NCBI GenBank assembly: GCA_963580285.1
Contig: OY757026.1
Span: forward strand, 50,319,143-50,383,142
Reading direction: 5' to 3'
Source: Lucinisca nassula
Taxonomy: Eukaryota; Mollusca; Bivalvia; Lucinida; Lucinidae
Length of the DNA: 64,000 bases
Under the pieces are notes generated by a model that worked only from the letters and a program-made list of their open reading frames with translations, was not told the DNA's origin and ran no database searches. Below are positions 1-64,000 of this stretch, piece after piece (positions within the stretch are counted from its first letter, which is position 1; each line of letters begins with the position of its first letter). The translations under genes and the position numbers were made by a program.

Positions 1-3000
1 TTCCATTATGAGTCTATGGGAGCAAAGGAGCCCCAGGGCGTGGCTCATTTGGAACCCAGGGGCATGATTGGCAGGAATTATGCAGGTGACCAATTGTCGT
101 TGCTACATGCTAAATATCTAAGCTCTGGGCCCTGTGGTTTCAGTGAAGAAGATTTTTGAAGCTTTTTTTCCATTATGAGTCTATAGGACCTAAGGGGCCC
201 CTGGGCGTGGCCCGTTTGGACCCCAGGGGCATGATTGGCAGGAATTATGTAGGTGACCACTTGCCGTTGCTACGTGCTAAATATCTAAGCTCTGGGCCCT
301 GTGGTTTCAGAAAAGAAGATTTTTGAAGCTTTTTTCCATTATGAGTCTATGGGAGCAAAGGAGCCCCAGGGCGTGGCTCATTTGGAACCCAGGGACATGG
401 TTGGCAGGAATTATCTAGGTGACCACTTGCCATTGCTACATGCAAAATACCTAAGCTCTGGGCCCTGTGATTTAAGAGAAGAAGATTTTTGAAGCTTTTT
501 TTCCATTATGAGTCTATGGAAGCAAAGGGGCCCTGGGGCGTGGCCCATTTGGTCCCCAGGGGCAGGATTAATGTAGGCGACCAATTGTCATTGCAACATG
601 CTAAATATCTCAGCTCTGGGCCCTGTGGTTTCAGAGAAGAAGCTTTTTGAAGCTTTTACCCATTATGAGTCTATAGGAGCTAAGGGGCCCTGGGGCGTGG
701 CCCGTATGGACCCGAGGGGTATGATTGGCAGGAATTATATAGGTGACCACTTGCCATTGCTACATGCTAAATATCTAAGCTCTGGGTCCTGTGGTTTCGG
801 AGAGGAAGATTTTTGAAGCTTTTTTTTCCATTATGAGTCTATGGGAGCTAAGGGCCTCTGGGGTGTGGCCAATTTGGACCCCAGGGGCATGGTTGGCAGG
901 AATTATGTAGGTGACCACTTGCCATTGCTACATGCAAAATACCTAAGCTCTGGGCCCTGTGATTTAAGAGAAGAAGATTTTTGAAACTTTTTCCCATTGT
1001 GAGTTTACGGGAGCGATGGGGCCCCGGGGCGTGGCCCATTTGAAACCCAGGGGCATGATTGGCAGGAATTATGTAGGTGACCACTTGCCGTTGCTCCATG
1101 TTAAATATCTTAGCTCTGGGCCCTGTGGTTTCAGAGAAGAAGATTTTTTAAGCTTTATTTCCATTATGAGTCTATGGGAACTAAGGGGCCACTGGGCGTG
1201 GTCCATTTGGAACCCAGAGACATGATAGGCAGGATTTATGCAGGTGACCACTTGTCATTGCTACATGCTAAATATCTAAGCTCTGGGCCCTGTGATTTCA
1301 GAGAAGAAGATTTTTGAAGCTTTTTTTCCATTATGAGTCTATAGGACCTAAGGGGCCCCTGGGGCATGATTGGCAGGAATTATGTAGGTGACCACTTGCC
1401 GTTGCTACGTGCTAAATATCTAAGCTCTGGGCCCTGTGGTTTCAGAAAAGAAGAATTTTGAAGCTTTTATCCATTATGAGTCTATGGGAGCAAAGGAGCC
1501 CCAGGGCGTGGCCCATTTGGAACCCAGGGGTATGATTGGCAGGAATTATGCAGGTGACCAATTGTCGTTGCTACATGCTAAATATCTAAGCTCTGGGCCC
1601 TGTGGTTTCAGAGAAGAAGATTTTTGAAGCTTTTTTTCCATTATGAGTCTATGGAAGCAAAGGGGCCCTGGGGCATGGCCCATTTGGTCCCCAGGGGCAG
1701 GATTAATGTAGGCGACCAACTGTCATTGCAACATGCTAAATATCTCAGCTCTGGGCCCTGTGGTTTCAGAGAAGAAGCTTTTTGAAGCTTTTACCCATTC
1801 TGAGTCTATAGGAGCTAAGGGGCCCTGGGGCGTGGCCCGTATGGACCCCAGGGGGTATGATTGGCAGGAATTATGTAGGTGACCACTTGCCATTGCTACA
1901 TGCTAAATATCTAAGCTCTGGGCCCTGTGGTTTCGGAGAGGAAGATTTTTGAAGCTTTCTTTTTCCATTATGAGTCTATGGGAGCTAAGGGCCTCTGGGG
2001 TGTGGCCAATTTGGACCCCAGGGGCATGGTTGGCAGGAATTATCTAGGTGACCACTTGACATTGCTACATGCAAAATACCTAAGCTCTGGGCCCTGTGAT
2101 TTAAGAGAAGAAGATTTTTGAAACATTTTTCCATTATGAGTTTACGGGAGTGATGGGGCCCCGGGGCGTGGCCCATTTGAAACCCAGGGGCATGATTGGC
2201 AGGAATTATGTAGGTGACCAATTGCCGTTGCTACATGCTAAATATCTCAGCTCTGGGCCCTGTGGTTTCAGAGAAGAAGCTTTTTGAAGCTTTTTCCCAT
2301 TATGAGTCTATAGGAGCTAAGGGGCCCCGGGGCGTGGCCTGTTATGACCTCAGGGGCATGATTGGCAGGAATTATGTAGGTGACCACTTGCTGTTGCTAC
2401 ATGCTAAATATCTAAGCTCTGGGCCCTGTGGTTTCAGAGAAGAAGATTTTTGAAGCTTTTTTTACCATTATGAGTCTATGGGAGCTAAGGGCACCTGGGG
2501 TGTGGCCAATTTGGACCCCAGGGGCATGGTTGGCAGGAATTATATAGGTGACCACTTGCCATTGCTACATGCAAAATACCTAAGCTCTGGGCCCTGTGGT
2601 TTCAGAGAAGAAGATTTTTGAAACTTTTTTCCATTATGAGTCTATGGGAGCGAAGGGGCCCCGGGGCGTGGCCCATTTGGAACTCAGGGGCATGATTGGC
2701 AGGAATTATGTAGGTGACCACTTGCCGTTGCTACATGCTAAATATCTCAGCTCTTGGCCCTGTGGTTTCAGAGAAGAAGATTTTTGAAGCTTTTTCCCAT
2801 TATGAGTCTATAGGAGCTAAGGGGCCCGGGGCGTGGCCCGTTTGGACCCCAGGGGCATGATTGGCAGGAATTATGTAGGTGACCACTTGCTGTTGCTACA
2901 TGCTAAATATCTAAGCTCTGGGCCCTGTGGTTTCAGAGAAGAAGATTTTTGAAGCTTTTTTTTTCCAATATGAGTCTATGGGAGCTAAGGGACCCCGGGG

Positions 3001-3290
3001 TGTGGCCAATTTGGACCCCAGGGGCATGATTGGCAGGAATTATGTAGGTGACCACTTGCCATTGCTACATGCAAAATACCTAAGCTCTGGGCCCTGTGGT
3101 TTCAGAGAAGAAGATTTTTGAAACTTTTTTCCATTATGAGTCTACGGGAGCGAAGGGGCCCCGGGGCGTGGCCCATTTGGAACCCAGGGGCATGATTGGC
3201 AGAAATTATATAGGTGACCACTTGACATTGTTACAAGCTTAATATCTAAGCTCTGGGCCCAGTGGTTTCAGAGAAGAAGATATTTTAATT
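1..3290 (+). repeat. Tandem array of ~166-bp units (core of pearl/HINE-like element 1)
   Basis: About 20 head-to-tail copies of a ~166-bp unit. The phrase CCATTATGAGTCTAT recurs at about 3, 170 and 336 and onward at the same spacing. Each unit also holds TTGGCAGGAATTATGTAGG and a GGTTTCAGAGAAGAAGATTT block. The many open frames of about 60 codons repeating M(V)SEKK are by-products of this unit and not genes. The array runs off the left edge, so the element start is missing. It is homologous to the arrays at 20540-22085 and 25090-32130, which share the GGTTTCAGAGAAGAAGATTTTT block. A ~160-bp tandem core is characteristic of bivalve pearl/HINE (non-autonomous Helentron-like) elements; the family label is inference. 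Confidence 0.9.
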
Positions 3291-3563
3291 TTTTCCCATT
3301 GTAAGTCTATGGGAGCTCTATGTTGCCATGGCAACCAGAATTCCAATCTGATCAGCCCAAAAACCTTATGCAGCCTTTTCCCCTACCTGATGATGCTTCT
3401 CATGAAATTTGATCAAGATTGACCATCGGGTATTATAGATACATTTATTTGAAATTGTTTACGGACGCACGGACGCACGCACGGACGGACGCACGACGGA
3501 CGACGGACAAAAAGTGATCACAAAAGCTCACCTTGTCACTACGTGACAGGTGAGCTAAAAAAA
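3291..3563 (+). mobile_element. 3' tail and terminal hairpin of pearl/HINE-like element 1
   Basis: The array is followed by a non-repeated tail (TGTTGCCATGGCAACCAGAA onward), an ACGGACGCACGG-type microsatellite at 3463-3508, and a terminal hairpin at 3525-3556 with arms AGCTCACCT / AGGTGAGCT around GTCAC/GTGAC. The element ends in an A run. The same tail occurs at 22086-22357 and, with a different upstream part, at 32280-32376. A 3' hairpin close to the end is a Helitron/Helentron trait. Confidence 0.75.
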
Positions 3564-4480
3564 ACAAACGAAAAAACAATGCCACCAGTCTTTCAGTTAA
3601 AGAATTTACAAAACAGTTCATCAATATTAACAATGGTTTTAATTTTCCAATGTCCAGCAGCTTTCGTAATTAAAATTAGCACAAACAATACCTTTACCGC
3701 TATTACGAAAATCACGCGCGTGTAATAAAGACCGACACGCGGTGCTCAACCATTGATCTTAACACCTTCTCGTTTCAATGGTTTCAAAGATTTCCATGAT
3801 AAAAGGCGGCTCTGATTTGTATTAATGTACAATTAGGTATGACCAGGCTCTTTAATTGGTTGTTTTACATAATCGTCATTAGTGCCAAAATTGAGTACTG
3901 CCCCTTGTCCCGATGCACATACAGTGTAGATCCTAAAAAGATGCTCGTGACTACCTTTCTCTGCAAGGGGCTACCATATGACGTATAGCATGTACTACTC
4001 ACCATTGCATTCACAAGCGGGTAACCAGTCCATTTAAGTACATGTCTATCTTTAGCTTATTTGGATACCCGAATTTGCAGGAATTTAAAAGACAACAAAA
4101 CACGAGAGAAAGCTTTTATAATTGCTATACTTCGACAAGCCCCATTACTTTCATAAACAAATTTTAAAAACTCAATAGGCTGTGCATGTAAGTGCTATTA
4201 CTCTAGAATAACCAAGAATACCAAGCATATCACGGCAAATAATGGGCTCTGACATGCATGTGAGGTCACACTTTGGTTATCTCGTACTACGGATACCTCG
4301 AACTTTTTTATCCAGTGCCGTGAGTTTCGAGATAACGAGCGTCGACTGTAAATTTGCCAAAATAAAGTTTTCTTTTCATCAAAATATAGGTTTTTCAGAC
4401 AAATTAAAGGTTTTAAAGGATTTCATGAAAAATATCGATTTTTAAAGGTTTAAAAGGTTGCCCTAGGGAGCCTGGGTCTT
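3564..4480. other. Intergenic/intronic stretch with no recognised gene
   Basis: I see no exon-like segment with splice sites on either strand. The missing last exon(s) of the SLC15 gene were looked for here on the minus strand and not found, so they probably lie left of the window or are too diverged to recognise by eye. Confidence 0.5.
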
Positions 4481-4484
4481 AGCA

Positions 4485-4556
4485 AACAGTGCAGACCCAG
4501 ATCAGACTGCTCCTTCAGGAGCAGTCTGATCAGGGTTTACACTGTTTGCCATTCTG
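4485..4556. repeat. Hairpin MITE core (AAACAGTG...CACTGTTT family)
   Basis: A near-perfect inverted repeat with arms AAACAGTGCAGACCCAGATC / GATCAGGGTTTACACTGTTT around CAGACTGCTCC/GGAGCAGTCTG. The same hairpin recurs at 5497-5565, 37050-37119, 40128-40197, 44790-44857, 49383-49450 and 63538-63604, with related forms at 16368-16424, 19845-19900, 38003-38070, 52000-52052 and 56212-56278. Several copies share flanks (TGATCC.TAGTATTGG... and ...ATTTTAGGAGAATTTC), giving a MITE of roughly 250 bp. Confidence 0.85.
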
Positions 4557-4762
4557 TTTGCACTTTTTGGACTTCTGTTGGATCAAGAAACAAATTTATT
4601 AAAATTTTAGGAGAATTTCAGCAAGTCCACAATTTCAGGACTTTCTTCTCTTATTTTCTTAGACAAGGACAGAACCAAAATTTAATGTGAATAATCTGCC
4701 AGAAGATGAATCACATAAAACATCAAGCATTGTTTCCTCTGAAAAGAAAGTATATGTAAAAC

Positions 4763-5165
4763 AAGAATTCCGCTGAAGGCTATGTCCCCCCTGAGCCCTG
4801 AGGGGAGCTCAAAGGCACAGAACCATGAAATCTACACCATGGTCAAACAATGGATGCTTGCATAAAAGCTACCATTCGTAGATGTAATCGCTAGGGTTGA
4901 CCTATAGATCAAAAGTCTGTGAATCATGAAATGTAGGTCAAGGTCAAATATGGATAATTGCATTAAACTTGACATCCCTAGATACAAATTTGTACCAAGT
5001 AACATTAATAAAGCTGTAAAAGTTCTTGAGAAATAAACTTGACCATTTTGGTGAATGCTAGGGTGGTTGCAAATGTTGACCATTTGACAAACGGATGGAA
5101 AATGGATTCCTATATCACACCATGCTGAAAGCAGGTGCGACAAAAATGAAAATAATGGCTGCAAC
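4763..5165 (+). mobile_element. Interspersed element, family K (ACAAGAATTCCGCTGAAGGC)
   Basis: It starts ACAAGAATTCCGCTGAAGG and ends ACCATGCTGAAAGCAGGTGC. Its body has GTAGGTCAAGGTCAAATATGG and ATTAATAAAGCT..AGTTCTTGAGAAAT blocks. Other copies or fragments lie at 5798-6250, 6640-6780, 7090-7145, 40587-41050 and 44935-45120. It resembles the other HINE-like families here in general plan, but I see no large tandem core in this copy. Confidence 0.7.
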
Positions 5166-5216
5166 CATCTTGGTTGGCAGCTTAATTGTTAATTCAAGGG
5201 ACAGGGATCAACTTAC

Positions 5217-5324
5217 CTGGCTTGGAATGGCTTGTATATTGGCAACAATAATCACAACAAGGTCTCCTAACGATACAGTCAGTAGCCATACTGAATTAAC
5301 AACTGTCTTCAATGAATCTGGAGC
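5217..5324 (-). CDS. SLC15-like exon l: TM11 region
   Basis: Reading the minus strand, acceptor TTTATTGCAG precedes GCTCCAGATTC and the exon ends CCAAGCCAG before gtaagt. It encodes 36 residues in phase 0: APDSLKTVVNSVWLLTVSLG followed by DLVVIIVANIQAIPSQ. It matches the conserved block APS.MKSVLQ..WLLTVA.GN of PepT proteins, including the hydrophobic helix. It is the last exon that I can place; the 3' end of the gene should lie to the left. Confidence 0.88.
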
Positions 5325-5340
5325 CTGCAATAAATGTTTG

Positions 5341-5470
5341 TTTGTTTGATTTGAGGTTTAACGTCCTCGTCAACACTGTACAGGTCATTTTGGAGATGTT
5401 GCTTCCAATTTTGTGGAACTTTTACTCTGTATTGAGATGAAATGACATCTCAAGCTATGGTAATGATCCT
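5341..5470 (+). repeat. SINE-like family D, 5' fragment
   Basis: TTTGTTTGATTTGAGGTTTAACG..GGTCATTTTGGAGATGTTGCTTCC..GAGATGAAATGACATCTCAAGC matches the first ~120 bp of the full copy at 6784-7095. Confidence 0.75.
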
Positions 5471-5859
5471 TAGTATTGGAACAGGCAGGCCTAAGCAAAC
5501 AGTGCAAACCCAGATCAAGACTGCTCCTGAAGGAGCAGTCTGATCAGGGTCTACACTGTTTGCCATTCAGTCTGCACTTTTTGGACTCCTTGCTAGATCA
5601 TGAAACAAACTGTAAAATTTTAGGAGAATTACAACAAGTTCTCAAGGTGTCTGAATTTTTAGAAATTTTACAGTATGTGTTAACAAGTAACACAGACAGA
5701 CCTATGAGATGTAACAGAGATATTATTAATGGACAATTTGGAAAACTAATGTTGCAGGTACACTTGTTTGAATCGTCTGATCATACAAGTATATAAACAA
5801 GAATTTCGCTGAAGTCTATATTCCACCTCTGGGGTGAAAAACCATGAAATACAATAATA

Positions 5860-6018
5860 CCGGCCATATTGGTCACCTCTATCAAGCAAGCTAGCATGCA
5901 TTCAGTTCCCAACAAATGTGAATGCATTAAAACACACATGTTTTAAGCAAGCACATGTCTTAAACAAGCACATTTTGAATATCCATTCTGTGCTTGCTTA
6001 ACACAGGTTGGACTGTAT
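5860..6018 (+). repeat. MITE family I (AAGCAAGCACNTGT)
   Basis: This diverged copy has repeated TTAAGCAAGCACATGTC motifs and the terminal TTAACACAGGTTGGACTGTA. A better copy with both TIRs lies at 60837-61008. It is inserted in a family K element. Confidence 0.7.
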
Positions 6019-6275
6019 AGGTCAAGGTCAAACATGGATACTTCATAAAAGTTGAAATTGACATTCCTGAATGCAAGCTTGTAACAAGTATCATTAAAGA
6101 TGCTCTTATAGTTCTTAAGACATGAACTTAAACTTTAGGGTGAATGCTAGGATTGACGCAATAGTTCTTTAAGTCAGTGAACCATGTAATGGAGGTCAAG
6201 GCAAATATGGATGCTTGCTATAGTTGTCATACCTAGACGAAAGTTGGTACCAATTATCATTAATAATGCTCTTAT

Positions 6276-6614
6276 ACAGTAGAACACTGATGGCTCGAAC
6301 ACCGATGGCTCGTTTACCATGGATGTGTCTAACCCATTCTTGAGCCCCTAGCGAAATCCTCTACATAAGAAATAGTGGGGGATAATTAAGATGATGTTAG
6401 TCTTTTATCTTGCAAATGTATGCTGTGTGTACTCATTAGATGAGGCGATTCTAATCAGTACACACAGCATACATTTTCACTATAGAACACCAAAAAGATG
6501 TCTAAAAGTATCTCGTTATGCCTCCTGACAGTAACCTCAGTGGCTCGAACTACGCCTGTCTCGAACATATTGTTGTGGTCCCAAAGGTGTTCGAGCCACT
6601 GAAGTTTGACTGTA
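6276..6614 (+). mobile_element. Tc1/mariner-like MITE family F, copy 1
   Basis: It has TA at both ends, TIRs CAGTAGAAC..GATGGCTCGAACAC / ..TGTTCGAGCCACTGAAGTTTGACTG, and a central hairpin (GTGTGTACTCATTAGATGAGGCGATTCTAATCAGTACACAC). Other copies lie at 18826-19161, 19230-19545, 23009-23345, 32612-32977, 41151-41499 and 62711-63058. TA targets and CAGT ends suggest Tc1/mariner mobilisation (inference). It has no coding capacity. Confidence 0.85.
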
Positions 6615-6783
6615 TTTTTGAGAAATATACCTGAATATTAGGATGAATGCTGGGGTTGAGGCAATAGTTCTCTAAGTTATTGAACCATAAAATGTAGGTC
6701 AAGGTCAAATATGATGCCTGAATTCAAATTGCCATCCCTAGATACAAGTTTGTACCAAGTATCATTAATGGTGCCCTTTTAGT

Positions 6784-7095
6784 TCTTTGTTTGTTTGTTT
6801 GATTTGTGGTTTAACATCCCCATCAACACTACTTAGGTCATTTTGGAGACGTTGCTTCCAATTTTGTTGGACTTTTACCTGACACTGAGATGAAATGATA
6901 TCTCAAGCCCAGCTGCCCAATGAAACCAACAGGGTTTATATGCATGGATGGTCCGACTCACACCACTTTGCCTGGGCAGGCTTGGATCTCCTAAGTGGTT
7001 TACCAGTACTCATGTGCGGTTAATTTCATTCTGCGTGGAAGCATCATGCAGCCCAATCTATTTCTCCAAGCCCCGATGGGTGGGGGTCCTCTTTT
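6784..7095 (+). repeat. SINE-like family D, full copy
   Basis: A ~310-bp interspersed repeat from TTTGTTTGATTTGTGGTTTAAC to AAGCCCCGATGGGTGGGGG, with a conserved CACTGAGATGAAATGATATC block. Further copies: 23435-23755 (+), 62378-62645 (+), 20370-20537 (-), 11560-11665 (-) and fragments at 5341 and 63360. I see no clear box A/box B, so SINE is a size-based guess. Confidence 0.7.
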
Positions 7096-7189
7096 AGTTC
7101 TTGAGAAATGAACTTGACCATTTGGGTGAACCGTAGGGTGGTAGCAATAATGCATAAAGCGAAAATAAGCTTAACATTTCATGTGAATC

Positions 7190-7378
7190 ATCTGTCTAAC
7201 AGATGATTCGAAGTCTAACAGATGATTCAAAGTCTAACAGATGATTTGACATCTAACAGATGATTCAAAGTCTAACAGATGATTCAAAGTCTAACAGATG
7301 ATTCAAAGTCTAACAGATGATTCAACAGATGATTCAAAGTCTAACAGATGATTCAAAGCCTAACAGATGATTCAAATA
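7190..7378 (+). repeat. 19-bp minisatellite (GTCTAACAGATGATTCAAA)
   Basis: About ten direct copies of a 19-bp unit, with one or two shortened units (CAACAGATGATTC) near 7320. Confidence 0.92.
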
Positions 7379-7548
7379 TAATGTCAAGTCTTGTTTTTGC
7401 TGAAAAACAGGAAAAAAAATTTGGAAAATGCTGTCAGCTACATGTGCTTAGCCCTGAAGGGTAGCATTGCGCAAACACGCCTATACAAATACATTGCCAC
7501 CTTTATCGCCGAAAAAATGAAAATTTTATGATGAAAAATTGTGATATT

Positions 7549-7735
7549 TTTCTTATTTCTGCTCCAAATATAGATTGTGGGTACTCGTTAGAACCGCCTC
7601 ATCGAGGTGGTTCTAACGAGTACCCACAATCTATATTTTAGAGCAGAAATAAGAAAAATAAGGTTTACCCCCGGAAACCCCAGTTTTACTATATAAAAGT
7701 GGGGTTCAAGGGGGTCAAAATTATATAGGCATGTT
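7549..7735. mobile_element. MITE family G (TGTGGGTACTCGTTAGAACC hairpin)
   Basis: A long inverted repeat centred at about 7602: GGGTACTCGTTAGAACCGCC / GGTGGTTCTAACGAGTACCC inside TTATTTCTGCTC / GAGCAGAAATAAGAAAAAT arms, followed by the reverse of a CCCACTTTATACAGAGAAAACT end. Other copies: 7905-8060, 12640-12775, 18075-18240, 22370-22600, 38375-38480, 43870-44060 and 51415-51570. Confidence 0.85.
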
Positions 7736-8205
7736 TTCGTGATGGTTTTCAAAGCCCATCATTATAATAAACTGACACATCTATCTAAAACTCATGATGA
7801 TTTTCATAATGCAGTTGAATTTCATTCTCCTAAAGCCATCCCGAGTGACATTTTGCATTCTTTCATTTCTCCAAAATAGCTACTTTTCTGATGAAAACTT
7901 GCAACATTTTTCTCTAAACACATGTTGTGGGTGCTCAATGAGGCAGTTCTAATCAGTACCCAAAACCTATGTCTTGGAGCAGAAATAAGCAAAATAATGC
8001 ATATCCCTCTTAACCCAAGTTTTCTTTATATAAAGTGGGGTTTAGAGAAGTATTTATTTCATGGACCTGTTGACATGATGGCCTTTCTTTGTAGTCACAA
8101 TCCACAAGAAGTTTTCATGATTAAATAATGATAATCCATATGGAAAACATTCTGAAATTAACTTAAATGCCAGCCAAAAACTGAAAAGTAACTTCTCCTA
8201 ATTGG

Positions 8206-9757
8206 TCCGACTACTCACCTGAGTATAAACAAATGAAAATCCACTGATTGAGAAAGGTACATCTCCATAAGTGATTACAGGCAAATGACAACGCCTCCCA
8301 AATTATGATGTTCACCTGAGAGTGCAAATGATTATCTACTGAATGACAATTGCACCTCCCCAACAGAAGATTACCTGCCTGAGTATAAGCAAATAAAACT
8401 GTCCTGATTCAGAATAGCACCTCCCCAACAGGATCACTCACCTGAGTAATGCAAATGATAATCTACTGATTGAGAATAGCAACTTGCCAACAGATGGTTA
8501 CTCACCTGCGTATAAGCAAATAAAATGTCCTTATCCAGAATAGCACCTCCCAAACAGGATCACTCACCTGAGTATAAGTGAATGACTGACTATTTCTACT
8601 GACTGAGAATAGCACCTCCCCAACAGGTGATTACTGACCTGAGTAAATACTGATTCAAAATAACATCTCCCCAAAAGTGATAACTCACCCAACTTTAAGA
8701 ATCAATCCACTGATTGAGAACAGCAACTCCCGAACAGTGATTTCTCACTTGAGTATAAGAAAATGGGAATCTAGTGCTTGAGAAGAGCACCACCTCAAAA
8801 GTGATTACTCACCTGAGTGATTGTATAAGTAAATTGAGAATAGCACCTCCCCAACAGGTGGTTACTCACCCGAGTATAAACAAATGACAACCCACTGATT
8901 GAGAACACCCCCAACAGGTGATTACTCACCTGACTATAAGCAAATGACAACCTACTGATTGGAATAGCACCTCCCCAACTGAGTATAAGCAAATGACAAT
9001 TTATTGATTGAGAGTAGCACCTCCCTAACAGGTGATTATTCACTTGAGTATAAGCAAATGACAATCTACCGACTGAGAATAGCACCTCCCCAACCGGTGA
9101 TTACTCACCTGTGTATATACTGATGGAGAATAACATCTCACAAAAGGGTATGACTTACCTGACTATGAACAAATGACAATCCACTGATTGAGAACAGCCA
9201 CTCACCAACAGTGGTTACTCACCTGAGTATAAGCAAATGACAACCAACTGATTGAGAATATCACCTCCCCAAGAGGTGATAACTCACCTGAGGTCAGGCT
9301 GGGATACGTAAATGACAATCTACTGATTGAGAAAAGCACCTCCCCAACAGGTGATTGCTCACCTGAGTATAAGCAAATGACAATCTACCAACTGAGAATA
9401 AAACCTCCCCAACAGATTACTCACCTGTGTATATACTGATGAAGAATAACAGCTCAAAAAAGGTTATGACTCACCTGAGTGCAAGCAAATGACAATCCAC
9501 TGATTGAGAATAACATCTCCCCAAAAGTGATTACTTATGTCAGTATAAGCTAATGACTATCCACTGATTGAGAACAGTCAATCGCCAACAGTGATTACTC
9601 ACCAGAGTATAAGCAAATGACAATCCACTGATTGAGAATAACACCTCCCCAAAAGTGATTACTTATGTCAGTATAAGCTTACTGATTGAGAACAGCCACT
9701 CACCAAAAGTGATTACTCACCCGAGTATATGCAAATAACAATCCACTGATTGAGAAG
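8206..9757 (-). repeat. 65-bp minisatellite made of SLC15 exon-k tail plus splice donor, block 1
   Basis: About 24 copies of a 65-bp unit. On the minus strand each unit reads like the last ~46 bases of exon k (coding GEVLFSISGLSFAYTQ) followed by GTGAGTAATCACCTGTTGG. The authentic exon is at 12414-12545, and this block lies downstream of it in the same intron. The period is not a multiple of three, so the array has no common frame, and units are several to 20 % diverged. It must have arisen by tandem duplication across the exon-intron boundary. Confidence 0.92.
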
Positions 9758-10369
9758 GTCACTGGTCGTTTCGTCCGTGAGTCATTTCGCCCTTGAGTCG
9801 TTTCGCCCGTGGGTCATTTCGCCCTGAGTTGTTTCGCCCTGGGTCGTTTCTTCCGTGGGTGTTTTCGCCCTGATTCGGTGGGTCGTTTAGCCCTTATTTT
9901 TTGAAGCCCTATGGATTGAGGTTAGATATGTTTTGGTATATAAAGGGGTTGATGGGGATATGGGGAGTCCCGGAAAATATTGTAATATCCTCGTTTGGTA
10001 CTATACTTGACCTTCATCTACTTTTCATGGTTCACTGACTTTGAAAACTATTGTGTCAAACCTAATGTTTACCCTACTATTTATTTCTCAAGAACTGTAA
10101 AAGTATCATTAATGATACATGGTACAAACTTGCATCTTGGGATGCAGCGATAATTCAAGCATCCATAATTGACTTTGACCCACTTTTCACGGTTCACTGA
10201 CTTTGTAAAATATTGTGTCAAACCTAGCGACCATCCTACCATTCAAGTTAATTTCTCAAGAACTATAAGAGCTTCGTTAATGAACTTTGTAACAAGATTG
10301 CATCTAGTGATGACAATTATAATGCAATTATCCATATTTGACATTGATGTACTGGGACTTATGGCTGTG

Positions 10370-10775
10370 AAAACTAGACAAAAGTGCCCAGTGGGGCATG
10401 TATACCCCCGGCCAGTGCCATCACCTCAACTGAAACTAGTCATACTGATCATGTTTGCAAAATTTCAAGTTTCTATGTACAGTAGTTATTGAGAAATCTT
10501 TGACACAAAATAAAAATATACACTATTAAACAGCAAGAACTACAAAGGGAAATAACTCTAAAAGGCCTGACCCCTTGGCCCTTATTTTCTTTCCCACAAT
10601 ACAAGTAGTCATACTGATCATGTGTGCAAAATTTCAAGTTTCTATGTGAAGCAGTTCCTGAGATATCTTTGACACAAAATAATTGTTTACGGACACACAG
10701 ACAGACAGACAGACAGACGGAAAAGACAAAACTATATACCCCCATTGCATACTTCGTATGCCGGGGGTATAATTA
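10370..10775 (+). mobile_element. HINE-like element ending GCCGGGGGTATAAT
   Basis: It begins AAAGTGCCCAGTGGGGCATG..TATACCCCCGGC and ends with a CAGACAGACAGACGG microsatellite and GCATACTTCGTATGCCGGGGGTATAAT, so ATACCCCCGGC is inverted at the two ends. Two internal ~150-bp repeats contain CATACTGATCATGTNTGCAAAATTTCAAG. A longer relative lies at 38490-39370. Confidence 0.7.
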
Positions 10776-11019
10776 CTGTCTATATGTAAAAATGTGATAT
10801 TTTTCTCATTTCTTATTGTCTATGTTTTAGAAATTGAAATAAGAAAAATAAAGTATACTTGAGGACCCACTAATTGCTGTATAAAGTGGGGTTTAGGGGT
10901 GGGAGTTCTTCATTATATAGACTTGTGCGTTGGTAGATGTACGGACTAATGAACGGACAGTTGAATATACAGAGATGGATAAGTGAATTAATGAATGAAT
11001 GATTGAGGCCTTCATGCGG

Positions 11020-11375
11020 ACTGAACAAATTATTTGTCTTAATCGCGACAGAAGTAAGAGGGAGGATTGTGGCCACTTAAAATCGATTTAAGCCCCCCAG
11101 TGGAATTCGTTTCTGCTGACCGTTCCAAGGCGGTTCTTCTGTCGCGGTTTATTTTTGTTATGGTTTGTCTTTGGGTGTTAGTGTCGCTTATGTTGTTTTA
11201 TTTTGGATAGCCTTTTGGCCATTTTGAGGTAAAGGAACTGTCCTTTTGGCTTTCCACTGTTGGTGTTTCCGTTGGGGTCTGTTGCTTCATGTTTGTGTTT
11301 CTTTCTCTTTGGTGTCTCTGATGGGGGCTGTGGGTTAATTGTATCGATTCCTGATCATTGCCTCTACTTCTATTT
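11020..11375 (+). mobile_element. Family L element, partial copy
   Basis: Contains GACTGAACAAATTATTTGTC..CGCGACAGAAG...GGCGGTTCTTCTGTCGCGGTTTA and ends GATTCCTGATCATTGCC. Related copies: 25731-26241 (-), 37485-37725 (+), 42530-43045 (+) and 54872-55060 (-). CGCGACAGAAG and CTTCTGTCGCG form an internal inverted pair. Confidence 0.7.
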
Positions 11376-11956
11376 TGCTAACATCGATTTTCAAAAAAAA
11401 ATCCAAATTTTTCTGATAAACAAATTCTGGTATTTTTGCACAAATCAGACATAACGTAAAGAGTCTTTGACAATCAGATATGAGCCTCGTCACGAGAAAC
11501 AATAATTACTATCATTTGTAGGAAAGTAACTGAGTAACTGTCCTTTTGGCTTTCCGCTTGAGATGTCGTTTCATCTCAATGTCGGGTAAAAAAAAAAACA
11601 CCACAAAACTGGAAGCAACGTCTGCAAAATGATCTATACAGTGTTGAATCGGATGTGAAACCTCAATCATTCATTCATTAATTCACTTATCCATCTCTGT
11701 ATATTCAACCATCCATTCATCTACGAACGCACAACTCTATTCATTTATTCATTCATTTATTCATTCAACAGTCTGTCCATTTACACATCCACTCCATTTG
11801 CCAATCCCTTAAAAATATAACTGCGGCAAAACGACCCATGGGTGGAACAACTCGCGGGCGAAATGACTCACCCGATAAGGGCGAAACGACCCACCCCCGA
11901 AAATCAGGGTGAAATGACCCGGCGAAACACCCACGGGCAAAACGACCCGGCTTCAT

Positions 11957-12413
11957 TGAGAGTAGCACCTCCCCAAGAGGTGATTACTCACCTGAGGTTA
12001 AGCAATTGACAATCATCGGACTGAGAATAGCACTTCCCAAACAGTGACTACTCACCCGAGTATAAGCAAATGACAATCCACTGATTCGGATAGTACCTCC
12101 CCAACAGGTGATTACTCCCCCGACTATAAGCAAATGACAATCCACTGATTGAAATTGCACCTCCCCAACAGGTGATTACTCACCTGAGTGTAAGCAAATG
12201 ACAATCTACTGATTGAGAATAGCACCACTACAACAGTTGAGTATATACTCATCTGAGTATAAGCAAACGACAGTCAGCATCTCTGCAACAGGTGATTTTC
12301 ATCTGAGTATATACTGGAGAATAACACCTCCCCAAACCTTATGACTCACCTGACTATTAGCAAATATCAATCCACTGACTGAGAATAACACGTCCCAAAC
12401 AGTGATTACTCAC
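11957..12413 (-). repeat. 65-bp exon-k-derived minisatellite, block 2
   Basis: About seven copies of the same unit as 8206-9757, running directly into the genuine exon k donor at 12413/12414. The foldback element splits what was one array. Confidence 0.9.
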
Positions 12414-12545
12414 CTGAGTATAAGCAAATGACAATCCACTGATTGAGAATAGCACCTCCCCAACGGTGATAAGAACATATTGTGGTATCATCCAAGCCAT
12501 GGATAAGGTGTTCATTGGGACATCAGTATACAACTCATATTTGAA
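12414..12545 (-). CDS. SLC15-like exon k: TM10
   Basis: The acceptor CTGTCCTTTCAG precedes TTCAAATATGAG, and the exon ends TATACTCAG before gtgagtaatc. It has 44 codons in phase 0: FKYELYTDVPMNTLSMAWMI then PQYVLITVGEVLFSISGLSF and AYTQ. It corresponds to the diagnostic SLC15 block (N..NMA.QIPQYF..T.GEV.FS.TGLEFSYSQ) that starts the helix after the extracellular domain. Its 3' end is the source of the adjoining minisatellite. Confidence 0.93.
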
Positions 12546-12777
12546 CTGAAAGGACAGAAAAAATATCATAAGAATATTTAAGTAAATAAGTCATCAGGTT
12601 AAACAACTCTGTGTAATGAAAATCTCTATATAGACAAAACTGGGGTTTACAGGGGTATACATTTTCTTTATTTCTGCTCAAAAACATAGGTTGTTGGAGC
12701 TCGTTAGAACCACCTCATCAAGGCAGTTCTGACAAGCTCCAACAATCTATGTTAGTAGCAGAAATAAGAAAAGCAGT

Positions 12778-13005
12778 GACTGGCCTCAGTGACCTAGTGG
12801 GTTTGAGCGCTGACTCTTTATCATTAGGTCTCTCACCACTGTGGTTCGGGCCTCGCTTGGGTTACAGGTGAGATGCCAAGTTCTGCAATAGAAGGTCAGG
12901 TTGTTTTTCTCCGGGTAATCCAGTTTTTGCCCACCTCTGATTAATGATCAGCTCGAAATAAATGAAATAAGCTTGAAAGGGCCATAACACCCCCGCCCCC
13001 CAAAA
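12778..13005 (+). repeat. tRNA-derived SINE family B
   Basis: A tRNA-like head (GGCCTCAGTGACCTAGTGGG..GAGCGCTGACTC..GGTTCGGGCC) is followed by GTGAGATGCCAAGTTCTGCAATAG and ..CACCTCTGATTAATGATCAGCTCG. Relatives: 36200-36400 (+, split by the hAT-like element) and 36715-36857 (-). The box B resembles GGTTCGAGTCT. Confidence 0.75.
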
Positions 13006-13364
13006 AAAGAAAAACAAATATAATTCATCCAAAAAATGTCAAGTTTGAGACCATGAAAGAATGCACAATATCATACGGGTGTGCTGTCCTTATGTATTTA
13101 CTTAAAGTTGCCTTTGAAAGCAAAGAACCTAATACAGATAGTTATGTGAATCTTTGTTTTATTCCAGCTCTATATAACCAACCAGTACTGAAGTTTGTGT
13201 CTTTCTTTACCCCACAAGATTATACTTGAGCAGCACACCATATTAGAAGATACTAAAATTGTCAAATTTTGTCAAACTTTTAACTTTTTTTATATGTGAC
13301 ATGCTTGATCAGCTCTACAGTTCGTTTTTGTTGTTTGGAGTTTTATGGCCCAGTCAGCACTATT

Positions 13365-13500
13365 TAGATTATATCAAACCAGTTAGTTTACCAAGTCTTT
13401 CCTTAGCCAGGTCTATATACTTAAGCAGTTAACCAGTACAGTGTACAGTCTCCCCGAAGAAACTGACAACTGCCCTTCTTGAATCAGTGGAACAGAAAGA
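13365..13500 (-). repeat. SINE-like family C, fragment
   Basis: The reverse complement matches the 3' part of the copies at 43555-43800 and 39655-39880 (CACTGATTCAAGAAG..GTTAACTG..GTAAACTG..ATATAATCTAAATAGTG). Another minus copy lies at 59840-60000. Confidence 0.65.
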
Positions 13501-13639
13501 ATGATCGTAGAAAGATTTAATGACCAATCTCCATGAATACATGACCTCCTGATCACCAGTCAGACCCAGATAAGATTGAGCTACCAAGGCCAGCAGATTT
13601 GTTAAAACGTTTTGACATGGTTTGAAGTGTCTAGTAGGA

Positions 13640-14645
13640 ACAAGGTACAGTGAAATTCTGATATCAAGACCACCTGTAACAAGAAGGCAGTCAGAGGGAC
13701 AGCCAAATCCCCTGCCACACTTTGTATCAAGGCTCAACCTTGTGACCTTCACCTGTGACCTTGACCTTGAGTTGGCATGGCATATCAGCTCACTGTGGGG
13801 GTATATTCACAAAAATTTAATGAAAATCCTTCCAGGGGTAAAGGAGATATGGAACAGACACAAAATTCCAAGTTTCAAACTCGTGACCTTCACCTGTGAC
13901 CTTGGCCTTGAGTTGGCATGGTTTATTTATGGGTTCTGCACATCAGCTCACTGAGGGGGACATTTGACCATTATTTAATGAAAATCCTTTCAAGGGTAAA
14001 GGAGATATGGAACAGACACAAAATTCAAAGTTTCAACAATGTGATCTTGACCTGGTGTCGGCATGATTCATTTATGGGCTCTACACATGAGCTCACTGTG
14101 GGAGGACAATTGACCAAAGTTTAATGAAAATCCTTTGAGGGGTTTGGAGATATGGAACGGACACAAAATTCAAAGTTTTAAATTTGTGACCTTCAAATGT
14201 GACCTTGACCTTGGCACATTTCATTTATGGGTTCTGCACATCAGCTCACTGAGGGGGATAACTGACCAAAGTTTAATGAGAATCCTTGCAGGGGTAAAGG
14301 AAATTTGGAACAGACACAAAATTCAATGTTTCAAACTCTTGACCTTCAAATGTGACCTTGACCTTGAGTCGGAATGATTCATTTATAGGTTCTGCACATC
14401 AGCTCACTAAAAAGAATATTTAACCAAAGTTTAATGAAAATCCTTCCAAGGGTAAACAAGATATGGAGACACAAAATTCAAAGTTCTGCAAATCAGCCCC
14501 ATGAGACGAATCATTGGCCAAAGTTTAATGAAAATCTATCAAATTGTTCAGGATATATAAAGCAGACAAGGAAGTGTTATAGACATACGGACAGATGAAG
14601 GTGATTCCTATAATCCCTGCTCCGCTTCGTGGCGGGGGATTAATT
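13640..14645 (+). mobile_element. HINE-like element with ~150-bp tandem core, ending GTGGCGGGGGATTAATTA
   Basis: Five to six imperfect repeats spaced ~150 bp, each with GTGACCTTCACCTGTGACCTTGACC, TCTGCACATCAGCTCACTG and AAAGTTTAATGAAAATCCTT. They are followed by GACATACGGACAG and a short terminal stem (CCTGCTCCGCTTCGTGGCGGGG). Same plan as the pearl-like copies but a different sequence. Confidence 0.7.
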
Positions 14646-15105
14646 AAGACAAATTCTTTTTTAAGGTTTCAGTTATTCTTCCTGTGTGTTTCTGGCATTC
14701 AGTGTCTTCTAGAAAGTAACCACTTTTGGGACTGTCAAAATCAGGAGTACTCAGAGAAAATTATTCAGTCACGCATTTGCAATATTTGAGAAAGACTTCA
14801 GGAACAGGTGATATGCTGGGTCAGACTCTTGAAGGAGACACATTATGTAAAGCTAAGCAAGGGTTTGTAATATATTTTTCCCCCACACCCACTTACTTGC
14901 CCCCTTATTCTGTCAAATATTTATGAGATTTCACCAAAAGTTTATACATGTAATGTCATCTCCCTTTTGGACCCAAAGGGCCTGCTTGATTAGGTAAGCA
15001 TAGCTCATGTGGTTCTTGGAGTGTCTAGGTCCACTCACAAATCAGAACAACCAATCGAACATTTGTCTTGGACAAATCTGGTACATTAATTACTCAATTT
15101 CTGAC

Positions 15106-16628
15106 CATACATGTGATATCTCCCGATTTCGTCGGGATATCCCGATTTCGAACCCCATCTCCCGGTCTCCCGTCCGACGGCCCTAATCTCCCGACACGAC
15201 AATTTTCCTATAGTAGTTTTCCGCCGACCGACCAATTTAGTGTTAACCACTGTAAAATACCTATGCGGTTAACCGTCAGTGTATTTACGCTAGGCGGTAT
15301 GCAGATAAATTGCAATACACACCTGCACAAGTATAATATCGCAATATGAAAAGAACGTACCGGTAAATACAATTATTAAAATGCAACCCGCAAACAAGCC
15401 GCAAACAATGTGATAAAAAGCGAGAAATTCAATAAGGAAGAAATGTGATGTTTGCATACATTTATTACTGATCACCGATTTGCTCAAGTTGCCAACGCTA
15501 TTAAACCGTTTACACCCAAGGCGGGCCTTATTGATAAGCCGACAATTAACAATGAGACAAGGTGTGAAAACTAGTCAATCAAGATATACCAGTTATAGCT
15601 TATTTAATCCCTTTTTAATTGACACGTGTAGACCCTAAATATTATTCCCGCCAAAACAAAGCAAAGCAGACGCTGTTTTTTTTCTACGCGTCTGTAAACC
15701 ATTATTCTTTTATTAATCATAGAACTGGGTAATTACTTAGTGACATTTTCTATTTAAACCCGAGAAAAATATTTTTGCCGTTTTTAACGGAAGAAAGAAA
15801 TATGCCCCACGTGACACCAATGAAAATTCGTGCATGCTTTTTGGCCTTTGACAGGTGAACGCGCTAAATATTTTTCCCGCCAAAACAGAGCAGAGCAGAC
15901 GCTGGTATTTTCTAAGCATCTGTATGTAGTTTTTCATTTATTAATAAACATAGAACCGGTGTTTTGCAGGGTGAAATTTTCTATTCAAACCTGTTTCATT
16001 TTTAGCTTGCGAGAAAAAATATTTTTGCCGTGTTTTTAATGGATCTTTTATGAAAAAAATATGCCCCCAAGTTAAATCAATAAAAATCATGCATGCTTAT
16101 TAGTTCTGACTAAGTTCCGAGGCACGTTTTGGGGATGATAAGAGAAGGGGTGTAAGAGTATGAGTAATTTTTTGCTATGCGGGTATTCTGAACGTTGTTT
16201 TTTTCTGCCAGGTGCTAGGTGGGTATTTAACACCGATCTATTGGTCAGTGTTTGTTCTTTAATCGTTCTTCCGAGAAATTGTCTCTCTATTAAAATACAA
16301 AATGGAAGTTTGTCGTCTGCTCTTTCTTTTTCCAAGCTTTTATAACATATTTTTGCAGAAAGGAAAACAGTGTGGACCGTCATCAGAATGCTCTGCAGTC
16401 TGATCTGGGCCCACACTGTTTTCAAAAAAGATTTTTAATGCAGATGACAAAGCAGACAACAATTGTCGTGTTGGCATGTTATGGGTGAAAAAGTGCTTCA
16501 GAGGTAAATTTTAACCAAAAAATAACATCACTTTTTACCGCGGAAAAATCTCCCGATTTGGGACCCCAATCTCCCTATCTGAAAATCAAAATCTCCCTAT
16601 TTGGGTCCAAGAAAATATCACATGTATG
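15106..16628. mobile_element. Non-autonomous DNA transposon with 8-bp TSD (TTTCTGAC)
   Basis: Inverted ends CATACATGTGATAT (left, 15106) and ATATCACATGTATG (right, ending 16628) are flanked on both sides by the identical octamer TTTCTGAC (15098-15105 and 16629-16636). The ends also share ATCTCCC(G/T)ATTT..GGGACCC blocks. The interior has a ~235-bp imperfect duplication (15640-15850 and 15865-16110, both with CCCGCCAAAACA..GCAGACGCTG and GAGAAAAATATTTTTGCCG). No ORF resembles a transposase. An 8-bp TSD is typical of hAT and P; the ends do not look like canonical hAT termini. Confidence 0.85.
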
Positions 16629-16946
16629 TTTCTGACACGCGGATCAAATGTGGTAACATCAAAGAAACCAATCTGGACTAATCTAATTTTCACCTACTTA
16701 CACAATGGACTGATCCAACCCCTGCTTGAAGTGATTTTCAATACAGGCTTGGATTATCTGTTGATATAAGGTCTGTCTGCTTGGTTAATATTCCATATTT
16801 CTGATTTGAAGCACAGCATGAATGACTCATAGATAAATTTTAGATGTCATATTGAAGCTAAAATCGATCTTGCTCACAAAAAAGTCTGTCTCAGACTGAC
16901 GTATCCGCATTTTCTCGAGCTCTGGATGGATGGAAGGATGACTTAC

Positions 16947-17061
16947 TTTGCCATTTTCTCGATAGATATATGCAGTATAAATTCCTCCCATTCCCAGGGA
17001 GAGTTTGATCCCTGTGTTTGTCATATTAGAGCTGATGTCATCTAGTACATATACATCATAT
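16947..17061 (-). CDS. SLC15-like exon j: end of the extracellular domain
   Basis: The acceptor CACTGTGTTTTCAG precedes ATATGATGTATATG and the exon ends AATGGCAAA before gtaagtc. One base completes a codon from exon i, then 38 codons follow: YDVYVLDDISSNMTNTGIKL, SLGMGGIYTAYIYRENGK. The GxGGIYTxxI strand is comparable to the FGSAYTYIV strand that closes the PepT extracellular domain just before TM10. Confidence 0.88.
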
Positions 17062-17168
17062 CTGAAAACACAGTGAAACAAAGGAATAGAAAATTTGCCC
17101 AATGTTCCACAGTCCAGTTGTTCAAAGCGCTATCAACTTAATGAACTTGTTAGGTTTCAAAATGTTAA

Positions 17169-17396
17169 TTAACCCTTTTTCTACCAAATGGAATCTTCCT
17201 CTTTATATATACCAGGAGTCCATTCCAAAATTTAGGGGTGTCAGGTTGTGTTTTCTTCAAAATTTCCCTGGGAAATGACTTAACTTTTCACAAACAGTGT
17301 AGGCCCTGATCAGACGCACATTCTGCGGCATCTGATCTGGGCCTGCACTGTTTGCCAGGGTACCCATTTTGGGGTTTCTGGTACCAAATGGGTTAA
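17169..17396. mobile_element. piggyBac-like MITE (TTAA, CCCNTTTTG ends) with hairpin
   Basis: It is bounded by TTAA (17169-17172 and 17393-17396). The ends TTAACCCTTTTTCTACCAAA and GGTACCAAATGGGTTAA are inverted. The centre is an AAACAGTGTAGGCCCTGATC hairpin. TTAA targets with CCC-starting ends are typical of piggyBac-mobilised MITEs (inference). Confidence 0.75.
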
Positions 17397-17774
17397 CAAG
17401 CTCTTTAGGCATCAAAATGTTAATGGTTTTAGCAAGAACAATAATATAATACAGTGGTATTTTTTGGCTGAAAAAATGTGAGTAGCTTTTGCATTTGCAA
17501 AAGCTATTCACATTTTTTCAACAAAAATATCCATTAATATGTCATATTAATTGATCAAAGTTTTAACAATGCATTAACTAAAGATGTCATGCTTTGTGGA
17601 ACTGGGCCCAGACAACGGTTTCTACAAACAGAAACAGGCAAGTATAGATTTTTTTTTAAACTAATTTGCAATGTTCTTTAAATGTAAAGTGAGTGTTCTA
17701 AGATCTTGTAAAGTTTAAAAGCCTCTGTTGGTCCTTTATTTCAAACAATGCATTTGTTAGCCTGAGTAATTCCT

Positions 17775-17948
17775 TTTTTTCCCTCATATTTGGCAACTGC
17801 ATACAGCCTATTCTGAACTTTTTCCCTCATATTTGGTAACTGCATACAGCCTATTCTGAACTTTTTCCCTCATATTTGGCAACTGCATACAGCCTATTCT
17901 GAACTTTTTCCCTCATATTTGGCAACTGCATACAGCCTATTCTGAACT
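17775..17948 (+). repeat. 43-bp tandem repeat, 4 copies
   Basis: Four near-identical copies of a 43-bp unit beginning TTTTTCCCTCATATTTGGCA and ending CAGCCTATTCTGAAC. Confidence 0.92.
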
Positions 17949-18244
17949 ACCGTAATGATCCGAAGGTTTGGGACAGATAGGACTTCTTCAGAAGCCATCT
18001 GATCTGGATCTACACTGATTGCAAAGGTAGGGTTTGTAGTTGAGGCATCATCATGTTAACAAGTCTGTGTAATGAACACCCTCTAAACCCCACCTTATAC
18101 AGAGAAAACTGGGGTTTACAGGGGTGTACATAATTTTTCTTATTTCTGCTCCAAGACATAGGTTGTGCGGTTCAACCTCGATGAGGCTGTTCTAACGAGC
18201 ACCCACAACCTATGTTTGTAGTGTAAATGAGAAAAATATAACAA

Positions 18245-18682
18245 AGGACGGGTCTCCCTAAGGGGGTTTTTTGGCCTCCTAACGATTTTGTTTATTTCTG
18301 GCTTCTAGAAAAAAAAAGAACTTTATTGTTAAAAAATCTCAAAAATGACCCAAGGTTCCTTAAACCATATTTTTTACCCAAAAAGTGAATTTTGGTGAAT
18401 AAACCTGTGACAAAACATAGAGTTAGACCTTCCCCTGTCATTTTATATAATAACGTGTCATGTATGGTACTATTTTTCTGCCTTTAAATGAGACACAAAA
18501 TACATGTAAAAACTGTGTGGAGTTACCCCACCCACTTTAAAGAGCCTGTAACTCAGAAAAAACTGCTTAAATACCAAAACCACATATGTTCCAAATAATT
18601 AGGCGTATGTATGGTAACAATAAGCCAGAAATAAACAAAATCGTTAGGAGGCCAAAAAACCCCCTTAGGGAAACCCGTCCTT
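18245..18682. mobile_element. MITE with ~57-bp TIRs nested in a family G MITE
   Basis: GACGGGTCTCCCTAAGGGGG at 18245 is inverted as CCCCCTTAGGGAAACCCGTC ending 18682, and the match extends through CCTCCTAACGATTTTGTTTA to about 57 bp on each arm. It interrupts a G-type MITE: the flanks ATATAACAAAGGA and CCTTTTCATCAGAAA match the uninterrupted AAATATAAAGGACTTTCATC at 44043. Confidence 0.85.
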
Positions 18683-18825
18683 TTCATCAGAAAAGAAACC
18701 ATTTTGGAGATATGAAAAAATGCACTATGCCACACAAATGTTATGGTAATGGTACTTTCCAAGCAGCAAACACAAAGGTGCTGATCAGACTGTGCAGATG
18801 TGCATGCTGATCTGTGTTTTATAAT

Positions 18826-19161
18826 TACAGTAGAACTTTGATGGCTCGAACACCGATGACTCGTTTACCATGGCTGTGTCGAACCCGTTCTTGAGCCCCT
18901 AGCAAAATCCTCTACATAAGAAAAAGTGGGAGATAATTAAGGAGATTCTTGTCTTTTATCTTGCAAATGTATGCTGTGTGTACTCGATGAGGCGATTCTA
19001 ATGAGTACACACAGCATACATTTTCATTATAGAACACCAAAAAGATGTCTAAAAGTATCTTGTTATGCCTCCTGACAGTTAGCTCAGTGGCTCGAACTAC
19101 CCCTGTCTCGAACAGATTTTGGAGGTCCCAAAGGTGTTCGAGCCATTGAAGTTCGACTGTA
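18826..19161 (+). mobile_element. Tc1/mariner-like MITE family F, copy 2
   Basis: Complete copy between TA dinucleotides, with CAGTAGAACTTTGATGGCTC / CATTGAAGTTCGACTG ends and a central ACTCGATGAGGCGATTCTAATGAG hairpin. Confidence 0.85.
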
Positions 19162-19229
19162 GTTGTTTTCACATGGCAAAATCATGTTTTCACATAACAA
19201 GTTCCACTTAAAGTTACAGTTACAAAGAT

Positions 19230-19545
19230 TAGCAAGAGTCCTGTTTGAGACAGGGATAGTTCGAGCCACTGAGGTTACTGTCAGGAGTTAAACGAGATAC
19301 TTTTAGACATCTTTTCGGTGTTCTATAATGCATACGTATGCTGTGTGTATTCATTAGAATCACCTCATCGAGGCGATTCTATTGAGTACAGACAGCATAC
19401 ATTTGCAAGATAAAAGACTAAAATCTCCTTAATTATCCCCCACTTTTTCTTATGTATAGAGGATTTCGCTTGGGGCTCAAGAATGGGTTCGACACATCCA
19501 TGGTAAACTAGCCTTCCATGTTCGAGCCATCGAAGTTCTACTGTA
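19230..19545 (-). mobile_element. MITE family F, copy 3 (one end truncated)
   Basis: Contains the hairpin TTAGAATCACCTCATCGAGG and a complete right end GAGCCATCGAAGTTCTACTG-TA. The left end stops inside TGTTTGAGACAGGGATAG, so it is truncated. Confidence 0.8.
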
Positions 19546-19560
19546 TATGGAAGTTCTTAC

Positions 19561-19716
19561 ATGGATGGCTCGAGCTCAAGAAACTTGGTGGCTGTGTATT
19601 GCGTAACATTTATGTTTGTTCCAACATCTTCTTTGATAAGGCCTGAATACTTCTCAGTGATCAAAATGAAGTTGTTTCTCAGATCCAAACTATCCAGGTC
19701 TTCTGATGTGTAGATG
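19561..19716 (-). CDS. SLC15-like exon i: extracellular domain
   Basis: The acceptor TTTTATTTTCTAG precedes CATCTACACATC, and the exon ends GAGCCATCCAT before gtaagaac. One base completes Ser, 51 codons follow (IYTSEDLDSLDLRNNFILIT, EKYSGLIKEDVGTNINVTQY, TATKFLELEPS), and two bases carry over. The extracellular domain of SLC15 proteins is poorly conserved, so the call rests on position, perfect phase and splice signals. NVT is a possible glycosylation site. Exon end and donor lie 16 bp from the MITE copy that ends at 19545. Confidence 0.8.
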
Positions 19717-20260
19717 CTAGAAAATAAAATTTTCAACATTTCAGACATAAAATGGGAAAATGGCAAAGATTTAGGGATTATTTTCTACATTCCATACATA
19801 AAAGTACTCTGTAGTTGCCATATGTATTCAACCAAAAGGTCTGAGCAAACAGTGTAGACCCAGATGCGGCATCCCATCAAGCTCTACACTGCTTGCCAAT
19901 CATCCAGCTATTTGTAGACACAGCATTGGGTAGTAAATTGTACTTGTTCAGCTTTTAGAGCAAATATGGTATAGAGCTGTGGTGTCCAAATTCTTAGGGT
20001 AACAAACTAAAAACTGAACAGACTAGCTAGACTGTAGTTTCAGCCAATTAGGCTTCATCAGTGACCCTCAAATATTTACTAAATTCCAAAATGGAATCAA
20101 TGATCCCAAAGGACAAGAAAATATAAACTACACTATGATGTAGGGCAGGGAGACATTTTACGGCTGCCACACATTCCCAAACACCAGGTGTAATGATGTT
20201 GAATATGTTCAATAAAAGGGTTATCCTTTGGGAGCAAGGACTACACCACAGAACTGATTA

Positions 20261-22357
20261 AACAAGAGGGTCCAATGGCCCTATATCGCTCACCTGTGTA
20301 GCAGAAAATCATTAGTGTAGGAGACCACTTGACATTGCTACATACTAAATATCTAAGCTCAGGCAAAGCAGTGCAAGTCGGTGCATCCATGCTTATAAAC
20401 CCTATTGGTTTCATTGGGCGACAGGGCTTGAGATCTCATTTCATCTCAATGTCGGGTAAAAGTCCCACAAAATTGGAAGCATCGTCTCCAAAATGACCTA
20501 TTCAGTGTTGATGAGGACGTAAAACCTCAAATCAAACAAAATCTGGGCCTTATGGTTTTGGAGAAGAAGATTTTTGAAGGTTTTTCCAGTATAAGTCTAT
20601 AGGAGCTAATAAGCCCTGGGGCGTGGCCAATTTTGACCCAAAGGGCATGGTAGGCAGGATTTATGTAAGTGACCATTTTATGTTGCTATATACTAAATAT
20701 CTAAGGTCTATACTTCATGATTTCAAAGATGTTTGAAGCTTTTTTCCATTATAAGTTTATTGGAGTTAAGAGGCCACATGATTTGGCCAATTGTGACCCC
20801 ATGGGCATGATTGGCAGGATTCGTGTATGTGACCACTCGACATTGCTTAAGCTCTGGGCCTTATGGTTTCTTTTTTTTCCATTTTTTTCCATTTTAAGCT
20901 TTTAGTTTTATTTTTCCATTTTAAGACTATGGTAGCTAATGGCCCCCATGGGCGTGGCCAATTTTGGCCCAAGGGGCATGGTTGGCAGGATTTCTTAAGA
21001 TGACCATTTCATGTTGCTATATACTAAATATCTAAGCTCTGGGACTTAGGGTTGTAGAGGAGAAGATTTTTGAAGTGTTTTTTTTTTTTTTTTTTTCATT
21101 GTAAGTCTATGGGAGCTAATGGGCTCATGGGCATGGCCAATTTTGATCCCAGGAGTATGGTTGGCAGGATTTATGTAGGTGACCCCTTGATGTTGCTACA
21201 TGCTATATATTTAAGCTCTGGGCCCTGTGGTTTCAAAAGAAGATTTTTGAAGTTTTTCGCATTGTAAGTCTATGGGAGCTAAAGAGCCCTGGGGTGAGGC
21301 CAATTTGGATCCCAGGGGCATAATTGGCAGGATTTATGTAGGTGATCACTTGACGTTGCTACATACTAAATATTTAAGATCTTGGCTTCATGGTTTCAGA
21401 GAAGATTTTTGAAGTTTTTTTCCATTATAAGTCAATTGGAGCTGATGAGCTCGGGTGTGGCCAATTTTGACCCCAGGGGCAGGGTTTGCATGATTTGTGT
21501 AGATGACTATTTTATGTTGCTGGATATTAAATATCTAAGCTCTGTGCTTCATAGTATCAGAGAAGAAGATTTTTGAAGCTTTTTCCATTGTAAGTCTATG
21601 GGAGCAAATGAGCCCTGGGGTGTGGCCGATTTGGACCCCAGGGGCATGATTGGCAGGATTTATGTAGGTGACCACTTGTCATTGCTACATGCTAAATATT
21701 TAAGCTCTGGTCCCTGTGGTTTCGGAGAAGATTTTAGAAGTTTTTCTCCCGTATAAGTCTATAGGAGCTGAAGAGCTCTGGGGCGTGGCCAATTTTGGCC
21801 CCAGGGGTATGGTTAGCAGGATTTATGTAGGTGACTATTTTATGTAGGTACATACTGAATATCTAAGCAGTATGCTTCATGATTTCAGAGAAGAAGATTT
21901 TTTAAGTTTTTTTTTTCCATTATGGGAGCTAAGGGACCCCAGGGTGTGGCCAATCTGGACCCCAGGGGCATGACTGGCAGGATTTATGTAGGTGACTACC
22001 TGAGGTTGCTGCAAGCTAAATATCTAAGCTCTGGGTCCTGTGGTTTCAGATAAGAAGATTTTTAAAATTTTTCCCATGGTAAGTCCAAGGGAGCTATATG
22101 TTGCCATGGCAACCAGAATTCCAATCCCATCAGCCCAAAAACCTTATACAGCCTTTCCCCCTACCTGATGATGCTTCTCATGAAATTTGATCAAAATTGG
22201 CCTGGGGAATTAGAATTATACAATTATACTTATTTGAAATTGTTTACAGACGCACGCCCTCACGGACGCACCCACGACAGACGAAATGTGATCACAAAAG
22301 CTCACCTTGACAGGTGAGTCAAAAGCTCACCTTGTCACTTCATGACAGGTGAGCTAA
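20261..22357 (+). mobile_element. Pearl/HINE-like element 2
   Basis: It starts AACAAGAGGGTCCAATGGCC..TCGCTCACCT, has a degraded ~166-bp tandem core of about nine units (20540-22085), the TGTTGCCATGGCAACCAGAA tail, an ACGGACGCACC-type microsatellite and a terminal AGCTCACCT..AGGTGAGCT hairpin at 22324-22354. A family D repeat (20370-20537, minus) is inserted near its start. It is more diverged between units than the array at 1-3290. Confidence 0.8.
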
Positions 22358-22711
22358 AAATAGTGTACAATTTTTTCTTTTATATAGTAAAACTGGGGTT
22401 TACACGGGTACACATTATTTTTCTTATTTCTGCACGAAACATAGATTGTGGTGATCGTTAGAACCGCCTCACTGAGGTGGTTCCAACAACAGCGAGGCGT
22501 TTCCAACAAATTAAAATCTAGATTGTGGGAACTCGTTACAACCGCCTTTCCAACGAGTATGCACAATCTATGTTTTGAGCAGAAACATGACAAATATCTG
22601 AATTTTTTGTCTGAAAAATGGTAAAATTTTCAATATATGTCAACAGGAGTTTTTTTTTTTTGTAATGTTGTGCAGTTCATAATTAACCCTCTCTGATAAA
22701 ACTATACCAAC

Positions 22712-22758
22712 CTTAGTAAAGCTTGTCCCTTCTTTGCTTTTTTCCTCACATCATCAAA
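22712..22758 (-). CDS. SLC15-like exon h: small extracellular-domain exon
   Basis: Minus strand: acceptor TTCATTTTCAG, then TTTGATGATGTGAGG..GCTTTACTAAG before gttggt. 15 codons (FDDVRKKAKKGQALL) plus two bases that complete Ser with exon i. The call rests on splice signals and on the phase fit between exons g and i; sequence similarity alone would not support it. Confidence 0.72.
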
Positions 22759-23008
22759 CTGAAAATGAAATATAAACAGAAATTACAGTCTGACTCCAAC
22801 ACTATTAGGACTACAGAACTTTGTACAAAAAACAGCGTGTAAATGTTTTTCAGCTTTAAAAGTTTGCCCTATACAAGCATTTTTTTGCTGAGTGATGAGG
22901 ACCAAAGAATGTAAACATAAGAAGAAAATTTAATTTTTCTGCTGTTCAAGAAAGTATGAATGACAGCTGGTCCCTAGCAAAGTTTACATGAACCCCTTCG
23001 GGTTCATT

Positions 23009-23345
23009 TACAGTGGAACTTCAATGGCTTGACCCCTTTGGGACCTCAAAAATCTGTTCGAGACAGGGGTAGTTCGAGCCATTGAGGGTTACTGGCAGGA
23101 GGCATAACGAGATAATTTTTGACATCTTTTCGGTGTTCTATAATGAAAATGTATGCTGTGTGTACTCATTAGAATCGCCTCATCGAGGCGATTCTAATGA
23201 GTACACACAACATACATTTGCAAGATAAAAAACTTGAATCTCCACTTTTTGTTATGTAGAGGATTTCCCTAGGGACTCAAGAATGAGTTCGACTCAGCCA
23301 TGGTAAACGAGCCATCGGTGTTTGAGCCATCGAAGTTCTACTGTA
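23009..23345 (+). mobile_element. MITE family F, copy 4
   Basis: TA-bounded, CAGTGGAACTTCAATGGCTT / CATCGAAGTTCTACTG ends and a near-perfect GAATCGCC..GGCGATTC central hairpin. Confidence 0.85.
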
Positions 23346-23434
23346 CTTTGCAGGTGACCCACTACATTCATACTTTCATGAACAACAGAAAAATAAAATT
23401 CAACCTGTCACTATGATTAGCCCTGAGTTTGTTC

Positions 23435-23755
23435 AAGTTAAGGTTTTATGTCCGTGTCAACACTATTGAGGTCATTTTGGAGACACTACTTCCAATTCTG
23501 TGGGACTTTTACCCTATACTGAGATGAAATGACATCTCAAGCCCTGTGGCCCAAAGAAACTGCTAAGGTTTATATAACTAGGTACTTGCATCACTTTGGT
23601 CGGCAGGCTTAGACCTTCTACGCGGTGCAGACTTAGACCTTCTAAGCTGTTTACCAGTACCCATGCTTGATTGGTTTCAGCTCTGCACAGAAGTACCATG
23701 CAGCCCAATCTATTTCTCCAAGCCCCAATAGGCGAGGCTGCTTGAATTACCTTTA
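23435..23755 (+). repeat. SINE-like family D copy
   Basis: Full-length relative of 6784-7095 (GGTCATTTTGGAGACACTAC ... AAGCCCCAATAGGCGAGG). Confidence 0.7.
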
Positions 23756-23764
23756 TCCCTAACA

Positions 23765-24960
23765 AGAATTCCGCAGAAGGCGGCGTCGCACCTGCTAGGG
23801 GCAAAAGTCACAGAATGTAGCTATTAAATAAGTAAATTTCATTCTTAGCAGTTGATAGTTGATGTACAATGTGTCAAAGTCACTTGACCATAAAAATAAA
23901 GGCCATGGTCACCAGGTAACGGTCGGGCCAAATCAGTACATCGAGGAGAAGCGCTAGGAAAGGTTTGGTGGTTGTAGGCCATTTATTTTAACACATATTG
24001 AACATTGACGTAAAATGTGTTAAAGTCACTAGAGTGCATAATATAGGTAAAGGTCACCAGGTCAAGGTACCCACAGAGTCAGTAAATGCAGGAGAAGCAC
24101 TATGCAAGGTTTGGTGGTTATGGGCCTTATAGTTAAGAAGATATGGAACGTCGACCTAAAATGTTTAAAAGTCAGTGGAGTGCGAAAAATAGGTCATGGT
24201 CACCAAGTCAAGGTACCTGCACAGTCAGTACATCCAGGAGAACCACTATGCAAGATTTGGTGGTTGCAGGCATTTTATTTGAGAAGATCTGGAACATTGA
24301 CGTAAATTGTGTCAAAGTCACTGGAGGGCAAAATATAGGTCAAGGTCAGCAGGTCAAAGTACCTGCAGAGTCAGAACATTTAGGAGCAGCAGTATGCAAG
24401 ATTTGATGGTTGTAAGCCTTTTATTTGCGGAGATCTGGAACTTCGACGTAAAATGTGTCAAAGTCACTACAGCGTAAAATATAGGTCAAGGTCACCACGT
24501 CAAGGTACCTGCAGAGTCAGTACATCTAGGCGAAACACTACCCAAGATTTGATGGTGTGGGCCTTTTATTTGAGAAGATCTGGAACATCAATGTAATTTG
24601 TGTCAAAGTCAGTGGAGCATATAATATAGGTCAAGGTCACCAGGTCAAGGTGCTTGCCTAGTCAGGAGCTCAGGGTGATGCTTCATGAAAGGTTTGATGG
24701 TTGTTTAGTCTTATAGTTGATTACAATACAAACTTCGACGTAATGTAGAACTTCGACGTAATGGTCAACGTCACTGGAGCGCAAAATATAGGTCAAAGTC
24801 ACCAAGTCAAGCTGCGTACAAAGTCAGAAGGTCAGGCAGATGCTTCATGTAAAGTTTGATGGTAGCTGAGGTTTGTAGTTGACTTAAATAAGAACTCTGG
24901 CGTAAATGTCGAACTTCGATGTAAATGTTAACAGACGGGGCGGGGTAAAATGACATCTAT
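23765..24960 (+). mobile_element. Element with ~146-bp tandem core (GTGTCAAAGTCACTGGAGCG)
   Basis: Starts AACAAGAATTCCGCAGAAGGCGGCGTCGCACC (family K type start) and contains about seven repeats with GTGTCAAAGTCACT at about 23872, 24019, 24309, 24456 and 24600, each followed by TATAGGTCAAGGTCACCAGG. Probably a family K relative with an expanded core. Confidence 0.7.
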
Positions 24961-25730
24961 GTAACAAGAGGGCCATGATGGCCCTGGATCGCTCACCTGA
25001 TCCATATGATAGAGTAACAAGTGGGCCTCAGGGAGGGCCATTATTGACCCCAGGGCTACAATGTGCATAATGTTAAGGAAGGATAAAGAGGTGAAGCTTC
25101 ATACCAAATATCAACAAAGGCTATAATTTGAACAATCTTGGCAAAGGTCCACTAGATGAAGCTACACACCAAATATCAAAGACCTGGGCCTTGGGGTTTC
25201 AGAGAAGAAGATTTTTTAAAGATATTCCCTACATTAGCCTATGTAAAACCAAATGGCCCCGGAGCGGGGGCATTTTTGGCCTCAGGGCCATAATTTAAAC
25301 AATCTTGATAGAGGTCCACTAGATGAAGCTTCGCACCAAATATCAAAGACCTGGGCCTTGCTGTTTCAGAGAAGAAAATTTTCAAAGATTATCTCTATAT
25401 ATAAGTCTATGTAAAACCAAAGGGCCCCGGGGTGGGGGATATAATTTGAACAATCTTGGTAGAGGTCCACTAGATGAAGCTCCATACCAAATATCAAAGG
25501 CACAGGCCTAGTGGTTTCAGAGAAGAAGATTTTTAAAGATTTCCCTATTTAAGTCTGTGTAAAACCAAAGGGTCTCGGGGCGGGGGCATTTTTGGCCCCA
25601 GGGCTAATAGCCTATAATTTGAACAATCTTGATAGAGGTCCACTAGATGAAATTTTCCACCAAATATCAAAGACCTAGGCCTTGTGGTTTCACAGAAGAA
25701 GATTTTTGAAGATTTTCCCTATATAAAGTA

Positions 25731-26241
25731 GAAGTAAAACAAAGATCAGGAATCGATACAATTAACTTACTCCACCCATCAAAGACACCAAAGGGAAAGA
25801 AATACAAATATTAAGCGACCAGACCATAATGGAAACCTAAACAAAAGAAGGCCATAAGGACAGTTACTTTCCAAAAAAATGGCCATATGGCCATCCAAAA
25901 TTAAAAGACACAAGTGATACACACAGTAAGTAACAAACAACAACATGAATAAATCGCCACAGAAGAACCGCCTTGGAACGGTCAGTGGAAAGATTTCCAC
26001 TGGGGGGCTTAAATCTATTTTACATGGCCACAATCCTCGCCCTTACTTCCGCCGCGATTTAGACAAATAATTTGTTCAGTCCGCATGAAGGCCTCCTAAC
26101 TCATCAGTGCAACATCTCCGTGAACACAAATAATCAAAGAACCACAGAGGTGAGACAATGGTGAGGACTCAACAGCAAGAAACCACTGAAATGCTGGAGC
26201 AAAAGAAAACCAACAGTTAGACTCTAAAAGTTATAAGTCTA
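25731..26241 (-). mobile_element. Family L element inserted in the array, with TATAA duplication
   Basis: It interrupts an array unit. The left flank CCCTATATAA and right flank TATAAGTCTATG share TATAA, an apparent 5-bp TSD. The body contains GATCAGGAATCGATACAATT, GGACAGTTACTTTCC, AACCGCCTTGGAACGGTCAG and AATCGATTT-type blocks shared with 11020-11375, 37485-37725, 42530-43045 and 54872-55060. Confidence 0.75.
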
Positions 26242-26898
26242 TGTAAAACCAAAGGGCCCCCGAGACAGGGGCGTTTTTGGTCTCAGGGCTATAATTTGAA
26301 CAATCTTGGCAGAGGTCCACTAAATGAAGCTTCATACCAAATATCAAAGACCTAGGCCTTCTGGTTTCAGAGAAGAAAATTTTTCAAGATTTTCCCTATA
26401 TAAGTCTATGTAATACCAAAGGGCCGCGGAGTGGGGCATTTATGGCCCCAGGGCTATAATTTGAACAATCTTGGTAGAGGTCCACAAGATGAAGCTTCAT
26501 ACCAAATATCAAAGACCTAGGCCTTGTGGTTTCAGAGAAGAAGATTTTTAAAGATTTTCCCTATATAAGTCTATGTAAAACCAAAGGGCCCCGAGGCGGG
26601 GGCATTTTTGGTCTCAGGGCTATAATTGAACAATTTTGGTAGAGGTCTACTAGATGAAGCTTCATACCAAATATCAAAGACCTAGGCCTTGTGGTTTCCG
26701 AGAAGAAGATTTTTCAAGATTTTCCCCTCTATAAGCCCATGTAAAACCAAAAGGCCCCGGGGTGGGGTCATTTTTGGCCCCAGCACTATAATTTGAACAA
26801 TATTGGTAGGGGTCAACCAGATGAAGCTTCATACCAAATAACAAAGACCTGGGCCTTGCGGTTTCAGAGAAGAAGATTATTAAAGATTTTCCCTATAT

Positions 26899-26917
26899 AA
26901 GGGGGGGGGGGGGGGGG
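26899..26917 (+). repeat. Poly-G tract
   Basis: About 19 consecutive G. Similar tracts occur at about 27878-27903, 28379-28398 and 29648-29689 (the last about 30 G, then GTGGGTGGG), all at the same place in the ~166-bp unit. Confidence 0.9.
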
Positions 26918-27863
26918 TAACTGGGCCTTGTGGGGTGAAGCTTCATACCAAATATCAAAAACATGGGCCTAACAGTTTCAGAGAAGAAATTTTTTAAAGA
27001 TTTTCCCTATATAAGTCTATGTAAAACCAAAGGGCCCCGGAGCGGGAGCATTTTTGGCCCCAGGGCAATAATTTGAACAATCTTGGTAGGGGTCCACTAG
27101 GTGAAGCTTCATACCAAATATCAAAGACCTGGGCCCTGTGGTTTCAGAAAAGAAGATTTTTTAAGAGTTTCCCTATATAAGCCATGTAAAACCAAAGGGC
27201 CCCAGAGCCGGGGCATTTTTTGCCCCAGCACTTTAATTTGAACAATCTTGGTAGGGGTCCACTAGGTGACGCTTCATACCAAATATCAAAGACCTGAGCC
27301 TAGCGGTTTCAGAGAAGAAGGTTTTTAAAGATTTTCCTTATATAAGCCCATGTAAAACCCAAAGGCCCCAGGGCGGGGGCATTTTTGGCCCCAGCACTAT
27401 AATTTGAACAATATTGGTAGGGGTCCACCAGATGAAGCTTCATACCAAATATCAAAGACCTGGGCCTTGCGGTTTCAGAGAAGATTATTAAAGATTTTCC
27501 CTATATAAGCCCATGTAAAACAAAAGGGCCCCGGGGCGGGGGTATTTTTGGCCCCAGCAATATAATTTGAACAATCTTGGTAGGGGTCCACTAGATGAAG
27601 CTTCATACCAAATATCAAAGACCTGGGCCTTGCGGTTTCAGAGAAGAAAATTTTTAAAGATTTTCCATAAATAAGTCTATGTAAAACCAAAGGGCCCTGG
27701 AGCGGGGGCATTTTTGGCCCCAGGGCTATAATTTGAATAATCTTGGTAGGGGTCCACTAGGTGAAGCTTCATATCGAATATCAAAGACCTGGGCCTTGCA
27801 GTTTCAGAGATGAAGATTTTTAAAGATTTTCCCTACATAAGCCCATGTAACACCAAAAGGCCC

Positions 27864-27894
<31 letters not shown>

Positions 27895-28659
27895 GGGGGG
27901 GGGGCTGGGCCTTATGGGGTGAAGCTTCATACCAAATATCAAAGACAAGGGCCTTACAGTTTCAGAGAAGAAAATTTTTAAAGATTTTCCCTATATTAGC
28001 CATTGTAAAACCAAAGGGCCCCAGGGCGGGGCCATTTTTGGCCCCAGCACTATAATTTGAACAATCTTGGTAGGGGTCCGCTAGGTAAAGCTTCATACCA
28101 AATATCAAAGACCTGAGCCTAGCGGTTTCAGAGAAGAAGATTTTTAAAGATTTTCCCTATATAAGCCCATGTAAAACCAAAAGGCCCCGGGTTGGGGGCA
28201 TTTTTGGCCCCAGGGCCTTGGCCTTGTGGGGTGAAGCTTCATACCAAATATCAAAGACATGGGCCTTACAGTTTCATACCAAATATCAAAGACCTGGGCC
28301 TAGTGGTTTCAGAGAAGAAGATATTTAAAGATTTTCCCTATATAAGCCCGTGTAAAACCAAAAGGCCCTGCTGGGGCGGGGGGCGGGGGGGGGGGGGGTT
28401 CTTGGACCTTGTGGGGTGAAGCTTCATACCAAATATCAAAGACAAGGGCATTACGGTTTCAGAGAAGAAGATTTTTAAAGATTTTCCCTATATAAGCTCA
28501 TGTAAAACCAAAGGGCCCCAGAGCAGGGGCATTTTTGGCCCCAGCACTATAATTTGAACAATCTTGGTAGGGGTCCAGTAGATGAAGCCTCATACCAAAT
28601 ATCAAAGACCTGGGCCTTGCGGTTTCAGAGAAGAAGATTTTTCAAGATTTTCCATATAT

Positions 28660-28982
28660 ACCGTATTCGCCCTAATTACCGCACATGCTCCTATAAGCGC
28701 ACACCAAAGCTATTTTTGAAAAGGAAATGCATAAGAGCACACTTTACAGTAGCCCCCTGTCGAAGTTCTCACAGTAAATCTATAAAAACTTGCTGTTTCA
28801 TCAACAGTGAAGGCAATGCTTAAGTATCCTTTTCTTTCCCAATATATATCAGTATGCATCATCTCGGAAGCTATTGTTTTCGTATCAAGTGTGCGCTAAT
28901 TAGGTAGATTTTTCAACACGATTTTTTTTACACAATTTTGAAAAAACTAAGCACACGGTGCGGTAATTAGGGCGAATACGGT
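28660..28982. mobile_element. MITE with 25-bp TIRs (ACCGTATTCGCCCTAATTAC)
   Basis: The left end ACCGTATTCGCCCTAATTAC(CGCAC) is the exact complement of the right end (GTGCG)GTAATTAGGGCGAATACGGT. It is inserted in an array unit at TATATA. TA-flanked ends suggest a Tc1/mariner-type target. There is no coding sequence. Confidence 0.88.
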
Positions 28983-31900
28983 TAGTCTATGTAAAACCAA
29001 AGGGCCCCGGAGCAGGGGCATTTTTGGCCCTAGGGCTATAATTTGAACAAACAACCATGGTTAAGGTCCACTAGGTGAAGCTTCATACCAAATATCAAAG
29101 ACCTGGGCCTTGCGGTTTCAGAGAAGAAGTTTTTTTAAGATTTTCCCTGTATAAGCCCATGTAAAACCAAAAGGCCCTGGGGCGTGGGAGGGGGAACCTG
29201 GGCCTTGTGGGGTGAAGCTTCATACCAAATATCAAAGACATGGGCCTTGCGGTTTCAGAGAAAATTTTTTTAAAGATTTTCGCTATATAAGCCCATGTAA
29301 AACCAAAGGGCCCCAGAGCGGGGGCATTTTTTGCCCCAGCACTATAATTTGAACAATCTTGGTAGGGTCCACTAGGTGAAGCTTCATACCACATATCAAA
29401 GACCTGGGCCTAGCAGTTTTAGAGAAGAAGATTTTTAAAGATTTTCCCTGTATAAGCCCATGTAAAATCAAAGGGCCCCGGGGCAGGGGGCATTTTTGGC
29501 CCCAGGGCTATAATTTGAACAATTTTGGTAGGGGTCCACTAGGTGAAGCTTCATACCAAATATCAAAGACCTGGGCCTAGCGGTTTTAGAGAAGAAGATT
29601 TTTAAAGATTTTCCCTGTATAAGCCCATGCAAAATCAAAGGGCCCCAGGTGGGGGGGGGGGGGGGGGGGGGGGGGGGGGTGGGTGGGCATTTTTGGCTTC
29701 AGGGCTATAATTTGAACAATCTTGGTAGGGGTCCACTAGGTGAAGCTTCATACCAAATATCAAAGACCAGGGCCTTGCGGTTTCAGAGAAGAAAATTTTA
29801 AAAGATTTTCCCTATATAAGCCCATGTTAAACCAAAGGGCCCCATAGTGGGGGGCATTTTTGGCCCCAGCACTATAATTTGAACAATCTTGGTAGGGGTC
29901 CACTAGATGAAGCTTCATACCAAATATCAAAGACCTGGGTCTTGCCGTTTCAGAGAAGAAGATTTTTTAAGATTTTCCCTATATAAGCCCATGTAAAACC
30001 AAAGGGACCCGGGGCTGGGGCATTTATTGGCCCCAGCACTATAATTTGAACAATCTTGGTAGGGGTCCACTAGATGAAGCTTTATACCAAATATCAAAGA
30101 CCAGGGCCTTACGGTTTCAGAGAAGAAGATTTTTAAAGATCTTCCCTATATAAGCCCATGTAAAACCCAAGGGCCCCGGAGCGGGGGCATTTTTGGCCCC
30201 AGCACTACAATTTGAACAATCTTGGTGGGGGTCCACTAGATGAAGCTTCATACCAAATATCAAAGACCTGGGCCTTGCGGTTTCAGAGAAGAAAATTTTA
30301 AAAGATTTTCCCTATGTAAGCCCATGTTAAACCAAAGGGCCCCGCAGCAGGGGCATTTTTGGCCCCAGCACTATAATTTGAACAATCTTGGTAGGGGTCC
30401 ATTAGATGAAGCTTCATACCAAATATCAAAGACCTGGGCCTTGCAGTTTCAGAGAATAAGATTTTTTAAGATTTTCCCTATATAAGCCCATGTAAAAACC
30501 AAAGGGCCCCGGGGCGGGGGCATTTTTGGCCCCAGAACAATAATTTGAACAATTTTGGTAGGGGTCCACTAGATAAAGCTTCATACCAAATATCAAAGAC
30601 CTGGGCCTTAGGGTTTCAGAGAAGAAGATTTTTAAAGATCTTCCCTATATAAGCCCATGTAAAACCAAAGGGCCCTGGAGCGGGGGCATTTTTGGCCCCA
30701 GCACTATAATTTGAACAATCTTGGTAGGGGTCCACTAGTTGAAGCTTCATGCCAAAGATCAAAGACCTGGGCCTTGCTGTTTCAGAGAAGAAGATTTTTA
30801 AAGATTTTCCCTATATTAGCCTTTGTAAAATCAAAGGGGCCCAGGGCGGGGGCATTTTTGGCCCCAGCACTATAATTTGAACAATCTTGGTAGGGGTCCA
30901 CTAGATGTAGCTTCAGACCAAATATCAAAGACCTGGGCCTATCGGTTTCAGAGAAGAAGATTTTTAAAGATTTTCCCTATATAAGCCAATGTAAAACCAA
31001 TGGGCCCCGGAGCGGGGGCATTTTTGGCCCCAGCACTATAATTTGAACAATCTTGGTAGGGGTCCACTAGATGAAGCTTCATACCAAATATCAAAGACCT
31101 GGGCCTTGCGGTTTCAGAGAAGAAAATTTTTGAAAGATTTTCCCTATGTAAGCCCATGTTAAACCAAAGGGCCCCTGAGCGGGGGCATTTTTGGCCCCAG
31201 CACTATAATTTGAACAATCTTGGTAGGGGTCCACTAGGTGAAGCTTCATACCAAATATCAAAGACCTGGGCCTTGCAGTTTCAGAGAAGAAGATTTTTTA
31301 AGATTTTCCCTATATAAGCCCATGTAAAACCAAAGGGCCCCGGGGCGGGGGCATTTTTGGCCCCAGCACTATAATTTGAACAATCTTGGTAGGGGTCCAC
31401 TAGATGAAGCTTCATACCAAATATCAAAGACCTGGGCCTTGCGGTTTCAGAGAAGAAGATTTTTAAAGATCTTCCCTATATAAGCCCATGTAAAACCAAA
31501 GGGCCCCGGAGCGGGGGCATTTTTGGCCCCAGCACTATAATTTGAACAATCTTGGTAGGGGTCCACTAGTTGAAGCTTCATACCAAATATCAAAGACCTG
31601 GGCCTTGCGGTTTCAGAGAAGAAGATTTTTAAAGATTTTCCCTATATTAGCCCATGTAAAATCAAAGGGGCCCGGGGCGGGGGCATTTTTGGCCCCAGCA
31701 CTATAATTTGAACAATCTTGGTAGGGGTCCACTAGATGTAGCGTCAGACCAAATATCAAAGACCTGGGCCTTACGGTTTCAGAGAAGAAGATTTTTAAAG
31801 ATTTTCCCTATATAAGCCCATGTAAAACCAAAGGGCCCCGGAGCGGGGGCATTTTTGGCCCCAGCACTATAATTTGAACAATCTTGGTAGGGGTCCACCA

Positions 31901-32387
31901 GATGAAGCTTCAGACCAAATATCAAAGACCTGGGCCTTACGGTTTCAGAGAAGAAGATTTTTAAAGATTTTCCCGATATAAGCCCATGTAAACCAAAGGG
32001 CCCCGGAGCGGGGGCATTTTTGGCCCCAGCACTATAATTTGAACAATCTTGGTAGGGGTCCACTAGATGAAGCTTCATACCAAATATCAAAGACCTGGGC
32101 CTTGTGGTTTCAGAGAAGAAGATTTTTTAAGTTTTTGGTGAAAAAAATCTATTTTTGGCCCCAAAGACCTAGATGTGCAACGGACCGGAACCATTTGAAC
32201 AACTTTGAAAGGGGACCACCTAAGGATCATTCCTGTGAAGTTTGGTCAAAATCCGATCAGTGGTTTAGGAGGAGATGTCGTTTAAAGAAATTGTTTACGG
32301 ACGCACGGACGCACTGACGCACGACGGACGAAAAGTGATCCCATAAGCTCACCTCGTCACTACGTGACGGTGAGCTAAAAATCGTAC

Positions 32388-32552
32388 CTGTCGTACTGTT
32401 AGATCATTGTCTTCTTTACTGATCATCAGTCTGTAAGCTTTGCCTGGTTGAAACTGGAATTTACTGTCAAACAACATATCCACATCGGAACCACAGTCTG
32501 ACCGAAAACTGATGGCGTAGTTGATTCCATTTTGGCGGAAAAATTCAGTTTT
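32388..32552 (-). CDS. SLC15-like exon g: extracellular domain
   Basis: Acceptor TATTTTTCAG precedes AAAACTGAATTTTTC and the exon ends GTACGACAG before gtacga. It has 55 codons in phase 0: KTEFFRQNGINYAISFRSDC, GSDVDMLFDSKFQFQPGKAY, RLMISKEDNDLTVRQ. PGKAYRLMI is reminiscent of the short conserved strand in SLC15 extracellular domains. The donor is non-consensus (gtacga), and the 3' hairpin of pearl-like element 3 begins only about 11 bp into the intron. Confidence 0.85.
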
Positions 32553-32611
32553 CTGAAAAATAGTGTGTTCAAGACTGTTCATAATCATAATAATGAAAGT
32601 TAATTTATTTA

Positions 32612-32977
32612 TACAGGCGAACTATAATGGCTTGAACACCTGTGGGACCACGAAAATCTGTTCGAGACAGGGGTAGTTTGAGTCACTGAGGGTTACTGCC
32701 AGAGTCACTGAGGGTTACTGCCAGAAGTCATAGCTGGGTTAATTTTTGGACATCTTTTCCATGTTCTATAATAAAAATTGTGCTGTGTGTACTCATTAGA
32801 ATCGCCTCATTGAGGCGAATCTAATGAGTACACACAGCATATATTGGAAAGATAAAAGTCGAAAAATCTCCTTAATTAACCCATACTATTTTTATGAAGA
32901 GAAATTCCCCACAGACTCAAGAACGGATTTGATGGTAAACGAGCCATTGGTGTTTGAGCCATCAAAGTTCTACTATA
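32612..32977 (+). mobile_element. MITE family F, copy 5
   Basis: Diverged copy with a 20-bp duplication (GAGTCACTGAGGGTTACTGC repeated at 32677-32720) and the ACTCATTAGAATCGCCTCAT hairpin. Confidence 0.8.
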
Positions 32978-32989
32978 TACATTTTACAA

Positions 32990-33785
32990 AAACCTCCTTA
33001 TTCAATAATGAACATGATTTTATCCTTGTAACTTATGCCACAGAGAACATGACTCACATGTGTGAATATAAATACTGCATATGAACCAGGATCTTGTGAT
33101 CTTGAAAATGAGGACAACTCTTGTATAACAAGAAAAATGCCTAATGGCATTATGGGCGGGTTTTTCAGTACCCCTTTGATGTCAGTAAAGCTGCAACCTG
33201 CAAGAGTTGGCAGAAGGCAACATAGCTTGCCTATAGGGGCCTAGGTTGAACAGGTTATCCAACTGTTGTATAAAAAGTCAACATTAGGCATTTGCTGTCC
33301 TCCTAATGAATTAAATACTATAATGTTATTAATCAAGTAATTTTGTACTAGCATAGTTACAGGTCCGAGGTCTGCTGTATTGGCCCGAGGCCTTTATTAA
33401 TCAAGTAATTTCATATTGGCCCGGTTACAGGTCTGCTGTACTGGCTCAAGGCTCTGCATATTAGGTATTTTTTTGGCAACAGACATTTTAAAATATTATT
33501 CTAATTTTCCTGTTTTTTCCCAGAAAATAGGATTTGATATCTCATGCAAATTGTCTCCTTTGCATGAGATGTCAAGTCCCGTTTCCAAAGAAAAATAATA
33601 AGAATGTCAACAATTTGTCGTCTGCTGAGTTAACTTGGAAGGTGGAAAAGGTTTATTGCCTTGAAATATAGCAATGGGACTGGACTGCAAGTTTTGTACA
33701 GCCCTTCCGTAATCTGGTGCTCTTCAATGCTGATATCCATGTGACTATCACTGATTTATAGGAAATCCAGGTAACCGTTATTAAT
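32990..33785. other. Intron stretch with no recognised gene
   Basis: Only weak internal repeats (TATTAATCAAGTAATTT with GGTCCGAGGTCTGCTGTA / GGCCCGAGGCC near 33335-33460) and a small inverted repeat TATCTCATGCAAA..TTTGCATGAGATG at 33538-33571. Confidence 0.5.
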
Positions 33786-33798
33786 GGGCCCCTGGGAC

Positions 33799-36192
33799 TA
33801 GGGATGTAATGATAGTCAGAAAATGACTATTGCAATACTATTGACATTGCAGGAAGAACCATTGCGATACTATTACTATTGCTGACTACTATTGCAATAC
33901 TATTGAGATACTATTGCCTGAAAGATATTTCTTGTTTTAAAAGAAAATAAAAACTTTTCAAACCGTCAACTGTTTTTCTGAATGTATAATCTGCATAAAA
34001 AAAATACAAGACAATTTACACAGAGGGACAACTGCTGCATACTACTGTTTGCTTTTCTGCCTGTCCCTACAAGAGGAAACAGCTCCCCAGGAGCATCTTT
34101 TTCCTTTCAAGTGTAAATCATCTTGGAGACTCATTTCAATAGAAATTGCCAAATACATGTATCACTTCACAGTGAGAATGCACCATCAGGTTCTTAATCA
34201 AAATAAAATATATTTGGACCCAAATTTTCCCCAACAAACATTTATAAATATAATCTAAGGTTTCTATCAAGTTTTAAGTACAATAACTTTATTTCTGTAC
34301 GGCTTTAGTGTGGAAATATGGTAGAAAATACTATAGTTGTCACGGTCAATAACGATCCTTTCTCAAGTTAATTGCAGACATGTCATAATAGCTTATCCAA
34401 TTAGTAATTAAAGATACAATAATATAAACTCATTTAGCTTGACATGCATGATTAACACGAGCTGCAGCCGATATACTCAAAAGATTAAAATTGTTAGCTT
34501 AGCGAGAAAAGAGAATAAAGATTGCAGCTTAATTTATAATTATATGATCTAGCCACAAGACGACTCATCCATCCAAAACGAACCCAAACTTTCAAACCCG
34601 CCCTACAAGCAAATTCAAAGCAAACATCAAAATTTTCCGCCATCCAAATCGCCATAAAATCCACCGTTCACAAACCATCGTTACCGTTTTTCTGCTAGCG
34701 ATCGGTAAATGACGTCATCCGACCCCATCAACCCCACATGTGTTTGATATCATTGTTTTATTTTATTGGGGCATATTTCTTTCATGAAAAAAACGTTGTT
34801 TGGAACCAGTAAAAAATATTTTCTCGATAGATAAACGGTTGTGAACAAAGGTGGATAGAAAACTGCGCCCTGCTCCCAACTTAACCCCGGAAATAACTCC
34901 AGACTTATCCCCGGAAGCTCCGTGTCAATCACCAACAACAGCATACGGATGTGTTTAGACAAACTAAAGCATTAGACTTTTCCCGCCAAGGGTCTGCTAT
35001 TTGGCACCAAAACATAACCATTCAAGAGACAGTAGAATAGTCCATTTTTATCTCACATACATATACCTTTAGATATATCATATTGCTAATCGTCTTAGGA
35101 TAGATTAAATCCTTCTCACATTGATTGTGGATTATATTTCATGATTAATGGATATTATATAGATTTTTCGATAGCGCCGGAGGCTTGCGTTTACAGTGTA
35201 TAGTAGAAAAGACTGGTCCATGACAAACACAGTCGGCGTTTATAACACGATTCGATTAACTAACACGGTCCGTTTGTTGGACCGGTCAGAGTTCTGTGTT
35301 GTAATGGGGTTGGAGTTGTAATTGTTTTCTAGTGGGGTATTTCCATGTGCATATTTTTTTAAAACACTGTGTCCAAGATTTAAAATTAATTCCCCGGCTT
35401 TATAAACATGTCTGGATGCTCAAATTATTAACGTTCTTTGCAAGACGACACGCATTTCATTTCATTTGATGTCTGCTATTGACAAAATAAGAATCCTCTA
35501 AAACATCAACCAGAACAATATTTTGCACCTTTTGAAGCGGTAGTGACATGTGCAGACTTCCCATGCTTCACGTGCTTATGTGGGCGGCACCCTTTGATAA
35601 GAAATACCGTTGTGTAAACACGCATTAATTAATCATCTCTTTTCTTATCACTGGCTTACAGACAGCTTGCAGATTAGCGTAATCAAAATATGCGTGGTCA
35701 TCCGTGTCAATTATTTCGAAAGGAATTAACACCAAAGTGTTTACTGTTGAAATGTGCTTCAGAAAGCTGAAAATTACCCGTTCAATGAAGGAATTTTCAG
35801 TGTGCTGACATTGGGTGTAACGTGGATAATGCATAACAAATATGATGCATAAACACCGTGTACCTGTAGGCTACCGCCAAATCGCGATTCGGCTGAAATT
35901 TTATTGCCCCTTTAGCTTGCGACAAGCAGCCGTTGACCCCCACTGATACAGTAGATTATTGGATTATAATTAGGAAAATATACAGTTTAACGCTTTACCG
36001 GGTACAAAAATGAAAACAACTTCGGGAATTATCTGGAAAAAAAACTTGAGATATAGAAAACTATCAAAACTATCAATAGTTCAAAACACTATCGGCGATG
36101 GTCATCGATGTTTAACTTTACCATCAATGCAGTACCATCGGCCCAGTGCCTATCGCAATGCATCGATAGTCTGATGCATCGTTACACGCCTA
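33799..36192. mobile_element. hAT-like non-autonomous transposon inserted in a SINE
   Basis: The left end TAGGGATGTAATGAT and right end ATCGTTACACGCCTA (inverted TAGGCGTGTAACGAT) match the YAGGGGTGTAACGAT ends common in animal hAT elements. Flanking octamers are CCTGGGAC (33791-33798) and CTTGGGAC (36193-36200), 7 of 8 identical, as expected for an 8-bp hAT TSD. Joining the flanks restores the head of a family B SINE (GGGCCCCTGGGACCTAATGG). No transposase frame is visible in the 2.4 kb, so this is a deleted or non-autonomous copy. Confidence 0.82.
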
Positions 36193-36199
36193 CTTGGGA

Positions 36200-36400
36200 C
36201 CTAATGGTAAGAGCGCTGACTCTTAATCATTGGGTCTCTCACTGCAGTGGTTCGAGCTTTGCTCGGGCAACATGTGAGATGCTTAGTCCTGCAATAGAAG
36301 TTTTTTTGTTTTTTTTCTCTGGGTACTCTGGATTTTGCCAACCTCTGATAAATGATAGGCTCGATATGAGTAAAATAATCTTTAAAGGGCAGAAAAAAAC
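36200..36400 (+). repeat. SINE family B, 3' part after hAT insertion
   Basis: AAGAGCGCTGACTCTTAATCATTGGGTC, box B GGTTCGAGCTTTG, GTGAGATGCTTAGTCCTGCA and AACCTCTGATAAATGATAGG match 12778-13005. Its first ~12 bp lie left of 33799. Confidence 0.75.
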
Positions 36401-36714
36401 CCCAAAAACTTATGGATGATAGCCATGGTATTCTTATCGCTGTCAGAGGGTTTTCTATAGAATCTGGACTGGAATCAAGCTTTGGGTTTGGCAAGCAGCG
36501 AAGAACCAGATGGAATGTGCATCTGATCAGAGTCAGGCTTTACTGTTTGCTTACAATATTGGAATTCAAGGGTTAAATGAAACAGTCCAAGTCCTGTTCA
36601 GGACCATTTTTCCAGCCTATGCTCAGTGCTGTCAGTGCTTTGTTTTTTTCATTGATTTTATATAAACAGCCGTTTCAAGATTATTTCACATATTTCAAAC
36701 CGATCGTTCATCAG

Positions 36715-36857
36715 AGAGGAACCCGGTGAAAAACCACCTGACCTTCAGTTGCAGAACTTGGCGTCTCACATGTGACCTGAGCAAGACTCGAACCCACAGG
36801 GATGAGAGGCCTAATGATTAAGAGTCAGCGTTCTTACCCACTAGGCCACAGAGGCCC
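36715..36857 (-). repeat. SINE family B, partial minus-strand copy
   Basis: The reverse complement begins TGGGCCTCTGTGGCCTAGTG, then GTAAGAACGCTGACTCTTAA and GGGTTCGAGTCTTGCTCAG. It lies 26 bp from SLC15 exon f. Confidence 0.78.
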
Positions 36858-36882
36858 ATTTTATCTGGAGGTATGCACTTAC

Positions 36883-36999
36883 AGAATATGGTGGGATATT
36901 TCCTGTATACAACTGAGAATCTACCCTCACATCACACGGCAATGTGTTGAACATAGTAACCCCAGTCTCGTGTGAACCCAAGGCTGGTTCTTGAGAATT
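36883..36999 (-). CDS. SLC15-like exon f: start of the extracellular domain
   Basis: Acceptor ATTCCTTTTTCAG, then AATTCTCAAGAACC, ending CCATATTCT before gtaagtgc. It has 39 codons in phase 0: NSQEPALGSHETGVTMFNTL, PCDVRVDSQLYTGNIPPYS. It directly follows the TM9 exon, as the extracellular domain does in SLC15 proteins; VTMFNTLPCDVRV resembles the strand that opens this domain in PepT. Confidence 0.87.
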
Positions 37000-37049
37000 C
37001 TGAAAAAGGAATACCATAATGATCCTAAGTATTGGGACACATAGGCCTA

Positions 37050-37265
37050 ATCAAACAGTGAAGCCCCAGATCAGACTGCTCCTAAAGGAGCAGTCTGATC
37101 AGGGGCTACACTGTTTGCCATTCCTTCTGCACTTTTTGGACTCCTTATTGGATTGCGAAACAAATTTGCTTTTGAACAGTCCCAAAGTTGGTTGACTGTT
37201 CAAAAGTGGTCTTAAAAACCACTTTTGAACAGTCCCAAAGGTGGGCTCTTATTAGGAGACACTGG
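37050..37265. repeat. Hairpin MITE and a second inverted repeat
   Basis: AAACAGTGAAGCCCCAGATC / GATCAGGGGCTACACTGTTT hairpin, followed by TGAACAGTCCCAAAGTTGG..AAAAGTGGTCTTAAAAACCACTTTTGAACAG, an inverted repeat also seen at 43100-43150. Confidence 0.8.
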
Positions 37266-37484
37266 GTGTAGAAAACACCAAGAAAAAATAACTGAAATCT
37301 TCTCAATAAGCTCAGAAAAGCAGATTTAGTCTTAATTTTAAGGTGGTTTTAAAAGCGGATTTTACTGCTGCATGTGATCACAAAACATGGCTTCTTAAAA
37401 TGCAAAGATCTAAAAGAGGCAAATTTATTTCTTGCATTTGAAACCATACAGAAAGTCATTATATGGTGTGAGGTACACATGTTC

Positions 37485-37725
37485 TTCTGTCGCGGTTTAT
37501 TTTTTGTTATGTTTTGTCTTTGAGTGTTTGTATCGCTTATATTATCTTGTTTGGGAGAGCCAATTGGCCATTTTGTGGAAAAGTAACTGTCCTTTTGGCT
37601 TTCCGCTATTGATGTTTCCATTAGGGTCTAGTTGTTTCATGTCTGTGCTTCTTTCCCTTTGGTGTCTCTGATGGGAGCTGTGAGTTAATTGTATCGATTC
37701 CTGATCATTGCCTTCACTTCTATTA
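37485..37725 (+). mobile_element. Family L element, partial
   Basis: TTCTTCTGTCGCGGTTTATT ... GATTCCTGATCATTGCCTTC as in the other copies. Confidence 0.7.
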
Positions 37726-38489
37726 TGTACAAAAACGTGAAGTATATTTTGTCCACTGTATAGGTGGGTGGAGCTTAGTCATGCTCCACAAAAACTTCCC
37801 AATCAAATATAGCGATTTTCTAAGTAGGGCTGGCTAATCGGAGCTGAAAATATAATCAGTTATCATTCTTGTCATTGCGATTGATAATTGATTAAAAATC
37901 ACTGAAGATTAGGTCATAATTTTACCTGTCTGGCTTTCTGTCTGAGCATGACTCCTACCATATGCTGTACTTTGCCATATGTATTTGAACAGACAGACCT
38001 GAGCAAACAGTGTAGACCCAGATGAGACACAGCAGAATGCGGCATCTCATCTTGGTCTGCACTGTTTGCCACTCATACAGCTATTTTAGGCACAACTTTG
38101 GGTAACAAATTGTACTTATCAAATAATTGATTGCAAGCAAATTAGTAATGATAATCATTTTTGTGGAGTTTATCGATTAAATGATCTATTATCCAATTAA
38201 TCGTGTCAGTCTTATTTCTAAGTCTTTGTGGCTGATTTTATAGCCTTTTATCAAACAGGCAAGGCACAATGCCGGAGCATCTACCATTACAATAACACAC
38301 TTGTGTGTCATTTGCATTTTTTCGCATCTCCAAAATGGCTTCTTTTCTCATGGAAATCCATGGTAGTTTTCTTACTTATACTGCAAACATAGGTTGCGGG
38401 TACTCGTTAGAACCGCCTCATTGAGGTGGTTCTAACAAGTACCCACAAAATATGTCTTGGAGTAGAAATAAGAAAACACTAGAGAAAGT

Positions 38490-39370
38490 GCCCAGTGGGG
38501 CACTTATACCCCCGGCCAGTGAAAACAGTTAACACAAAACTTGGACTTAATCAAAATGCATAAGTCTTAATTATTGACACCTAGCCCGACCCAGGGGCTT
38601 GACCCAGGAGCATAGATATTCCATATGGAAGATAATACTATAGCTATATTCTGTACCAAATATGAAGAGAATCTAACATGAGGGTACAGAGATATGAGCA
38701 ATCAAAAAAGTTTAACACAAAACTTTGATGTCAAAGTTGACAAAAGGGCATACAGTCTACCCAGGGGCTTGACCCAGGGGCTTAGATATTCTATATGAAA
38801 TGTAATGCTATAGAGATATTAAGAGAATCTAACATGTGGTTGCAGAGATATGAGCAATCAAAACGGTTTAACACAAAACATTGACGTAAATGTTGATGAA
38901 CGGACAGACGGACTGACGGATGGACAGCCCACCTAGGGGCTTGACCCGCGAGCTTAGATATTCCAAATGAAAGGTAATGCTATAGAGATATCCTGTACCA
39001 AATATGAAGAGAATCCAACATGTGGTGACAGAGATATGAGCAATCAAGAAGGTTTAACACAAAACTTTGACGCAAAAGTTGACAAACGGACAGACAGACA
39101 GCCCACCCAGGGGCTTGACCCAGGCGCTTAGATATTCCATATGAAAGGTAATGCTATAGAGATATTCTTTACCAAATATGAAGAGAATCTAACATGTGGT
39201 CACAGAGATATGAGCAATGAAAAAGGTTTAACGCAAAACTTTGATGTAAAGGTTGACGAACGGTGGGACAGACGGAAGTACAGACGAATGAACTAACGAA
39301 TGAACCAACAAACGGACGGAAAGACAAAAACTATATACCCTGACATACTACGTATGCCGGGGGTATAATA
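38490..39370 (+). mobile_element. HINE-like element with ~165-bp core, ending GCCGGGGGTATAAT
   Basis: It starts AAAGTGCCCAGTGGGGCACT..TATACCCCCGGC. About four core repeats follow with GGGGCTTGACCCAGGNGCTTAG and GAGATATGAGCAATCAAAA. It then has an ACGGACGGAAAGAC stretch and ends TACTACGTATGCCGGGGGTA. Its ends match the element at 10370-10775 but its core is different. Confidence 0.78.
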
Positions 39371-39654
39371 ATGTATATCCCCATAAACCCTAGTTTTCTC
39401 TATATAAAGTGCGGTTTGGGGGCTTGTCATTTCACAGACTTGTTCACAAGATAATATTTTGAACACATTTTAAATTCTACCCCGTTTTCTTCTACCACTG
39501 TGACAAAGATTGCAACTGAAACTAGAAACTGGAGCCACATGGGTGTGCATGAATACCTTTGTTGATAAATTTATTCATCTGAAGAGCAGTTAATGTAAGT
39601 GGTCAAAATGTTAGCATGTACAATATCTAATACTCTGGTAGTTTTTTGCAAATG

Positions 39655-39880
39655 CAAAATCTGCTCATATTTTTTCTGTGTGCCCAAGATAAAGAGGAAT
39701 CACTGTCAACATTCTTTCCTGGAAATTGATCATGAAATCTTTTCTACAGTCTCCCTTCCACTGATTCAAGAAGTGCAGTTGTCATTTTCTGACGAAAGAA
39801 TGTGCATTGTCCTGGTTAACCGCTTATGTATAAGCCTGTCCAGGGAAAGTGTGGTTAGGTAAACTGACTAAATAGTGTTG
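39655..39880 (+). repeat. SINE-like family C copy
   Basis: Shares ATCTTTTCTACAGTC..CACTGATTCAAGAAG..GTTGTCATTTTCTG..GTGGTTAGGTAAACTGAC with 43555-43800. Confidence 0.7.
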
Positions 39881-39926
39881 AATGGGTGGCTAGACTCCAA
39901 AACAAACCAACAAACAATCTACTAAC

Positions 39927-40008
39927 ATCTAGTTTTATCTGGACCAGTCCAGCCATTACAAAGGCCCCTGCACTGATGTACAAACCCACAACCATTCTTT
40001 GTAGAGGT
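39927..40008 (-). CDS. SLC15-like exon e: TM9
   Basis: Acceptor TTGCTTATTTTTAG, then ACCTCTACAAAGAATG, ending AAACTAGAT before gttagt. One base completes Lys with exon d, then 27 codons: PLQRMVVGLYISAGAFVMAG, LVQIKLD. It matches the PepT block (SLK)KMAVGM.LA..AFV.AAIVQ.EID, the helix before the extracellular domain. Confidence 0.92.
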
Positions 40009-40127
40009 CTAAAAATAAGCAAAACATAGTTTCAAAGAAATTGACAAGAAAAACTACATCGGAAAATGTCTGTTTTGTTGTCTGCAGAAGCTTCTTGCAA
40101 ACTTTTCAAACACATTTATGCATACAC

Positions 40128-40197
40128 GCAAACAGTGTGGACCCTGATCAGACTGCTTCTAGAGAAGCAGTCTGATCAGGGTCCACACTGTTTGCAA
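40128..40197. repeat. Perfect hairpin MITE core
   Basis: CAAACAGTGTGGACCCTGATCAGACTGCTTCT and its exact complement around a short loop: one of the least diverged copies of the AAACAGTG hairpin family. Confidence 0.88.
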
Positions 40198-40586
40198 TAT
40201 GACTTTCAAAGTAACCAGCAGACAATACAGCAGACAACAATTGTTGTGATTGGCATCTTAAGAATTAAAACAACTCATAAGTGATTTTATTCATGTTATA
40301 GTTACCTGCAAGTTTCATAAATATCTGGCAAATATAAAAGAAGCTACATTGTTCACAAGCTTTTTCCCATAGTAAGCCTATTGGATCTATCAGTTGCTAT
40401 AGCAACCAAAGTTCTGGAGCAATTTTCCTAAAATACATATGCAAGCAATCCCCCATCAAGGACATGTTACAGATAAAATTAGGTTAAGATCTGCTTCCAG
40501 GCTGCAAAGATATTCCGGTTTGAAAGTGTGGATGACAGCTGACCGAGGCTGCCATCTTGTAAGCTTCCCCAGAGCCTTGAGCTAAA

Positions 40587-41050
40587 ACAAGAATTCAGCC
40601 GAAGGCTACGTCGCACCTATCGGGGGCAAAGTCACCGAACCATGACATCTGGGCCAAGGTCAAACACAGATGCTTGCATAAAAGTTGCCTTTCTTACATG
40701 CAAGCTTGTACCAAGTATCAATAATGAAGCTCAAGTAATTCTTGAGAAATGAACTTAACCATTAGGGTGAATGCTAGGGTGGTCGCAAAATTTTACAAAG
40801 TCAGTGAACTATAAAATGTAGGTCAAGGTTGAATATGGATGCTTGCATTTAAATTGCCATCCCCAGATACAAGTTTGTAACAAGTATCATTTATGAAGCT
40901 CTCATATTTCTTGAGAAATGAACTTGACCATTAGGGTGAATGCTAGGGTGGTCGTAAAATTAATGTTGACGCCTTGACAAATGGACGGATGGACAAATGG
41001 ACAGACGGAAAATCTGACGCCTATATCACAGCATGCTAATAGCAGGCATG
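40587..41050 (+). mobile_element. Family K element
   Basis: AACAAGAATTCAGCCGAAGGC start and ..ACAGCATGCTAATAGCAGGC end; two internal copies of AACTTGACCATTAGGGTGAATGCTAGGGTGG. Confidence 0.75.
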
Positions 41051-41100
41051 ACAAAAATAATGAGATAAGAAAGAATGAAAAATCAGTTTGCAAATATAGA

Positions 41101-41660
41101 TACACCTCAACCTCATTAAAACACAGTCTGTTATAAAACGGTTTTGGAAATAAAGTCGAACATCAATGGCTCGAACACCTTTGGGACCATGAAAATCTGT
41201 TCGAGACAGGAGTAGTTCGAGCCACTGAGAGCTACTGCCAGGAGGCATACGATATACTTTTGATATTTTTTCGATGTTCTATAAGGAAAATGTATGCTGT
41301 GTGTACTCATTAGAATCGCCTCATCGAGGCGATTCTAATGCTTACACACAGCATACATATGCAAGATAAAAGACGAAAATCTCCTAAATTATCTCCCATC
41401 ATTTCTTATGTAGAGGATTTCCCTAGGGGCTCAAGAACGGGTTCGACTCAGCCATGGTAAACGTGCCATCGCTGTTCGAGCCATCCAAGTTTTACTGTAA
41501 CACAGTTTCAAGAGGGATCCCAAATGTGTATAGATTATACAAATTTTTGTCATTTTTCTATATAATCTATACATTTCTGTTTGGATATAACACAGCAGTT
41601 TAACTAACACGGTTTCTGCTTTGGAACCCATTGATAGTGTTATAAAGAGGTTTTGGTGTA
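41101..41660. mobile_element. MITE family J interrupted by MITE family F
   Basis: The ends TACACCTCAACCTCATTAAA and GTTATAAAGAGGTTTTGGTGTA are inverted and TA-bounded. Complete MITE F copy 6 (41151-41499) lies inside, so J is older. J's own hairpin is TATAGATTATACAAA..TATATAATCTATA. Confidence 0.8.
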
Positions 41661-41777
41661 GATTATATCAAGCAATTTTATCAAGCAATTTAATTGGCTG
41701 ATAGTCAGAAATGGTTCTAGCAAAATCACTTTATTCAGCAGGATGAGGGCTTAAAGCAAAATTCTCAATGTACTTAC

Positions 41778-41902
41778 TTGTTCAAAATTCCACACTTATC
41801 TAGTAATGGATAGATGACCTTGTCAAACAGTGGTATGAGTATTAAGATGAGTATAGGGTTTAAAGCCTGCACCTGGTCTGGTTTCACTGTGCCAAATACC
41901 CC
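41778..41902 (-). CDS. SLC15-like exon d: TM8 and flanking loops
   Basis: Acceptor TATGTATTTTTACAG precedes GGGGTATTTGGCAC, ending ATTTTGAACAA before gtaagta. 41 codons plus two bases: GVFGTVKPDQVQALNPILIL, ILIPLFDKVIYPLLDKCGIL, N. It is very close to the PepT block (I.PDQMQ..N.ILI....P.FD.V.YPL..KCG), the strongest single similarity in the gene. Confidence 0.96.
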
Positions 41903-41998
41903 CTGTAAAAATACATAAAATATTGTAACAAAATTAAATTGTATAAAAACTAAACTCAAATTCTGTAAGAATGATTTGAATATTTTTAGAAAATAAAT

Positions 41999-42392
41999 TA
42001 CAGAGGACCTGCGTTAAAACGAAATCGTTATAACGGCAAAACTAATTATAACGACAATTTCAATGGAACGAATTCGTAGCTCAAGGTTTAGCCTCGATTC
42101 TGAGGGGGTTGGGCTTCCCTCGGGTTGGAAATGCCCAAATCAAGTCCATAGTCATGAAAGATTCTTGAAATTTAATTCTCCAAGAAACAAATGTTATAGA
42201 CATTTGTTAGAATCGCCTCATCGAGGCGATTCTAACTGATGTCTATGACATTTGTTTGTAATGCTGTGGAAAAGACCTTTTATAACCTATCATACCTCGT
42301 GCTCCAGACTGGGATTCTTTAAAACGACAAATTCATTATAACAACACAATAACATGGAACATTTACTGTTGTTATAATCTGGGTCCTCTGTA
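41999..42392. mobile_element. MITE family H (CAGAGGACC ends)
   Basis: TA-bounded, with ends CAGAGGACCTGCGTTAAAAC and GTTGTTATAATCTGGGTCCTCTG. The central hairpin is TTAGAATCGCCTCATCGAGG continuing CGATTCTAA, identical at its core to family F although the flanks are unrelated. Confidence 0.85.
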
Positions 42393-42529
42393 TTTTCTAA
42401 AAGAAAGAATTAAAATCTCCACCAAATTCACCACACTGAAGATCAAAGTAACCTACAGTAAAATTCCACAATTAAGACCACCTAAAATTGAGACTAAATC
42501 TGCTTTCTTGAGAAGTTTTCTGGTTGGTA

Positions 42530-43045
42530 CCTGTTACTCTGTCTCTTGTCGACCCATCCGAGTCTAATTGTTGGTTTTCTTTTGCTCCAGCATTTCTGTT
42601 ATTTCTTGCTGTGGCTTCCTCAAGGTTATTTCAGCTCTGTGGTTGTTTGATTTTTGTTTTCTCGGAGATGATGCGTTGATGAGTTCTGAAGCCTTCATGC
42701 AGACTGAACAAATTATTTGTCTAAATCATGATGGAAGGGCAAGGATTGCAGCTGCGTAAAATCGATTTAAGTCCCCCAGTGAAATGACAATTCCAAGCTG
42801 ATTCTTCTGTCGCAGTTTATTTTTGTTATAGGTCTTCTTTGAATATGTGTATTGCCTATATCTTTTTGTTTTGGACAGCCAATTGGCCATGTTGTGGGAA
42901 AGGAACTGTCAATTTGACTTTCCGCTATTGATATTTCCATTAGGGTCCAGTTATTTCATGTTTATGTTTCTTTCCCTTGGGTGTCTCTGATGGTAAGTGT
43001 GGGTTAATTGTATTGATTCCTGATCACTGCCTTCACTTCTGTTCA
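42530..43045 (+). mobile_element. Family L element, longest plus-strand copy
   Basis: Runs from CTCTTGTCGACCCATCCGAG to ATCACTGCCTTCACTTCTGTTC. Contains GACTGAACAAATTATTTGTC and TCTTCTGTCGCAGTTTATTT. Confidence 0.75.
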
Positions 43046-43197
43046 GTTATTCTTTCTTTGTGGTTTCTACACATAGTGTCTCCTATTAAGATACCACCTT
43101 TGGGACTGTTCAAAAGTGGTCTTTAAGACCACTTTTGAAAAGTCCCAAAGGTGGTCTTAATATAGGAATTTTATTGTACTTTTACAGACTAACAAGA

Positions 43198-43530
43198 CCG
43201 GCCCCGATAGCTCAGTTGGTAGAGTGTCCGCTCCGGGGAACGGGAGGTCACGGGTTCGATCCCGGGCCGCGACATACCAAAGTCGTTAAAAATGGTACTA
43301 ACTGCTCCTCACTTGGCACTCAGATTTACAGGGTAGAGCTAGGACTGGTTGACCCAGTGTCAGGATAATGTGACTGGGTGTGGTATCATGTAATGTGTCT
43401 GGGACATGATACTTCAGTGAGGCAGCACTATAAAAGTGAGCATTGAGCTCCCTGTCGCAACCAGACACCGTCGTGATATGACTGAAAAATTGTTGAAAGC
43501 GACATTAAACCCGAATTCACACACACACAG
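43198..43530 (+). repeat. tRNA-derived SINE (Meta/RUDI-like) with 12-bp TSD
   Basis: The tRNA-like head GCCCCGATAGCTCAGTTGGT (box A at about 43208) and GGGTTCGATCCC (box B at about 43252) is followed by a ~230-bp body ending CTGAAAAATTGTTGAAAGCG-ACATTAAACCC and (AC)n. This 3' part resembles the bivalve Meta-domain SINE RUDI. AGACTAACAAGA flanks it on both sides (43186-43197 and 43531-43542). The head lacks an intact acceptor stem, so it is a SINE and not a tRNA gene. Confidence 0.88.
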
Positions 43531-43554
43531 AGACTAACAAGATGGTTCTTATCC

Positions 43555-43800
43555 CATCGTTGGCCTCCATAGCTTGGTTAAATGTGTGTCTTACTGGTGA
43601 TAAGGTGGTTGAGGGTTCGATACCTGCCTCACTGGTAACATTCAAATGAAATCTTTTCTGCTGTCCACTGATTCAAGAAGATAGTTGTCAATTTCTGGCA
43701 ATAGAATGTGCACTTTACTGGATAGCCACTTGTGTAGGAAAAGTGAGGTTAGGAAAATTGACCAGCTCGATATGACCTAGATAGTGTTAACTGGGCCTTT
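43555..43800 (+). repeat. tRNA-derived SINE family C
   Basis: Weak tRNA-like head (GGCCTCCATAGCTTGGTTAA..GAGGGTTCGATACC) and a body with CACTGATTCAAGAAG, CCACTTGTGTAGGAAAAGTG and AGATAGTGTTAACTGGGCC. Related copies at 39655, 13365(-) and 59840(-). Confidence 0.7.
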
Positions 43801-43869
43801 AAACTTATCCCATCACTGCACATGTATGCAATCACTCAAATACAGAGCTACTTGTGAACATGTCTGTGA

Positions 43870-44060
43870 AATGAACACCCCCTAAACCCCACTTTATACA
43901 GAGAAAACTGGGGTTTATGTGGGTATACATTTTTTTTCTTCTTTCTGCTCCAAGACATAGGTTGTGGGTACTCGTTAGAACCACCTCAATGAAGTGGTTC
44001 TACCGAGCACCCACAACCTATATTTGCAATATAAATAAGAAAAATATAAAGGACTTTCAT
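43870..44060. mobile_element. MITE family G copy
   Basis: AACCCCACTTTATACAGAGA...GGGTACTCGTTAGAACCACC / GGTTCTACCGAGCACCCACA hairpin. This copy shows the uninterrupted sequence at the site where the 18245-18682 MITE is nested. Confidence 0.85.
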
Positions 44061-44278
44061 CAGAAAAATAGCCATCACTTAACATTGCTTTTCATTTGCT
44101 GGAATTCAATTTTACGCAATTAACTGCACTTGCCGTTTTCGACAAAAACAATCTTTTATAAACAAAACAAGTGAATAGCATTAGTTTATACTAATTTATT
44201 TTAGTTTGATTGCGATGAAAGCTTCAAGCTTATTGAATCGCTCTCAAACTCTCATTCCGGGTGTGAATAGCATTAGAA

Positions 44279-44440
44279 TGGGGATAACTGTGTTGAAAAT
44301 TGTCATTTGGGGAGGTGGCTTTACGGTTGCAAATTCCAATGTCACTATGTTAATTAGCGTTGCCATAAAACTAAATTTCCGACCGTAAAACCGCAGATTT
44401 ATCTCCCCAAATGACAATTTTCAATGCAGTTATCCCCTAA
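44279..44440. mobile_element. MITE with ~36-bp TIRs (GGGGATAACTG)
   Basis: GGGGATAACTGTGTTGAAAA..GTCATTTGGGGA is inverted as TCCCCAAATGAC..TTTTCAATGCAGTTATCCCC; TTTACGGTTGC and GACCGTAAA form a second inner pair. Confidence 0.83.
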
Positions 44441-44471
44441 GTAGAAACAAAGAGATTACATTATATCTTAC

Positions 44472-44516
44472 CATATCACCATTTAAATGTTCAGCTTGCA
44501 AAGTCCATCTTGACCC
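44472..44516 (-). CDS. SLC15-like exon c (15 codons, loop after TM7)
   Basis: Acceptor TGTCATGTTTTCAG, then GGGTCAAGATGG, ending AATGGTGATATG before gtaaga. GSRWTLQAEHLNGDM in phase 0. Joined to exon b it restores the SLC15 signature DQQGSRWTLQA. Too short to be found as an isolated open frame. Confidence 0.95.
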
Positions 44517-45199
44517 CTGAAAACATGACAGGAAACATGTATAACCCATCTTATATGGGAAACCCCTAAACAGGTCAATGGTAAACAGTGCAGGCCCAGA
44601 TCAGATGAGGGCCTTCCCAGAAGGCTTGGTTCATAAATTTTATATGAAATGACAGCTCATGTAAGATCCTCTATTTATCATGTGATTAACCTTTCAGATG
44701 CTGAGAAAAACTACATCTGAAAATGTTGTCTGCTTATGTCGTCTGCTGAATTTTTTGCAAACTTTTTAAAAATATTTTTGCTTACAGGCAAAACAGTGTG
44801 AGCCCAGATCAGACTGCTCCTACAAGAGCAGTCTGATCTGGGTCAACCTTGCTTGCAAAAAAAAAAAAATACTTTAAGGTAACCGGCAGACGGCAAACCA
44901 GATGACAATTGACGTGATTGACATTTTACAGTCTAACAATAATTTCACCCAAGGCTATATTGCAACTGCGATTGTAGTTTTTGCATACAGGACTTAGACA
45001 TATGGGTTGACAGTAGGGTTACTGCAAATAATGATGGACCGACAAACAGCCTAATGGAGAAGTGGAAGGACAGAAAACAAGATTCCTATATCCCGCCATG
45101 CTTAAAGCAGGCATAACAAAAAGTGTAAACTGACTTTGGCTTTAGAAAATTCCTAAAATTTACCATTTTAAGGCATTTATTTATATCTAGATGACAGAT

Positions 45200-45385
45200 T
45201 CGGAATTATAAGTAATGAATTACCATTTTTGTGGATTTTACTGATGTGTTATCTCCGGCGAATTTGTCGTAGTTTACACGTTGATAAAATCCACAAGCAA
45301 ATCATTCACAAACTGCATGAAGCCCTGTGAGTGATTCGCCGGAGTTTATACATCAATAAAATCCACAAAAACTAGAAATGGTGTT
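45200..45385. mobile_element. Foldback MITE (TTTTTGTGGATTTTA)
   Basis: TTTTTGTGGATTTTACTGAT..CTCCGGCGAATT is inverted as GATTCGCCGGAG..ATCAATAAAATCCACAAAAA. Confidence 0.8.
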
Positions 45386-45389
45386 TGTA

Positions 45390-47566
45390 AAACACTATGC
45401 CCCCAACCATATGCTTGTCCATAAATGCCCAAATTTTCAAAAGGCCATTATCGCAAAAAAAAAATTCAGATTTTTTTTTCAAATGTTAATCAGGCAATAT
45501 ACTAGTCATTCCAAATCAGCCTGTCAAGTTTTTAGGCAACCATTTAAATAGTTTTTTAAATATCTTGCAAAAAGAAAGAAACACAATTAAATGACCTGAA
45601 AATGCAAAGGGCAATCACTCCAACAAAATTTCATTAAACTGGTTGAAAATTTAATCAGGTAATCTCCTCCTCAGCCCAAATCAGTATACCAAATTTCAAG
45701 GCTTTAGCTCAAATACTTTTTGAGATATCTTGCTAACGAGATATCGATGTTATTTAATTAACAAGAGCACCGCAAGCGGGTGCCAACGCTCGTCTGCAGT
45801 TTCTTTTAGAAAAAAAAAGTTCTTAGTCAAATCAAATTGCAAGATGGAGTTATAAAACTTGTAGGGAATGTAGCTCTTGTGATGGTGAGTATGTGTATGA
45901 AGTTTCATGAAGGTAGGCCAAATACTTTTGGAAATATGGTCAAGGTTAAGTTTTTTGGTTAATTTTTCGAAAAATAGGTCAAAGTTCAAAGGTCAAGGTC
46001 ACAGGTCAAAAAGCGTGGTACGACTGAAAAGGTCTTGTCCCAAGGAACATTCATGTGAAGTTGGAAGGCTCTGTTGTGAATAGTATTGAAATAAGAGACA
46101 AAAACAATTTTAAAAAAACGGAGAGAAAAGGGGAGATAATTCAATCAAATTGCAAGATGGAGTTATAAAACTTGTAGGGAATGTAGCTCTTGTGATGGTG
46201 AGTATGTGTATGAAGTTTCATGAAGGTAGGCCAAATACTTTTGGAAATATGGTCAAGGTTAAGGTTTTCGGTTAAATTTTCGAAAAATAGGTCAAAGTTC
46301 AAAGGTCAAGGTCACAGATCAAAAAGTGTGGTATCACTGAAAAGGTCTTGTCCCAAGGAACATTCATGTGAAGTTTGAAGGCTCTGTTGTGAATAGTATT
46401 AAAATGAGAGCAAAAAATGTGTTTCAGAAAAAAATTGGAAAAGGGGAGATAATTCAGCCAAAATCAACAATGTTGTTATGGTCCTTGGTCAAAATGTAGC
46501 TCTTGTGATGTTGAGTGTGTGTATGAAGTTTCATGAGGCTAGGTCTAATACTTTTTAAGTTATAGCCAAGGTTAAGTTTTTTTGGAACGACGCAGGACGG
46601 CGCAAGACGACGCAGGACGACTACGCAGACGCCGGAGTGATGACAATAGCTCGAAAGTTTTTTTTCAAAAAACAGACGAGCTAAAAAGGAAACAAGGCGA
46701 AAAGGGGAGATAAGTCAGATAAGAAAAAAATACAGGTCCACTATTTTTTCATGAGGAAACCATAAATGAAATTTCAAAACACTAGCATACATAGTTCTTA
46801 AGTAATACTATGCACAGGAAATCAAAACAATTAAATGGCCAGAAATTGTAAAAGGCCATAACTCTAACAAAATTTCATTGAATTGGTTGAAAATTTAATC
46901 AGGTAATCTCCTCCTTAGTCCAAATCAGTATACCAAATATCAAGGCTCTAGCTCAACTACTTTTTGAGATATCTTGCTAACAAGATTTCTATGTTATTTA
47001 ATTAAAGGGGAAATAACTCAAAAAGGGGAGATAATTCAGAAAAGAAAAAAATATGGGTCAACTATTTTTTCATGAGAAATCCATATATGAAATTTCAAAA
47101 CACTAGCATACATGATTATAAAGTTATGCTATGCACCAGAAAGCAACACAATTAAATGGCCAGAAATTGCAAAGGGTCATAACTCTAACAAAATTTCATT
47201 ACATTTGTTGAAAATTTAATCAGGTGATCTCCTCTTCGGTCCCAATCAGTATACCAAATATCAAGGCTCTGGCTCAAATACTTTTGAGATATCTTGCTAA
47301 CGAGATTTCTATGTTATTTAATTAAAGGGGAAATAACTCAAAAAGGGGAGATAATTCGGAAAAGAAAAAAAAATACGGGTCACTTATTTTTTCATGAGGA
47401 ATCCATAGATGAAATTTCAAAACCCTGGGATACATGGTTATAAAGTTATGCTATGCACAAGAAAGTGTGACGAACGTACGAACCAATGAACGAACAAACG
47501 AACGAATGAACAGACAAGCCAGAAGCAATATGCCCCCCAACTTTGAAAAAGTTGGGGGCATAATAA
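45390..47566 (+). mobile_element. HINE-like element with ~316-bp core, split by a second HINE
   Basis: It starts AAACACTATGCCCCCAACCA and ends ACTTTGAAAAAGTTGGGGGCATAATA, so GCCCCCAAC is inverted at the ends and the 3' end is a hairpin preceded by an ACGAACGAA-type microsatellite. Core repeats spaced ~316 bp (AGGGGAAATAACTCAAAAAG, CTATTTTTTCATGAG). A complete different element (45755-46685) is nested within it. Confidence 0.78.
45755..46685 (+). mobile_element. HINE-like element (AACAAGAGCACCGCAAGCGG ... AGACGAGCTAAAA)
   Basis: Ends show inverted GCTCGTCT / AGACGAGC. Core repeats spaced 312 bp (GCAAGATGGAGTTATAAAAC at 45838 and 46150, a third partial at about 46460) include GGTCAAAGTTCAAAGGTCAA. 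An ACGACGCAGGACGACTACGC tract precedes the end. Confidence 0.82.
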
Positions 47567-48002
47567 AATTCATTCCCATATTACTACCCATTTTGTTTAA
47601 GCTGCAACATTCGATTCCAGGCACTGCTGTCATATGTTACTTTTCAATGTAAAGATCAATGATGCGAATAGCGATCTGAAATATTTTGACAATCAAAGGG
47701 TTCACTATACTAGATCAAGAGTACATCATGACCACTGATTGGTTGATGTATCATAAACAGCAACAAAAAATATTGTGTCATGTTGAAATTTACATCAGGC
47801 ACTGTACTGTTTTGAGATCACAGGTGCAACGTTGACATGACTGTCAAACTCAAATGACTTGCTTTCACAGTGCTTTGTAACAAATGGAGTACATTCTTGC
47901 ATTCAAAGACAAAGAGGTAAATCAAAACCTCTGACAATTTGTAAATCAAACGTTTTAAGTTGAATGAAGGGGATGTTGCAGCTGAAACAAAACGGGTAGA
48001 AA

Positions 48003-48062
48003 AGTCATCATCATTATCATCATCCATCATCATCATCCATCATCATTATCATCATCATCAAA
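48003..48062 (-). repeat. (GAT)n microsatellite, tail of a LINE fragment
   Basis: ATCATC repeats on the plus strand directly abut the 3' end of the LINE-derived frame (minus strand), as expected for a non-LTR element with a simple-repeat tail. Confidence 0.8.
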
Positions 48063-48245
48063 GTTTCTATTAACGTGCAGGAACAGGGGCAACCTCCACA
48101 TAAGTGTGCCAACTTCCAGGTAGCTGACTTGCTGCACGCATCGAAGATCTCACACCAGATCTCCAGGTATGTCTTTCATGAGGGTCTAAAACTGATAGCT
48201 TCCACTCTCTGCAATCTCTCTCTATCAGCTGCTTCCAAGTCCAAT
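48063..48245 (-). pseudogene. 3' fragment of a non-LTR retrotransposon polyprotein
   Basis: The minus strand encodes WKQLIERDCREWKLSVLDPH, ERHTWRSGVRSSMRAASQLP and GSWHTYVEVAPVPAR followed by a stop. The REWKL..(5-7)..TWRSGVRSxMRAASQLPG pattern is, as I recall, the C-terminal end of reverse transcriptase polyproteins from mollusc non-LTR retrotransposons. The 5' end is truncated, as usual for LINE copies, and starts about 20 bp inside the intron after SLC15 exon b. Confidence 0.6.
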
Positions 48246-48263
48246 GTACAAAGTAATTCATAC

Positions 48264-48353
48264 CTGTTGATCACTGAGAGCCCAGAACAGTGGAAGTGGA
48301 AGAAACATTAATAACACCTTGAGTAATAGCCGAACATCTTCTATAAAATCAGC
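48264..48353 (-). CDS. SLC15-like exon b: TM7
   Basis: Acceptor TTTATTTTTTCCAG, then GCTGATTTTATAG, ending GATCAACAG before gtatga. 30 codons in phase 0: ADFIEDVRLLLKVLLMFLPL, PLFWALSDQQ. It matches RVLFLYIPLPMFWALFDQQ of PepT, with Ser in place of the usual Phe before DQQ. The next exon upstream is 14.75 kb away, and that intron holds the large transposon. Confidence 0.95.
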
Positions 48354-49502
48354 CTGGAAAAAATAAATTCATGAATTCGTTTATGAGACAGGGTGCAGAC
48401 AATCTATTTATCACCCAAACTGGACAAGTCAGGGAGCCTGAGGGGTTTAGAGGGGTGTTTGTTTCATGGACCTGTTAACATGATATTGTCAAGGACCTTT
48501 CTATCGAAAATTTGTAAGTAAACTAAAACCTTTTTGCTAAAATTATTGTTGGGGTCCAAAGCAGAAACTGTGGACAACCAGGTTATATTCAAACAAAAAT
48601 GAATAGATAATACAAAAATAGAGTTTATTTGGTGTTTTGATCGATTATGGTGATGTAATTCACAAGTGTTCTCCAAGGCTTCAGAGTAAAAAATGAGTGA
48701 GCGATAGCGAGCGAGTTTTTTGCACGAAAGCATTAGAACATGTGTGAATTATTTCTCGGTAATCAATAAAAATAACAAAATAAACTATTATTACATTTCC
48801 ATTCATGTTTTACCTTTGAATTTTCAAATTCAACCATTCTGATTTCCAACCAAAATAGTTCCAGTCAGGGCATGGATTTCATTTCAATACAAAAATCGTC
48901 CTGTGCTTGAAAAACAGATTCAACTATGTCATGAAAGTAGAACTGTATTATCAAGAAAATCATACTTCATCTTCGTGTTGCAGGTCCTTCCTCAAAAACG
49001 TCAAATGGACCCCGAAAATTGAAGTCTGATTTCTATGATTTTATCAGATTTTCAGCCAAAGGTCAACTATTGTTATTGTTGTTACCAACGACGTCAGCAT
49101 CGTGGCCTAGCACTTATGACATCAAAACGTTCGAAATGAAATAATTCACTCAGTGATAATTCACTGAGAAATCTGAGTAAATCACTACTGAAAATGTAAT
49201 AAACATGACCATTTATGGTAATTTTTCTGTATAATCTTTACATGTTTGGCACCCCTTTAAACTGTTGCCATAAAAATCCTAAAAAATTTGAACACCTTGA
49301 AGACTTGCTGTGTTTCTCCTAAAACTTTAACAAATTTGTTTCACATTCAAGCAAGAAGTCCACAAAAAGTGCAGATGGAATGGCAAATAGTGTAGACCCT
49401 GATCAGACTGCTCCTTCAGGAGCAGTCTGATCAGGTCTACACTGTTTGCTTTGGGCTGTCTGTCCCAATACTAAGGATCATTACAGTATATCAAAACCTA
49501 CT

Positions 49503-49522
49503 GTAGCGAGGGCAAGAGATTT
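49503..49522 (+). repeat. Left terminal inverted repeat (20 bp)
   Basis: GTAGCGAGGGCAAGAGATTT. Identical in inverted orientation to 61912-61931. Beyond position 20 the arms diverge (CCAATAATGG versus TTTAAATAAT). Confidence 0.95.
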
Positions 49523-49840
49523 CCAATAATGGCGGACGTATCTGGCGCCGTTGTTTAGTGACCTAGTTTAAATTTCTTTTCTCAGCAATGTGAACGATTC
49601 AATCAATTATTGCAATTGTATTCTTCCAGCTGAGGAATAATTTTAACTGGCTGTTGAAAAAAAAAAACGAAAGAGTATATTTTATTGATGATTATTGAAG
49701 CGTGAAAAGAGGTAGTCCGACGCGAATTTTGACAGTTCTTTGTTTTGACAGTCGCCATTTTGAGACGGGTCAGGTGATTTACTTGGATCATGTGATGTAT
49801 ACGTCATAGAAATGTGCGGTCTTTTTTGCTCATTTTCAAG
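49523..49840 (+). promoter_or_regulatory. Putative promoter/5' UTR of the transposon gene
   Basis: 318 bp from the TIR to the ATG. It contains CCAAT (49523), YY1-like sites (AATAATGGCGGAC at 49526 and the reverse-strand AAAATGGCGAC at about 49750), a CRE-like TACGTCAT at 49800 and a pyrimidine stretch CTTTTTTGCTCATTTTC just before the ATG. No convincing TATA box sits at a fixed spacing. A second YY1-like AATATGGCGGCG lies in intron 1 at 50107. Transcription start is inferred. Confidence 0.5.
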
Positions 49841-49863
49841 ATGGAAGGCGCGGGAATCAAAGA
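49841..49863 (+). CDS. Transposon gene exon 1 (start codon)
   Basis: ATGGAAGGCGCGGGAATCAA-AGA followed by gtgagt, a perfect donor. It encodes MEGAGIK plus two bases that complete Glu with the first base of exon 2. The context TTCAAGATGG is a good Kozak match. It was chosen as the start because it is the only upstream ATG exon whose phase fits exon 2. Confidence 0.78.
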
Positions 49864-50856
49864 GTGAGTTTTCTGTAATTTTATGATGAAAAATCACTAT
49901 TTTACAGCCCTTTGAACTTATGCAAAGTCCAGGAGAATATTTTTGAAGGAAGGAGGCTCCCTCACTATATGTTCACTATGTTTTTTGTAAACAACAGTCA
50001 TTTTTCAGCCTAAATTCGATGGTTATTTCTAAATTTGATGTAGCGCAAGGGCGCGCAAAATAAATTTCCAGCCGCACGGTTTCAGATTTTTTGCCGATTT
50101 TCTTCAATATGGCGGCGTCAGTGGATCATATGTCAGAGGAAATTCATACCATAGCGCCCGTTTCTGACTTTGCCTTTTATTTTTTAGCTTTCTTCACATG
50201 TAAATATTTGTGTGGTTTTACTGACATCTTAATCATGTTCATGTTTAAGAAAGATAAATAAATAGAAAATAATAACAGAATCTACAATATTTTGAGAGAG
50301 GTGTTATAGTAAAAATGAACCAGACAAATTGTCCGGCTACACTTGTGCAAAAGTTCTATCATTCAGATTTCATGGTACAATATATCTAAGCTGTAAATTT
50401 TGAATGTTCATACATCACACACATTTTGGCTTTGCTTTAGCTCAGTTCAAGGTGACAATTGTCATCACAATCTAGCAAAGGTGGTGAGGAGATGAGTCCT
50501 GACAGTGGTTGTGAATAATATCCATGTTTGAAAAGATGTTTAAATGGCATTCGTGTCACGCTTTCATTCTATTTTAATACACTTAAAACCAAGTAAACCT
50601 ATTCCAACTGATGCAAACAACCTAAAGGAAAGGATACGTTAACACCTGATACACTGACAATGGGATTGAACACAGGATCAGGACCTGTAGTGGTAAAATT
50701 CAGTTGGATAACCACTCTGCTACCCTTATAATGATGTTCCAATTATTTTGTATATGATGTGAAACCTGTTCAGATCTTTCTTACTGCAACCTATTAAATA
50801 AAATGCAAGACAGTTATGCATTTTATAGTCAGTTGTATTTAAAATTGTCTGCTCAG

Positions 50857-50982
50857 GTCACAGGAAGAGCCAACGTATGGTGAAAATTCCAAGTGTCGTT
50901 GTGGAGCAAGTGCGTTTCATCCCTGGGCTCCTGGGTCTCAGTGTTGTGGCAGTCCATCAGAATCAGAAGCGAATTATCCAAG
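50857..50982 (+). CDS. Transposon gene exon 2 (Cys-rich motif)
   Basis: Acceptor AAATTGTCTGCTCAG, then 126 bases, donor gtgcag. Encodes SQEEPTYGENSKCRCGASAF, HPWAPGSQCCGSPSESEANY, P. CxC, a His and a CC pair in 17 residues could bind zinc. Its phases (1 in, 2 out) fit exons 1 and 3 exactly. Confidence 0.82.
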
Positions 50983-51404
50983 GTGCAGTTAAAAGTTTTC
51001 ATATATAAAGTCGTAGGCCTGTCATTATGCCCATGAAAATATGGCATTTCTTAATGATTCTAAAAGTAACATTTTTTGTATGGAAAAATGTGATATTTTA
51101 TTTTCTCCTTTACGCTCAAGACAAAGATGGTTGGGGCTCGTTAGAGCTGCCTTTATAAAGTGACTCTAGTGAGCAGCAAAAATTGATGGTTGAACCATCA
51201 AGTAAGAAAATTTAAGTTATAACCCTTTATTCCAAACTTTTCTCTTAATAAAGTTTGGTTTATCTGTATCTGTCTGTATCTGTATAAGTACGTTGCAGGG
51301 CCAATTCTGGCATAGGCGCAACAGAGTTGGATTAGGTCGCCTAGTCGCGACTGGAGAGAGCCTTCTTAAAGCCCTCTACCTTTTCTGCGAGGTTTAATCA
51401 TGAA

Positions 51405-51600
51405 AACACCTATATAATATTGACCCCCTTAAACCCCACTTTCATATAGTAAAACAGGGGTACACATTTTTTTTATTATTTCTGCTCAAAAATATAGATT
51501 GTGGGTACTGGTTAGAATTGCTTCATTGTGGCAGTTCTAAAGAGTACCCACAATCTGTGTTTTAAGCTAAAATATGAAACATATCAGAATCTTTTATCTG
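51405..51600. mobile_element. MITE family G copy inside transposon intron 2
   Basis: CCCCACTTTCATATAGTAAAAC..GTGGGTACTGGTTAGAATTG / CAGTTCTAAAGAGTACCCAC hairpin. A shorter diverged hairpin of the same type is at 51117-51212. Confidence 0.8.
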
Positions 51601-51869
51601 AAAATTTTCATTCTTTTTGGAGATAAAATGTCCATTATATGTGAATAATTATGTTATCATAATGTAAAGAGGTCCCCATGGCATTGACATGATTGCTGTA
51701 AGCTTTTAAAACGAATTCTGATTTATTTCATTTTGGGGGGGGGGGGGGATAGTGAAACCTATTTTTCTTACTGATTTAAAACCCTGTCAAATTCAAATTA
51801 TTATAACCAGAAACTTAGGAATGTGTGTGTGTGCTGAATTGCTAATAGCAGTGCTTTAGCAATACTAAT

Positions 51870-52092
51870 AGCAATGTTTAACCTTTAACCTGCTGAATAT
51901 TCAATTAAGCCACACCCATTTCTGACTTTGAACCAATCAGATTACTTGATGCAGTTTATTTCTACATATTTATAAACTGAATGTCAAACAGTGTAGATCC
52001 TGATCAGATGGCTTCTTCAGAAGCCATCTGATCTGGATCTACACTGTTTGAAAAGATAGGGCTTGTCGCCAACAGCAGGCTAAAGGTTAAGC
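51870..52092. mobile_element. TTAA-bounded MITE with hairpin, inside transposon intron 2
   Basis: TTAACCTTTAACCTGCTGAA .. CAGCAGGCTAAAGGTTAA ends, and a GTAGATCCTGATCAGATGGC / GCCATCTGATCTGGATCTAC hairpin. Copies at 59375-59590 (inverted) and 60127-60345, all in this transposon's introns, and a partial at 17955-18050. Confidence 0.8.
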
Positions 52093-52528
52093 ACTACTAA
52101 CACCAGTGCTAAATTATCTCAATAGTATCTAATTTCCTAAATATCATTGTTAATCTTGAGCCTTCTTGAGATATTTGCTTAAGTGTGTCAGAATCCTCAG
52201 TTGGCATATAATCATATTAGGGTTTTGGATATTTAATTTCAAAATGTTAATATTTCATGAAATTAATAATTATGTTTACTTTTTTTTTTCCAACAAGCTA
52301 CCTAACCAAAAAGGGTCTTCAACATTGTTTGATTTATGATTATTTACATGCTCGTATGGGGCCAGATGCATGGTAGTGTGACTGAAACTTTCACCATGAT
52401 TGTTATAGGCTACAAGTCTAAGAAACACAAAATGCTTGGGTGAGACCTAGCTGATGCACAGGCTCCTTGAGCCTTTTCTCAAGGACTGGATTAAATCTGT
52501 TTTATCAGTTCTCATGTATAAATTTCAG

Positions 52529-52634
52529 TCAGACATCAGAGAAAGAACTACCTGAGCCTCTGGAGGTGACGGAGCAGCAGGAAGCTGTTTTCAATTTAGA
52601 TTCAGAGTGTGACTTGTTTTCATCATTATCAGAA
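52529..52634 (+). CDS. Transposon gene exon 3
   Basis: Acceptor CATGTATAAATTTCAG, 106 bases, donor gtaatt. Encodes (S)QTSEKELPEPLEVTEQQEAV, FNLDSECDLFSSLSE; acidic, low-complexity linker. It begins in phase 2 and ends in phase 0, consistent with both neighbours. Confidence 0.8.
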
Positions 52635-52664
52635 GTAATTAATATTTCTAAAGCTTTTACTTTT

Positions 52665-52895
52665 TATGCCCCGCCACCAAAAAGTGGCGGGGTATTATGT
52701 TATACCCTCCAAAATTTTGAGTGTCTGTCCGTCAGCGCATTGATCATTCATGTCCGCTCAATAACTCTGAAATCAACACATATAGAGGATCTTACACGAG
52801 TGGTCATTTCATATGATATTTGTGAAACGAGCCTTCGGCGAGTTTCATAAATATCAAAAGAAATGACCACAAGTGTAAGATTCTCTTTATCATAT
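52665..52895. repeat. HINE 3' end (minus) and an adjoining MITE hairpin
   Basis: ATGCCCCGCCACCAAAAAGTG-GCGGGGTATTAT is a terminal hairpin of a truncated HINE-like element in minus orientation. Next to it, GAGGATCTTACACGAGTGGT..CATATGATATTTGTGAAAC / GTTTCATAAATATC..ACCACAAGTGTAAGATTCTC is an inverted-repeat MITE with a second copy at 59586-59700. Confidence 0.7.
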
Positions 52896-53574
52896 GACCA
52901 CTTCAAATTGGATTTTATCGCCTTCTAATTTGACAATTTTTCTACGAAAAATGCATTGTTGACATGGACGTCGTCATGACGATACTTAATCCCGGCAAAG
53001 TGTTATTACACGTGTGGTCATACGATATTTATTACACGACGTTATCCACTGCTTATCAACGACGTCATGTGATAAATATTTTTATGAAACTTTACCAAAA
53101 TACAAAGACTTGATTTACCCGTCTGGAAAATGGATTGTCCTGTCTGAAAGGACACTGTCAGCTTCTCTGCTTCATTAATATTTAATTGGATTTGATTGGT
53201 CTAAATCCAACTGACCACAGGTTATTTGATCATGCTTTTTTAACCTGATGTTTATCACTGGGGCATTTTAATGCTGAACCTTCAAGTGAAAGGACTTACT
53301 TTGAACTCAGACGTGTGCTTTTGCTGCATGCAAATGTTTCATAAAGTGTTTGGCACCAGTAGATGGGAGTGTATTTTGTGATAATTCAGGGATATTTTTT
53401 CTCCATAAAAAGGTATGTTGTGGGTACTCATTTGAACTGCCTCATCCCACAAAACATGTTGTGGGTACTCGTTGGACTTGCCTAGATGAGGCGGTTCTAG
53501 CGAGTACCTACAATTTGATTTTATGGAGAATTGGAGAAACTTAAGCAGTCTGATCAGGGTCTGCACTGATTCGG

Positions 53575-54140
53575 CAAAAGCTATTTTAAATGTGGGTACT
53601 CATTCAAATAACCTTGTCGAGGCTATTTGAATGAATACCCACAATGTTTATTTTGTCAAGCAGAGCTAGAAGCCCCTTCCCATTTTAAGATCAGAAGGAG
53701 CAGTCTGATCAAGGTCTGCACTGTTTGCAATTAAGTAAAAGCTATTTTAAATGAGGGTACTCATTCGAATAACCTTGGTGAGGCTATTTGAATGAATACC
53801 CACAATGAAGCCCCTTCCCATTTTAAGATCAGAAGGAGCAGTCTGATCAGGGTCTGCACTGTTTGCCATTAAGTAAAAGCTATTTTAAATGTGGGTACTC
53901 ATTCGAATAACCTTGGCGAGGCTATTGAATGAATACCCACAATGTTAATTTTGTCATGCAGAGCTAGAAGCCCCTCCCCATTTAAAGATCAGAAGGAGCA
54001 GTCTGATCAGGGTCTGCACTGTTTGCCATTAAGTAGAAGCTATTTTAAATGTGGGTACTCATTCAAATAACCTCGGCGAGGCTATTTTAAGGAATACCCA
54101 CAATGTTAATTTTGTCATGCAGAGCTAGAAGCCCCTTCCC
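53575..54140 (+). repeat. Tandem repeat of ~130-165 bp, 3.5 copies, two hairpins per unit
   Basis: Each unit has AGCTATTTTAAATGTGGGTA, the hairpin TGGGTACTCATTCAAATAAC..GAGGCTATTTGAATGAATACCCA and AGAAGGAGCAGTCTGATCAG. It ends ~160 bp before exon 4. Confidence 0.85.
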
Positions 54141-54302
54141 ATTTTCAGTGTATAAACTAAAAATAAACCCTCACTTCCAATGCATTTATATATGCATTGG
54201 AAATGAGAGTCAGTGCTGGTATTCTCTAAACTCTGCAGTAATACCTTATTGTTTGTGGGTGAACCTAAACCACAACTCTGACAGTTTCCATCTTATTATC
54301 AG

Positions 54303-54410
54303 GATCACACTTGTGCAGACTGTCAGGTGAAAGATGATATTATAAAGCAGAAAAACGAGGAGATAGCTACCCTGAAAAGAGAGTTGGAGGACTTGTACAA
54401 TTTCTTGAAG
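54303..54410 (+). CDS. Transposon gene exon 4
   Basis: Acceptor TCCATCTTATTATCAG, 108 bases, donor gtagag. 36 codons in phase 0: DHTCADCQVKDDIIKQKNEE, IATLKRELEDLYNFLK. CxxC followed by a heptad-like coiled-coil start (I..K..E...L.RE.EDL..FL). Confidence 0.85.
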
Positions 54411-54871
54411 GTAGAGTTATGCCTGCTCAATGTCTAACTTTAGCATGAATAACCACCATGTGCTAATATATTATCCACATATCACATAACATAGCATTAA
54501 GTGTCATCTTCACTAATACACTTTCAGGTTATTTATTCTTTCTTCCTACTCCCTAATCATCATTCTAACACACCTCGCCAAAATCACTGTGCAAAACAGC
54601 ACTGTTAACTTTCGGCCAAATTTTGACATATTATCTGTGACATTGATATTTTCTTGACATCAGACGATGCTACATCCAGTAATTTTAATGAAATAAAATG
54701 ACTCTGTAGAAGAGTAAAGATATGAAATATAGTCAATATGCTCTTGTGGGATACTTATTCGCATGCCAGTGTGATTGTCTGAAGAATTTTTCGAAAATCG
54801 TTTTATTGTTCTCCAATTTGTGCAATAGAGTCAAAGCATATCAGATGTAGTAGTGAATTGTTGAATCAAAA

Positions 54872-55060
54872 TAGAAGTGAAGGCAATGATCAGGAATCGA
54901 TACAATTAACCCACAGCTCCTATCAGTGACACCAATGGGAAAGAAACACAAACATGAAATAACTAGACTCTAAAGTGGAAAGCCAAAAGGACAGTTACTT
55001 TCCCACAAAATGGCCAATTAGCTATCCAAAATGAAATAATGTAAGCAATACACACACAAT
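54872..55060 (-). mobile_element. Family L fragment in transposon intron 4
   Basis: GAAGTGAAGGCAATGATCAGGAATCGATAC...CCAATTAGCTATCCAAAATG, reverse complement of the end shared by the other L copies. Confidence 0.7.
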
Positions 55061-55328
55061 CTATGCTGTGCTTTGTCTCAGTTCTAATGTGGTTTTAGTA
55101 AAAAAGAAGAGACAAAAAAAAAAATTAACTAAGCAATTGAGGTAGCAGAATAACAGGTGGTTTTACTAGTAGTTTTAGTAACAGTAGTTGTGCTGTTTGT
55201 GCTAATAGTGACTATCTAAATCCTGCTTATTTGTCTTGTTTTCCTTCATATAAATTAATCATATTTTGCTTGCTAGAGTAGATTTTCTGTTTAAATCCTG
55301 TGCTTGCTTGTCTTGATTTTCTTACCAG

Positions 55329-55380
55329 GGACAGAGACTAACAGGAGACAATTGCCCATGTGCCCTTAATTTCAGGCTGG
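55329..55380 (+). CDS. Possible transposon gene exon 5 (52 bases)
   Basis: Acceptor TGATTTTCTTACCAG and a weak donor (CTGG-gtttgg). Encodes GQRLTGDNCPCALNFRL plus one base. Its length (1 mod 3) is what is needed to put exon 6 in its long open frame. The case is uncertain: the sequence before this acceptor (TTGCTTGCTAGAGTAGATTTT) is duplicated before the exon 6 acceptor (TTTGCATGCTAGAGTAGATTTT, 56463), so this may be a remnant of a local duplication. Confidence 0.4.
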
Positions 55381-55407
55381 GTTTGGGAGAAAATGCCTAT
55401 TACCTTT

Positions 55408-56066
55408 ATTATACCCGCTTTTTCAAAGAAAAATCGGGTATATTGTTTTCGTACCACAGTTCGATCCGGCGTCAGTCCGTCTGTCCGTCCGTCTGTCTGT
55501 CCGTCCGTCACGTTTCTTGTGATTGGATCTCCTCTGCAACCACTGAAGTTACACTTTCGAAACTTAGCATGTGGATAGTACATGGAATGTAGATGGCAGT
55601 GGGCAACTTTTTTGTGACCTTGACCTCAACATGACCCCAAGGTCAAAGGTCAAAAATTATGATTTGCCATATCTCCTAAACTATTGGAGTTACACTTCTG
55701 AAACTTTGCTTATTGGATGGCCCTTGGAATATAGAATATGTTGGGCTACTTTTGGTGTGACCTCGACCCCAAGGTCAAAGGTCAAAAAGTATGACTTTGC
55801 CATATCTTCTAAACTATTGGGAGTTACACTTCTGAAACTTGGTTATTGGATGGCTGTTGGAATATAGAATAAATTGGGATGCTTTAGGTGGACTTCAACA
55901 TAACCCCAAGGTCAAAGGTCAAAAAGTATGACTGCCATATCTTACACTTCTGAAACTTTGCTTATCAGTTAGAATGTTCTTTGCAACTTTTTTTAACTTA
56001 CATGTAGTTTTGGCTAGCTAATACATAGTCATTAGTGTTATTAATAGAAAAAGCGGGTATTTGCGA
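55408..56066 (-). mobile_element. HINE-like element with ACCCGCTTTTTC end, minus orientation
   Basis: The left boundary TTATTATACCCGCTTTTTCA and right boundary GAAAAAGCGGGTATTTGCGA are inverted. Next to the left boundary lies a GTCCGTCTGTCCGTCC microsatellite. Core repeats of ~130 bp follow with GTTACACTTCTGAAACTTTG and AAGGTCAAAGGTCAAAAAGT. Read on the minus strand it has the same plan as the other HINE-like elements. Confidence 0.75.
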
Positions 56067-56496
56067 TGGTTTACCATCGACTGCAGATCTAGTGTAAAAT
56101 TTACATTCATGGCAGTTTGGAACCCAGAGGTTTCAGATCTAGAGCATCAAGGCAAAGTTGGTGGGTTTTGTTTGCATATTGGCACTATATAACTCCTAAA
56201 TGAGTACCCTTGCAAACAGTGCAGGCCCTGATCAAACGCTGCAGAAGGCGACGTCTGATCAGAGCTGCCACTACTTGCTAAATCCTCAACCATTTTTTTT
56301 ATTGAATTTCTGAAACTAGCTGAACCTGGCACCCCTAAATTTCGAATTGGACTCCTGCTTTACATTGCGAGGATGACTTCATTCGGTCTGAAATATGTAT
56401 ATGAAACCCCTGGGAATTCAAACAAAAATGTATAGTCTGTGTCCCAGCTTACTAACCATAGTTTGCATGCTAGAGTAGATTTTTTTCTTTATACAG

Positions 56497-59366
56497 GAAC
56501 AGAAATCAGCCTCACCAGTTTTCAAGAAAAAAAGATGTTAAAAAATTCAGAAGTGCTTAGATATATGCAGCAGGAGGGAAAAACTGCTACTGTAAAACAC
56601 TTAATAACTTTATCAAAAGAAAAGCAGTTAGTTCCCCCCTCTGATGGGGCAATTTATAATAAATTGAATAAACTAAGCAGGACTTGCCAAACCTTTAAGA
56701 AAAATCAAGGTAGAATATGTGGGTCCAAACAAAAAAATTTTGAGGACGCAGCTTTTGACATGCCAGTTGCTAGTTCAAGTATAAAGAAAAGTGCTACCGC
56801 TCCTTCTTGTGATAATAGCATATTTATGAATAAAGCATTAAGCCTTACAACACAGAAGCTGGCTGAAGATAATTTCATTTTGAAGCAAAAAACAGTTGAA
56901 ATTGAACAAGTAAATAATGATTTAATAAAACAAGTAAAGGCCGTGAAAACTGAAATTTCTAAAACTAAAATTCCTGCTCTGAAGTTGAAAATTAAGCAGC
57001 TGGAATCAGATAAAAAGAATGTCAGGAACGAAAATAGAACTCTGAAATTATTAAATACATCATTAAAGACAAGAGTTTATTCAAAAACTAAATTGATAAA
57101 GAGTACAACATCAAGACTGAAGTATTACCAAGGTCTTGTTCTAGAATTAAGGAACAAACTAAAAGAAAAAGATGGCATTATTGAAACATTACGGGTTGAA
57201 GAGGAGCAAAAAATGGAACAAATCAAATCTTTAAATTCTGAAAAAAATGACACAATAGCAGAAAATGACTGGCTGAGAGAACTGATCAGCAATGAAGTGG
57301 TAACATTTGATGGCTACAAATATACAGCTGAAATGCAAAATTTGATATATGACTTGTTATCATGTCATGTCAGTACAAGAAAAATTCCTTTTGTTATACA
57401 GGCTGTGTCTAAGCTAGTAGGCAAAACTGTTAGCCATATACCTAGTAGAAGTTCCATCAACAACATGAGCACACAGATGCTTTCATTATCTCAAAATCAG
57501 CTGGGAGAAGAATTTGCACAAAAGTCAAACACAACCCTACTGAGTGATGAAACTACAAAATATGATCAGCGAGTTGAAGGGATTCATGCCTCAGATGAGG
57601 AAGGAAGAGAATGGGTTCTTGGATTAAGAGAAATAGAGACAAAAAGCTCAGAAAATGTTATGAAAACTTTTAAACAGATACTTAGCGATATTGATAGTAG
57701 ATCAGAAGTTGCAAATAGTGAGAAATCCAAGAACATTCTTGGCAATATAGTTGCCAAAATGTCTGATCGGGCAGCCACTGAATTGAAACTTGGCAGACTT
57801 ATAGAAGATGTTAGAAAAGAAGTACTACCTGAAGTGATGGCTGGTTATGAAGAATTAAATGAAGAAGAACAATCAGATGTTGGACAGCTATTGATATTTT
57901 CATGTGGGTTGCACAGTTTAGTGCATTTTGCTGAGTGTTGCAATATCAGTCTTATAGAAGCTGAGAAAGGCATGTTTCCAGAAAAAGTACCAAGTTTAGA
58001 CCCAGCGATGAACAAGGCTTGTGAGTCGGCTACATGTCGCCTTGTACGAACTTGCTCTAAAGCATTTGCTCGTGGTGGTGATGCTAAAAATGGTGTGCAT
58101 CTTGAATTTAGTGCTTATGTGCAACCATTCCTGAGGGAGAATAACCTCCATACTTTGCCTCTTGCTCCCTACAGAGGTAATCGTTTCAACATACTTTTTG
58201 CAAATGCCAGTCATGTATTCTTTCTTAGAAGCCAATTTCTTACATTTCTCAATGGACGTGATAATAATAGACTTTTAAAGTGTGTGTTACATGATTTGAA
58301 GTGTCCTGAATTTGTTTCGGGTTGTAAAGCGTTAGGATTGATTTCAAAATATGTGACAACACCATTGTGGTCCCTTATTGAAGATAAATCAATACATATT
58401 ATGGATATGTCAAAGTATTATACTTTGTTGGTAGAATCCCTGGAATATGCTTTGATACACATAAATGAGTTCATAGAGGGTAAAGTTCTGGTATTTGGAC
58501 ACAATACACCTGTCAATCGGGACAGCTGTCTAGATGAACTGCTTATGCCATTTGAACACGATGATATTGTTCAGTCATTATTATTAGTAATCATTCCATC
58601 TGTGATCAAAATTTGTAAAAAACTTTTTGCTGATCACCTATCTGATGGAAAGTTTGGGAATGTTGAAGTTGATTCATACCTGTACAACAGAACAAAGAGT
58701 GTTCCAAAGCACAACAAGTTTGCAGAGAGTATTTTTGCCTACATGGATTGCCTCTTGAAAGCACGACCTAATGTGAGTCTGCTGACATGTGAAGCTTTGA
58801 TCATGTTTACCAAAAACAAAACAGCAGACTGGCTAGCAGAGAAAGGAGACAAAGAAACTGCAGTTCTCCTTGGGAAGGCAAGAAAAAATCAGAAATATAT
58901 TTCCCAGGAATTCAAAGGAAGACAGAGAGAAATTAAGGAAGCCAGGCGCCTTGAGACAATGAGGAAACAAGAAGAGGCAGAACGCAAAAGACATGATAAG
59001 ATGAGGAAGCTGGAAAAGTATACCAATGCAATAATTGTACATGGTTTGTGGCAGTCTTTTGAACAAGTGGATGAACTGCTGTTACTTTACAATTCAAAAA
59101 CTCAGAAACTTGAAGCTTTGAAAGCACAGTTATATTTTAGAGAAAATGTTTTAGGTCAAAAACCAGCTGACAAAAAAGTGTTTCTCAAATCTGCTAGTGT
59201 TGATCAAATGACAATAAATGTGAAAAAATTGATTGAACATGCTGGCTCATTACCTTACAACGATGACAGACATATTCTTGTTGGAAAGAAAATTAGACAC
59301 AGACAGGAGTTAATGGAAAATGGTGTGAAATGTCTGAAGTGGTTTGAAGGAAAAGTTTGTTCACAG
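56497..59366 (+). CDS. Transposon gene exon 6: probable RNase H-like transposase core
   Basis: A 2.87-kb uninterrupted frame between acceptor TTTTCTTTATACAG and donor gtatta. Order of parts: a small basic helical domain (MLKNSEVLRYMQQEGKTATV, 56535 on); a ~150-residue coiled coil (56820-57290); and a region with strands and helices like the RNase H fold. LLSDETTKYD (first Asp codon 57546), LGLREIETKS, AKMSDRAATE (second Asp 57765, 73 residues on), FSCGLHSLVHF (CxxH, 57903), PYRGNRFNILF (58170) and TTPLWSLIED (Glu 58380, 205 residues after the second Asp). Then another basic coiled coil (58880-59010). D...D, CxxH and an R-rich motif before a late E is the layout of hAT/KDZ-type transposases. 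Function is inference; the catalytic Glu is the least sure. Confidence 0.85.
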
Positions 59367-59374
59367 GTATTACA

Positions 59375-59590
59375 CTTAACCTTTACCCTGCTGTAGGCGA
59401 CAAGCCCTATCTTTGCAAACAGTGTAGATCCAGATCAGATGGCTTCTGAAGAAGCCATCTGATCAGGATCTACACAGTTTGACATTCAGTTTATGAATAT
59501 GTAGAAATAAGCTGCATCAAGTAATCTGATTGGTTCAAAGTCAGAAATGAGTGTGGCTTAATTGAATATTCAGCAGGTTAAAGGTTAAGA
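59375..59590. mobile_element. TTAA-bounded MITE directly after the exon 6 donor
   Basis: TTAACCTTTACCCTGCTG .. CAGCAGGTTAAAGGTTAA ends, GTAGATCCAGATCAGATGGC hairpin. It starts eight bases inside intron 6, so the reading frame that continues past the donor (VLHLTFTLL then stop) is mostly MITE sequence. Confidence 0.8.
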
Positions 59591-59839
59591 GAATCTTACA
59601 CGAGTGGCCAGTTCATATGAATTTTATGAAACAAGCCTTTGGCAAGTTTCTTGATATTCATATGCAATGACCAAGAGTGTTAAGATTTTGTTCATTTTAT
59701 GACGCTTTAACTAGTGTTTTATCAGCTTAAAATGCCATTTTAACATCGTTGTCGCGGATGGAGTCATGATATTAAGTGCAGTATTTAAGAGTTATATGAG
59801 GGGACGTTATATCAATTTTTATGTTTGTTTGTTTTGGTG

Positions 59840-60000
59840 TTTTACGGCCCTTTCAACCCATTAGGATTATATCGAGCATGGTCAGTTAACCTAACCACAC
59901 CTTTCCTGGGCAAGCTTAGACCTAAGCGGTTAACCAGTACTGAGTGCACATACTTTCGCCAGTAACTGACAACTGACCTTCTTGAATCAGCAGAAGGATC
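59840..60000 (-). repeat. SINE-like family C fragment in transposon intron 6
   Basis: The reverse complement has CTGATTCAAGAAGGTCAGTT, GTTAACCGCTTAGG and GTGTGGTTAGGTTAACTGAC. Confidence 0.65.
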
Positions 60001-60126
60001 AATTTTTATGTAATGACAATTTTATGTAATGACATTATCCACTGAATAACTGTGATGTCATATGGTAAAAATATATATTGAGGTTTTAACTGAATATTTA
60101 CATTATCACTGTAAGAGTTTTAATGA

Positions 60127-60345
60127 AACTTTAACCCTTCTCTTGCTGAATATTCAGTTTAGCCACACCCATTTCTGATTTTGAACCAATCAGATTACTT
60201 GATGTAATTTATCCCTACAAATTCATAAACTGAATGCCAAACAGTGTAGATCCTGATCAGATGGCTTCTTCAGAAGCCATCTGATCTGGATCTACACTGT
60301 TTCCAAAGATAGGGGTTGTCGTGAACAGCAAGATAAGGGTTAATA
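60127..60345. mobile_element. TTAA-type MITE, third copy in the transposon
   Basis: ACCCTTCTCTTGCTGAATATTCAG..AACAGCAAGATAAGGGTTAA ends with the GTAGATCCTGATCAGATGGC hairpin; ends more degraded than 51870-52092. Confidence 0.75.
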
Positions 60346-60836
60346 TTGAAGTTTCATTTTTCGAATAGTAACAGTCTCGCAAAATATCAAAGGGGAGATA
60401 AGGCACATGAGATGATGAGTAGGTGCCTAAGATTAAAGTGATTTTTATTTTAAATCATCGATAAACGCAATTCTAACACAAGGTTATCATTTATTCCATT
60501 GAACACAATGTAAACGTCATCGTGATCAAACTATGATAATTCACGTTACTAACATAGAGCATGCAAAAGAGCACATTTGATGATGTAGGATGCAAACATT
60601 AATTTATGTGGATGTTCAATGCAAAGTAGCTATTTTGAAAAGGTCTTAAAAATGTCAAATTTACTTTCTGTATCATGTTAGAATTGAAATAACTTATCCT
60701 TACTTGTGTATTACAGCTGATTAATACATGTTGTTTCGGGCAGATTCAAACATTAATTTACAATAGCAAAAAAAAAAAAAACACCAAAAAACATTAATTC
60801 ACTCCGGCTTCGCTATCGTGAATTTATACAGTGAAA

Positions 60837-61008
60837 CCTGTTATAGTGGCCACCTCTATTAAGCAAGCAACCTGTATTAAGCAAGCATGAATTCAGTTCC
60901 CAAATAAAACAAATGCATTGAATTTCACCGGTATTAAGCAAGCACCTGTCTTAAGCAAGCACGTTTTGACTATCTCTTAGGTGCTTGCTTAATACAGGTT
61001 GGACTGTA
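60837..61008. mobile_element. MITE family I, complete copy in the transposon
   Basis: TA-bounded; CAGTGAAACCTGTTATAGTG / AATACAGGTTGGACTG ends and repeated ATTAAGCAAGCACCTGT motifs. Confidence 0.8.
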
Positions 61009-61183
61009 CTCCACAATCTGCCCTCAACAACATGTTAATCAACTATAATACAAAGCAAAGTAAAATTATATCTTAAATAAAACAGCCCTAAATTGTATGA
61101 TTAAACTAACCATAATCACTTAAGTAGTATGTTTAAAATTAAGATATTCAACTTTTAATGAAGACTTTCCTTTTCTACTTCAG

Positions 61184-61303
61184 GTGACAGGATATCCAGA
61201 TTGGTTTAACGTGAAATACCAGGAGGATGAGGCAATATACACATACAGACTAGCAGAAGATTTAGAAAGGGGAGATGTGCAAATATTAGTGGGGGCAAAT
61301 TAA
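61184..61303 (+). CDS. Transposon gene exon 7 (C-terminus and stop)
   Basis: Acceptor TTTCTACTTCAG, then 40 codons in phase 0 ending TAA: VTGYPDWFNVKYQEDEAIYT, YRLAEDLERGDVQILVGAN. GYPDWFNVKY-DE-YTYRL-DL-GD is a compact beta-rich segment that looks like a small Tudor/chromo-like fold, but this is a guess. Splice phase and codon content are good. Confidence 0.88.
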   Translation: MTGYPDWFNVKYQEDEAIYTYRLAEDLERGDVQILVGAN

Positions 61304-61384
61304 AGGTGCTGGTAATTTTTGCAGCCAGATTGGTAAGTCATTGTTTATTTTTTGCCGACAGAAATCACTACTGTGGTCCCTTTA

Positions 61385-61911
61385 TAGGGGTGTAACTCTG
61401 TTACATGTAGTAACAGAGATATCTAAAGGAGCTTCCTTTCATTAGTTTGTTTGTCTGTTGTTTTTTCCATTAAAATAACTACCATTGGATATTATTACTT
61501 TTCGTTGTGTATGAAAAAATACTATGTATATTATGAATACATAATCAGAAGGCACATTCTTGTCAGACAAAAAAAGCGTACATTTGTAATCTCTTCAAAG
61601 GGGAGTAACCCTGTAAGTAATTAAGCTATCTGGAAAAGATAACTGTATATCATTTTCTATTCAAAAGGCCTTAAAGTTTACATTTAGTATTGCATGCTTT
61701 CTAGTGTGTATTGAGGCATTTCAAATACCTTATGGATACATTATCATTAGACGCAATTTTTGTCAGACAAAAAGTGCGCTGGTTGGTTTATTCAAAGGGG
61801 CATAACTCTGCCTGTAATAAAGATATCTTAAAAAACTTTATATCATTGTTCTTCTCTTTAAAAGACCTTTAATTTGATATATAGTTTGCCATACTTTCTA
61901 TATTATTTAAA
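61385..61911 (+). repeat. Imperfect ~200-bp repeats at the right end of the transposon
   Basis: AGGGGTGTAACTCTG (61386), AAGGGGAGTAACCCTG (61599) and AAGGGGCATAACTCTG (61797) mark three units, each followed by a GATATCT.AAAAA..TATATCATT segment and, in two, TTGTCAGACAAAAAGTGCG-like sequence. Confidence 0.75.
61816..61821 (+). terminator. Polyadenylation signal AATAAA
   Basis: The AATAAA closest to the right TIR (110 bp inside it), followed by a T-rich TTGTTCTTCTCTTT stretch. It is the likely 3' end of the transposon transcript. Confidence 0.45.
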
Positions 61912-61931
61912 AAATCTCTTGCCCTCGCTAC
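61912..61931 (-). repeat. Right terminal inverted repeat (20 bp)
   Basis: AAATCTCTTGCCCTCGCTAC, exact complement of 49503-49522, directly followed by the CTACT target duplication (61932-61936). Confidence 0.95.
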
Positions 61932-61948
61932 CTACTGTGCTATAATAT

Positions 61949-62077
61949 AAGGGTGTGAGGGGTGGATGGAAAAATCCGTCCCAAGGGTCACTGTCAGGCA
62001 TCACGAGGCTTGCCGAGTGATGCCGGGCAGTGATCCCAAGGGACAGATTTTTCTATCCCCCACTCACACCCTTATAG
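61949..62077. mobile_element. Foldback MITE (TAAGGGTGTGAGGGG)
   Basis: AAGGGTGTGAGGGGTGGATG..CCCAAGGGTCACTG inverted as CAGTGATCCCAAGGG..CCCCCACTCACACCCTT. It lies 12 bp right of the large transposon's duplication. Confidence 0.82.
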
Positions 62078-62377
62078 GATTCTTTTTCTTGCACACCCTC
62101 CATTTCTTAGTGCAGATTTTTAATGCTGCAGTCACTTCGAGTACCGACATCCACCATATTGTGATGACAGTACAGGAATATTTAGTGACGTCATGTAATG
62201 TGCTGTGACGTCAACCTTAACGACGGCGCATATGTTGTCGTATTCAACCAGTGCAGTTTTCAAACACGCGAGAATATTCGATTTTGGGTAAGAACACCAG
62301 GGTTAGAACAGAACTTCTATCCCAAGCTAAAACTATGGATTTCCTTAGCTGGTGTGAAAGAAAGACGTTTAGGTGTG

Positions 62378-62645
62378 TCAACAATATTTAGGTTATTTTG
62401 GAGACATTGCTTCCTATTTGTGGGACTTTTACCCAAAACTGAGATGAAATGACTTCTCAAGCCCTGCTGCCCAAAGAAATAAGAAGATTTATATGCACTG
62501 GATGGTTCCGACTCACACCGCTTTGCGTGCGCAGGCTAAGTCCTTCTAAGAAGGTTCACCAGTTCTCATGTGTGGTCAGTTTCAGCTCTGCGTGGAAGCA
62601 CCATGCAGCCCAAGCTGTTTCTCTAAGCCCCAATGGGTGGGGGCC
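62378..62645 (+). repeat. SINE-like family D copy
   Basis: TTTAGGTTATTTTGGAGACA..GAGATGAAATGACTTCTCAAGC..AAGCCCCAATGGGTGGGGG. Confidence 0.7.
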
Positions 62646-62710
62646 CTTTAGATGTGTCATTTTTAGTAATAACTCAAACAAAGATCTGGGTCTACCAGTA
62701 AACTTTTAAA

Positions 62711-63058
62711 ATTAAACTTCAATGGCTCAAACACCTTGACACCATGAAATGATTTTCAAATAAGAGAAGTTCAAGTCACTGAAAGTTAATCAGGAGGCAT
62801 AATAGCGGTATTTGTTTTATTTTCTGTAAAATAAAGGTATGTTGTGTGTACTCTTTAGAATCGCGATACTCATTAGAATCCGCATTCTAATGAGTAAATA
62901 CGGCATACAGTTCTAAGATAAAATAAGGAAGAGCATCCAAATATACTGATATCTGCATATATGGAAAATTTTTCCTAGGAATGAGTTTAAAACAGCCATG
63001 GTAAACGAGCCATCAGTGTTTGAGCCCTCGAAATTTGAGCCATCCAAGTCGAACTGTA
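62711..63058 (+). mobile_element. MITE family F, copy 7 (diverged)
   Basis: AAACTTCAATGGCTCAAACA / CCATCCAAGTCGAACTG ends and a degraded GTGTGTACTCTTTAGAATCG hairpin. Confidence 0.75.
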
Positions 63059-63103
63059 TGTTACACGAATAAGTTACTCTTCATGTCTGTCCTAATGTCA
63101 TAC

Positions 63104-63184
63104 CTCAAACTTATCTTCAGCATGGTACAGCCAGTGTTTCTTCTTCTCGCCCTTGGAAGACGTTATTTTGCCTTTTAAACCATG
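63104..63184 (-). CDS. SLC15-like exon a: cytoplasmic linker before TM7
   Basis: Acceptor TATCTTTTTTACAG precedes CATGGTTTAAAAGG, ending AAGTTTGAG before gtatga. 27 codons in phase 0: HGLKGKITSSKGEKKKHWLY, HAEDKFE. It matches the PepT linker (REHWLDWAKEKYD). It is the first exon of the gene in this window; the rest of the 5' part lies to the right. Confidence 0.9.
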
Positions 63185-63537
63185 CTGTAAAAAAGATAAA
63201 AAGATACTTTATTCTCCTCATAAAACATATATTTATGTTTATTACAATCTCTTTATAACCCAATTGTTAGGGTCCTAAGCAGAAGAAGTGTTACTTTAAT
63301 GGTCCTAAGCAGAAACCATGTTACTTTAACAACCATGTTATATCCAAACCAGTGTTCATTGATTGATTGATTGATTAGGTGTTTAATGTCCCCATCATTT
63401 TGGAGACATTTCAGTGTTCAAAATTAACAATAGCAAGCAGCAAGTTAGCTGTTGTGAAAACGCAACTTGTACCCTTTGAAAAATGTTTGGAGCAAGTAAC
63501 CTAATGATCCAAAGTATTGGGATGGACAGGCCTAAGC

Positions 63538-63604
63538 AATCAGTGCAGACCAAGATCAGACTGCTCCTGAAGGAGCAGTCTGATCATGGTCTACACTGTT
63601 TGCC
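63538..63604. repeat. Hairpin MITE core
   Basis: AATCAGTGCAGACCAAGATC / GATCATGGTCTACACTGTTT around CAGACTGCTCCT; flanks GATCCAAAGTATTGGGA and TTATTAAAATTTTAGGAGAA as in the other full copies. Confidence 0.85.
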
Positions 63605-63821
63605 ATTCTGTCTCCACTTTTTGTACTCCTTGCTGTGTCACAAAACAAACTTATTAAAATTTTAGGAGAATTTCAACAAGTCCTCAAGGTGTCCAAATTT
63701 TTAGGATTTTTTTACGATACTTGCTGTCTAGGAATGTAGATATATGATATGGTTCAGATATATGGTATTTTCAGGTGAATGGATACAATTTTACTATTAA
63801 TTGGGCTATTGGAGGGAAATG

Positions 63822-63890
63822 GCCGGCCTCGGTAGTTCAGTCAGATGCCCGTCTGACAGGTGATCAGGAGGATGCGGGTTCAATAAAAGA
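63822..63890 (+). repeat. tRNA-like SINE head fragment
   Basis: GGCCTCGGTAGTTCAGTCAG (box A-like) and GCGGGTTCAATA (box B-like) 40 bp apart. No acceptor stem and no SINE body recognised before the window ends. Confidence 0.45.
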
Positions 63891-64000
63891 CCTTACTTTA
63901 GCTGTTTAATAAACAGAACCTCAAAAAACAGGTCTTACTTTTAAAAGGAAAGAATTTGCTTCTGTCTTTAAACAGTAGACCTCTAATTGTAAGCATTTCT

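Follow-up and report, generated by a model that had tools for sequence, protein, structure and literature searches.

Positions 49504-61930 of the window, the 64,000-nucleotide stretch of DNA analysed here, very likely represent a structurally complete, apparently autonomous hAT-like cut-and-paste transposon that encodes a Spin/Ssty tail and belongs to an animal transposon lineage for which no description was found. The segment is bounded by TIRs, flanked by TSDs and present in more than one copy, it contains an open DDE reading frame, and relatives in the same genome have been mobile recently. TIRs flanked by a TSD are found at more than one unrelated site, the mark of a cut-and-paste DNA transposon. 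An earlier note on this DNA had already read the segment as a complete DNA transposon, which is borne out by a second copy with its own TSD and by ORF2, open from start to stop.

TIRs, TSDs and further copies

The arms GTAGCGAGGGCAAGAGATTT lie at 49503-49522 (+) and 61912-61931 (-) and show no mismatch to each other, as had been reported; they are the only matches to this sequence in the window with up to three mismatches, and 100 shuffles yielded none. The accompanying claim, that such an inverted match of 20 bp would hardly arise by chance, fails in this window: exact inverted pairs of 16 nt or longer, separated by over 200 bp, number 161, of which 68 reach 20 nt or more, and dispersed repeats are the source of many such pairs. 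A duplication of at least 8 bp abuts four of the 161 pairs, namely two palindromic artefacts, the element itself and a pair at 5021-10096, the latter being a second candidate element of the window. The decisive evidence for a transposon is the TSD together with the second copy, not the 20-bp inverted match itself. A TIR-like motif at 50038 scored 24, with shuffles reaching up to 32, and was rejected.

The host genome, probably that of a mollusc to judge by the named homologues (2,926,205,003 bases in 696 contigs, with the window at C20:50319143-50383142), contains the exact 20-bp TIR at four sites: two in the window, a third on C18 and the fourth at C20:78999741. Allowing up to three mismatches gives 39 matches, while the reversed control pattern gives 28, and most of the weaker matches are therefore due to chance. 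Copy 2 lies on the minus strand with its ends at C20:78943257 and C20:78999760, 56.5 kb apart, a span that points to about 44 kb of extra DNA. Its right TIR (C20:78943257) carries two mismatches to the 20-mer and one within 19 bp. Over 1502 aligned columns, its left end agrees with that of the window copy in 1464 and its right end in 1481, and its large exon shows 31 differing positions and a frame-breaking 4-bp insertion. The flanks of copy 2, GCCCAAAAC/TAGCG and CGCTA/CCAAAACAC, define the 7-bp TSD CCAAAAC; here, 9 bp is excluded and 5 bp (CAAAA) requires a mismatched outermost TIR base. A lack of further TIR-bounded copies, named beforehand as the observation that would speak against a transposon, is therefore not what the genome presents. 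Copy 3 on C18 comprises a left end with 1349 identities over 1.37 kb, its right end not being found by the TIR-pattern search, which leaves two copies of the window's own family detected from end to end with TIR patterns. On C15 (59385240), 534 nt of the large exon are matched by an older fragment at 81% DNA identity. A search of the host genome for an empty site of the window copy, with its two flanks joined into a 113-nt query, returned 788 first-look candidates. Of these, 40 were scored and none spans the junction: two come from the flanks of the element itself and 38 fall within the right flank, itself a dispersed repeat.

Both arm ends are directly abutted by CTACT, the 5-bp TSD of the earlier note. 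In the window copy alone, TSDs of 5 bp (CTACT), 7 bp (CCTACTG) or 9 bp (ACCTACTGT) are all perfect when the TIR is shortened accordingly, since the flanks mirror the terminal bases. A length of 7 bp was adopted because copy 2 fits 5 or 7 bp but not 9, and because a related family fits 7. The element thus very probably extends from 49504 to 61930 (12,427 bp), with 19-bp TIRs TAGCGAGGGCAAGAGATTT at 49504-49522 (+) and 61912-61930 (-) that match exactly between the arms, the left one recurring unchanged in copies 2 and 3 at their left ends, and with the TSD CCTACTG at 49497-49503 and 61931-61937. Three units of imperfect ~200-bp repeats (61374-61900) adjoin the right end. That the TSD is really 5 bp long with a GTAGCG TIR is improbable: a G precedes TAGCG in four of the five ends read for the window's own family, which is also compatible with this arrangement, and CTACT and CAAAA both fit, but copy 2 has a C at this position of its right end while CCAAAAC is perfect at 7 bp, and the related family points to the same length.

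This related family is a ~6.5-kb element with four copies, on C1, C2, C4 and C15, whose identity reaches 98.9-99.4% in the main blocks and is 97.4% in a 0.5-kb block beside an insertion in the C4 copy. A scan for TSDs of 5-9 bp identified TAGCAACCCCAG ends with the 7-bp TSDs CTAAAAT and CTAGCAT in two copies (L061 and L064), besides two weak 5-bp pairs in L061, and CTTGAGA flanks the C4 copy on either side. A 7-bp TSD is hence present in all three copies with both flanks read, and the three TSDs differ; the C2 copy (L063) stands outside this count. The scan gave only weak 5- and 6-bp pairs for L063 and no pair for L062, because one end of each copy fell outside the stretch scanned. For L031-L060, scanned over about 1.5 kb beyond each match, no convincing pair was obtained, the lengths from 5 to 9 bp giving 15, 4, 2, 3 and 0 weak matches, some of them palindromic. 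Genome-wide, the related-family ends occur with up to one mismatch at 10 right and 20 left sites, versus none for the control pattern, and one substitution is common to 14 of the 20 left ends. The transposase of this family (1,069 aa) is 26% identical to that of the window over 694 aa, with both Asp residues, CxxH, RFN and the Glu aligned, and the 7-bp rule can therefore be transferred to the window element. Duplications of 7 bp, found in the relative and consistent with two copies of the window's family, probably are the rule of the lineage.

Several homologues that are named 'SPIN3-like' or are uncharacterised mollusc proteins, together with the abundance of inverted pairs from dispersed repeats in the window, would also suit a family of host genes that contain a Spindlin domain and have repeats around them by chance. 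This is very improbable, since copy 2 has matching termini and its own TSD, the four roughly 99% identical copies of the relative stand at unrelated sites, three with different TSDs, and a protein search of the host genome returned at least 50 matches, many of which carry stop codons.

Two overlapping reading frames

The coding region was described by the earlier note as one spliced gene of about 1,134 codons; instead, it consists of a separate ORF1 and ORF2 in different frames, both on the plus strand. Splice signals alone place the putative exons of ORF1 at 49841-49863 (exon 1, with the ATG), 50857-50982 (exon 2, Cys-rich), 52529-52634 (exon 3) and 54303-54410 (exon 4, coiled-coil-like), and these enter exon 5 in a different frame from ORF2. 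ORF1 ends within exon 5 (56497-56541) at the TAA of 56539-56541, where copy 2 has identical letters, and the ATG and donor of exon 1 are also present in copies 2 and 3. It amounts to 135 codons and is Cys-rich; no homologues were detected at E<=10, with six candidates sharing words. ORF2, the transposase, spans 983 codons without an internal stop, divided between a first coding exon of 944 codons (56535-59366, with the ATG at 56535) and a last exon of 39 codons plus stop (61184-61303). The large exon is open from 56499 to 59366, and the reading of protein P0001 begins at 56499, which puts the ATG 12 codons further on. The stop of ORF1 lies just inside the start of ORF2. Since copy 2 is identical at the overlap and homologues start, as judged by eye, at about the ORF2 Met, the arrangement is regarded as a pair of overlapping ORFs rather than a copy-specific frameshift, and both are described unrepaired, as they stand. 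Translation of ORF2 may depend on reinitiation or on a different transcript. In a set of 121 proteins that includes the one from the window, six have a leader with a terminal 2A-like NPGP motif ahead of the transposase. An AATAAA is located at 61816, 3' of the ORF2 stop, and the interval from the left end to exon 1 contains no TATAWA.

Fold and affinities of the transposase

In the predicted model, ORF2 is composed of N-terminal helices, a long coiled coil and an RNase H core with a helical insertion, and the long helix and RNase H-like fold agree with the coiled coil plus RNase H-like protein that had been proposed from the letters. The motifs of P0001 are D350, D423, C469xxH472, R562-F-N and E743, with a D-E spacing of 320. 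By conservation and predicted fold, a DDE-type transposase is encoded inside the element. The large helical domain interrupting the RNase H fold is Hermes-like over the whole core in the predicted models; the tight structural match to Hermes comes from VIA-align, with Foldseek giving loose superpositions (rmsd 10-19 A, TMt 0.36-0.51). The catalytic residues of Hermes are D180, D248 and E572, and its excision proceeds via hairpins on the flanking DNA. A viral fold library gave no match at E<=0.001, and no relatives were confirmed in viral and genome contig collections, which may exclude the host genome.

The predicted fold is clearly hAT-like, and membership in hAT is unsupported by sequence. 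Pfam transposase families, including the hATC and BED domains, gave no match at E<=1 in P0001 or in six full-length homologues, and none was among the best 25 of 119 families listed for 50 members at E<=10. The former designation 'unassigned superfamily' is in keeping with this absence of Pfam transposase matches and neglects the hAT-like predicted fold. A profile compared with 68 Tol2-type hAT proteins scored 24.9, versus a maximum of 28.6 for 20 column shuffles and 26.4 for the reversed profile; this weak alignment nevertheless places both Asp residues in register. The element could be a divergent hAT, a deep clade inside the superfamily that is without BED and has gained Spin, and this reading falls a little short of an even chance. 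Besides the predicted Hermes-like core and the Asp register, the CxxH motif and the D-E spacing of 320 speak for it, and so does the TIR: hAT TIRs follow the rule YARNG, which TAGCG obeys, whereas the TIR of the relative is TAGCA. The Pfam and profile results count against it. In comparison with Hermes and Tol2, the large helical insertion (in predicted models) and the DDE plus CxxH arrangement are shared, whereas the window element has a TSD of 7 bp instead of the usual 8 and a protein of about 980 aa with a long coiled coil, a Spin/Ssty tail and no BED or hATC match. Repbase hAT families annotated with a '7-bp TSD' exist according to an excerpt of PMC4455052 and likewise favour the reading as a divergent hAT.

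The CxxH class is shared with the P superfamily (P element, THAP9, Galileo), as stated in an excerpt of PMC3706591, and papers on Galileo were returned for '7-bp TSD' among the matches listed. The same excerpt describes Dada elements with TSDs of 6-7 bp, a DDE domain with D/CxxH and a large intron-containing transposase, all of which recall the window element (PMC3706591). A Dada-type element is nonetheless extremely improbable, as the Dada families described there are without TIRs, which are present here, Dada-U6_DR has a D-E gap of 176 (D635-E811) versus 320, and zinc fingers and small-RNA-gene targets characterise that group (PMC3706591, excerpt), whereas Rfam had no match at gathering score at 48500-63000 of the window.

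The Spin/Ssty tail and its possible role

The last exon (61184-61303) and the end of the previous one encode a Spin/Ssty (Tudor-like) repeat, a feature absent from the earlier description. It matches PF02513 with an E-value of 2.6e-6 and 27.6 bits, versus a gathering cut-off of 25, and resembles Tudor 2 of Spindlin1. Here, Spindlin1-4 differ in having three repeats, while the window element has one that is fused to a transposase. All four positions of the Spindlin1 cage (F141/W151/Y170/Y177) are aromatic (F/W/Y/H) in 28 of 41 repeats. In the window copy they are Q, F, Y and Y, and the Gln at the F141 equivalent makes methyl-lysine binding by this copy itself doubtful. The RAG recombinase offers an analogy only: its RAG2 subunit has a PHD finger that reads H3K4me3 within a transposase-derived machine, of unrelated fold and on a separate subunit. 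The related family is mobile too, yet its protein has no Spin match at E<=1, and the Spin domain is therefore not needed for mobility.

The 983-aa transposase, with its D350/D423/E743 RNase H core, would bind the TAGC-type ends and, by analogy with Hermes, may excise the element through hairpins on the flanking DNA. The excised element would be inserted at a target site cleaved with a stagger of 7 bp, in line with the 7-bp TSDs observed. The Spin/Ssty tail, as a relative of Spindlin1 Tudor 2, probably tethers the integration complex to methylated histone tails, which would bias target choice. No transposase bearing a Spin/Ssty domain is described in the literature searched, among the matches listed, or in excerpts of PMC3706591, PMC10294476, PMC7864079, PMC4161474 and PMC4455052. 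As far as these searches go (Repbase and Dfam lie outside them), neither the combination of a hAT-like fold with a Spin/Ssty module nor the lineage, which appears widespread in animals, was found described.

A set of 'uncharacterised' and 'SPIN3-like' animal proteins probably are transposases of this lineage, which Pfam misses, and the element offers a directly testable case of a eukaryotic cut-and-paste transposase equipped with a module that resembles histone readers. Should that module recognise H3K4me3, the way in which a DNA transposon selects its insertion sites could be addressed as a well-defined question of biochemistry, and the relative that was copied recently would be a candidate for a gene-delivery tool whose bias is known. 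A bolder and rather unlikely reading is that of a separate animal-wide superfamily, with TAGCR ends and a 7-bp TSD, which split early from hAT and repeatedly gained a C-terminal Tudor-like reader steering insertion to H3K4me3-marked chromatin. The reader gains named in that reading are Spin/Ssty in the window element and, in the related family, a sub-threshold Agenet-like match at the C-terminus.

Overlap of ORF1 and ORF2, and leaders of homologous proteins

The stop codon of ORF1, the small upstream reading frame of the hAT-like main element (49504-61930), and the start codon of ORF2, which encodes its transposase, overlap at 56528-56545 (ATGTTAA). This overlap is present with identical letters in the second copy of the element, and suggests translation of ORF2 by reinitiation. 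Among the homologous proteins, six (P0008, P0099, P0108, P0109, P0110 and P0115) carry a 2A-like NPGP motif behind an N-terminal leader, and several of these six present a hydrophobic stretch as judged by eye. Another homologue, P0113, is recorded under a Sedimenticola metagenome-assembled genome; its source is probably animal host DNA inside a symbiont bin.

Repeats within and beside the main element

Palindromic GTGTAGATCCTGATCAGATGGCTTCTTCAG repeats are located within the introns at 51991-52050, 59416-59475 and about 60240-60300, and nested miniature elements may account for part of the 12.4-kb length. In the second copy (G000:C20:78943258-78999759), the span implies ~44 kb of additional DNA, placed between the left end and the transposase exon. 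The right flank of the window copy is formed by a dispersed repeat that extends rightwards from about 61946 and looks palindromic by eye; of the 40 matches scored for the 113-nt joined-flank query, 38 are further copies of this repeat.

Additional elements in the window and genome

A further candidate element at 5021-10096 is delimited by inverted AGTTCTTGAGAAATAAA ends, directly outside of which lies a GTAAA duplication that can also be read longer, as TGTAAAA or CTGTAAAAG. No stop-to-stop ORFs of at least 150 aa were found within it. For the related ~6.5-kb transposon, 14 additional left ends with TAGCAACCCCAGCAGACTCC-type termini in the Lucinisca nassula assembly have one substitution in common and define a second subfamily of it.
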